From a virus, in the IMG/VR virus record IMGVR_UViG_3300037961_004809, positions 1-38,112 of that record: DNA of 38,112 nucleotides; one strand, written 5' to 3'. Under the pieces are notes generated by a model, which saw nothing but the letters and a program-made list of their open reading frames with translations, was not told the DNA's origin and made no database searches. This document shows, in pieces, positions 1-38,112 of this stretch. The translations under genes and the position numbers were made by a program. Positions within the stretch are counted from its first letter, which is position 1; every line of letters begins with the position of its first letter.

Positions 1-216
1 TTGAGTGGTAAATTAAAAATTGTAGGTCAACTAATAGGCAGATCTAGCATAGATAAAGAGATGATATATCAAACTATGTTAGACTTAAACGACTTAGGTA
101 AGAAAATTACTATTAGTCGTATTGCTGGTTTACTTAATTGCTCTACAAGAACAATACATCGCCACATGTGTGATGATTTAAAAATAGAAAAACAAATGTT
201 AAATGAAGAAGTATAA
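1..216 (+). CDS. Small helix-turn-helix protein, 5' end uncertain
   Basis: Frame open from the first base. It begins with TTG, which could be a start or an internal codon of a longer gene lying left of the window. The last 40 residues carry a helix-turn-helix: ITISRIAGLLNCSTRTIHRH reads as helix, turn and recognition helix of the kind found in phage regulators and small DNA-binding proteins. The rest is short, charged and without other motifs. Its end overlaps the start of the sigma-like gene by 14 nt, so the two are probably translated together and may act together in transcription control. DNA binding is inferred from the HTH alone. Target unknown. Confidence 0.6.
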   Translation: MSGKLKIVGQLIGRSSIDKEMIYQTMLDLNDLGKKITISRIAGLLNCSTRTIHRHMCDDLKIEKQMLNEEV

Positions 217-973
217 TTTAGATAATTATATAAGGTATAAAAACGAAGTGCAAGAGTTGATAGCTATGTTACCAGAGATAACAGACGGTAATTATACTAT
301 ATATAACGATAAACAAATGGTAACTTGTTTTTTACCGCTAGTAGAGAACGTTGCAAGAAAGTTTTCAACTAGTCAACAAGCCTCAGGTGTAATGACTATA
401 CTTGATCTGATACAAGAAGGTAACGCTGGTTTAACACTAGCTGTTGGTAAGCTTGATCGTTCAATGTTGTTAGAATCTGAAGACCAAGAAAAAACTTTAA
501 AATCATTTTTCTCAAAACGCATCAAAGGCGCAATACGTAGAGCAGTAGATATTAATCGTGGTAACATGAGAATACCTGAACATAAGCTTAATGAAATACG
601 TAAGAACTTTGGTCACAATAAAAAAATGGTTGAAATGTTTTTCAATAGTATATTTTTAAGTATTGATGAAAAGAAAACAGATCTCAATGAAGACTGGGCT
701 GCTCAGATACCTGACAAGTCAGAGCCTTATAATGTAGGCATGTTAAATCAATATTTAAAAGGTTTACTTAAAAAACATCTAAACAATAAAGAGTACGAAG
801 TATTACGTATGAGTTATGGTTTAGATTGTGACAAGCACGATGCTAAGACAATAGCTAGCAAACTAGGTATACAAGGTAGCAGTGCTTATGTACGTGTTTC
901 GCAGTTAAAAAAGCAAGCAGTACAAAAGCTTATTGATAATGTAGATTACACGCAAGTGCTTGATTATCTTTAA
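203..973 (+). CDS. Phage sigma-70-like RNA polymerase sigma factor
   Basis: A 256-aa protein with two sigma-70-like parts. A region-2-like part lies at about residues 45-125, with LVENVARKF, then DLIQEGNAGL and a basic helix ending FFSKRIKGAIRRAVD. A region-4-like HTH lies at about 185-245, with LLKKHLNNKEYEVLRMSYGL followed by TIASKLGI and a recognition helix rich in Ser, Arg and Gln. Regions 1.1 and 3 are reduced or missing, as in alternative and phage sigmas. Known role of the family: directs host RNA polymerase to specific promoters. Inference: with no phage RNA polymerase seen here, this protein probably switches transcription between phage gene classes, perhaps to the minus-strand late genes. 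The start ATG lies within the end of the HTH gene. Confidence 0.8.
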   Translation: MKKYNLDNYIRYKNEVQELIAMLPEITDGNYTIYNDKQMVTCFLPLVENVARKFSTSQQASGVMTILDLIQEGNAGLTLAVGKLDRSMLLESEDQEKTLKSFFSKRIKGAIRRAVDINRGNMRIPEHKLNEIRKNFGHNKKMVEMFFNSIFLSIDEKKTDLNEDWAAQIPDKSEPYNVGMLNQYLKGLLKKHLNNKEYEVLRMSYGLDCDKHDAKTIASKLGIQGSSAYVRVSQLKKQAVQKLIDNVDYTQVLDYL

Positions 974-1048
974 GTTATAGAGTGAACAATTAGTTAAATA
1001 GCGTTCACCAATGTGTAATTATAAGTATAGACAATTTAATTTTATTAT
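974..1048 (+). promoter_or_regulatory. Largest non-coding gap of the left arm, with inverted repeat; candidate promoter/operator
   Basis: A 75-nt gap between the sigma gene and the ERF gene, the only sizeable one among tightly packed plus-strand genes. It holds GTGAAC at 982-987 and its inverse GTTCAC at 1003-1008, with a 15-nt A/T-rich spacer, followed by an A/T-rich stretch up to the ATG at 1049. No T-run follows the repeat, so it does not look like an intrinsic terminator. An operator or promoter for the recombination/replication operon is inferred from position. No promoter consensus could be matched with confidence. Confidence 0.35.
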
Positions 1049-1558
1049 ATGACTTTACAACAAAAACTGGCTCAGATTCAAACTGAGCTCAAGGCTAAAA
1101 AGAGTAGATTTAATTCTTTCGGTAAGTACTATTTCCGTAGTGCCGAAGATATACTTGAATCAATAAAGCCTTTCTTACTAAAGTACAACGTAACCGTTAC
1201 TGTTAATGAAAAGTTAATAGCAGATACTAACGGTGTTCCAGTACTAAAATCAACAGCTACAATACACGACGAAAAAGGCATGACGTTATCAACGTCTGCT
1301 ATAGTCGGCGTAGACTTAATGCAAAAGGGTATGCAAACTCCACAACAGTTTGGTAGTGCATCATCCTATGGTAAGAAATATGCTTTAGGTAATTTGTTTC
1401 TTATCGATGATACTCAGGACAGTGATGCTACAAATAATCACAAGTCTGACTTCGATATGGATGCAGCTAAAAAGTATATCAAGTCTGGCGGTACGTTAGA
1501 TGCGATAAAGAAAAAATATAAACTTACTCCTGAACTAGAAAAAGAACTAACACTGTAG
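1049..1558 (+). CDS. ERF-family single-strand annealing recombinase
   Basis: A 169-aa protein matching the ERF family of phage single-strand annealing proteins, which pair complementary single strands in phage recombination and repair. The family signature is visible at about residues 96-130: QQFGSASSYGKKYALGNLF followed by an acidic run LIDDTQDSDA. The N-terminal half shows the expected alternating pattern with YYFRSAEDI and a predicted strand-helix region. ERF proteins usually work with a 5'-3' exonuclease, and the next gene, 1 nt downstream, encodes a candidate nuclease. At 169 aa it is near the lower end of the family, with a short C-terminal extension (YIKSGGTLDAIKKKYKL) that may be a partner-binding helix. 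Confidence 0.85.
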   Translation: MTLQQKLAQIQTELKAKKSRFNSFGKYYFRSAEDILESIKPFLLKYNVTVTVNEKLIADTNGVPVLKSTATIHDEKGMTLSTSAIVGVDLMQKGMQTPQQFGSASSYGKKYALGNLFLIDDTQDSDATNNHKSDFDMDAAKKYIKSGGTLDAIKKKYKLTPELEKELTL

Positions 1559-1559
1559 T

Positions 1560-2291
1560 ATGACAAAAGAGGAGATCCTGAAAAAACTACGTAATGATGA
1601 AGATTATTATGGAGATTTTGGCAGGAAGTTTTTAAGTGCTTCTGATATTGGTGTGTTGTTAAAAAACCCATTAGCTTATGGTCAGCCATCTAAACAGACT
1701 TCAGCGTTTTTAGTAGGTAATTATTTTCATACAGCTATACTTGAGCCAGATAAGCTCAAGAAGTTTAAGATAATACCTTCATCTACTAGAAATACTAAAG
1801 TATATAAAGAGATGTCTGAAGGTGAGTTATGTTTATTACAACACGAGGTTGATCACATTGAACTTATGACTGAAAAAATTATGACTAACGAAGTTTGCAA
1901 GAATTTAATTCAAGGTACTAAAGTAGATTACGAGGTACCGGGTGTTGCCAAACTAAATAAATATACCTGGAAGGGTAAGGCAGATATAGTTAATCATGAC
2001 GACAAAGTTATAATTGATTTGAAGACAACCGCTGATATAAATAAATTCAGATCAAACGCGTTTAGGTATAATTACGATAGTCAAGCATATATATACAGCC
2101 AATTATTTGGCTACGAAATGATATTCTTAGTTATTGATAAAACAACGCACCAAATAGGAGTATTTGACTGTTCGGCGGAATTTTATGCGTCAGGACAAGA
2201 CAAGGTTAGTAGAGCAGAAGATGCTTATGAGCTGTTCTATAAAACCAAGGATTTTAATCCACAACAGTATTTCATAAGCAAAACACTTTAA
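1560..2291 (+). CDS. PD-(D/E)XK exonuclease, RecE C-terminal/Cas4-like
   Basis: A 243-aa nuclease of the PDDEXK_1/RecE C-terminal type. The N-terminal half has the family's SASDIGVLLKNP motif (about residues 22-33) and the His of GNYFHTAI (about 57-64). The catalytic core is WKGKADIV (Asp) followed by IIDLKTT (Asp-x-Lys) at about 145-165, then the conserved YDSQAYIYSQLFG helix (RecE-like QAAxY). Known role: resects duplex DNA to give single strands for annealing. It sits directly behind the ERF gene, forming the usual exonuclease plus annealing-protein pair of phage recombination. Starts 1 nt after the ERF stop. Confidence 0.82.
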   Translation: MTKEEILKKLRNDEDYYGDFGRKFLSASDIGVLLKNPLAYGQPSKQTSAFLVGNYFHTAILEPDKLKKFKIIPSSTRNTKVYKEMSEGELCLLQHEVDHIELMTEKIMTNEVCKNLIQGTKVDYEVPGVAKLNKYTWKGKADIVNHDDKVIIDLKTTADINKFRSNAFRYNYDSQAYIYSQLFGYEMIFLVIDKTTHQIGVFDCSAEFYASGQDKVSRAEDAYELFYKTKDFNPQQYFISKTL

Positions 2292-2300
2292 TTTAATAAT

Positions 2301-2468
2301 ATGGCAAGAACAAGAAAAAGAACATGCGACGTAACAGGCATGACAACAAGCGTTAACAATTTTTACACTAATCAATCACATGTAAAAGCTGTTGATAATC
2401 TAAGAAGAGTTACTGGTGCTAACAAAACCCAGTTAACTAGAATGTTTAACCAATTAAATGCTTATTAA
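2301..2468 (+). CDS. Small basic protein (55 aa), unknown
   Basis: A short ORF preceded by the usual A/T-rich leader and ending 2 nt before the next ATG, so it fills the space between the nuclease and SSB-like genes exactly. The product starts MARTRKRTCDVTGM and has a Lys/Arg-rich front, one Cys and a polar C-terminal helix (TGANKTQLTRMFNQL). No family recognised. The tight spacing and phage-like start context support a real gene. A nucleic-acid-binding role is possible from charge and neighbours, but is only a guess. Confidence 0.6.
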   Translation: MARTRKRTCDVTGMTTSVNNFYTNQSHVKAVDNLRRVTGANKTQLTRMFNQLNAY

Positions 2469-2470
2469 TT

Positions 2471-2788
2471 ATGGCAGGAATTATTAAAACAAGTATTAAC
2501 CTATCAGAAATACCTAAAGATAAAATTATCACAGGTAAGAAAGGTAAATACTTACCAATTAGTATCTCTGTTAACGACGAGCCTGATCAATTTGGTAATC
2601 AGGGTCCAGTTATCGTAGATCAAAGCAAGGAAGAAAGAGATGCGAAAGTAGCTAAAACTTACCTTGGCAACTGTAGAGTTGTTTGGACAAACGGCACGTT
2701 CCCAGAACCTGTTGGTAATCCACAAACAGATAACTCTGTAAACGTACAGCAACCAGTTGCGGCTGTAAAAGATGATTTACCGTTTTAA
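2471..2788 (+). CDS. Candidate single-stranded DNA-binding protein (SSB-like tail)
   Basis: A 105-aa protein. The N-terminal two-thirds look beta-rich (KGKYLPISISVNDEPDQFGN, then a charged SKEERDAKVAKTYLGN stretch and CRVVW). A Pro/Gln/Asn/Val linker follows, and the last residues are VKDDLPF. An acidic tail ending in Asp-Asp-hydrophobic-Pro-Phe is the hallmark of bacterial SSB proteins, where it docks partner enzymes; flavobacterial SSBs end similarly. The body is too divergent for me to call the OB fold from sequence. Its position between recombination nuclease and primase-helicase supports an SSB role. Starts 2 nt after the 55-aa gene and is followed 9 nt later by the primase-helicase. Confidence 0.6.
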   Translation: MAGIIKTSINLSEIPKDKIITGKKGKYLPISISVNDEPDQFGNQGPVIVDQSKEERDAKVAKTYLGNCRVVWTNGTFPEPVGNPQTDNSVNVQQPVAAVKDDLPF

Positions 2789-2797
2789 ATATTATAA

Positions 2798-4528
2798 ATG
2801 CAAGTAGAAGATAAAGAGATCAATGGATTTTTGATTGATGAGTTCAATCAATATAACCTTGAAGTGGGTAAAACGCAGGGGACTTGTCCTCTGTGTTCTC
2901 ACACAAGGAAACCCAAAAACCAGAAGCTTAAATGCTCTAGTTATGATTGGGAACGTGGTCTCGGTACTTGCCATAACTGTAATACAACTTATCAACTACA
3001 CACTTACAAACGTAAGGGAGCTAGTGAACGTGAATACGTACGTCCTAATTTTTCAACTAAGACACACAAAGCTCCTAGTAGTAAAGTTATAGAATGGTTT
3101 AAGTCTAGAGGAATATCTCAGGATACTTTAAATGACCTAAACGTCTCTGAAGGTCCTGAGTTTATGCCTCAAACTGGTAAAACTGAGAACACAATTAAAT
3201 TTAACTATTTTATAGGTAACCAACTTATTAATGTTAAATACCGTGACGGCGCTAAAAACTTTAAATTATATAAAGGTGCTGAAAAAGTATTTTACAATAT
3301 AAATAGTATTGTTGGTCACACAACCTGTGTTATAGTTGAAGGTGAAATAGATGCGTTATCATTGCACGAGGCTGGTATAAGAAACGTTGTATCAGTTCCA
3401 AACGGTGCTACATTAAATCACAATAACTTAGATTACCTAGACAACTGTATAGATTATTTTGAAGACAAAGAAAAAATAATACTAGCGGTTGATGCAGATG
3501 AACCTGGCACTATGTTAAAACAAGAGTTTATACGTAGGCTCGGTGCTGAAAACTGTTATCTAGTTGATTTTAACGATTGTAAAGACGCAAACGAATATTT
3601 AGTAAAGTATGGTAGCAACGAGCTTGCTAATGCTATACACAGCGCAACGCAAGTTCCGCTAGAAAATGTAACTACATTAAAAAACATTGAGAATGATCTT
3701 AAAGATTTTGTTAAACATGGTTTCAAACCTGGCTTCCAAATTGGCCTCAAAAATTTCGACGAAGTATTCAGCACTTATACTGGACAGTTTATTACTGTTA
3801 CTGGTATCCCTAGTAGTGGCAAGAGTGATTTTGTTGATCAAATGGTTGTAGGTTATAATAAGATGTATGGTTGGAAGACAGCATTTGCTAGTCCTGAAAA
3901 TCAACCTATTTATTTACATGCTCATAAGCTTATGCGTAAGACATGGGGTGACATGCCTAATCCAGGTGATATTGGCAGTGGTAAATGGAAAGAGGTATCT
4001 GATCATGTTAATGACAACTATTATTTTATTGATATGGATAAATATAGTTTAGAGTCGGTACTACGTAAAGGCGCTGAGCTAGTTAAACGTAAAGGTATTA
4101 AATGCCTTGTAATTGATCCATATAATAAGATACGAGATGCAAACGCGGTGTCAGATGATGTTAATAGATATACTATGGATTATCTATCAAAGATAGAGCA
4201 GTTCTGTAAAAAGTATGATGTCTTAACATTTATAGTAGCTCATCCGACTAAAATGCAACGAGATCAAAATGGCAAGATACAAGAACCAACTATGTATAAC
4301 ATAAAAGGTGGTGGCGAGTGGTATGATGCAAGTTATCATGGTTTGTTGGTACATAGAGATTATGAAGCTAAAAATACTAAAGTAAAAGTATTAAAAGTTA
4401 AGTTTCAAAACCTCGGTGAAAACGGAGCAGAAACGTTTTTTACTTGGGAACCAAGATCAGGTTCGTTTGTACCACAAGTTAATGTATTAGACGAAAACAA
4501 AGATGACAGCAGCCTTCCGTGGGAATAA
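2798..4528 (+). CDS. Bifunctional DNA primase-helicase (T7 gp4-like)
   Basis: A 576-aa protein with the three expected parts. An N-terminal zinc-binding domain has C30/C33 and C58/C61 (CPLC and CHNC). A TOPRIM primase core has VIVEGEIDAL with Glu181 and the Asp pair D232/D234 in AVDADEPG. A RecA-like hexameric helicase has Walker A GIPSSGKS (336-343), a Walker B-like strand CLVIDPYNKI, and later HPTKMQRD and GGGEWYDASYHGLLVHRD. Known role: unwinds the fork while laying primers for the phage polymerase. Length is close to T7 gp4 (566 aa). No DNA polymerase gene lies in the window, so the rest of the replisome must be outside it or come from the host. Confidence 0.93.
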   Translation: MQVEDKEINGFLIDEFNQYNLEVGKTQGTCPLCSHTRKPKNQKLKCSSYDWERGLGTCHNCNTTYQLHTYKRKGASEREYVRPNFSTKTHKAPSSKVIEWFKSRGISQDTLNDLNVSEGPEFMPQTGKTENTIKFNYFIGNQLINVKYRDGAKNFKLYKGAEKVFYNINSIVGHTTCVIVEGEIDALSLHEAGIRNVVSVPNGATLNHNNLDYLDNCIDYFEDKEKIILAVDADEPGTMLKQEFIRRLGAENCYLVDFNDCKDANEYLVKYGSNELANAIHSATQVPLENVTTLKNIENDLKDFVKHGFKPGFQIGLKNFDEVFSTYTGQFITVTGIPSSGKSDFVDQMVVGYNKMYGWKTAFASPENQPIYLHAHKLMRKTWGDMPNPGDIGSGKWKEVSDHVNDNYYFIDMDKYSLESVLRKGAELVKRKGIKCLVIDPYNKIRDANAVSDDVNRYTMDYLSKIEQFCKKYDVLTFIVAHPTKMQRDQNGKIQEPTMYNIKGGGEWYDASYHGLLVHRDYEAKNTKVKVLKVKFQNLGENGAETFFTWEPRSGSFVPQVNVLDENKDDSSLPWE

Positions 4529-4535
4529 ATACACT

Positions 4536-4778
4536 ATGGGTGAATATACCCGTAATGATGAAGAAGAAGCAGCTAGACTTTGGTGTCACGAAAACGATAT
4601 ATGTATAACACCAAGGCAAGCTAAATGGGGCGAACCTATTTGGTATATAGATATTGAGAAAGGTAAATATCCTAATAGAAAAAAATTAGGTACAACTCCT
4701 CATGTTTATGGACCAACTAGAATATGGGAGAAGATAAGCGAATATCAATTATATTATTATAAGAAATATGCAAAATAA
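4536..4778 (+). CDS. Conserved-looking small phage protein, unknown
   Basis: An 80-aa product if started at the ATG at 4536, 7 nt after the helicase stop and preceded by the A/T-rich leader used elsewhere. An in-frame ATG at 4503 inside the helicase gene would add 11 residues and is less likely. The protein is acidic at the front (NDEEEAARLW), has two Trp-rich stretches (WGEPIWYIDI, GPTRIWEKI) and ends in a Tyr/Lys-rich tail (YQLYYYKKY). No family recognised. It sits between replication and nucleotide-metabolism genes, and its end overlaps the next gene by 11 nt. Confidence 0.6.
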   Translation: MGEYTRNDEEEAARLWCHENDICITPRQAKWGEPIWYIDIEKGKYPNRKKLGTTPHVYGPTRIWEKISEYQLYYYKKYAK

Positions 4779-5409
4779 TTTTTTTAATGCGAATCATGCT
4801 TTTAATTATTTATGGGACTACATACAAGAACAAGGTGTAGACTTTGATAATACAAAAGCTATATTCAATTGTGGTTTTTATTTAGATCAGCCAAAAGAAA
4901 ACTACATAACAAACGAGATGCGTAATTGGAAACCTGATTATGCAGAGGCTGAGTGGCAATGGTACTTATCTGGTGATCCTAGTGTTAAAAAGCTAGGTGA
5001 TATATATGGTAAGGTTCCACCTATATGGGAAAAAATGGCAGACGAACACGGTTACGTAAGAAGTAATTACGGTTGGCAATGGCAACGTAACTATCAATTA
5101 GATTATATAGTTAACAAGCTTAAAGATCATAAAGAAACCAGACACGCTGCTATAAGTATATACGATTGTAAAGAGCACGGTACTTATGAGTTTGATACTC
5201 CATGTACATATGCTGTTCAATTTACAATACTTAATGATAAACTGAATATGTCTGTTTATATGCGTTCTAATGATCTCTGGTACGGTTTTTGTAACGATCA
5301 ATACTGTTTTAGTATGTTACAACAATTAGTTGCAGAGAGATTAAATATAGACGTCGGATGGTATTATCATCACGCACATAACATGCATATATATAACGAC
5401 AAATTATGA
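4768..5409 (+). CDS. Thymidylate synthase-family enzyme, probable dCMP hydroxymethylase
   Basis: A 213-aa member of the thymidylate synthase/dCMP hydroxymethylase family. By eye it keeps E. coli ThyA numbering without gaps over the core: nucleophile C146 (TPCTYAVQF), R166/S167/D169 (YMRSND), G173, H207 and Y209 (MHIY). The N-terminal folate/substrate region is also present (WYLSGD; PPIWEKMADEHG; NYGWQW). The key difference is residue 177: Asn in thymidylate synthases, which reads uracil, but Asp here. Asp is found at this site in T4 dCMP hydroxymethylase, and the reverse swap is known to move specificity between dUMP and dCMP. Inference: it makes 5-hydroxymethyl-dCMP for modified phage DNA. 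It stops about 50 residues before the usual ThyA C-terminus, so the closing tail is missing or replaced. No deoxynucleotide kinase is seen nearby. Confidence 0.8.
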   Translation: MQNNFFNANHAFNYLWDYIQEQGVDFDNTKAIFNCGFYLDQPKENYITNEMRNWKPDYAEAEWQWYLSGDPSVKKLGDIYGKVPPIWEKMADEHGYVRSNYGWQWQRNYQLDYIVNKLKDHKETRHAAISIYDCKEHGTYEFDTPCTYAVQFTILNDKLNMSVYMRSNDLWYGFCNDQYCFSMLQQLVAERLNIDVGWYYHHAHNMHIYNDKL

Positions 5410-6197
5410 CGTATTATATTTATCATATTCCAGGTAAAAAAATCGGTGTTACCTGTGATCTTAATAACCGGGTCACAGTTCAACAAGGTTATAGTCCTGA
5501 TGAATATGAAGTACTAGAAAGCTCTACTGATGTAGATTATATATCTACAAAAGAGAGAAAATTACAAAGAGAATATGGATACCGTGTAGATATGGTACCA
5601 TATAAAAACCTTAAACCTAAATCGAATATGAATATAAATGTAACTGAACAGACCACAACGTTTCCATGTCCAGTGGAAAAATTAAAAGGTCAATTGTTTG
5701 ATAATATAGGTATGTCTTGGAAAACTGATCATGGTCAGTTAGATATAACACCTAAAACAATAGACTGGATAATGAAGAACGTAAAAGTTTCTATGTTTAA
5801 TAACAATAGAAGCTATGTATACAATAAAGCATTTGCTAGGTTTTACGATAACAATGATGTTTTCGCAAAACAACCTTCAGTAAAATGTTCTAAAAAACCT
5901 TTAAAAATGTTTGAGCTTATCAGGCAATGGGCTGATGAAAGAGGCATATATGACGAAGGTGATACAAAAACTCAATTAATTAAACTCCAAGAAGAAATGG
6001 GAGAGTTAGCTAAGGCTACATTAGAAAAAGACCAAGCAGAAGTAATTGACGCTATTGGTGACATGGTTGTAGTATTAACTAACTTAGCACATTTAAACAA
6101 TGTACACATTGAAACTTGTATAGCTGATGCATACAACGTAATATCAAAACGTACAGGTAAAATGGTTAATGGAACGTTTGTTAAAGATGAAGATTAA
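5406..6197 (+). CDS. GIY-YIG-like domain fused to a MazG-like NTP pyrophosphohydrolase
   Basis: A 263-aa two-part protein. Residues 1-75 resemble a GIY-YIG nuclease fold: YYIYHIPGKKIGVTCDL followed by an Arg (NNR), then YEVLESSTDV and a helix KERKLQREYGYRVD. A poorly conserved linker of about 90 residues follows. From about 165 comes an all-alpha MazG-like domain with the metal-binding pattern LQEEMGELAKA (EExxE) and AEVIDAIGDMVVVL (ExxD). The second domain's known activity is hydrolysis of (d)NTPs to monophosphates. In a phage that may use modified cytosine it could clear dCTP or other unwanted nucleotides, which is inference. The first domain may be a damaged or specialised nuclease. Overlaps the upstream gene by 4 nt (ATGA). 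Confidence 0.75.
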   Translation: MTYYIYHIPGKKIGVTCDLNNRVTVQQGYSPDEYEVLESSTDVDYISTKERKLQREYGYRVDMVPYKNLKPKSNMNINVTEQTTTFPCPVEKLKGQLFDNIGMSWKTDHGQLDITPKTIDWIMKNVKVSMFNNNRSYVYNKAFARFYDNNDVFAKQPSVKCSKKPLKMFELIRQWADERGIYDEGDTKTQLIKLQEEMGELAKATLEKDQAEVIDAIGDMVVVLTNLAHLNNVHIETCIADAYNVISKRTGKMVNGTFVKDED

Positions 6198-6456
6198 GAC
6201 TAAAGATAAGATAGTACGAGAAGTACTAAGGAAGATGGACAAACGTAGCATTGTTGGCCAAAAGAAATATGGTCAAACAATGGAAAACGAAATAGATACA
6301 GGTAAGAAAGACTTACGTATGTTTTTAACTGATGTACAAGAAGAGATCATGGATGCGTTGTTATATATTGAAGCAGCGAAAAGATGTTTGACTGAAGAGA
6401 TTGAAGAAGCTGCATTAAAACAATTTGTTTTACATGATGAGGAAGAGGAATTATAG
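6187..6456 (+). CDS. MazG-like/dNTP pyrophosphohydrolase-like small protein
   Basis: An 89-aa protein starting at the ATG that overlaps the stop of the MazG fusion; an upstream in-frame ATG at 6169 would add 6 residues. It has the pattern RSIVGQKKYG, a charged stretch, then MFLTDVQEEIMDALLYIEAA. The EExxDA helix resembles the metal-binding helices of phage dNTP-pyrophosphohydrolase-like families. The tail is very acidic (EEIEEAALKQF, EEEEL). It is shorter than free-standing MazG, so it may be one half of a dimer or may partner the preceding protein. The assignment is by motif only. Confidence 0.5.
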   Translation: MKIKTKDKIVREVLRKMDKRSIVGQKKYGQTMENEIDTGKKDLRMFLTDVQEEIMDALLYIEAAKRCLTEEIEEAALKQFVLHDEEEEL

Positions 6457-6895
6457 AAGAAAAAAAGGACCTGTTGCAAGTAAAAAAGTTACTTGTGACG
6501 GGATAACCTTTGCGTCAGGATTAGAAAAATATATGCACTTAGCTCTTAAAAAAGCAAAGATACAAGCTGTGTATGAAGGACATACTTACGAGATATTTCC
6601 AGCATATCAGTTTGATTCATCAGCATATGAAAGATGTGCTAATGGTAAAGGTGAATACAAAGATCGTGGACATAAGAAAATATTAAATATATCTTATACA
6701 CCAGACTTTATGGGTCAAGGCTTTATTATTGAATGTAAAGGTAGAGCAAACGAGAGTTTTCCTTTACGTTGGAAAATGTTTAAGAAGTATGTTAAAGAAC
6801 ATTTGCCTAATGTAATATTATATAAACCACAAAATCAAAAAGAATGCGACGAGACAGTAAAGCTTATTTTGAAAAACAAAGGAGCAAGGAGATAG
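6434..6895 (+). CDS. PD-(D/E)XK endonuclease (DUF1064-like)
   Basis: A 153-aa basic protein. I chose the ATG at 6434; another ATG follows at 6437, and only a TTG lies further upstream. The pattern fits small phage PD-(D/E)XK nucleases of the DUF1064 type: CDGITFASGLEKYMHLAL (conserved Glu helix), YEIFPAYQF, then YTPDF with catalytic Asp and FIIECKGR with Glu-x-Lys, then a basic helix LRWKMFKKYVKEH. Known members are thought to cut branched or recombination DNA, or to serve in host-DNA breakdown. It could play the part of T7 endonuclease I here. It overlaps the preceding gene by 23 nt and the following micro-gene by 52 nt. Confidence 0.72.
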   Translation: MMRKRNYRRKKGPVASKKVTCDGITFASGLEKYMHLALKKAKIQAVYEGHTYEIFPAYQFDSSAYERCANGKGEYKDRGHKKILNISYTPDFMGQGFIIECKGRANESFPLRWKMFKKYVKEHLPNVILYKPQNQKECDETVKLILKNKGARR

Positions 6896-7023
6896 CAAGA
6901 CGTATGTATGCCTTGAGAAAAATTGATACATTTATAAAATGGACAATTACTCAGAGAGGTTATTTAAAATGGAAGCATTTAAAAGAACAGTATAAAAAGT
7001 ATAATTTACCATGGCAAGATTAA
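6844..7023 (+). CDS. Micro-gene: 59-aa basic protein
   Basis: A 59-aa ORF overlapping the end of the nuclease gene in another frame. The product begins MRRDSKAYFEKQRSKEIARR and ends with KYNLPWQD; it is strongly basic and helical with several Trp and Tyr. It has a clear ATG start and its stop is overlapped by the next small gene, which gives a continuous overlapping chain up to nrdB. No family recognised. The long out-of-frame overlap is a caution, but without it about 115 nt would be left unused in a genome with almost no gaps. Confidence 0.55.
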   Translation: MRRDSKAYFEKQRSKEIARRMYALRKIDTFIKWTITQRGYLKWKHLKEQYKKYNLPWQD

Positions 7024-7148
7024 CATTAATGGCATATAAGTGGAAACCTAAAAAGAAGAGACCGGGAGTACACAGTAAAAATAGAAACACAAAAAACAAA
7101 AACGGCAAGTACTATAATGGTACTGCTTATAGAGGACAAGGAAGATGA
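7011..7148 (+). CDS. Micro-gene: 45-aa Lys/Asn/Gly-rich protein
   Basis: A 45-aa ORF with an in-frame alternative ATG at 7029 giving 39 aa. The product is almost all Lys, Arg, Asn, Gly and Tyr (KWKPKKKRPGVHSKNR, then KYYNG and YRGQGR). Small basic proteins ending in RGQGR-like tails are, to my recollection, recurrent in marine phages, but I cannot name a family. It overlaps both neighbours by a few bases. Nucleic-acid binding is plausible from charge only. Confidence 0.55.
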   Translation: MARLTLMAYKWKPKKKRPGVHSKNRNTKNKNGKYYNGTAYRGQGR

Positions 7149-7285
7149 AAAAATGGGAATTAAGTTTAGGCCTGTTTACAGGACTTTTATTTGGATATAG
7201 ATCGTATCCAGATGTAGATAATAATAAAATAGATCATGTATTTTATGTATTTATATTTGACATTTGTTTAACCTTACAATATTAA
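7145..7285 (+). CDS. Micro-gene: 46-aa small membrane-type protein
   Basis: A 46-aa ORF starting in an ATGA overlap with the previous gene and ending 3 nt before nrdB. It has a short hydrophobic stretch LSLGLFTGLLFGY near the N-terminus, a polar middle (YPDVDNNKIDH) and a second hydrophobic stretch (FYVFIFDICL). The two hydrophobic segments suggest a small membrane protein or a compact hydrophobic peptide. No family named. The spacing with neighbours supports expression. Confidence 0.5.
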   Translation: MKKWELSLGLFTGLLFGYRSYPDVDNNKIDHVFYVFIFDICLTLQY

Positions 7286-7288
7286 TAA

Positions 7289-8257
7289 ATGGGATTATTT
7301 GATAACAGAATAGCGTATAAACCTTTTGAGTACCCTGAGTATTACACTGAGGGTTGGTTGAAACAAGCTCAAGCGTTTTGGTTGCACACAGAAATACCTA
7401 TGTCGGGTGATGTAAAAGACTGGAACGAAAAATTAACAAAAGAAGAAAAAAGTTTAGTAGGTAATATACTATTAGGCTTTGCGCAAACTGAATGTGCTGT
7501 GTCTGATTACTGGACACAAAAAGTTGTATCATGGTTTCCTAAACATGAGATACAACAAATGGCAATGATGTTTGGATCACAGGAAACAATACACGCTGTA
7601 GCTTACAGCTATTTAAATGAAACTTTAGGTCTTGAAGACTTTGAAGCTTTTTTACATGAGCCTGCAACAGCAGAAAGATTTGATAATCTTGTAGCTTATG
7701 AAGGTACTGATCCTGTTGAAATAGGTAAATCATTAGCTGTATTTAGTGCGTTTGCAGAAGGTGTTTCATTATACTCTGCGTTTGCAGTATTATATAGTTT
7801 TCAAATGAGAAACTTATTAAAAGGTATAGGACAACAAATGAAATGGAGCGTGAGAGATGAATCGTTACACAGTCGTATGGGCTGTAGACTATTCAGACAC
7901 ATGTGTGAAGAAAAAGACTTTTTAAAAGAGTCTTGCAAGCCACATATTATAGAAGCAGCTCATGTCATGCATGATGCTGAAATGAAATATATTGACAAGA
8001 TGTTTGAGGCGGGTGATATTGAGGGTATGAAATCTTATGACTTAAAACAATTTATAAAGAAAAGAATAAATGAAAAACTCGTGGAGCTCGGATACACCGA
8101 ACTCTCAAAAGAATTTAAATACGACAAAGAAGCCGCGGAAAAGCTGGATTGGTTTTATCATCTTACTGGTGGGCATACTCATACCGACTTTTTTGCTATT
8201 AGGCCAACAGACTACAGCAAAGCGAACGAAGGAGAAGATTTTGAAAATATTTGGTAA
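7289..8257 (+). CDS. nrdB: Class I ribonucleotide reductase, small (beta) subunit
   Basis: A 322-aa R2 subunit. The di-metal ligands are all visible: E68 (AQTECAV), E99 and H102 (QETIHAV), E157 (FAEGVSL), E191 and H194 (RDESLHS). The radical Tyr is present at Y106, four residues after H102. The first ligand is Glu rather than the Asp of E. coli NrdB, a known variation. Role: generates the radical that NrdA uses to reduce ribonucleotides, supplying dNTPs for phage DNA synthesis. The gene lies immediately before nrdA with 5 nt between them. Start ATG chosen just after the micro-gene chain; leader is A/T-rich without a Shine-Dalgarno. Confidence 0.95.
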   Translation: MGLFDNRIAYKPFEYPEYYTEGWLKQAQAFWLHTEIPMSGDVKDWNEKLTKEEKSLVGNILLGFAQTECAVSDYWTQKVVSWFPKHEIQQMAMMFGSQETIHAVAYSYLNETLGLEDFEAFLHEPATAERFDNLVAYEGTDPVEIGKSLAVFSAFAEGVSLYSAFAVLYSFQMRNLLKGIGQQMKWSVRDESLHSRMGCRLFRHMCEEKDFLKESCKPHIIEAAHVMHDAEMKYIDKMFEAGDIEGMKSYDLKQFIKKRINEKLVELGYTELSKEFKYDKEAAEKLDWFYHLTGGHTHTDFFAIRPTDYSKANEGEDFENIW

Positions 8258-8262
8258 ATAAT

Positions 8263-9984
8263 ATGTGGAGTAACAGATGGAAAAAAGGCGTTGATTACCC
8301 GGACTGGGCAGACGCTGACGTGTATAAAAAAACAATAACTGGTGGTTATCTATACAATGGAGAAACACCACGTGAAGCTTATCAACGTGTAGCTACAACT
8401 GTAGCAAGACGTTTAAACAAGCCAGAAATGGCTGATATATTTTTTGATTACATTTGGAAAGGCTGGCTTTGTCTAGCCTCTCCAGTGTTATCAAATACAG
8501 GTACTGAAAGAGGATTACCAATATCTTGCTTCGGCATCGATGTTGCAGATAGTATATTAGACATAGGACAGAAAAACCTAGAGATGATGTTACTAGCTAA
8601 ACACGGTGGTGGAGTTGGTGTTGGTTTAAATATGATCAGACCAGCTGGCGCAGATATTACAATGAACGGTACATCAGATGGTGTTGTACCTTTCTGCAAA
8701 ATATATGACTCTACGATACTAGCTACTAATCAAGGAGCTGTACGTAGAGGCGCTGCATCAGTTAACTTAAATATAGATCACAAAGACTGGGAAGACTGGT
8801 TGGAAATAAGAGAGCCAAAAGGCGATGTTAATAGACAATCATTAAACCTACATCAATGTACTATAATCGGTGATAAGTTTATGCGTAAACTTAGAGACGG
8901 TGATAAAGTTGCAAGACGTAAATGGGGTAAATTACTACAGAAACGTAAAGCAACTGGTGAACCTTATATAATGTACAAGGGTAATGTAAATAAAAATAAC
9001 CCTGCAGCTTATAAGGACAATGCTCTGAAGGTGTTTATGACAAACATATGTTCAGAAATAGTTTTACACACAGATGAAAATCATAGTTTTGTATGTTGCT
9101 TATCTAGTTTAAACCTAGCTAAGTATCATGAGTGGAAAGACTCAAACTTAATATATGATAGTGTATGGTTTTTAGATGGTGTATTAGAGGAATTTATACA
9201 AAAAGCAAAAAACAGGAGAGGCTTTGAAAACGCTGTAAGATCTGCTGAAAAAGGTAGAGCACTTGGTTTAGGTGTTTTAGGTTGGCATACATATCTACAG
9301 CAAAAAGGCTTTCCATTTGAAGGATTATTAGCACAATATGAAACAAGAAGAATTTTTAGTCAAATTAAAATCGAGTCTGAAAGAGCTTCAATGGCTCTTG
9401 CTTCAGCTTATGGAGAACCTCTTTGGTGTGTCGGTACTGGTTTTCGCAATACCCATTTACGTGCTATTGCTCCCACTGTATCTAATAGCAAGCTTGCTGG
9501 AAATATATCCCCAGGGATTGAGCCGTGGGCAGCTAACGTCTTTACAGACCAAAGTGCAAAAGGAACTTTCATCAGAAAAAACCCTACACTTGTAGCTGAG
9601 CTAGACAAACATGGTTTGAACACAGAAAAAATATGGAAACAAATTTTAAAAGACGGTGGTTCGATACAAGGTATCAAAGCATTAGACAAAATTACTATCG
9701 GAGAACACGATATTCCAATAAAGGAAGTATACAAAACTTTCAAAGAAATTAATCAACTAGAGTTAGTTAATCAAGCTGGTATCAGACAGCAATATATAGA
9801 TCAGTCTGTAAGTTTGAACTTAGCCTTTCCTTCACAAGCAGATCCTAAATGGATTAATAAAGTACATTTAGAAGCTTGGAAGAAAGGTATTAAAACTCTA
9901 TATTACATGAGAACCGAGTCTGTATTGAGAGGTGATATTGCATCTCAAGCTATGGACCCTAACTGTTTAAGTTGCGATGGATAA
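8263..9984 (+). CDS. nrdA: Class I ribonucleotide reductase, large (alpha) subunit, no ATP-cone
   Basis: A 573-aa R1 subunit started at the ATG at 8263, 5 nt after the nrdB stop. All catalytic parts are visible: redox Cys C89 (LPISCFG), the N261-x-C263-x-E265 active site (NICSEI), the second redox Cys at 278/279 (VCCLSS), the Tyr pair Y547/Y548 (LYYMRTES) and the C-terminal C568-x-x-C571 (CLSC) that exchanges electrons with a thioredoxin or glutaredoxin. The protein begins almost directly at the catalytic barrel, so the N-terminal ATP-cone that shuts off the E. coli enzyme with dATP is missing, as in many phage NrdAs. This would let dNTP pools rise during infection (inference). Confidence 0.94.
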   Translation: MWSNRWKKGVDYPDWADADVYKKTITGGYLYNGETPREAYQRVATTVARRLNKPEMADIFFDYIWKGWLCLASPVLSNTGTERGLPISCFGIDVADSILDIGQKNLEMMLLAKHGGGVGVGLNMIRPAGADITMNGTSDGVVPFCKIYDSTILATNQGAVRRGAASVNLNIDHKDWEDWLEIREPKGDVNRQSLNLHQCTIIGDKFMRKLRDGDKVARRKWGKLLQKRKATGEPYIMYKGNVNKNNPAAYKDNALKVFMTNICSEIVLHTDENHSFVCCLSSLNLAKYHEWKDSNLIYDSVWFLDGVLEEFIQKAKNRRGFENAVRSAEKGRALGLGVLGWHTYLQQKGFPFEGLLAQYETRRIFSQIKIESERASMALASAYGEPLWCVGTGFRNTHLRAIAPTVSNSKLAGNISPGIEPWAANVFTDQSAKGTFIRKNPTLVAELDKHGLNTEKIWKQILKDGGSIQGIKALDKITIGEHDIPIKEVYKTFKEINQLELVNQAGIRQQYIDQSVSLNLAFPSQADPKWINKVHLEAWKKGIKTLYYMRTESVLRGDIASQAMDPNCLSCDG

Positions 9985-10810
9985 TATAACATTAAAAGAC
10001 ATATTAAATCCAGTCGATCCTAAGAGGTTTTGGCTGCATTACTGGGGTAAAAAACATTTAGTTATTAGAAGAAACTTATTTAAAACATTATTTAAATGGA
10101 ACGATTTTAACAACGTAATGAATAACTATCCAGATAATTTAAATCACTTACAAGTATTAGATTATGATGGTAAAGGTAAAAGCTGGTGTTTAAACAAAGT
10201 TAAATCAGGTAAATTAAAACTACCAATGTTAAGCAAAGAACAATTGTTTGAATTTTGGAAGTCAGGTAAGACTTTTGTTTTACCAAGTGCTGAGTACACA
10301 AAAGAAAAGTTTGTTGCGATATGTAACGAGTTTGAAAGATACTTTAATAGAGGTACAGTTAATATATATTGCTCAAGTAAAAAAGATGCTGTTGGGTTTC
10401 CAGCGCATTGTGATCAAACAGAAAACTTTTTGTTTCACACTGAAGGTAAAGTTAAATGGACTATATATGAAAACTCAGCTCCTAATAGAGAGCCTGGTAA
10501 AATAGTTGATGAGTTTGTTTTAGAGCCTGGTGATTTGTTATATATACCACAGTACAGGTATCACAAAGCTGAATCACTTACACCTAGAATATCTATAAGT
10601 ATACACTTTGCAAATAAAAAAAATCAAACGTTAAAAAAGTTTAATATAACAGCAAAGGGTAAAGGTATGTATAGACCTAAGTGGTATGATTGGGTACCAA
10701 AAGATTTATATTTTAATAAAAAAGGTTATCGTAAAAACGAAGTTCCTAAAAAATTTAGGATGGGCGGTAGCAATTGGAAAAAAACTTATTTTAATAATTT
10801 AAAAAGATGA
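9977..10810 (+). CDS. JmjC/cupin-8-type Fe(II)/2-oxoglutarate oxygenase
   Basis: A 277-aa protein. The N-terminus (FWLHYWGKKHLVIRR) matches the opening of YcfD/RoxA-like and cupin-4/8 hydroxylases. The double-stranded beta-helix iron site is H144-x-D146 (AHCDQTENF), with distal H196 in IPQYRYHKAE, and PRISISIHF follows. Known members hydroxylate protein side chains, such as an arginine in ribosomal protein L16, or small molecules; oxygen and 2-oxoglutarate are consumed. The target here is unknown. The C-terminal 60 residues are Lys/Tyr/Trp-rich and may bind a substrate or nucleic acid. It overlaps the nrdA stop by 8 nt and starts the sugar-related cassette. Confidence 0.78.
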   Translation: MDNITLKDILNPVDPKRFWLHYWGKKHLVIRRNLFKTLFKWNDFNNVMNNYPDNLNHLQVLDYDGKGKSWCLNKVKSGKLKLPMLSKEQLFEFWKSGKTFVLPSAEYTKEKFVAICNEFERYFNRGTVNIYCSSKKDAVGFPAHCDQTENFLFHTEGKVKWTIYENSAPNREPGKIVDEFVLEPGDLLYIPQYRYHKAESLTPRISISIHFANKKNQTLKKFNITAKGKGMYRPKWYDWVPKDLYFNKKGYRKNEVPKKFRMGGSNWKKTYFNNLKR

Positions 10811-11007
10811 ATAGAGTAGCAATAGTAGAAGCTCCAGAGAATATTAAAAACTCAAGGTTAATGCATAATTTAAATAATGCGTTTTGCGCTAAATGGGTTA
10901 TTGACAACGTAGAAAAGATAGAGGATATTGAAAGTAAAGATTATGACTGTTTAGTATTGTTTGGTGACAGAGAAAAATTACAAAAGATAATAAATGAAAG
11001 CAGGTAA
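10807..11007 (+). CDS. Hypothetical 66-aa protein
   Basis: A short protein with ATGA overlap to the oxygenase gene and overlapped by the cupin gene, so part of a coupled string. The pattern is a beta strand (RVAIVEAP), helix, then YDCLVLFGDREKLQKII, reminiscent of a small alpha/beta fold with two parallel strands. No catalytic motif or family recognised. It could be an accessory subunit of one of its enzyme neighbours. Confidence 0.55.
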   Translation: MNRVAIVEAPENIKNSRLMHNLNNAFCAKWVIDNVEKIEDIESKDYDCLVLFGDREKLQKIINESR

Positions 11008-11338
11008 GATATGGGGTAAAACAGAAATGATCCATAAAAATGGCGTCATGGAGTTTCACCGAATAGAATTTAATAAAGGATTTAAATGCTCTGAACACGA
11101 GCATAGATTTAAATGGAACGGATTTTTTGTAGAATCCGGTAAAATGCTTGTCAGAGTATGGCAAGAAGATCAAGGTCTTGTTGATGAAACAATACTTGAA
11201 GCAGGTGATTTTACTATGGTAAAACCTGGTAAGATACATCAGTTTGAAGGTATTGAAGATGGTGTGGCTTTTGAATTATATTGGGCTGAGTTTAATCACG
11301 ATGATATAATCAGAAGAACAGCTGGTACTAAGATATGA
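10994..11338 (+). CDS. Small cupin-domain protein
   Basis: A 114-aa single-domain cupin. Motif 1 is visible as SEHEHRFKWNGFFVESGKM (His-x-His and a later Glu) and motif 2 as AGDFTMVKPGKIHQFEG (His). This is the metal-binding double-stranded beta-helix found in mannose-6-phosphate isomerase-like, dTDP-sugar isomerase-like and many unassigned enzymes. It lies directly before the KdsB-like gene with a 4-nt overlap, so a role in sugar isomerisation or modification is reasonable but not shown. Length is typical of stand-alone cupins. Confidence 0.75.
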   Translation: MKAGKIWGKTEMIHKNGVMEFHRIEFNKGFKCSEHEHRFKWNGFFVESGKMLVRVWQEDQGLVDETILEAGDFTMVKPGKIHQFEGIEDGVAFELYWAEFNHDDIIRRTAGTKI

Positions 11339-11973
11339 AAAACATAGCTGTAGTTATACCAGCAAGACTTAATAGTACTAGAATCAAACACAAAATGTTA
11401 ATGAAGTTCGATGATGAACCTCTGATACGTCTTGTGTTTGATAAAGTACGTATGATGGGATATGATACATTTGTAGCAACAGATAGTAAACGTATCGCTA
11501 AACTGTTTCCAATTAAATGGTGTATACAGACAGGTAAAGCTGATAACGGTACACATAGGTTATCTAAAAGAGCTGTATTAGATTTAGTAAGTAGCTATGA
11601 TTATGTATTAAACATACAAGGTGATATGCTTGATATAAATATAGATACAATGAAACCTATAATAAAAGCGTTAAACGAAAAAGATGTAGTTTGTTTAACT
11701 GCTTATACTAAAGGCGCTAAACCAGATGATGTTAAAGTTATACATCAAAATGGTAAAGCAATGTGGTTTACAAGATCTGATATAGGATACGGTGATAGAC
11801 ACTTAGGTATATATGCTTACAAACCTTATTTGTTAAAAGCATATAGAGTAATGAAAGATAAATATAAATCAGAAAATTTAGAACAAAATAGAATATTAGG
11901 TTTGTATGATGTTGATGTAGTTGAAACTACATACGATGGCATAGAAGTTAATACTTATAATGATATAAAATGA
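11335..11973 (+). CDS. kdsB: CMP-Kdo synthetase (KdsB)-like cytidylyltransferase
   Basis: A 212-aa nucleotidyltransferase of the KdsB/NeuA group. It shows the signature VVIPARLNSTRIKHKM near the N-terminus, FVATDSKRI, LNIQGD with D97 as likely metal ligand, WFTRSDI, and RHLGIYAY near 155-162. Known reaction: CTP plus Kdo gives CMP-Kdo. It is about 35 residues shorter than the E. coli enzyme (248 aa). Three usual features differ: GTDR reads GTHR, the acidic residue after QGD is Met, and the C-terminal V-D-T reads V-N-T, which would remove a second metal ligand. It may therefore use a related sugar acid or be less active. It sits with kdsA and glycosyltransferases in one overlapping string. Confidence 0.82.
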   Translation: MKNIAVVIPARLNSTRIKHKMLMKFDDEPLIRLVFDKVRMMGYDTFVATDSKRIAKLFPIKWCIQTGKADNGTHRLSKRAVLDLVSSYDYVLNIQGDMLDINIDTMKPIIKALNEKDVVCLTAYTKGAKPDDVKVIHQNGKAMWFTRSDIGYGDRHLGIYAYKPYLLKAYRVMKDKYKSENLEQNRILGLYDVDVVETTYDGIEVNTYNDIK

Positions 11974-12599
11974 AATACGGAGAAAAATATAAAGCATTGC
12001 ACCAAGGTGGTGCATACAAATTAAAAGAACGTGATGGCACTTGGAGAGAAAAAATTGAAGGTGGTTATGGTGATGGTAGCGGTTGGAAAACAATACTTCA
12101 TCCAACAAAAAAATGGATAAATGAAAATCCAGCTTCAATGATATTAGATTATGGTTGTGGCTCTGCCAAAGTTTGGCATGAAAAAAAAGGCATATATAAT
12201 GGTGAAAAATACACTAGACCAAATAAAAGAGTTCCAGATAGATATGACGCTATGACGTTGATGGAATATCTAGGTGAAAATGTTGCTGGTTTTTATAGAT
12301 ACGACCCATGTCACCCTATATATCATGTTAGACCACCACAGGTTAAATTTGATATGACAGTATGTATAGATGTTTTAGAACATGTACCGTTAGAAGAGTT
12401 ACCAGCTTTATTAAGGGATTTAGCAGATTTAACTTGCACGTGCGGTGTTATAGTTTTATCTATACCTAATTCACCTTCACACGCGCATTTTATGGACGGT
12501 GAAAATATGCACGTTACATTAATGCCAAGAGATGATTGGAAAAAGTTAATAAGAAAATATATACCAAAACACAAACTTATAGTAAATTTTACTAAATGA
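11970..12599 (+). CDS. SAM-dependent methyltransferase
   Basis: A 209-aa class I methyltransferase. Motif I is ASMILDYGCGSAKVW (about residues 55-69). The acidic residue ending the second strand lies near FYRYDPCHP. Motif IV/post is TVCIDVLEHVP with the LEHV signature of SAM methyltransferases acting on sugars and small molecules. GVIVLSIPNSPSH follows. The substrate cannot be told; its place between the KdsB-like and KdsA genes (4-nt overlap at each end) suggests a sugar or glycan precursor. The N-terminal 40 residues are unusual, rich in Gly, Lys and Trp, and may cap the active site. Confidence 0.8.
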   Translation: MKYGEKYKALHQGGAYKLKERDGTWREKIEGGYGDGSGWKTILHPTKKWINENPASMILDYGCGSAKVWHEKKGIYNGEKYTRPNKRVPDRYDAMTLMEYLGENVAGFYRYDPCHPIYHVRPPQVKFDMTVCIDVLEHVPLEELPALLRDLADLTCTCGVIVLSIPNSPSHAHFMDGENMHVTLMPRDDWKKLIRKYIPKHKLIVNFTK

Positions 12600-13348
12600 A
12601 AAAACCAATATTAATAGCTGGACCTTGTAGCTTAGAAGGTAGAATACAAGCTCATGAAATATCTAATAAATGCTCAGAGCTAGCAGATAAGTATGGCTTT
12701 GATTATTATTTTAAAGCATCATTTGATAAAGCTAATAGAACATCTGTGCACTCTAAAAGAGGTATTGGTATAGATAAAGCAATAGATATATTTGCTGAAT
12801 TAAAAGAACTAGATGGTTGTAAGATCACAACTGATATACATGAACCATGGCAGGCAGATAAGTTAGCTGACGTCGTAGATATTATACAAATACCAGCTTA
12901 TTTATGTAGACAAACTGATTTATTAGTTGCTGCAGGTCATACGTTTAAAAATGTTAATATTAAAAAAGGACAGTTTATAAATGGTAGCAATATGGTACAC
13001 GCTGTTAATAAAGTTAGAAGTACAGGTAATAATAAGATTATGCTAACCGAAAGAGGTAGTATGTTTGGTATGGGTGATCTTGTTGTAGATTTTAGACAGA
13101 TCGTAGATATGAAAGAATTAGACGTACCAGTTATAATAGACTGTACGCACTCAACACAAAGACCTAATTCAGGTAGCACAACAGCTGGTCAACCACGCTA
13201 TGCTATACACATTGCTAAAGCTGCTAAAGCTGTAGGCGTTGATGGTTACTTTTTTGAAGTACATGAAAATCCTAGCGCTGCATGGAGTGACGGGTCTAAT
13301 ATGATTAAGTTAGATAAGTTTGAAGAAATATTAAAACAATTAGTATGA
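12596..13348 (+). CDS. kdsA: 3-deoxy-D-manno-octulosonate-8-phosphate synthase (KdsA), metal-dependent type
   Basis: A 250-aa protein with near-continuous KdsA motifs: AGPCSLEGR, FKASFDKANR, ITTDIHEP, IQIPAYLCRQTDL, NIKKGQF, MLTERGSMFGMG, DCTHSTQRP and VHENPSAAWSDG. Known reaction: arabinose-5-phosphate plus phosphoenolpyruvate gives Kdo-8-phosphate. The metal ligands of the metal-dependent class are present: C11, H185, E221 and D232; metal-independent KdsAs have Asn in place of the Cys. It is about 30 residues shorter than the E. coli enzyme but lacks no obvious core motif. No KdsC phosphatase or KdsD isomerase is in the window, so those steps would rely on the host. ATGA overlaps at both ends suggest translational coupling. 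Confidence 0.93.
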   Translation: MKKPILIAGPCSLEGRIQAHEISNKCSELADKYGFDYYFKASFDKANRTSVHSKRGIGIDKAIDIFAELKELDGCKITTDIHEPWQADKLADVVDIIQIPAYLCRQTDLLVAAGHTFKNVNIKKGQFINGSNMVHAVNKVRSTGNNKIMLTERGSMFGMGDLVVDFRQIVDMKELDVPVIIDCTHSTQRPNSGSTTAGQPRYAIHIAKAAKAVGVDGYFFEVHENPSAAWSDGSNMIKLDKFEEILKQLV

Positions 13349-14001
13349 GAGTATTTATAGGGCATGATAGCAGATACCCAGACGCTACTAAAGCATGCTA
13401 CAATTCGATTAAAGCATATAATAAAAATATTAAAGTAATACCTTTATATAAACACAAGTTAATAGACAAAGGTATATATGGTAGAAAAGATATACAAGGT
13501 GAATCAACAGAGTTTTCATTTACTAGATTTTACGTGCCACTTATGTCTGCATACAAAGGTGTATCTATGTTTTGTGATAATGATTTTATATTTAGAGACG
13601 ATGTTGCTAAAGTATTTGATTATTTAAAAAACGAAGATTTAATAGCTTGTGTAAAGCATGAGTACTACGATGTTAAAACAACTAAAATGAATGGTTTAGT
13701 TAATAAAATGTACCCAAGAAAAAATTGGAGTTCATTAATGATATTTAACAACGAAAAGTTAAAAGACGTGTTAACAAAAGAATATTTAGATAACGCTAGT
13801 GCTGCTGATTTACATCAGTTAGCTTGGGCTGAAAATAAAATAAGTGAAATAGATAAAACTTGGAATCATTTAGTAGGTGAACAACCTTATTCTAAAAAAA
13901 ACCCAGCTAAAGGTATACACTTTACAAATGGTGGACCTTGGTTTGAAGAATATAAAGACTGTCAATTTGCAGATGAATGGAGAGATATATTAAAGAGTTA
14001 G
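13345..14001 (+). CDS. GT-A glycosyltransferase, GT8-like
   Basis: A 218-aa protein starting MRVFIGHDSRYPDATKACY, the nucleotide-sugar strand-helix of GT-A enzymes. It continues TEFSFTRFYVPLMSAYKG and the metal-binding D78-x-D80 (MFCDNDFIF). A C-terminal WNHLVGEQP and HFTNGGPWF contain the His and Gly expected of a GT8-like second metal/diphosphate site. It is likely to transfer a sugar from a nucleotide donor; donor and acceptor are unknown. The protein is cytoplasmic, with no signal or membrane segment. It overlaps kdsA by 4 nt and the following transferase by 25 nt, so it probably acts in the same pathway. Confidence 0.78.
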   Translation: MRVFIGHDSRYPDATKACYNSIKAYNKNIKVIPLYKHKLIDKGIYGRKDIQGESTEFSFTRFYVPLMSAYKGVSMFCDNDFIFRDDVAKVFDYLKNEDLIACVKHEYYDVKTTKMNGLVNKMYPRKNWSSLMIFNNEKLKDVLTKEYLDNASAADLHQLAWAENKISEIDKTWNHLVGEQPYSKKNPAKGIHFTNGGPWFEEYKDCQFADEWRDILKS

Positions 14002-14801
14002 TAAAAGATAAATCAGTTATTTTTGTAGGAAACTCTGTTGAAATAATGGAGCATAAAAATAAAGAATTTATAGATAGTCATGATATAGTTGTTAAATTTG
14101 GTAGAGCATTAGAAGCTACTAAAAAACAAGAAGAATCTTTAGGTTCTAAATGTGATATATGGATAACAGGACAATTTAGATCTCATGCTTTTAAAAAGAA
14201 AATAGAAGAATTTAAACCTGGTGGTAAGTTTGAAAAAACTAGTATACTAGTAAATAGATCAAGAGGTAATTTTAAGGTAAAAGAATTTGTTATTGAGAAG
14301 CATATATGTCAAGAGTTGATAAAGCATGGTTACAGACAAATGTATACTGATGAAGAAATAATAGATACCATGAAAGTTTTTGACATGGACGTATTAACGT
14401 CAAAGCAAAGACCTTCTACTGGTTTTTTAGCAATAGCTTGGTTTGTAGAAAAAATAAAGACTTATAAAAGTCTTTCAATAATAGGTTTTGATTTTTTTGC
14501 TAAATCGACAACAACAAGAAGAGTTGGTCACAATAAAAAAACAGACAAAGAAGAGATAAGCGCTCACGATCCACATAGCTGGCATCTACCAATATACGCT
14601 AGACCTCATAGTGCGCATTCACATCATCTTGAAGAACAATTTGTTTCTTGGTTAACAAGAACTGGACAATTGACTTGGCATGTGTTAAGTGATTTGAAAG
14701 AAAATAAAATTAAGTATACAGGTTGGGCGAATAATATGCCTATGGTTATATGCTCACCTGAGCGTACTAAATACTATAAGAAAAGAATAAAAGCTACTTA
14801 G
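13977..14801 (+). CDS. GT29-like (sialyltransferase-fold) glycosyltransferase
   Basis: A 274-aa protein with motifs of GT29 sialyltransferases and their bacterial/phage relatives. SVIFVGNS (13-20) is followed by IDSHDIVVKFGRA, as in the L-motif. PSTGF (146-150) and LSIIGFDFF correspond to the S-motif region. A His-rich HSAHSHHLEEQF near 211-222 would supply the general base. GT29 enzymes use CMP-sialic acid. With kdsA and a CMP-Kdo synthetase-like gene next door, the natural donor here may be CMP-Kdo or a similar 3-deoxy sugar acid (inference). No signal peptide. Last gene of the plus-strand arm; its stop overlaps the stop of the converging minus-strand gene. Confidence 0.72.
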   Translation: MERYIKELVKDKSVIFVGNSVEIMEHKNKEFIDSHDIVVKFGRALEATKKQEESLGSKCDIWITGQFRSHAFKKKIEEFKPGGKFEKTSILVNRSRGNFKVKEFVIEKHICQELIKHGYRQMYTDEEIIDTMKVFDMDVLTSKQRPSTGFLAIAWFVEKIKTYKSLSIIGFDFFAKSTTTRRVGHNKKTDKEEISAHDPHSWHLPIYARPHSAHSHHLEEQFVSWLTRTGQLTWHVLSDLKENKIKYTGWANNMPMVICSPERTKYYKKRIKAT

Positions 14802-15048
14802 CTCCACACGGTTTACCGTTGGCTATATTAACCCATCTTTCTTTTTGAAACCAATCACGTAGTGTAGCACCTTTTTTTCTAGCGCCTTTCACGTTTGATT
14901 TACTAGATCTTTTATATTTACCTGAAGCAGCAGCTTTACGTTTAGCACGTATTACTTTTTGCTTTTCGGCTTTACTCATACTTTTGTATTTATTGTATGG
15001 TAAACAGACTTTTTTAGTCCCTCCGCCTTTTATTTTACTTTTTGGCAT
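14794..15048 (-). CDS. Small Lys-rich protein, DUF5872-like
   Basis: An 84-aa product from the ATG at 15048; an in-frame upstream ATG at 15069 inside the neighbouring gene is less likely. It is very rich in Lys, Arg, Ser and Gly (KSMSKAEKQKVIRAKRKAA, SKSNVKGARKKGATLRDWF) and ends WVNIANGKPCGAK. The LRDWF...W...GKPCG pattern resembles the DUF5872-type small proteins of phages and giant viruses. It may bind DNA or be packaged in the virion (inference from charge and late position). Its last codons overlap the end of the converging transferase gene by 8 nt. Confidence 0.62.
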   Translation of the reverse strand: MPKSKIKGGGTKKVCLPYNKYKSMSKAEKQKVIRAKRKAAASGKYKRSSKSNVKGARKKGATLRDWFQKERWVNIANGKPCGAK

Positions 15049-15157
15049 TTTTAGGTTTTTTATGACCACATCCTTTTTTCATAAGTGCTTTATGTTTTCT
15101 AAGACTACTTACATCATGGACGGATCCGTCCTTACAATACATTTTATGCTTTTTCAT
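15035..15157 (-). CDS. Micro-gene: 40-aa Lys/His/Cys-rich peptide
   Basis: A 40-aa ORF overlapping both neighbours by 14 nt. The product starts MKKHKMYCKDGSVHDVSSLR and continues with KKGCGHKKPK; it has Cys at 8 and 30 and four His, so it could bind a metal ion or DNA. No family recognised. The overlap chain and phage-like start after an A-rich leader support it. A perfect 14-base palindrome (15118-15131) lies inside the coding sequence. Confidence 0.5.
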   Translation of the reverse strand: MKKHKMYCKDGSVHDVSSLRKHKALMKKGCGHKKPKNAKK

Positions 15158-15539
15158 TTTTTTTCTTTTTATCTGTTCCTGCGTTATTTTTTTCCCAAGG
15201 TAAACCTCTACTTTTTGTATTTATATAATCAGTAGAAATTTTTAATGTTTTACCACCTGGATTGTTTTTCCATTTATAATATAAACTATTAAATTGTAAC
15301 TGTGGCTCATGATCTTCACCAGCCAAACTCATTTGTAATTTATGACCTTTTTCATGCTTTATAGTTTTAAGCATATTTTTAGGACTTAAATCTTTATTTA
15401 CAAATATAGTTTTATTCTCATCAATATAACCCCAATGTCTTTTAGTAGGCATATCAACAAGTTTAATAACATTATCTAGTTTATTAGAGCTTGGATGCAA
15501 GCTTAATAACTGATGAAACGGTTTCATCTTAAATGACAT
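15144..15539 (-). CDS. Small zincin-like protein (HExxH)
   Basis: A 131-aa protein with KTIKHEKGHKLQM, a His-Glu-x-x-His site typical of zinc metallopeptidases, at about residues 61-66 within a predicted helix. The region before it (WGYIDENKTIFVNKDLSPKNML) resembles the strand preceding the helix in minimal zincins. A third ligand is not certain; candidates lie in AGEDHEPQLQ. The C-terminus is Lys-rich (TDKKKKNEK). No signal peptide, so it would act in the cytoplasm or be carried in the virion. The substrate is unknown; processing of a phage structural or host protein is possible. Confidence 0.6.
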   Translation of the reverse strand: MSFKMKPFHQLLSLHPSSNKLDNVIKLVDMPTKRHWGYIDENKTIFVNKDLSPKNMLKTIKHEKGHKLQMSLAGEDHEPQLQFNSLYYKWKNNPGGKTLKISTDYINTKSRGLPWEKNNAGTDKKKKNEKA

Positions 15540-15646
15540 TATTTTCTTTTTTTAATTTTTTTACAACTACCTGGTGAAAACGGTTTCTTGCCTTTTACAG
15601 GTGCGTATCCTGGCCAGCATCTGCCTTTCTTTTTACTTTTTGCCAC
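15539..15646 (-). CDS. Micro-gene: 35-aa basic Cys-containing peptide, GTG start
   Basis: A 35-aa ORF with no ATG; an in-frame stop lies upstream and the first good start is GTG at 15646. Product: MAKSKKKGRCWPGYAPVKGK, then KPFSPGSCKK and a basic tail. The CWPGYxPVxGKKPxSxGSC pattern with two Cys is one I associate with recurrent tiny phage proteins, but no family is named. Its TAA overlaps the ATG of the HExxH gene (TAATG), and its start lies inside the preceding 46-aa gene, which fits the local overlapping style. Confidence 0.5.
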   Translation of the reverse strand: MAKSKKKGRCWPGYAPVKGKKPFSPGSCKKIKKRK

Positions 15647-15773
15647 CTTTACCCATTTTACCTGGTCCACCTTTTTTAGTACATCTTACACCCCATCCTG
15701 AAGCATAAGCACTAGGCCATACCTTAAATTTTCTTTTTGCTGCAGCTTTACAAGCTGGACTAATTTTTCCCAT
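15633..15773 (-). CDS. Micro-gene: 46-aa basic protein, DUF5872-like
   Basis: A 46-aa ORF starting with ATG inside the end of the holin-like gene. Product MGKISPACKAAAKRKFKVWP, then SAYASGWGVRCTKKGG and a Gly/Lys tail. The KFKVWPSAYAS...CTK pattern occurs in small basic proteins of phages and giant viruses (DUF5872-like in my reading). Two Cys and about one-third Lys/Arg/Gly. Possible DNA condensation or virion role, inferred from charge and the late, clustered position. Confidence 0.55.
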   Translation of the reverse strand: MGKISPACKAAAKRKFKVWPSAYASGWGVRCTKKGGPGKMGKGGKK

Positions 15774-15987
15774 TGCCTTTAAATTTTTCAATTGAACTTA
15801 TACCAAAGCATCCTAAAGTAACCCATACAAACGAGTTGTAAACAACTTCATTTATAATAAGATCTTTGTCTGCAAAAAGACTTGTGCATAAATCAGCTAC
15901 GGCAAAACACACCATAACTACAAACGAAGCAAAGCCTACTATATTTTTTTCGTTAATATCGTTTTTATCTTTAAATAATGTCCACAT
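15760..15987 (-). CDS. Holin-like small membrane protein
   Basis: A 75-aa product from ATG 15987, directly after the preceding stop; an upstream in-frame ATG at 16008 lies in the previous gene. It has a short charged N-terminus (MWTLFKDKNDINEKN), a first membrane segment (IVGFASFVVMVCFAVADL), a loop with charged residues, a second membrane segment (VVYNSFVWVTLGCFGI) and a charged end (SSIEKFKGNGKN). Two membrane segments, small size, charged C-terminus and placement near an M15 peptidase fit a class II-type holin. No sequence family is certain, so it could also be an unrelated membrane protein. Confidence 0.6.
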   Translation of the reverse strand: MWTLFKDKNDINEKNIVGFASFVVMVCFAVADLCTSLFADKDLIINEVVYNSFVWVTLGCFGISSIEKFKGNGKN

Positions 15988-15988
15988 A

Positions 15989-16159
15989 TTATTTCTTTTT
16001 ACCACCATATGAATATGGAAATAAAGCGTTCATAGCTTTACGTCTACCTTCACATCCGCACGGTATATTTAAACCTTTTGATACTCTATCTACAGCAGAC
16101 TTAATACCAGTCTTAGTAGTGAATTTATGTATAGTGTCTCCTAATCCTCTTGATTTCAT
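15989..16159 (-). CDS. Small conserved-looking phage protein with CGC motif
   Basis: A 56-aa product from ATG 16159, which lies just past the stop of the previous gene; an in-frame ATG at 16201 would overlap that gene by 41 nt and is less likely. The sequence GLGDTIHKFTTKTGIK, then IPCGCEGRRKAMNALFPY resembles a small family seen in many tailed phages with GDTI..K...GI...CGC..R...LN..FPY. Two closely spaced Cys might bind metal. Function unknown. Between the holin-like and the DUF6321-like genes, with 1-2 nt spacing on each side. Confidence 0.65.
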   Translation of the reverse strand: MKSRGLGDTIHKFTTKTGIKSAVDRVSKGLNIPCGCEGRRKAMNALFPYSYGGKKK

Positions 16160-16160
16160 A

Positions 16161-16433
16161 TTAACATTTCCATCTACGTCTAGCAGCTCGACCTCTTTCA
16201 CCGGTCCAGCCTTTTGATCTAGCGCAAAATGATTTTCTACGTTTAGCAGCTTTACTACCAGGTTTTACTTTACCTGTTACAGCTGTCTTTAATTTACTAC
16301 CAGGATTTTTACGTCTATAAGCCGCAACTCCTTTTTTAGTCATACCAGCGCCTTCTTTAGTAGTTCTAAAGTTTCTGTTCTTACCTTTAGTAGTTTTTCT
16401 TACGTCTGGTTTTCTTTTTCTTTTAGCTGGCAT
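16161..16433 (-). CDS. DUF6321-like small basic protein
   Basis: A 90-aa protein that is about 40% Lys/Arg. The core GMTKKGVAAYRRKNPGSKLK and TAVTGKVKPGSKAAKRRKSF followed by CARSKGW is the pattern of DUF6321, a small domain common in phages and giant viruses. The C-terminal RGRAARRRWKC also fits. Its role is unknown; the strong positive charge and late position suggest binding to DNA or RNA, perhaps in virions. It is followed by the CGC protein and preceded by the lipoprotein gene with 2-nt spacing. Confidence 0.75.
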   Translation of the reverse strand: MPAKRKRKPDVRKTTKGKNRNFRTTKEGAGMTKKGVAAYRRKNPGSKLKTAVTGKVKPGSKAAKRRKSFCARSKGWTGERGRAARRRWKC

Positions 16434-16435
16434 AA

Positions 16436-16873
16436 TTAATTATTTTTTCTAGGGTTTACAATTACTGGATTTGGTGGGTTTGGTGGATTTACTACTGGTC
16501 TATCTGGCGGTCTCGTAATAGTTGGCGTATTGTTATTATTGTTATTATTATAATTACTATTACCATTATATGAGGGTTTAGGTACGTTATACAAAGCTGG
16601 GTGATAATATGGTTTATCCCATCTAGTGTAGTAACCACTATATGGTCTATACCAGTCATATCCTACTACATTATATATTACATTTGGTCTTATATCTTTA
16701 ATAGGTATTTTTAACGTATCACCTTCTTCAGTTAACGCTAACACATGAGTTACTTGAGGTCCTTTGCTTTGATAATAATATGGTGAACAGCTAGCTAACA
16801 TAGCAAACAATAATATTGCCAATAGTACTGTTATTGATATTACTCTACCTAAGTCTCTTTGCTCATCTGTCAT
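16436..16873 (-). CDS. Pro/Asn-rich lipoprotein, possible outer spanin
   Basis: A 145-aa protein. Residues 11-28 form a hydrophobic signal (VISITVLLAILLFAMLAS) followed by Cys29 in a lipobox LASC, so it is likely a lipoprotein. The mature part has Tyr-rich stretches (YYYQSKG, YDWYRPYSGYYTRW), then an Asn run (NYNNNNNNN) and a Pro-rich tail (RPPDRPVVNPPNPPNPV). Small Pro-rich lipoproteins beside a peptidase and holin are often outer spanins that fuse membranes at lysis, but this one is longer than usual and lies away from any inner spanin. It starts in a 4-nt overlap with the M15 peptidase gene. Confidence 0.6.
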   Translation of the reverse strand: MTDEQRDLGRVISITVLLAILLFAMLASCSPYYYQSKGPQVTHVLALTEEGDTLKIPIKDIRPNVIYNVVGYDWYRPYSGYYTRWDKPYYHPALYNVPKPSYNGNSNYNNNNNNNTPTITRPPDRPVVNPPNPPNPVIVNPRKNN

Positions 16874-17331
16874 ATTACCATATACTTTGTTTTACCGTTT
16901 TCACGATAAGCTTTTAAACACCTTTTTCTATTTTCACCTGGATTAACATAGCTTACATGCACCCAAGCTGGATTACTATCATCACCAAACTCCCATATCA
17001 TTTGATCAAACTCTAAGTTTTCTTTAATAAACTTATACATATCACAATTTTTCATGTGACCGAATGTATCGTCTATATCCATAGCTTGACCATGACAATG
17101 TTGTGATTTTGCTGATCCGCCAATTGCAGCGTTAAGTTCTGGTCCGCGATAAAACGAATTTATCTTTATAGGACCTCCTACGTGCATTCTAAGAGGCTCA
17201 AATACTTTTTCCGCCAATAGCTTCATGTTTTGTAAATGAGCATCAGAGGGATCATTATCTAAACCAAGTCTCAAAGCGGTTATACTGTATACACCTTCTT
17301 TGTAACTTACATGTTTACTTATTTTATCCAT
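16870..17331 (-). CDS. Peptidase M15 family endolysin
   Basis: A 153-aa protein of the M15/VanY-like (Peptidase_M15_3) type. Signature SFYRGPELNAAIGG, then SxHxxGxAxDI at 76-86 (SQHCHGQAMDI) with zinc ligands H78 and D85, and C-terminal H125 in AWVHVSY. Known members cleave the L-Ala-D-Glu or D-Ala-D-Ala bond in peptidoglycan. No signal peptide, so a holin or similar is needed to release it, which fits the holin-like gene downstream. The gene lies between a tiny Trp-rich protein and the lipoprotein, each overlapping by a few bases. Probably the phage endolysin. Confidence 0.88.
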   Translation of the reverse strand: MDKISKHVSYKEGVYSITALRLGLDNDPSDAHLQNMKLLAEKVFEPLRMHVGGPIKINSFYRGPELNAAIGGSAKSQHCHGQAMDIDDTFGHMKNCDMYKFIKENLEFDQMIWEFGDDSNPAWVHVSYVNPGENRKRCLKAYRENGKTKYMVI

Positions 17332-17467
17332 TTTTAATTGCTTTTTTTACAGCTCTAGCTTTACGCTTTATTTCAGCTGCTTTACTAATTATGATGTCGT
17401 CTACTGTAGTTTTAGTCCACAGCAAAGTCCACATATCTTTCCAATATTGTTTAGTTAAATTCCACAT
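17324..17467 (-). CDS. Micro-gene: 47-aa Trp-rich, Lys-rich protein
   Basis: A 47-aa ORF overlapping the end of the YfiM-like gene and the start of the M15 gene. The N-terminal half MWNLTKQYWKDMWTLLWTK is amphipathic with four Trp; the C-terminal half is a basic helix (AEIKRKARAVKKAIK). It could lie on a membrane surface. No family recognised. The gene fills the only space between two late genes and starts at ATG, which supports it. Confidence 0.5.
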   Translation of the reverse strand: MWNLTKQYWKDMWTLLWTKTTVDDIIISKAAEIKRKARAVKKAIKNG

Positions 17468-17844
17468 TTTCTTTTTGATTTAGGTTTTCTATATTTTTTA
17501 GGTCCATACCTTTTTTTATTTCCAAATAAAGGTATTGTAGTAGTAATAGTTATACCGCCTAAAGTCGTTGCTAAAACATCTCCATGTTCAACATAACCGC
17601 CAAACGTAGCGTCATACATTTCTTTCATTACACCAGCTGCAAAAGCTGTGCAAATACCTGTTATCATTGCTCTTTTTTTATCTTGATGTTTACTATAAGA
17701 CCAAACATAACCCGCTGCTCCAGCTATATTACCAGCTGCAAAATGTAATTTCTTATCTTCTGGTATCTGAGCGTTAGCAAAGCCCACAATACCCATTACA
17801 AATAGGACACATAATTTAAAATTTACTTGCGTTATTAATTTCAT
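17455..17844 (-). CDS. YfiM-like (DUF2279) envelope protein
   Basis: A 129-aa product from the ATG at 17844; an in-frame start at 17865 adds 7 residues with a worse signal peptide. Signal: VNFKLCVLFVMGIVGFANA, then a likely cleavage before Gln. The mature part has DKKLHFAAGNIAGAAGY, GVMKEMYDATFGGYVEHGD and VLATTLGG, which match the DK.LHF...KE.YD...DllAt..G pattern of YfiM/DUF2279 proteins of Gram-negative envelopes. The C-terminus is basic (KKYRKPKSKRK). Role unknown; probably sits in the host envelope late in infection. Overlaps the thioredoxin-like gene by 29 nt. Confidence 0.7.
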   Translation of the reverse strand: MKLITQVNFKLCVLFVMGIVGFANAQIPEDKKLHFAAGNIAGAAGYVWSYSKHQDKKRAMITGICTAFAAGVMKEMYDATFGGYVEHGDVLATTLGGITITTTIPLFGNKKRYGPKKYRKPKSKRKCGI

Positions 17845-18226
17845 TAATGGCTTCTTGAATATCATTTAAATCTGCTGGCAACATAAGATCTAAACCAGCT
17901 TTAAAAACAGTTTCTTTTATACCGTCTTTAAATATTATTAATGTGGGTGCCATACGAACCCTATATTTCTTTTTAGCTTCTGGAGCTTTAGCTATATCAA
18001 TTCTATAATATACAGCATCTTCTAACTTATCCCACTCTGCAAAACAATTAGCTTCATTAAACTTAGCCCAAAATTCTACAATAACAGGTTTTTTATCATC
18101 ATCACCAAATGCATTATGGCTATTTATTACATCTTCAAAATTAGAATCATCTATCCAATACTCTTCAGGTACATCAGACTGACTAAATGTTAAAAAAGGT
18201 ATTAAGAATAAAGTTAGGTATTTCAT
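17816..18226 (-). CDS. Secreted thioredoxin-fold protein lacking the CxxC site
   Basis: A 136-aa protein with a signal peptide (MKYLTLFLIPFLTFSQS, cleavage likely near Gln16) followed by a thioredoxin fold: VIVEFWAKFNEANCFAEW, then VYYRIDIAKAP and the cis-Pro loop RMAPTLIIFKDG. In true thioredoxins FWA is followed by WCGPC; here that stretch reads KFNEANC, so both active-site Cys are replaced and one Cys lies just beyond. Disulfide exchange is therefore unlikely in the usual form; a binding or chaperone role is possible. It lies next to the YfiM-like protein and the barrel gene, so it may act in the periplasm. Confidence 0.7.
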   Translation of the reverse strand: MKYLTLFLIPFLTFSQSDVPEEYWIDDSNFEDVINSHNAFGDDDKKPVIVEFWAKFNEANCFAEWDKLEDAVYYRIDIAKAPEAKKKYRVRMAPTLIIFKDGIKETVFKAGLDLMLPADLNDIQEAINEINNASKF

Positions 18227-18510
18227 TATTTATTTTTTTGTATTTCATATAATCTTTCATCGATCTTGTCTAGTTGATCTCTCATTGCCTCTACATCTTC
18301 TTGAGTATCCATTATTGTTTGACGTATTAACTCGTCTTTTAAATCATATTCTATCCTGTCAATAACAGGTTCTGGTAACTCTTTTGCTAGCGCTATATCA
18401 GCTTGCAAAGCAAACCACATACCAACCATAGCTGCTATGCCTACTGCTATTGTGCCTAATGTTTTTAAGTCTAATGTTATTTTAGTTTCTTCTCCAATTT
18501 GTTGTGCCAT
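18226..18510 (-). CDS. Membrane-anchored coiled-coil protein, possible inner spanin
   Basis: A 94-aa protein with an N-terminal cytoplasmic stretch, one membrane segment (TLGTIAVGIAAMVGMWFAL, about residues 18-36) and a C-terminal coiled coil with heptad-like charges (DTQEDVEAMRDQLDKIDERL). This is the shape of inner spanins (Rz-like), but also of other phage membrane coiled-coil proteins. No partner lipoprotein overlaps it; the nearest lipoprotein is about 1.4 kb downstream. Lies between the barrel gene (2-nt gap) and the thioredoxin-like gene (1-nt overlap). Confidence 0.6.
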   Translation of the reverse strand: MAQQIGEETKITLDLKTLGTIAVGIAAMVGMWFALQADIALAKELPEPVIDRIEYDLKDELIRQTIMDTQEDVEAMRDQLDKIDERLYEIQKNK

Positions 18511-18512
18511 GA

Positions 18513-19706
18513 TTATCTAAATGTGTAGTTAATTCCAAAGTTTGAGTTAAATATTTCTGAGTCCCAGAATTTAGTATATTCACCTTCAATAAACACACCA
18601 ATTGATTTGCTGATTTTAACACCAAATACCATACCAGCTTGATAATCACTCCACTGTTCTCCATCTAAATTATTATTATGCCCGCCGACTCCCCAGCTGT
18701 TTCTATGTAGGTAACTAAAGTCTTCATTACCTTGTACGTATTTATGGTAAGGTAATATCCAACTGCCAAACGCGTGAAACCAGAAGTTGTTTTTATAGTG
18801 ATAAAAGTCAAAACCGACGATTGGTGCGATCTCAGCAAAAGCGTCAAGCTCAGCCCATGCTTCTTGATTATATCGATTTAACAAGCCAGGCATTACAAGA
18901 TCTCTAAACTGTGCGTCTGTCCAAGCAACAACATCACCTTCTGGATTGGTCCAATACCAATCACTAACAAAATCACCGTTTTCATCAGTTCCTGAATAAT
19001 ACCAGTCATCATAACCATAATCAAAACCTAAAGTATACCAATAATTTACTATACCTCCGTCTTCATCTGTTTCATTTAACCATATTTCTACCGGATTATA
19101 ACCGTAAGGACGTTGATGTGTTCTGTATATTGCACCAGCAGATATACTAAATTTCTTACCAATAGGTAACCTGGCTCTTAATTCACCAGATGTATATTGA
19201 AAACCAACATTACCAGCTTCTCTAGCTTCAAACTTAGCTATATGATAATCACCAGTATGTCTTATAAATAATCTTTTATTGTCAAACTCGTTACCGTTTC
19301 TTCTTTCTTTTTCCCAATGTAGCATGTATTCTAAACCTTGAACAGCTGATGTAGGTGCTGATAAAGCTACTTGTTTTTCTATTTTGTTGTTACCAGTCCA
19401 GAAATTACCAGGTTTTATTTCATAACCAAATCTAGCTAATTTACGTATACCCACACCATATCTATAATCAAATGGGTGATATATTGTTTGATCTACAACA
19501 TCTGGTATTGCGTAGAAATCATCTGGATTTGTACGTATGAAATATTTAGGTTGTTCTTCTTTTGCATTACCTATGTTACCGGCAGCGTAAAAAGTTCCGT
19601 ACTTTAAAAAATCTTTATATAACTCTTTAAAAAAGTTTTTCTTTTGATCTTGAGCTATTGAATTAAAGCTTATTAATAATGCTAATATTGTTAAAATTTG
19701 TTTCAT
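18513..19706 (-). CDS. Predicted outer-membrane beta-barrel protein
   Basis: A 397-aa protein with a Bacteroidetes-like signal peptide (MKQILTILALLISFNSIA, cleavage before Gln19) and a long body of alternating aromatic/polar strands, Trp/Tyr-rich, with acidic loops. The last residues, NFGINYTFR, end in an aromatic beta-signal pattern recognised by BamA, though with a final Arg. No known porin family recognised. Encoded in the late arm between ejection-protein and envelope genes. It would insert into the host outer membrane and could block receptor use by other phages, alter permeability or help lysis. These roles are inference. Confidence 0.65.
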   Translation of the reverse strand: MKQILTILALLISFNSIAQDQKKNFFKELYKDFLKYGTFYAAGNIGNAKEEQPKYFIRTNPDDFYAIPDVVDQTIYHPFDYRYGVGIRKLARFGYEIKPGNFWTGNNKIEKQVALSAPTSAVQGLEYMLHWEKERRNGNEFDNKRLFIRHTGDYHIAKFEAREAGNVGFQYTSGELRARLPIGKKFSISAGAIYRTHQRPYGYNPVEIWLNETDEDGGIVNYWYTLGFDYGYDDWYYSGTDENGDFVSDWYWTNPEGDVVAWTDAQFRDLVMPGLLNRYNQEAWAELDAFAEIAPIVGFDFYHYKNNFWFHAFGSWILPYHKYVQGNEDFSYLHRNSWGVGGHNNNLDGEQWSDYQAGMVFGVKISKSIGVFIEGEYTKFWDSEIFNSNFGINYTFR

Positions 19707-19756
19707 CTGTAGTAAAGTTGTTATAGTTTAAGTAATCACTTGTTTTCGCTAATAAT

Positions 19757-22700
19757 TTAAAAAATTCTCTCTCTTTTTCCTGTTGTCGACGCTTTCTTTT
19801 TCTTTTTCTTTTTGTTTTTATTATCATCAATACCTATTTCCCAGTCTTGCCAACCACCTAATAAAGCTAGTCTTTCCCATGTTTCTAAATCATCTGATGT
19901 AGCGTTTACAACATTATTTGTTTTCTTAACTAATCTATCAAGTGGTAAATTAGTTGTCGCTGATATAACATTTGCGCCTGCTAATAACGCTGGGTTATCT
20001 ATAGAAAAACCTTTTTCTTTCATTTCTTCTTTTTCCCATTGTAACGATCTAGCAGCTTGATTTATCTTTGATAGCTTAGATGATATAGGTGGTGATATTC
20101 TAGTTAGTTCATAACCTATTTTTTCATACTTTGGATTAGGTTTTTCTGACTCGTTCATTATTCTTATTATAGCGTTTTTACCTACTGATACAAACGCACC
20201 AGCAATACCAACACCTCTTAGTAATGAATCAGCCATACCATTTGCGATGCTTTGATACTTTTCTTGTTCATCTTCTTCTTCAACATCACCAAAGCTAATT
20301 GCAAATATAGCTTGTTGCAACGCGTTAAATATTAGGTTTTGTACAGCTGCATAATAAATTATTTTAGAAGTATTAGTTTTCCAATCACCTCTTCTGTTTT
20401 TAAGATCTGAAGCAGCTTTCTTTATTAGTCTAGCATACTGCATTGGTGTATTACCAAATGCTAGTATTATTCTACCTAATGGTCCAGCTTGTTGAGCAGA
20501 TATTCTATCAGGTCTACTAGACTGCTGTGACTCTTCAGCTATTTCTCTAAAATCTTTCATAGCTTGTAACTCTGCAGCTTTTTGATCTAGACCTTGTTTC
20601 TTTAATCTGTTTATTCTATTTCTATAAAAACTTGCACCACCTGAAGCAATAGCAAAACTATCAGCTATTTGTGTAGGTAAAAATCCAAATTCTAGTAATT
20701 TACTTATAACACCTCTTGGACCACCTTCTCTTGCCATGTTAGCAATATCTGCTTCATTAACGTTTATCTGTAAACCTCTACGTCTGTCAACTAAAAATTC
20801 AGAGTTCATTAATGTCATAAAGTCTTTCCAATACTGTGGTTGATTAGCAAAAGCTTTACCAGCAGCGAATATATTATTATCTCTAAAATTAATAAAGTTA
20901 ACAGAAGATATTGTTTGTAGTAACGCAGATCTTGTATTAAAGAACATGATAGTACCAATACTATTAGTTAACCAGTCTGTTACTTTACCAGTTAATGAAT
21001 CACCTTGGAAACTTCTGTTTCTACCAGTTCTCATACGTTCAAGTATACCTTCTAAAGCTTGTCTATGTGCTAAGCCAAACGCAGCTTCCATTTTATTTAA
21101 ATTCTTTTCAGAGAATATAACATCTACATTTCTTTGCCACTCTGCTAAATGTTTAGCTCTTTTTGTAGTGCCTAAGTTATCCATTAAATCAGTAGTGACA
21201 GTACCTGCTAACCAACTGCTTTTTGGAGCAGAATAACCATCATCTTTATTTATAGCTATTAACTGATCACCAAATGCTTTATAAACGGGTTTACTTTCAA
21301 CATGATCTGTTAATAATTTTAAATCAGCTTTGCTTAACCCAGGTATTGGCATGCCTTGCTTGTTCCATATATAAACTCTTACAGCTTGTTCGTTTGTGTA
21401 AGGTTCACCTGGTATTTTCTTTTGTAAGTTTTTAGGTACTACTTCTAGTTGATTCTTCAACGCTTTGTAATCGTTCATCAAAGATGTACGCTCTCTTGAT
21501 ATATTACCCATAGCTGTTGCATACGGATCTAATAAATTCTTTTTATACCAAGCCATCTGGTTATCACCAAGTTTACCTTTAGCTAATGTATTGTAAAGTA
21601 ATCCTACAAAATCTTCAGCTGATGGCGGTATGAAAAATGTAAATCTACCTTTGCTTGATCCAACTGCTTTTGCTTTTGCTTTGCTATACACTTTGTCTGC
21701 TCCAATACCTGTTTTAGCTTCTATAATATCGTTAAAGTCTCTATCTAGCTTTTGTATTCTACTTTCGTATGCTAATCTTGATTTAGATTTTACATCTAAT
21801 ACTTCAAGAGCATCTTGTACAGCTTTAACATTTTTATATACATCATCAGTAAAATAAAAATCATTATAACCGTTAGCTGCTTTACCAATAACCCAGTTTG
21901 CTTTTGCTTGTGGTGATCCGTCTTCTAAACCAGTTATATTTTCTAACGGTACTTCTAGTCCTATACCTTTTAAAAAGTCGTATATAGCTTGTGCTGATGC
22001 TTGTGGTCTAGCTGTTAGCACAAACACATCTTTATTACCAAACTTATCTATTGCTTTTTTAAGCTTAGCGGCTAATGGACCAGGTTTACCGTCAATAACT
22101 TCGTTAAACTCGCTAAAATCAAATTCAGCGCCTTGATCTTGTAATTTACCATGCTGTTTTGCAAACTCAGCAGGTGTTATTTTTTTAACACTACCATTAG
22201 GCATGTTAACAATAATTTTACTTTTTGTTGTAGCTAACGTGTCGTCAAAATCAAATACACTTATACCTTTTTTAGGTGCGTTAATATCTTTAGCGTTACG
22301 TAGAGCTTTATCATAGTTATTTAAATCATTTACTAAACCATCGTTGTTTGTTGATTTACTGTATTTAGTTTGATTTTTTACAAAAGCTTTAGATTTACTA
22401 GTTTCTATGTTTTGATTTGTAGCAAAACCTTTAGCATCAATACCAAACTCTTGTACTATATTGTTACCGTTTGATAAAATAATATTAGAAGGATCTATGC
22501 CAGCTACATTTACGTTAAAATATCTAGCCCAAACGTTATCTGTTATCTGCCAACCTTCTGGGGTTGTAGAAGTATAATTAAATGGTTTACCATCAGGTTT
22601 AAATCCTTTTAACTTTTTATCATCTGCTTTTGACAATAAACCTTGTTGATAATTTTTTTGAATATTAGCAAAGTTTTCGTTTACTTTTCCATCTAATGCG

Positions 22701-25700
22701 CTTGTAAATAAATACTTAGCAACTAAACTAGCTGGTAATGTGTGTTCTTCAACTTTACCATCAACTAAATTTTTTGAATAAAAAGTTATTGGAGCTGAAG
22801 TTCTTACAAAATGACCCATACCTTGACTAGTGCTTGACAGCATTGCAGCTATAAATCTAGCATTTTTAGGATCTTGTTTTATAAGTTTTTCAAAAACATT
22901 AAATATCTTTTTTAAACCTTTTATACTAGCTTTTTGTCTATCTTGAAACTCTTTTTTACTTAATTTATTTTCAATGTTTGTGTAACTTTCTCTAGTTACA
23001 GCTGCTTCTATATCTGTATCAGGTTTAGCAAACTTACTACCCTCTATTGTAGCGTTTACATCGCTTATACTAGTAAAATAAAAACCTCTTTTAGGCGCAG
23101 AAACACCAGCATTAGCAAAAGTTCCTACTGTAAAAAAAGACTCAGGTAAAAGACCTGTTAATTTTTTAGTAAACGTTTTAAATTCTTTAACATCATTTTC
23201 GCTTTTAGGATCTAAAGCTACTTGATCAATTGCTTTTAATATACCTTTCCAGTTTTTATTTTCAGCGGCAAACTCAGTAGGGTTTCTTTTAAATGACTGA
23301 TCTTTCATAAATACATTAAAAGCATTTTTTATTCTTTTACTGTATACAACTCTAGTTTTTTGCGCAGCTGTTATATTAGCCGTTTGCTTTTTAACCGCTA
23401 CAGGATCTTTAGCTGTTTTAGTTTGACCTTCTAAAACTCTTTGTGCTGATGATAAACTAGCTTGTTGTGCGTATGTTTTAGCTACACCTTTTAATAACTG
23501 ACCAATATCTCTATTATAGTTATTTAGTTCACCTGGTGGTGTAATACCTAAATCATCTTTTAGTTTGTTTATTGTTTCTACAGTTGGGTTTCTAAACTCA
23601 GGTTTTAATTCCCATATAGTTGGTTGTGATGTTAAACCTTTTGATCTTCTATTTGTTTTATTGTAAAAATAATTAAGTACTTTACCTTTCATACCTATAG
23701 ATAAACCACTTACATTTCTGTCAACATCTATGTTTTCACCTAGCTCATTAATATCAGCATCTGTTTCACTAACGTTTTCTTCAGGTAATAGTTTTATAAA
23801 CTTGTCAGCGTTTTGACCAACTCTAAAAAACTCCTGTATATTACCAGCTTCAGAGTTTTCAGGTATACCATCTGTTATTTTCTTAGCGTATGTTAAGTTC
23901 TTTGTGCCGTCTGTTATTTTGTTAGCTGGTATGTTAAATATTTTACTACCTATTTCACCAGTATTATTATTTATAACTTCTTTAAATGTATCACCTTCTT
24001 TTACTTTTACAGATTTAACTAGATCAGCTTCATTTACTTTATCTAACTTTAATACATTGAGTTTACGTGACACTCTTGTTTGTGTTGTTGGTGTTTCTGT
24101 TTGTGTATCAGCTATTTGTTTAGTAGACTGATCTATTCTAGTTTCCACAGCTCTTCTAGCTGACTCTATAGCTAGTTCTTTATTAGCATCTAGCTTAGCA
24201 AAATTAGTATTAGCAAAAACAAACTCACCAAATGTTTTATTAAACGCTGGATCAAAGTTCATTAATCTACTTTGTATATTTCTTATAGTAGCGTTAGCTT
24301 GCTCAACACTAGTTGATCTAGACTTAACATAGTTACTTATAACACCGTTTGGCTCTGTAGCAGCAAAAGCATCACCAAATACTTTAGGATCGTTTTGAAA
24401 CTGCTCTTTAGTTTTTATATTACTAGGTATTATATTATTAATAGCATCTAACGCGCTTTTTGACTCTCTTATTTGAGTTGTTTGATCTGCTTGTGCGTCA
24501 GATATTAAAGCACCTGTAGCAGCTTCTTGTGTAAGTTTTGCTTGTGCTTGTGTCAATTGACCTTTTACAATACTATTATTATAGTCTTTTATAAAGTTAA
24601 ATACATCTCTTGAAGTGTTAAACTTTATATCAGATAAACCTGCTTGTTGTAGTATTCTTCTAACTATATCACCTATTTTAGTAAATACAGTTTCGTTATA
24701 TTTAATTTCACCGTTAGCTACAGCATCAGCAAATAATGTTAACGTTTCTTCAGCTTGTATCGCTGTTGGATCGTTTTTATAAGCATCTAGTCTAGTTTTA
24801 AAATCACTGTCTTTTAATATATCAGTATCTATTTTATTTATTTCAACTTTAAGTGCTTCTGATAAAACTTCAGCTGCTTCTGGGTTTTTACCAACAGTAT
24901 TAAATAAAACACCGTGTAATAACTCATGAGCAGCTACATTTACTGCTGCATCTTCTGCAGCGATTTCTTTATTTATAACGATTGTTTGTTCACCTGATTC
25001 AAGGTCTTGAAGTATAAATCCTTGTTGTGACGATGCTTTCTTTTCTAGGTTTTTGTCTTTAGCAATTTTATCGGCAGCATCTTGATTTTCTGCTATTTCT
25101 ATGTTTATCTTATCAAGTCCACTGACTATATCAGTAACTTTTTCTGTTGTAAGATTTAATTGATTGTCAGAACTTATTTTTGCTAGTCTAGCATCAACTT
25201 CTTTTAATCTATTTATTTCAGCATCGACTATAGCTTTATTAGCACCAGCTAATTCTATTTTGCCAGCTAAAGCATTTCTTTCTTTTAATAACGTTACAGT
25301 TTCTTGTATTAAATCTTTACCGATGTTTAGGTTATCAGCTAATGTTACAGCAGATTGTGTATCATTAAAATTCTTTTTTATTCTATCACGCTCTTCTACA
25401 GTTATTTCTCCATTGTTTACTTTTGACTGTAATTCAGATTCTAAAACCATGCCAGAGTTTTCATTTCTAGCTATATCTATTACATCTTGGTTTATATTAT
25501 CATTTTGAAAAGCAGAGTTAACATCATTTACGTTTGTGTTATCTAATGTTTTTCTAACACTTTTTCTTTTAACACCAACACCTATTTCACCACCAGCTCT
25601 AAGTTTACCACCAACAGCACCACCTATAAGTATATTGTCTAGTATTTCATAATCATCAAATACTGAATTAAATACTTCGTCAAAAGTATTAGCATCGCCT

Positions 25701-26638
25701 ATGTAAACAGCTCTAGCTGCTTTACTTATAGCAGCTGACGTACCTTCAGATAAACCTTCTTTACCGTAATCTTTACCTATTCTTAAAAATATATCTCTTA
25801 ATCTTCTTTCTACAACTTCTACGCCTTGACCTTTTAAGTTTTTAAATACACTTTTACCAATACCTCTAGTTACTGTTTCTAAAGCACCTTCTGCCATACC
25901 AACAGTACTAGAATATATTAAATTATTAAGATCAACTTTTTTACCTTCCTTTATTGCTTCTGTACTTGATTGCGCAGCGCTACCACCTATTACTGATGGT
26001 ATACCTACACCAGGCACCATTGCTTGTAAAACAGACGGTATAGCGCCAACAAACTCAGATAATGTTCTTGATGCAGCTTCCGGTACCGCTGTTATATCAC
26101 CTTTAGCAGCCGCTATGTAAGCTTCTGATAAAGATTTTTCATATTGAGGTAAAGACTCGTTTAATTTATCAATTTTACCTTGTAAATTTTCAGATAAATC
26201 TAGTCCTTCTTGACCAAATCTAGTAATACTTTGAGCTCCAGGAGCACCAATAGACATTGCAGCTTCATACTTTTGTATAAACTCGTCTTGTTTTTCAGGT
26301 TCAAGGTTGTTATAATATTCTTTTAAAGGATTATCATCAGGTAAACGTTCCATACGAGCAACAAATTTACCTCTATTTATAAATGCTGGTAGTTGACTCA
26401 ATGAACTTCCAACTTGTAATACTCCTCTTCCAAATTTTTTAGCTAAATTAATTGGATTTATTTCTTCAAAAAAACTACCTTCTTCTTCTTTTATATCATC
26501 ACCTATCCTATCAACCTTTACTTCAGTTAAACCTTTTTCTCGCAGTTTATTTATAAGCTCATCAAATGACAAGTTTGCATTATCTGCGGCTAACTGTAAT
26601 TGTTCATCAGTAAACCTGTTACCGTCTAGCTCCCACAT
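19757..26638 (-). CDS. Giant ejection/internal virion protein with HExxH and HAD motifs
   Basis: A 2293-aa protein, last and largest of the three-gene ejection set, placed like T7 gp16. The N-terminus (MWELDGNRFTDEQLQLAADN) is of a kind common in marine-phage large virion proteins. A zincin site lies at 571-575 (AAHELLHG). A HAD-type phosphatase part lies at about 1458-1615 with all four motifs: DFDDT at 1463-1467, VLTARPQ, a Lys near KANWV, and FTDD with D1598/D1599. Long helical stretches and a few hydrophobic segments fit a protein that crosses the host envelope. No lytic transglycosylase motif seen. The C-terminus is a Lys-rich tail with a run of seven Lys. Known role of the class: packed in the capsid and ejected with DNA. 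The enzymes' targets are unknown. Confidence 0.8.
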   Translation of the reverse strand: MWELDGNRFTDEQLQLAADNANLSFDELINKLREKGLTEVKVDRIGDDIKEEEGSFFEEINPINLAKKFGRGVLQVGSSLSQLPAFINRGKFVARMERLPDDNPLKEYYNNLEPEKQDEFIQKYEAAMSIGAPGAQSITRFGQEGLDLSENLQGKIDKLNESLPQYEKSLSEAYIAAAKGDITAVPEAASRTLSEFVGAIPSVLQAMVPGVGIPSVIGGSAAQSSTEAIKEGKKVDLNNLIYSSTVGMAEGALETVTRGIGKSVFKNLKGQGVEVVERRLRDIFLRIGKDYGKEGLSEGTSAAISKAARAVYIGDANTFDEVFNSVFDDYEILDNILIGGAVGGKLRAGGEIGVGVKRKSVRKTLDNTNVNDVNSAFQNDNINQDVIDIARNENSGMVLESELQSKVNNGEITVEERDRIKKNFNDTQSAVTLADNLNIGKDLIQETVTLLKERNALAGKIELAGANKAIVDAEINRLKEVDARLAKISSDNQLNLTTEKVTDIVSGLDKINIEIAENQDAADKIAKDKNLEKKASSQQGFILQDLESGEQTIVINKEIAAEDAAVNVAAHELLHGVLFNTVGKNPEAAEVLSEALKVEINKIDTDILKDSDFKTRLDAYKNDPTAIQAEETLTLFADAVANGEIKYNETVFTKIGDIVRRILQQAGLSDIKFNTSRDVFNFIKDYNNSIVKGQLTQAQAKLTQEAATGALISDAQADQTTQIRESKSALDAINNIIPSNIKTKEQFQNDPKVFGDAFAATEPNGVISNYVKSRSTSVEQANATIRNIQSRLMNFDPAFNKTFGEFVFANTNFAKLDANKELAIESARRAVETRIDQSTKQIADTQTETPTTQTRVSRKLNVLKLDKVNEADLVKSVKVKEGDTFKEVINNNTGEIGSKIFNIPANKITDGTKNLTYAKKITDGIPENSEAGNIQEFFRVGQNADKFIKLLPEENVSETDADINELGENIDVDRNVSGLSIGMKGKVLNYFYNKTNRRSKGLTSQPTIWELKPEFRNPTVETINKLKDDLGITPPGELNNYNRDIGQLLKGVAKTYAQQASLSSAQRVLEGQTKTAKDPVAVKKQTANITAAQKTRVVYSKRIKNAFNVFMKDQSFKRNPTEFAAENKNWKGILKAIDQVALDPKSENDVKEFKTFTKKLTGLLPESFFTVGTFANAGVSAPKRGFYFTSISDVNATIEGSKFAKPDTDIEAAVTRESYTNIENKLSKKEFQDRQKASIKGLKKIFNVFEKLIKQDPKNARFIAAMLSSTSQGMGHFVRTSAPITFYSKNLVDGKVEEHTLPASLVAKYLFTSALDGKVNENFANIQKNYQQGLLSKADDKKLKGFKPDGKPFNYTSTTPEGWQITDNVWARYFNVNVAGIDPSNIILSNGNNIVQEFGIDAKGFATNQNIETSKSKAFVKNQTKYSKSTNNDGLVNDLNNYDKALRNAKDINAPKKGISVFDFDDTLATTKSKIIVNMPNGSVKKITPAEFAKQHGKLQDQGAEFDFSEFNEVIDGKPGPLAAKLKKAIDKFGNKDVFVLTARPQASAQAIYDFLKGIGLEVPLENITGLEDGSPQAKANWVIGKAANGYNDFYFTDDVYKNVKAVQDALEVLDVKSKSRLAYESRIQKLDRDFNDIIEAKTGIGADKVYSKAKAKAVGSSKGRFTFFIPPSAEDFVGLLYNTLAKGKLGDNQMAWYKKNLLDPYATAMGNISRERTSLMNDYKALKNQLEVVPKNLQKKIPGEPYTNEQAVRVYIWNKQGMPIPGLSKADLKLLTDHVESKPVYKAFGDQLIAINKDDGYSAPKSSWLAGTVTTDLMDNLGTTKRAKHLAEWQRNVDVIFSEKNLNKMEAAFGLAHRQALEGILERMRTGRNRSFQGDSLTGKVTDWLTNSIGTIMFFNTRSALLQTISSVNFINFRDNNIFAAGKAFANQPQYWKDFMTLMNSEFLVDRRRGLQINVNEADIANMAREGGPRGVISKLLEFGFLPTQIADSFAIASGGASFYRNRINRLKKQGLDQKAAELQAMKDFREIAEESQQSSRPDRISAQQAGPLGRIILAFGNTPMQYARLIKKAASDLKNRRGDWKTNTSKIIYYAAVQNLIFNALQQAIFAISFGDVEEEDEQEKYQSIANGMADSLLRGVGIAGAFVSVGKNAIIRIMNESEKPNPKYEKIGYELTRISPPISSKLSKINQAARSLQWEKEEMKEKGFSIDNPALLAGANVISATTNLPLDRLVKKTNNVVNATSDDLETWERLALLGGWQDWEIGIDDNKNKKKKKKKASTTGKRERIF

Positions 26639-26644
26639 ATTTTA

Positions 26645-28663
26645 TTAATTTATACCTAATTGCTGTTCGTTGTCTATTTGCTTTAGAATATTAGCTAAAA
26701 GATCTTGAGCATCGCCTTTTGGCTCAGGTGTTTTTCTATTAGTTTCACCAAATGTAAAATCAAATGCTTCAACACCAGGTTCGTTACCATCCATAAAACT
26801 TCTCATTATTTCTTTTACCATAGATTTTTTACTAGGTGTTGTAATACCATATGTTAAAACATCTACAAGTGTGTTAAATCCATATTCTGATTTTTTACCT
26901 TCTTTTACCATTGGTATAGCTTTTGGTAGTTTAGCTCTAGCAGGATCAATATCCTTACCATACTCAATATTAAATATTTTGTTTACAGGATCAAACTGTA
27001 TTGTCTTTACGTGAGGTAGGTATTGAGATAAATCAGGATACTCAATGAAACTGTCTCCGTGTTTATATTTTTTATATTCTTGAAGTATTGCTTTTTCATC
27101 TTCAGTCATTGTTGCATCTGGATCTTTTGCTTTTCTTATAATTTCATTTAAAAATGTTTCTGGATTTTCGTTAAATAAACCTATCCAATATTTTTGTCTA
27201 CCACTATCAAGTCTAGCAAATATATTCGCGCCACTACCTCTACCTTTCATTTTCTGAATATCTTCACTAGTTACTTCTTGAAGTGTACTATCATCTGGAT
27301 ACTCATTAAGTTTATCATGAGGTTTTATACCTTCTAAAAATACAGCTTTTAATTCATCATAAAGACCTCTGTCTACATCTTTACCGTTACCTAATTTAGT
27401 AGTGCCATCAGCTGTGTCATCATCTTCTTCAGGTTTAGTTTCTCTTCTGTACTTACTAGTTAAACCGTCACTATATATTTCATCATATAGTTTTTCAGCA
27501 ACCATTTCGTTTTTAAGATCATTTAATCCTTTAATAGTTGCTGGAATATCTTCTTCTTTTATACCTAACTCTAATAACAGGGATCTGTTTAAGCTAGTGT
27601 CGTTGTGTTTTGTTTCTAATAAATCAGCTACAATTTCTTTTTTCTTAACATCATCTGTTTCTTCATCTACAAATGTTACTAAAGTTTTTAGAAAAGAATT
27701 TTTAGATCCAGCTTTAGTAAGCATGTTAAACCTTTTAGGCGTTCCAAAATCAACACTATTATTAAATATATCAGTAATCATTGTTTCATCACTACCATCA
27801 CCTTTAACAATATTGACATACTCTCTTACATCATTTCTTAAAAAATCTTCAGGTGTTATAGCAAAACCTTTAGAGTTTCTAGGCACGTTACCATCTGCAT
27901 ATTTTTGATTCATTCTAGTTGTATACTCACCTTTTAAACTCTCTAACACACCGTTTTCACCACTGTAAGCTTCATCATATCTAGCTTTAAGCTCTGGGTT
28001 ATTATTACCTATATATGTTGCTAATAATTTTGAATCAACATTAATAAATTTTTTAGACTCATCCATGCCTGGGCGCCACTTTGGATTTTCTATTCTAATA
28101 TTCATTTCAAAGTCATTAGTACCTACTTTATTAAATGAAAATTGTTTTTCTCCAGTTGAGTCAAACTTTTTAAATCCGTTTCTTGCTGCTTGAACAACTG
28201 CTGCAAACTCTAAATATGTATCAGAGCTTTTATTTAAACCACCTTTTTCATCTAAGTCATTTAACATGCCAAATAAAGAATTTAAAGGCTGTGCTGCAGC
28301 TGTAAAGTTTTGTGCAGCTAAATCTAAATCTGTTTTAGATCTTCTTTCTTGATCAAGATTTTTAGCAAATAAACCAAGTCTTTTAGCTCCACCAAGATCA
28401 ACTCTTGTAGCTTCATCGTAAAATTGATTTACTGTTTTTAATATTTCAGCTTGTGTACCAGCTGCTAAGTCTTTTAAATTAGCAATATCTTGCTTCATTA
28501 AGTCAGATCTTACCTGAACATCTGATTCATATTCTTTTTGTTCTGCTTCTATTTTATCATAAAAGTCTTGTGCACCTTTATAAGCAGCTGTAAAAGCTTG
28601 TTGAAAGCTTCTGTTTATTAACGTGTAATCTTCTTTGAAAAATCTTGGATTTCTATAACTCAT
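26645..28663 (-). CDS. Internal virion/ejection protein, T7 gp15-like by position
   Basis: A 672-aa, mostly helical, highly charged protein. The N-terminus (RFFKEDYTLINRSFQQAFTA, then long helices with Gln, Glu and Lys) is typical of internal core proteins. No enzymatic motif seen. It lies between the 351-aa gp14-like and the 2293-aa gp16-like genes with 2-6 nt spacing, which is the T7 gp14-15-16 order. Inferred to form part of the ejected channel. Sequence identity to T7 gp15 cannot be judged by eye. Confidence 0.65.
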   Translation of the reverse strand: MSYRNPRFFKEDYTLINRSFQQAFTAAYKGAQDFYDKIEAEQKEYESDVQVRSDLMKQDIANLKDLAAGTQAEILKTVNQFYDEATRVDLGGAKRLGLFAKNLDQERRSKTDLDLAAQNFTAAAQPLNSLFGMLNDLDEKGGLNKSSDTYLEFAAVVQAARNGFKKFDSTGEKQFSFNKVGTNDFEMNIRIENPKWRPGMDESKKFINVDSKLLATYIGNNNPELKARYDEAYSGENGVLESLKGEYTTRMNQKYADGNVPRNSKGFAITPEDFLRNDVREYVNIVKGDGSDETMITDIFNNSVDFGTPKRFNMLTKAGSKNSFLKTLVTFVDEETDDVKKKEIVADLLETKHNDTSLNRSLLLELGIKEEDIPATIKGLNDLKNEMVAEKLYDEIYSDGLTSKYRRETKPEEDDDTADGTTKLGNGKDVDRGLYDELKAVFLEGIKPHDKLNEYPDDSTLQEVTSEDIQKMKGRGSGANIFARLDSGRQKYWIGLFNENPETFLNEIIRKAKDPDATMTEDEKAILQEYKKYKHGDSFIEYPDLSQYLPHVKTIQFDPVNKIFNIEYGKDIDPARAKLPKAIPMVKEGKKSEYGFNTLVDVLTYGITTPSKKSMVKEIMRSFMDGNEPGVEAFDFTFGETNRKTPEPKGDAQDLLANILKQIDNEQQLGIN

Positions 28664-28665
28664 AA

Positions 28666-29721
28666 TTATATTTGTTTAAACTCTACGTCTAGTTGTGAGT
28701 AATCTACTAAATCGAAACCATCTATATCTTTTTTAACAGCTGATTGTGGTATTTCATCAGACATTACACCTTGATAAGTTTTGTTTCCGTTTATGTATTT
28801 AAATGAATATATTTTTAAACCGCTAGGTGAAAGTCTTAAAAACTTAATATCTTTTTTAAGTCGTCTATCACTTCCAAAATATCCTGAAGCACCACTTCCA
28901 AATGAAGACGTATCGTAATCAAGGTCAAAATTAAAACCACTACTTGCTGAAGTTGATGTTCCTGATGCTCCGCTAAAACCACTCATGATAGTTGAGAAAG
29001 GATTTCCACCACCGCCACCAGATGAACCAGCACCTAAACCAAATGCCTTAGCTAATGATCCTTTACCGCCAGCTAAACCACCCAATGCAATACCACCTAA
29101 GCTACCTAATGCGCTAGCAAAACCAGCACGTGAAGCTTGTTGAGCACCTTCCATTTTCATTCTAGCTTGATCTAACAATGCTGCAGATCTATCTTCGTCT
29201 CTAAACTGTCTAGCTTCTCTCATTTGCTGTGTAAACGAAGTACCTCTAATTCTTAACGCATCGGCTTGCGCTCCTATTTGTGCTCTTGCTACTTCAGCTT
29301 TTTGTTGACCCTGAGCTCTAAGCATTTGACTTTGTATTTCTTGTTTTTCAATACTAGCACCAATATCTCTTTTGCTTCTTAATGCTGCTTGCGCTAAAGC
29401 AGTAGCTCCACCTGCACCAGCACCTGTGGCTCTAAGAGTATCTAGCGTGTTTGCTAAAGCAACATCAGCTTCTTCTGCTTGAAACTCAGCAGCCTGTGTA
29501 GCAACACCAATGTTTGCAAACGGATTTGTTATATCGCCAGATCTATCTTTAGCTAATGCACCAAGATCATTTAAACCTTGTCTCTGCGCTTTTAAATTAT
29601 TGAAAGCTCGCTCAGCTTGTCTATATCTTTTCTGTGCTGCTCTAGCTCTTTTTTTAGCGCCGAAACCTTGTATTAAGCCACCTACTATATTAGTAGCAGC
29701 TCCTATTAAAGCCATGCTCAT
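28666..29721 (-). CDS. Internal virion protein (T7 gp14-like) with C-terminal S74-like motif
   Basis: A 351-aa protein. The front starts with a hydrophobic Gly-rich segment (ALIGAATNIVGGLIQGFG) and a basic helix (KKRARAAQKRYRQAERAF), then Ala/Gln-rich helices, as in gp14-type ejection proteins. A Gly/Ser-rich linker (about 225-280) leads to SDRRLKKDIKFLRLSPSG, YSFKYINGNKTYQGVMSDEI and a tail ending LDVEFKQI. This end resembles the start of an S74 (intramolecular chaperone) domain, normally seen on tail spikes, but only about 65 residues are present. The chaperone's Ser/Lys catalytic pair cannot be confirmed. It may be a relic or a docking element. Confidence 0.75.
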   Translation of the reverse strand: MSMALIGAATNIVGGLIQGFGAKKRARAAQKRYRQAERAFNNLKAQRQGLNDLGALAKDRSGDITNPFANIGVATQAAEFQAEEADVALANTLDTLRATGAGAGGATALAQAALRSKRDIGASIEKQEIQSQMLRAQGQQKAEVARAQIGAQADALRIRGTSFTQQMREARQFRDEDRSAALLDQARMKMEGAQQASRAGFASALGSLGGIALGGLAGGKGSLAKAFGLGAGSSGGGGGNPFSTIMSGFSGASGTSTSASSGFNFDLDYDTSSFGSGASGYFGSDRRLKKDIKFLRLSPSGLKIYSFKYINGNKTYQGVMSDEIPQSAVKKDIDGFDLVDYSQLDVEFKQI

Positions 29722-29736
29722 ATTACTATAATTTTA

Positions 29737-31071
29737 TTAGACAGTAACTTCACCATTAACTGAAAATAATTCAGCTTTTGGATCATTGGAACTTTCGTTA
29801 GGTTCCCAATACTGCATTGTTATGTTTGAAAAATATCCTTTTAAACCAGATGTTTGAAAGTGGCTATTGTCTTGATAAAAATCAACCGCCTTATTTCTTA
29901 ATTCACTGTAATAAAAACTTTCTTTTTTAATAAAGCCTACAGTTTCACCTGTTCCTATTGTTGTACCTTCTTTAGGTATTTCGTATGCTGTGTTTAGGTC
30001 ATCATAATTACCTGATGCTCCGTAAACAGCGTAACCACCTGTTGAAAAATTAGTCATACCCCAACCAGTAGTTCCCTCATAATCAAGGGTTAAAAATGTT
30101 TTGACTGATGATGGTTCCATGTTAAATAGAAGTTTAACATATGATGGATCGTTATATGTTGCATCATAAAAATTACCTCTTGCAACTGTTTCATCATGTT
30201 GTCTATATAAGTTTGATAAATGATATGTGTAGAACTCATTTTTTAAACTTACACCGTGTGTTGCTTTGTATGTGTAAAAACTAACCCAACCGCCAGCTCT
30301 TTCGTCAAATGCTAATGTGCCATAAGTTGTTATGTCACGAGTGAGAAATGCGTTAGATGCTTCTAAACCTCCATCAATACCTGTTCCCTCTAATGTTATA
30401 ACATATTGTTTCTTTTGTTCATCAAACGCTCCATATATAGTATCACACACTTTTAGGTTATCTTTAAACCAGTCTTTCATACCAGCATCTGATATAGGAG
30501 TTATACCATCTGTTGATAATCTACATATAACGCCTCTTTGCTTATCTGCAAAGTATTTTCTGTTACCAAAGTATGCAAAACTTTCAGGGTTTTTACCAAT
30601 ACCATATTTACCAGCGTAAGGCGTTATTTGACCTATAACATTAGCGCCTGATGCTGTTATTGGTTGTCCTTCAGCTGTAAATATAGCGTCTTTATCTATT
30701 AAAGCTCTATTAACTTTATTTTCTTGAAATATATTTAAGTTGGTGTCTTCTGCGTGTAGTTTTTGTATACTACCATTATTAATATCAACAGCTCTTGTTA
30801 TTACTTGACCTGATGGAAATTGATTTAACTCATTAACACTAGTCCTAGCATTGTATATACCACTATATATCATTGCGTTTTCTCTTACTCTACCTTTATA
30901 TTCTTCATCTGTTATAAAAGCTCTTGCACCAATATCCATTTGAATACCATTATACTCACCTTTTATTCTATTCTCTTCAATATGATAAACACCAGGTGCT
31001 TCTGACGATCCGCTTCTACCACCTTGTATTATTATGGCGTTTGAAAATGCTAATTCTATTACTGCTCCCAT
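29737..31071 (-). CDS. Virion stabilization/nozzle-associated protein
   Basis: A 444-aa beta-rich structural protein. Motifs such as YSGIYNARTSVNELNQF, SIQKLHAEDTNLNIFQENKV, GIGKNPESFAYFGNRKYFAD and LKNEFYTYHLSNLYRQHD match what I know of the C-terminal part of large stabilization/tail-nozzle proteins of marine and crAss-like podoviruses. There the N-terminal part is homologous to the 1363-aa protein encoded just before. Here it stands alone, with its own ATG 9 nt after the previous stop. Likely part of the tail nozzle or portal vertex. Confidence 0.7.
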   Translation of the reverse strand: MGAVIELAFSNAIIIQGGRSGSSEAPGVYHIEENRIKGEYNGIQMDIGARAFITDEEYKGRVRENAMIYSGIYNARTSVNELNQFPSGQVITRAVDINNGSIQKLHAEDTNLNIFQENKVNRALIDKDAIFTAEGQPITASGANVIGQITPYAGKYGIGKNPESFAYFGNRKYFADKQRGVICRLSTDGITPISDAGMKDWFKDNLKVCDTIYGAFDEQKKQYVITLEGTGIDGGLEASNAFLTRDITTYGTLAFDERAGGWVSFYTYKATHGVSLKNEFYTYHLSNLYRQHDETVARGNFYDATYNDPSYVKLLFNMEPSSVKTFLTLDYEGTTGWGMTNFSTGGYAVYGASGNYDDLNTAYEIPKEGTTIGTGETVGFIKKESFYYSELRNKAVDFYQDNSHFQTSGLKGYFSNITMQYWEPNESSNDPKAELFSVNGEVTV

Positions 31072-31080
31072 ATTTTAATT

Positions 31081-34000
31081 TTATGCTATTGGACAATTAT
31101 ATGTACTTGCTGATATAACTCCAGAGCTTGAAGTTGCATGTCTAGGATTTAAACCAGACACTGTAAATGTTCCTGCTGCTACTGGATTATTTAATAATTT
31201 ATCTGTATGTACTATGTTACCAGCGTTTACACCACCACTTTGACTAGGATCTGCTCCACCACCACCACCAGTGGAAGATTTAACATAATAAGTTGTAGCT
31301 GGTTGACTGTATTTTATAGTACACACATCATTCATAGCTCCAGCTAAATAATGACCGTCTATAGCTACAGAAACTCTTGGAAATATTGTAAATGTTGTAG
31401 CGCTCACACCAGTTGGTGATGTTAAACCGCCGTTATCCGTAAATACTACATTTATTGCTTTTCCTGATATATTATCACTGCCAAAGAACCCACTAAAAGT
31501 AAATGTGTTATTTGTTCTTATTGAAAAAGTACCGTCTGTTAAAGATGGATTAATATCAAACATACTAGCGTTTGTTCCACTTAACGCGGCTGTCATACCT
31601 GTTTTATTTAACGCTGAGTTTGCAGATCCATTAACAGCTGTTATATTACCTACTTGATAACCTTTTCCACCACTACCGTAATTACTATGATTATCTATAA
31701 ATCCATTAGCGTTGGTACCAACAGGATTACTATTTGCTACACTAACTGTTATTGTTTGTAGCGAAGAAGCATTATTACTTTGTGTTGCTCTTAACAAAAT
31801 AGTATAATCATCAGAACCATCATTACTAAAAGCAAATTGATGTCCTACTTTTAACATAAATCTAGGATCAATATTACCTGATGCTCCAGCTTGTTCGTTA
31901 GTTATAGCTACTATATTATGACTAGAATCTACTTGAACAACACACTGTCTTTGATTAGTAATGTTTGTTGAGTGATTATCATAAAACCATATTTTATAAA
32001 AACCAGCGCCAGTGTTTGCTATTGATGTTATAGCGCTTGCTTCGTTTTCAAGATTAGTACCTACTGATGACAAAGCTAAAAGCTCTGTATATTTAAATCT
32101 AACTAATGTTCCAGTGCTTGTTAAATCAACAGCATTAGCAGCGCTTGCTGTAGACTGTTTAGCAGAGTGTTTAACTACTGTAATATCATCTTCTTCATCA
32201 ATTTCAAACTTACCTAAATCAGCACCATCAGTTTCATCATTATTTGTAACAGACATTAATTGAAAGTTTGATATAGTATAACCTTGATTTGTTGGATCAT
32301 CTACAGTCGCTGTTAATTCACCAATTTGTTTTTCTAATTTACTATTATTTGTATAATCAAAACTTTCTGGAAAATCAGCTGTTAAAGCTGCTGAGTAACT
32401 TTCTCTTTCAGTTGTATTTGTTATTCTTATGTTAGTTGGTCCAGAAGAAGCTACTTCACATTGATCATTTAAATCTTGCACAGTGCCACATGTTGCTGTT
32501 TCATAGTATATATCTAAATTTGATTGAAAAGGTTTTGTTTCAAAAACAGTTAAACCTTTGTCTTTAGCTCTTGGGTAACCAAATGGTCTATCATTTAATG
32601 GATCATCTGTTGTAACTATAAGATCACTTGCTTGAGTAAACTCACCAATTACGTTTACTATTTCATTTCTTAAGTTTGGTATTTCAGCTACTGTTGGATT
32701 TTTCTCTGCATCATGTAAAAAGTCGTATACTCTTTCTCTATCTGGTAAACCTCTAGCTTCACGCATACCGTTAGTAAAAGGTCCGTTTTTAGCATTAGAT
32801 ATGCTAAATAAACCTTGTGACTTAGCATCACCAATACTTATAACATCAATGTACTCTTGACCATCAACACCCATTTTAGAATCAAAATGATTACTTGCGT
32901 TTGCATTATTTATTTGTACAACTTTAGGATATAGCTGTACTTCTGAACCAGCAACACCATCTTTAAACTCGTCAATATCTATAACAGATCTAGGTACTTT
33001 ATTTATATTATCACCATGCAGTGTAAACCACGATCTTGATTTTGAAGTTTCGTTATATTGACCAGCGATTACTTGATCTTGATCATCATTATCACCGTTT
33101 GGATTTGTTGTTACAGTTTTACCAGCTGTAACCGACCAGTTGTTCATTGGGTGCTGAGTGTAAACATTGTAATATTCTTGCTCTGTTTGCTTAATTACAA
33201 CTTTCCATGCAAACCAACCATTTGGATTATTTTCATGTTGATGTGTGCTATTGCCTGGTACTATTCTAGAGTCTTGAAAATCCACATTTAAAGCTTTACC
33301 ATATGTTTTAAATGTATTTTCCCAGCTACCACCTGTATTAGCGTTATATGGATCTGTTTCAGCTATTACTGTATGTGTATCAGATAAATCATCAGTTTTA
33401 TAAGTTGATGGTATTACTGGTGACATTCTGCCAAAAACATCCATTAATACTACACCTGCTTGATAGGTTCTTCTTTGTTTTACTGTATGAAATATATGTG
33501 TTTGTGTGTTGTAATAAAAATGACCACTTGTAACTCCTTTTTCTACATTACCTTTGTTATCGCTTGATAAAAAGAAGCTTATACCTTTATTACCAGCTTC
33601 ATCATTAGGTATATCATAACCTGATGTTATATTTCCATAAACTACTCTATTACCAACTATTTCTTGAGCTTTTGCTCTAACCGGAACATCGTCAGAAACC
33701 CTTATTAATTGTTTTTCTGGTAAAACTTTAAATGGTTCTTTTGCTTTATATGTATACTCTATAGCTTGTCTATAACGAGGTTCTCCTGGCTTTGGTGTTA
33801 CTGTGTATACACTAAAAGGTTTAGGATCTTCGTTTTTAGCAGCATCAATATTTATAGTATCTACAAGTTTAACAGATATACCATTTGATTCTTTTAATAA
33901 TATTTCTATATCTTTTATTCTAAGACCTTTGTCGTTTTCATAAACTGTAGTAACTTTAGCGCTATTTGTTTGATGTTCTGTAAAAAGAAAATCTGTATCT

Positions 34001-35172
34001 ATAGTTGGTAAAGGTATACGCATGATAACTTTGTCATAAGCGTTTTGCATTATAGGAAGAATACCTGTTTCAACAACATTTTGTGAAGATATATTTACTT
34101 TAGGCTCGTTTGTAGTTGCGTTTTGAGCTGTGTCAGGAGAAAATTTAAGCACACCAGCATTTAAAGGTTTAAATACAGGTTGTGTAAATGGTGATATTAC
34201 AGAATACGTACCGTCTTTATATTTATATCTATATGCAAATCTAATAAATCTTTCTTGCATATAATCAGACTTAACACCTATATTAGAATTTGGATTAGAT
34301 GTAATTAATGTTTGACCATCAGCTGTATTAGGATAAGCAGTTAATGTTATCGTAGCGTTACCACCACCTCCTGTTATTGTTATTACGTCACCTACACTAT
34401 AACCATAACCTATATCATCATCTGATATTGTAACTGTTGTTACAGCGCCAGCGTTAACAGCTGTTATGTTTACCTTTAAACCAGTACCAGTTCCACCCGT
34501 AGTCGCAATATCGTTAGCCACAGAATAACCACTACCACCTACTAAAGTATTAAATGCGACAGCTATAGTGTTTGGCTTGTTTAACATTGGCGCTAAATAT
34601 GGTGCTACTTTTGCAACTGATATTTTTTCTTCTTGCGCGTCTACATAGTAACTTGTATTATTTCTAGCTAAGTCTATATCTATAACCCTTGGTGAGTTGT
34701 AGTTGTCTGTAAAATATAAATAATTACCTATAGTATTTACACCTGTTATAGGGTGTGTTTTTGTAAAGTTTAAATACAAACCTGAAGCTAAAACTTCTTC
34801 ATTGTTGTTACCTTCTTTCATAACAACTTTCATTCTTCCTTTAGTTTGGTTTAACGCCGCTCTATGCATTGTGTGTATGTCAGCGTTTGGAGTAGCGCTT
34901 GTGTAGGTAGTTATAAACCAAAATATTCTATCATTAGAAACATCTACATAAGAACCTATTGTAGCCATTTCAAAGTTTCCACCCACATCTGTAGTTTCTT
35001 GAGTTGTAAGTTTTTTATTACCTCTAATGTTTTCAATAGCACCAACATCTGAATCTTCACTTGTAGCTATAGATATATTTTGAGCTTCTCTGTATTCACC
35101 ACCTGGAACAAGTCTTTCGTCCAGGTCTTTATTCATACGAGCTTTAGTAAAAATATTTTTTATCTTCGGCAT
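31081..35172 (-). CDS. Large tail nozzle/stabilization protein
   Basis: A 1363-aa structural protein. The N-terminus IFTKARMNKDLDERLVPGGE, then YREAQNISIATSEDSDVGAI is the signature of the large stabilization/nozzle protein of marine and crAss-like podoviruses. A later IGNYLYFTDNYNSPRVIDID fits the same family. At about 205-280 lie two Gly-rich beta repeats (GSGYSVANDIATTGG, GYGYSVGDVITITGG) that look like an inserted domain. The C-terminal 400 residues are Ser/Thr/Asn-rich and beta-like, with a cadherin-like pattern (FAFSNDGSDDYTILLRATQ) that may bind the host surface. Placed like T7 gp12. Confidence 0.78.
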   Translation of the reverse strand: MPKIKNIFTKARMNKDLDERLVPGGEYREAQNISIATSEDSDVGAIENIRGNKKLTTQETTDVGGNFEMATIGSYVDVSNDRIFWFITTYTSATPNADIHTMHRAALNQTKGRMKVVMKEGNNNEEVLASGLYLNFTKTHPITGVNTIGNYLYFTDNYNSPRVIDIDLARNNTSYYVDAQEEKISVAKVAPYLAPMLNKPNTIAVAFNTLVGGSGYSVANDIATTGGTGTGLKVNITAVNAGAVTTVTISDDDIGYGYSVGDVITITGGGGNATITLTAYPNTADGQTLITSNPNSNIGVKSDYMQERFIRFAYRYKYKDGTYSVISPFTQPVFKPLNAGVLKFSPDTAQNATTNEPKVNISSQNVVETGILPIMQNAYDKVIMRIPLPTIDTDFLFTEHQTNSAKVTTVYENDKGLRIKDIEILLKESNGISVKLVDTINIDAAKNEDPKPFSVYTVTPKPGEPRYRQAIEYTYKAKEPFKVLPEKQLIRVSDDVPVRAKAQEIVGNRVVYGNITSGYDIPNDEAGNKGISFFLSSDNKGNVEKGVTSGHFYYNTQTHIFHTVKQRRTYQAGVVLMDVFGRMSPVIPSTYKTDDLSDTHTVIAETDPYNANTGGSWENTFKTYGKALNVDFQDSRIVPGNSTHQHENNPNGWFAWKVVIKQTEQEYYNVYTQHPMNNWSVTAGKTVTTNPNGDNDDQDQVIAGQYNETSKSRSWFTLHGDNINKVPRSVIDIDEFKDGVAGSEVQLYPKVVQINNANASNHFDSKMGVDGQEYIDVISIGDAKSQGLFSISNAKNGPFTNGMREARGLPDRERVYDFLHDAEKNPTVAEIPNLRNEIVNVIGEFTQASDLIVTTDDPLNDRPFGYPRAKDKGLTVFETKPFQSNLDIYYETATCGTVQDLNDQCEVASSGPTNIRITNTTERESYSAALTADFPESFDYTNNSKLEKQIGELTATVDDPTNQGYTISNFQLMSVTNNDETDGADLGKFEIDEEDDITVVKHSAKQSTASAANAVDLTSTGTLVRFKYTELLALSSVGTNLENEASAITSIANTGAGFYKIWFYDNHSTNITNQRQCVVQVDSSHNIVAITNEQAGASGNIDPRFMLKVGHQFAFSNDGSDDYTILLRATQSNNASSLQTITVSVANSNPVGTNANGFIDNHSNYGSGGKGYQVGNITAVNGSANSALNKTGMTAALSGTNASMFDINPSLTDGTFSIRTNNTFTFSGFFGSDNISGKAINVVFTDNGGLTSPTGVSATTFTIFPRVSVAIDGHYLAGAMNDVCTIKYSQPATTYYVKSSTGGGGGADPSQSGGVNAGNIVHTDKLLNNPVAAGTFTVSGLNPRHATSSSGVISASTYNCPIA

Positions 35173-35175
35173 GTA

Positions 35176-36300
35176 TTAGTGTTTAATTTGTTTTGACTTA
35201 CCTCTCATTACGTTTGTAAGTTCTTTTATATTTATATTAGTTAATCTAAGTTTAGCGTTACGCATCGCAGCTCTTCTTTCTTTTCTATATCTTGCGACTA
35301 TATATTCAGGTATATTAGTTCTTGTTGAAAGCATACCAAATAAAACATATTTATATAAAGCATCCTCTGCCATTTTATGTACTTTCATTTCACCATCAGT
35401 TGCTAAACCATCTGATACGTATTTTATTGTTATAGTTCTACCGCTCATTGATGAGTCAAAACCAAACTGTCCACCAACTTCATCAATTGTAAAAACTCCA
35501 TTTAAGTTAGCAAGTTCTGGCTCTGCTCCATATCTATTTGAAAACGATGCTAGTCTATTAGCTATATAATGTGTATATAAAAAGTAATCATCATTAGTTA
35601 CTGTTCCATCAAACAAATCTTGATTAAAGTTTGAGTTAAATCTATCAACAGTTATACCAGGCGTTATATTTAATACGCCTTCATTTTCATCAAATAAATA
35701 GTTACCATCACCATCCTGAGCTATAGACTCTGATGGTCTTGATGTAAATCTTGCAGGAAAAACTGGATGTTCAATACCAGCTGTATCAACCCAATGTATG
35801 CCAATATAACTTACATAATCTTGTGGCATAGGTACTTTTAACGATGGTGGAACATCAACTTCTTGTATCTTTTCTAATCTTGATATATCATAACTAAACT
35901 CTTGTATACCTCTTTTTATATGAAATAAAACTTCAGATCTGTTAGCGTGAGGTATAAGTTTACCATTACCAACATAAGCTATTATAAAATTATTAACTAT
36001 ATCTTTTAATTTTATATATCTGTAATCGCCTAGCTCTCTATCAATTAGTTTAACTAATACTTTAGCACCAGCTGCTTGACCAGATGTAAATGTTATTTTA
36101 CCAGCATTACCACCTGTTGGGCCAGCATAAGCATAGGTACTAGGATTTACTTCAGTACCATCTACAAATACTATAAAATCAGTTATTAAAGCTGGTAAGC
36201 TAGCAACCGTTAATACAAACTCAGTTTGACTTGCTGTTGCTGTAAATTCCTGACTACTATTGTAATACTGTTTTGCTGTTGTTGTTCCTAATAATCCCAT
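35176..36300 (-). CDS. Head-tail/tail-tube ring protein
   Basis: A 374-aa protein. The first 90 residues are a beta-sandwich-like segment (QEFTATASQTEFVLTVASLP, VDGTEVNPSTYAY, GAKVLVKLIDRE). The rest, including YRYIKLKDIVNNFIIAYVG, HIKRGIQEFSYDIS and a final basic helix (ARYRKERRAAMRNAK), looks like a ring or adaptor protein of a podovirus tail. Its position after the 258-aa protein and before the nozzle fits a tail-tube or adaptor. It shares a single base with the upstream gene end. Function inferred from order and pattern. Confidence 0.6.
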   Translation of the reverse strand: MGLLGTTTAKQYYNSSQEFTATASQTEFVLTVASLPALITDFIVFVDGTEVNPSTYAYAGPTGGNAGKITFTSGQAAGAKVLVKLIDRELGDYRYIKLKDIVNNFIIAYVGNGKLIPHANRSEVLFHIKRGIQEFSYDISRLEKIQEVDVPPSLKVPMPQDYVSYIGIHWVDTAGIEHPVFPARFTSRPSESIAQDGDGNYLFDENEGVLNITPGITVDRFNSNFNQDLFDGTVTNDDYFLYTHYIANRLASFSNRYGAEPELANLNGVFTIDEVGGQFGFDSSMSGRTITIKYVSDGLATDGEMKVHKMAEDALYKYVLFGMLSTRTNIPEYIVARYRKERRAAMRNAKLRLTNINIKELTNVMRGKSKQIKH

Positions 36301-37049
36301 TATTGTTGTTGTTTAGCCATTTGAGCACCTTGATTTAATGATACAGCTTGCTGAACCACATTAGGATCTTTAATTATAAATCCTGTATAAGCTAAGATGC
36401 TTATTATTAATTCTGTTTCTTGTGATGGATGTAATACAAAATCTGTTGATCCTTGAGTATTTGTTTGATTTGTATATGCTGTGCTGTCATATGTTTGAGT
36501 ACCATATGTAGAGTTTGTAGTATAACCCCATCTAGGATCTGCTGGTGTTTTTATGTATTTAATTCTTAAATTACCTAATGTCCAACTTTGATCAGTAAAA
36601 GCAGGTTCTACAATAATATCTGCAGCTCTCTGATAGTATACAGGAAAATCTTTAGTTGGTTTTGTTAATGGTGAAGACTTTAAGTAAGGTAATCTATTTT
36701 TATCTATTTTTTCTACTTCAATAGTTTCATCTGTTATTGTTAGGTCAATAGTTTTATACAAATCTGTTGGTAGAGTACCAACACCATTTGTTAATGTAAT
36801 ATCAGCTTGGGCATAAAACGGATCTATTTGCTCTTGTATCTTTGTAGGTATATCAGCTAAAGCATCATTTACTCTACCAGCTTTTTCAATATTTAAAAAT
36901 CTATTGTAGTCGTAAAATAATTTATCTAGTAACTCTAGTTGCGCTTGTCTTGCTAAATTATTATACTCAGATGGTGTTAAATAACCTCTTTGTTCTTTGT
37001 TTAATATCGACAAGACTGATTTATATACCTTGTTTATGTTTATTGCCAT
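36300..37049 (-). CDS. Ring/adaptor protein (tail tubular A-like)
   Basis: A 249-aa product from the ATG at 37049; an in-frame ATG nine codons upstream (37076) begins inside a hairpin-forming spacer and is less likely. The N-terminus ININKVYKSVLSILNKEQRG, then YLTPSEYNNLARQAQLELL and a long beta part with VYYQRAADIIVEP and LRIKYIKTPADPRWG resemble ring/adaptor proteins that join portal and tail in podoviruses (crAss-like ring protein or T7 gp11-like). The C-terminal Gln-rich tail (MAKQQQ) is usual. Function inferred. Confidence 0.6.
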   Translation of the reverse strand: MAININKVYKSVLSILNKEQRGYLTPSEYNNLARQAQLELLDKLFYDYNRFLNIEKAGRVNDALADIPTKIQEQIDPFYAQADITLTNGVGTLPTDLYKTIDLTITDETIEVEKIDKNRLPYLKSSPLTKPTKDFPVYYQRAADIIVEPAFTDQSWTLGNLRIKYIKTPADPRWGYTTNSTYGTQTYDSTAYTNQTNTQGSTDFVLHPSQETELIISILAYTGFIIKDPNVVQQAVSLNQGAQMAKQQQ

Positions 37050-37068
37050 AATTTCTTTTTTATAGTAA

Positions 37069-37099
37069 GTGGTCACCTATAGAGATGACCACCTCTATA
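37069..37099 (-). promoter_or_regulatory. Overlapping inverted repeats (two mutually exclusive hairpins)
   Basis: In the spacer between the 262-aa and 258-aa-region genes, plus-strand GTGGTCA (37069-37075) pairs with TGACCAC (37086-37092), loop 10 nt. TATAGAG (78-84) pairs with CTCTATA (93-99), loop 8 nt. They share bases, so in a minus-strand RNA only one can form at a time. No T-run follows on the minus strand, so a simple terminator is unlikely. A processing site or translation control is possible. Confidence 0.45.
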
Positions 37100-37107
37100 A
37101 ATGATTT

Positions 37108-37896
37108 TTATTTTAGTTTTTTCTCAACTAATTTGTAAACTTCAATACCTTCATCTGTTTTAAACCAAGCGGCTAAAGCAGAGTATGGATTTTCATCAAA
37201 CGGTATATCAAATAATTTTCTATCATTATTTGCCCACTTGAAAGATCTATTGTCAGAAGATAATTTAATTATATTCTTTTCAACAGCTCTAATACCCATA
37301 TTTCTAATATTGATATTTTCATCAGTAGCGAGTTCTAAGAACAATTCTGGATTATTTCTAGCAAATACCATTGCGTCACGTTTAAGTTCCTTAGAAGTCA
37401 TCTTATTGACTGCATTACCGATCTCTGTTCTTACAATAGCTTCGATTCTATCAATATCTAAAGTTTTAGCAGCGTTCATAGCTTCTAATTGTAACTCTAA
37501 TACATCAATTTCTTCTTCTGCTACTTGATCAGCATTAAATTCTATAAACGTTTTACCAGCTTCTGGGTGGTATAATGATAGAAATTTTTGTAATGTTGTT
37601 TGTTCTTTTTCTACAAACAGCTGTCCGTTTCTAAATACAATATGACCTAATCTTTGAGGTCCTTTCATTTCGTCAACGAATACTGTGTTTTGATTTCTAC
37701 AATATTTTATCTCTCTTTCGTATCCTACGCTTTCGTCAAAATAAAATAATTGTCTAGATCTTAATATATAAACAGGAGGTACTGCTTGTAAGTTTAATTC
37801 ATACAACCTGTCTTTTACTATCCAACTTGTTTTAGCTGGAACAGCTTCAGCATTAGTTACAACTGGAGCTTTTTCTTTTGTTTTTGTTTTTTTCAT
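37108..37896 (-). CDS. Structural protein downstream of capsid gene, unknown
   Basis: A 262-aa protein. It has a Lys-rich N-terminus (KKTKTKEKAP), a beta-rich front half (RLYELNLQAVPPVYILRSRQ, LGHIVFRNGQLFVEK), a middle acidic helix (VAEEEIDVLELQLEAMNAAK) and a helical C-terminal half with HEAT-like turns (DAMVFARNNPELFLELATDE, NIRNMGIRAVEKN). No named family. It directly follows the major capsid gene and its terminator in transcription order, so a head-completion or head-decoration role is likely from position only. Confidence 0.6.
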   Translation of the reverse strand: MKKTKTKEKAPVVTNAEAVPAKTSWIVKDRLYELNLQAVPPVYILRSRQLFYFDESVGYEREIKYCRNQNTVFVDEMKGPQRLGHIVFRNGQLFVEKEQTTLQKFLSLYHPEAGKTFIEFNADQVAEEEIDVLELQLEAMNAAKTLDIDRIEAIVRTEIGNAVNKMTSKELKRDAMVFARNNPELFLELATDENINIRNMGIRAVEKNIIKLSSDNRSFKWANNDRKLFDIPFDENPYSALAAWFKTDEGIEVYKLVEKKLK

Positions 37897-37925
37897 GATA
37901 TAATATAATAAAAATTAATAAAAAT

Positions 37926-37957
37926 AAAGGGCTAGGCGCCGAAGCGCCTAACTCTTT
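37926..37957 (-). terminator. Intrinsic terminator after the capsid gene (UUCG loop)
   Basis: On the minus strand the RNA forms a 14-pair stem with one mismatch and one G-U pair, closed by a C(UUCG)G loop: core TAGGCGC-TTCG-GCGCCTA, extended by AAAGAGT/GCCCTTT. A T-rich tract follows (TTTATTTTTATTAATTTT). GC-rich stem, very stable tetraloop and T-run fit a rho-independent terminator 10 nt after the capsid stop. It probably limits read-through to the tail genes and keeps capsid mRNA abundant. Confidence 0.85.
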
Positions 37958-37967
37958 AATATTAATA

Positions 37968-38112
37968 TTACTTAAGTAATATAAAGTTGTTAGCAGCTTG
38001 TACTACTAAACATCTTTCAGATAGATAGTGAATCTCCATCTTATCAATGCTTGAACTAGTTGGTCCACCAACTGATCCAGTCACCCAAGACTTTAATTTT
38101 CTATCATCTGCT
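37968..38112 (-). CDS. Major capsid protein, C-terminal end only (partial)
   Basis: The last 47 codons plus stop of a minus-strand gene that continues beyond the right edge. The visible end reads ADDRKLKSWVTGSVGGPTSS, then SIDKMEIHYLSERCLVVQAA and NNFILLK. A capsid call rests on three points: the end style (strand with LSERCLVVQAAN), the strong terminator right after it, and the position just upstream of the head-tail and nozzle genes, as in T7 gp10. Another head protein is possible. The rest of the gene is needed to confirm. Confidence 0.6.
   Translation of the reverse strand, partial: ADDRKLKSWVTGSVGGPTSSSIDKMEIHYLSERCLVVQAANNFILLK

Follow-up and report, generated by a model that had tools for sequence, protein, structure and literature searches.

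The window analysed here is the whole 38,112-nucleotide stretch (positions 1 to 38,112) of the viral record IMGVR_UViG_3300037961_004809. On its minus strand, an open reading frame that runs from position 26638 to 19757 with an ATG start and zero internal stops encodes a protein of 2293 amino acids, whose features are collected in Table 1 together with the genes upstream. A first scan of IMG/VR returned 40 relatives of this protein. Single-sequence searches against Pfam, PHROGs and NCBIfam gave no significant match, and the sole tblastn match among cultured phages is N-terminal, to the giant protein of Maribacter phage Panino, with which residues 100-352 are shared (31.7% identity, 259 aa, E 2e-23); such empty single-sequence searches mark a limit of sensitivity and not an absence of domains. 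According to hydropathy, the most hydrophobic segment of the chain (residues 197-217) also lies within the N-terminal region.

Table 1. Positions of the giant gene, its domains and motifs, and the genes upstream of it within the window.
Feature	Position	Strand	Basis
Giant polyvalent-type protein, 2293 aa	19757..26638	-	ORF listing and translation
N-terminal region, residues 1-540, variable	25019..26638	-	dN/dS 0.15-0.65
Zincin-like metallopeptidase domain, residues 541-735	24434..25018	-	Alignments; model pLDDT 85; VIA-align
HELLH zinc/catalytic motif, residues 571-575	24914..24928	-	H-E-H invariant, 62 rows
E631, predicted third zinc ligand	24746..24748	-	Invariant in 24 and 62 rows
Mosaic block, residues about 1090-1640, swapped among near relatives	21719..23371	-	Identity of flanks versus core
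HAD-like phosphatase domain, residues about 1455-1616	21791..22276	-	Alignments, model, VIA-align
HAD motif I, D1463-F-D1465 (DFDDT 1463-1467)	22244..22252	-	Both Asp invariant, 57 rows
Hairpin, residues about 1480-1483, kinase insertion site in relatives	22190..22201	-	No insert in window protein
HAD motif II, T1542-A-R1544 (VFVLTAR ends at R1544)	22007..22015	-	Invariant, 57 rows
HAD motif III lysine K1579	21902..21904	-	Invariant, 57 rows
HAD motif IV, D1598-D1599	21842..21847	-	Invariant, 57 rows
C-terminal domain, residues 1641-2293, mainly helical, conserved	19760..21718	-	41-84% identity, 24 rows
672-aa protein directly upstream, in the position of phi40:1 gp100	26645..28663	-	Gene order
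351-aa virion protein, homologue of phi40:1 gp99	28666..29721	-	28.5% identity, E 1e-6; phrog_6121 virion structural
crAss-type muzzle protein, C-terminal part	29737..31071	-	Pfam crAss_MUZ 5.8e-8, crAss_MUZ_C 8.9e-7; gp97 E 2e-45
Muzzle protein, N-terminal part, gp97 homologue	31081..35172	-	gp97 E 1e-23; phrog_14478

Following the muzzle and the gp99- and gp100-like genes, the giant gene occupies the slot of gp101 of Cellulophaga phage phi40:1. This protein is annotated from MS/MS proteomics as a virion protein, as are gp97-gp100 before it; the 672-aa protein gave no sequence match. The likeness to gp101 of phi40:1 and phi38:1 and to the cargo of crAss001 consists in the position behind the muzzle and gp99/gp100 and in the detection of those proteins in virions by MS/MS. 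Unlike in the window protein, neither a zincin nor a HAD nor the family's C-terminal domain could be detected in gp101, and among the crAss001 cargo are RNA polymerase proteins rather than a phosphatase. As neither zincin nor HAD was detected in the giant proteins of phi38:1 and phi40:1, virion status transfers by position only. Flavobacterium phage elemoF encodes at the same position a giant structural protein (QMP85251.1, 3694 aa) with a related zincin (HEIFH; profile E 3e-9), but no HAD was detected in it. Given the gp101 position behind crAss-type muzzle genes and the MS/MS detection of gp101, the 2293-aa protein is likely to be ejected virion cargo. The label "gp16-like", which the sequence-only reading had attached to it, is positional only. 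For a lysin such as the lytic transglycosylase of T7 gp16, no Pfam or PHROG match was obtained in the giant protein or the two genes upstream, in agreement, as far as tested, with the earlier remark that no peptidoglycan-cutting domain is evident. An M15 peptidase is encoded as a separate gene at 16870-17331.

The same reading had proposed that a zincin site and a full set of HAD motifs reside in this one chain. Since a loose HAD motif set arises in 16% of shuffles of the 2293-aa protein, motifs alone prove little; HExxH occurs by chance in 0.16% of shuffles of this His-poor sequence. It is conservation and fold, rather than motif occurrence, that settle the reality of both domains, and they bear the proposal out. 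Alignment of 24 relatives shows no variation at H571, E572, H575 or E631, and the H-E-H residues with the downstream Glu are likewise unchanged in 62 rows. D1463, D1465, T1467, T1542, R1544, K1579, D1598 and D1599 are all invariant across 57 divergent HAD rows, and alignments and model place the four motifs on a Rossmann-like fold. Comparison of the HAD region with five relatives yields dN/dS values of 0.02-0.14, which indicates strong purifying selection. Neither domain model obtained a significant PDB match with Foldseek alone. With VIA-align run on the Foldseek candidates, nearly every row for the zincin model is a zincin (Z at most 5.6), and the predicted fold of the HAD is likewise HAD-like.

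That the fusion of the two domains is unusual is not supported by the comparison with relatives. Zincin plus HAD in one chain is the common architecture of a large family of marine phage proteins: of 103 near-complete relatives, 96 have an HExxH upstream of the HAD and 7 lack HExxH, while some family members are entirely without HAD. In every fetched locus whose downstream frame stays open long enough to tell, the HAD is followed by the same C-terminal domain, and a free-standing HAD of this family was therefore rejected. These loci were drawn from the nearest matches, and other layouts may exist. Between near relatives a block is swapped: identity in its flanks is 90% or more (mostly 95%), but in the core it drops to 12-60%; this core extends over residues about 1120-1520 in one relative (L002) and about 1085-1640 in another (L004). 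The block includes a domain at about 1200-1440, which has a conserved E-H-x-x-P but could not be named, as well as the HAD.

These properties fit the class of polyvalent proteins of phages and conjugative elements, in which zincins form the hub (Iyer et al. 2017, PMC5512222). Shared with that class are the very large multidomain chain, the constant zincin HExxH hub with a conserved downstream Glu (here H571, E572, H575 and E631), exchangeable enzyme modules, the late virion-gene context and a conserved C-terminal scaffold whose fold is common to viral proteins named LPD/ART-PolyVal. At least two distinct enzymatic domains are present, namely zincin and HAD, to which relatives add a kinase. None of the named LPD/PolyVal Pfam domains was found in the window protein, LPD14 being present in 1 of 19 relatives (E 3e-4), and a HAD phosphatase is not mentioned in the main text of the 2017 survey (PMC5512222).

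As to the substrate of the HAD, the best VIA-align match, with candidates limited to Foldseek's list, is the phosphatase of T4 Pnkp (PseT; 5uj0, Z 10.8, rmsd 2.5 A, 120 residues aligned), which shares the motif order including the Ser/Thr-x-Arg of motif II. Another T4 entry, at Z 9.5, scores on a par with Nir2 (9.3), the next non-Pnkp match. In profile comparison with the PDB the only chains matched are those of mammalian PNKP, weakly (E 0.38); hhalign against Pnkp aligned 24 columns with weak similarity, and the HAD of one relative (L011) matches phrog_415 "polynucleotide kinase" (E 2e-8). A fold match to Pnkp does not fix the substrate. The HAD could instead act on a small molecule, such as a nucleotide second messenger, an NMN/AMP-type nucleotide, a UDP-sugar or another metabolite, and thereby disarm signalling defence or redirect early metabolism. 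HAD enzymes catalyse diverse reactions, the model also matches AphA, e(P4) and phosphoserine phosphatase (Z 7-9), and signal-targeting enzymes have been proposed for polyvalent proteins (PMC7824862). However, T4 Pnkp ranks above these three enzymes, and the partner domain found in relatives is a kinase of Pnkp/zeta type, so that we regard this alternative as a serious one but unlikely.

This partner is a P-loop kinase, which in 55 relatives sits inside the HAD at one fixed hairpin, breaking the HAD profile at position 42/43. No P-loop was found in the window protein, which thus lacks the linked 5'-kinase of a bifunctional Pnkp. For the nested kinase, matches were obtained to phrog_505 "polynucleotide kinase" and to Pfam AAA_33/Zeta, and its alignment with the T4 Pnkp kinase covers 143 columns (P 3.5e-5). 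Whereas the kinase of T4 Pnkp is N-terminal of its HAD, that of the relatives is inserted into the HAD, a layout that we did not find in the literature searched. On the HAD tree, the nested and non-nested states switched at least 5 times. Alternatively, the kinase might be a zeta-toxin-like UDP-GlcNAc kinase with the HAD as its phosphatase counterweight, HAD-only members undoing zeta toxins of the host or of rival phages. We know of no HAD that antagonises zeta toxins. Pfam Zeta_toxin scores level with AAA_33, zeta is the second-best PDB chain of the kinase profile (1gvn, E 0.001), a close viral relative bears the name "UDP-N-acetylglucosamine kinase", and zeta-like kinases do occur in polyvalent proteins (PMC5512222). 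As the HAD resembles a polynucleotide phosphatase and most of the kinase could be aligned with T4 Pnkp, we consider this explanation improbable.

Large virion proteins often recruit enzyme folds, and the HAD might serve structure or regulation and catalyse no reaction, in line with the family members that do without it; the invariance of its catalytic residues and its low dN/dS render this quite improbable. Finally, the HAD might supply the KdsC function of a Kdo pathway: KdsC is itself a HAD phosphatase, and genes for KdsA (scoring above the TIGR01362 cut-off) and for a KdsB-like cytidylyltransferase lie in the window. This reading was rejected as highly improbable, as the KdsA family occurs in just 1 of 20 HAD-bearing relatives and a cargo protein would be an odd location. 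Of the substrates initially suggested for the phosphatase (nucleotides, sugars or RNA/DNA ends), nucleic-acid ends are favoured by the T4 Pnkp fold and the nested kinase of relatives, while a link to the Kdo sugar genes is not supported.

On contigs of at least 60 kb, an ATP-dependent DNA ligase is encoded in 21 of 22 cases with HAD versus 1 of 7 without. By Fisher test this association is strong, yet it rests on 4 independent contrasts only, is not significant once relatedness is counted and is therefore treated as a hint. NAD-dependent ligases were not found. T4-style RNA repair with an RNA ligase is not evident: PF09414 gave no match over the cut-off in 20 relatives, and a PF09511 search of these also found none, though with a silent control that makes it uninformative.

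In conclusion, we assign a probability of about 50% to the reading that the 2293-aa protein is a polyvalent cargo of a crAss-related, marine flavophage-type podovirus, comprising a virion-delivered 3'-end phosphatase for end-healing and a zincin for processing. As gene position and the crAss001 model suggest, the protein would probably be carried in the particle, be threaded through the tail together with the DNA or ahead of it, and regain its fold inside the host. By analogy with the polyvalent class, the zincin would most likely cut the giant chain in cis or in trans and release modules. The intact, invariant active site points to the HAD as a working phosphatase, which would most likely strip 3'-phosphates from nucleic-acid ends like the phosphatase half of T4 Pnkp. 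Such ends may arise from host nuclease attack on incoming DNA or on host tRNAs, and those relatives whose HAD contains the kinase could repair 3'-phosphate as well as 5'-hydroxyl ends, which a ligase would then seal. The broader notion that marine crAss-related phages inject, within a self-processing giant protein and before phage gene expression, an end-healing module of Pnkp-like 3'-phosphatase, often with nested 5'-kinase, against nuclease defence is put forward tentatively. New here are the HAD in front of the same C-terminal domain, the HAD in or beside a swapped block, and the kinase nested in the HAD of 55 relatives.

Phages are known to mend broken ends of tRNA or DNA with enzymes that are synthesised once infection is under way, such as T4 Pnkp, a free intracellular enzyme, together with RNA ligase, whereas the HAD described here is part of a giant virion-type protein. 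If our reading is true, an end-healing enzyme arriving with the genome would act when the lone genome copy is most exposed, and would point to nuclease-type immunity as a main pressure on these marine phages, which are abundant. The kinase-in-phosphatase layout yields a bifunctional enzyme open to direct testing, and the exchanged block would mark the part of the protein that is under local arms-race exchange.

The reading frame of the 2293-aa giant protein is intact and contains HELLH at residues 571-575 together with a full HAD motif set at residues 1463-1599, so that the sequence-only reading, which had proposed one protein carrying both a zincin site and all HAD motifs, proved correct. In shuffles of the protein HExxH recurs in 0.16% of cases and is thus unlikely by chance; a loose HAD motif set turns up in 16%, which is not unlikely by chance, and the HAD is therefore not settled by motifs alone. 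The zincin-domain model (pLDDT 85) yielded weak matches only in Foldseek, and in VIA-align nearly all 25 rows are zincin metallopeptidases, including lethal-factor type (Z 5.6), SprT-type, ArdC, CapP, collagenases and BlaR1. While the Z values themselves are modest, the zincin assignment follows from the consistent match list and the invariant ligands. Across 24 aligned rows H571, E572, H575 and E631 do not vary, a wider alignment of 62 rows shows an invariant H-E-H, a glutamate and a tyrosine, and HExxH is found upstream of the HAD in 96 of 103 near-complete HAD-bearing proteins.

For the HAD, modelled together with the C-terminal domain (pLDDT 79), the best VIA-align match is the T4 polynucleotide kinase/phosphatase (Pnkp) 3'-phosphatase 5uj0 (Z 10.8, rmsd 2.5, 120 residues); a second T4 Pnkp entry, 2ia5, gives Z 9.5, followed by Nir2 (Z 9.3), phosphoserine phosphatase (Z 8.8) and NagD-type HADs. 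The HAD aspartates including D1598/D1599, as well as T1467, T1542, R1544 and K1579, are invariant in 57 rows reaching down to 40% identity over the HAD and C-terminal domain, and dN/dS of the HAD against five relatives is 0.02-0.14.

In 55 related proteins a P-loop kinase breaks the HAD profile at position 42/43, within the hairpin that follows motif I; the HAD motifs stay intact, and the kinase has its P-loop, Asp and lid motifs. This nested kinase fits AAA_33 about as well as it fits Zeta_toxin, also matches the phrog_505 polynucleotide kinase, finds chains of zeta toxin and of bacterial Pnkp in the PDB and aligns with T4 Pnkp over 143 columns. On the HAD tree the nested state requires at least 5 changes; for the C-terminal tree the minimum is 12, a count inflated by block exchange. 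The related loci L028 and L024/L054 carry the kinase after the zincin instead, and in L055 another insert of ~110 aa (residues ~1398-1550) sits at the hairpin which holds the kinase in other relatives; this site appears to be a hot spot for insertions.

In comparisons with the relatives L002 and L004, identity in the flanking parts of the window protein is mostly 95% or more, and a low-identity block (core 12-60%) spans residues ~1090-1520 and 1085-1640, respectively. The block has been swapped and contains, besides a domain without a name, the whole HAD or a part of it. A sample of 167 non-redundant proteins contains 113 with a plain HAD, 41 whose HAD holds a nested kinase and 13 without HAD, some of the latter placing the kinase before the C-terminal domain; as the sample was collected with queries for the HAD, for the kinase and for HAD-less members, its counts are not prevalences. 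The domain at residues ~1090-1440, for which a family search gave no match, is highly variable, shows E-H-x-x-P as a conserved motif of the family consensus and is apparently also present in HAD-less members; its dN/dS is near 1 against L004 and L034, estimates in which saturation or misalignment is possible.

Features of the window
Feature	Position	Strand	Remark
Sigma-70 family factor	203-973	+	phage-encoded
Kdo pathway genes	11335-13348	+	phage-encoded; KdsB-like cytidylyltransferase and KdsA; KdsA above TIGR01362 cut-off
Two unnamed genes	13345-14801		after the Kdo pathway genes
Giant protein	19757-26638	-	2293 aa
Variable domain	22319-23371	-	residues ~1090-1440
gp99-like protein	28666-29721	-	351 aa
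Muzzle protein	29737-35172	-	two genes

The genes upstream are homologues, in the same order, of gp94, gp95, gp96, gp97 and gp99 of Cellulophaga phage phi40:1, and the 672-aa and 2293-aa genes occupy the places of gp100 and gp101; the annotation of gp97-gp101 rests on MS/MS proteomics. The C-terminus of the gp99-like protein (SDRRLKKDIK...) may resemble a peptidase S74-type intramolecular chaperone end. The muzzle protein is likewise divided into two genes in Maribacter phage Panino and is a single gene, gp97, in phi40:1. The gp97-like genes match crAss muzzle models, and the muzzle of crAss001 gates ejection of cargo proteins stored in capsid and tail (PMC10172136). Although gp101 shares the gene position, it has no detectable domain in common with the window protein, whose virion role would thus follow from position. 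The giant structural protein of Flavobacterium phage elemoF, at the same position, carries a related zincin, and Panino shares the N-terminal module only.

The best-supported reading, to which we give about an even chance (roughly 0.5), is that the HAD is an end-healing phosphatase, based on its Pnkp-like fold and on the Pnkp/zeta-like kinase with which it is repeatedly combined within a protein of virion type. In jumbo phages, a Pnkp-type and a Swiss-army-knife HAD family have been named as RNA-repair phosphatases (PMC7824862). Among contigs of at least 60 kb, a small ATP-dependent DNA ligase gene accompanies 21 of 22 with the HAD versus 1 of 7 without. Once relatedness is counted, this association is reduced to only 4 contrasts, each of which is neutral or points the expected way. 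The 38-kb window is probably a fragment of a larger genome, since relatives reach ~70 kb, so that a ligase gene of its own, or other partners, may be located beyond its ends. A KdsA-family gene is present in the L004 contig and absent from 22 other relatives. No RNA ligase was found in 20 relatives, with no PF09414 match above the cut-off; should any ends be healed, DNA ends or sealing by a host ligase would therefore be more natural targets.

Forty related loci (40) emerged from an initial IMG/VR scan. Carriers of the gene include MAG contigs labelled Woesearchaeota and Aliivibrio (L121, L122, L123, L124, L129 and L130), which are probably mis-binned phage contigs. In BFVD the C-terminal domain matches the C-terminal ends of viral proteins that bear the names large polyvalent protein associated domain or ART-PolyVal. 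The window protein is a new variant within the polyvalent proteins, and its family is common in viral contigs, since the HAD-profile scan gave at least 574 related stretches.
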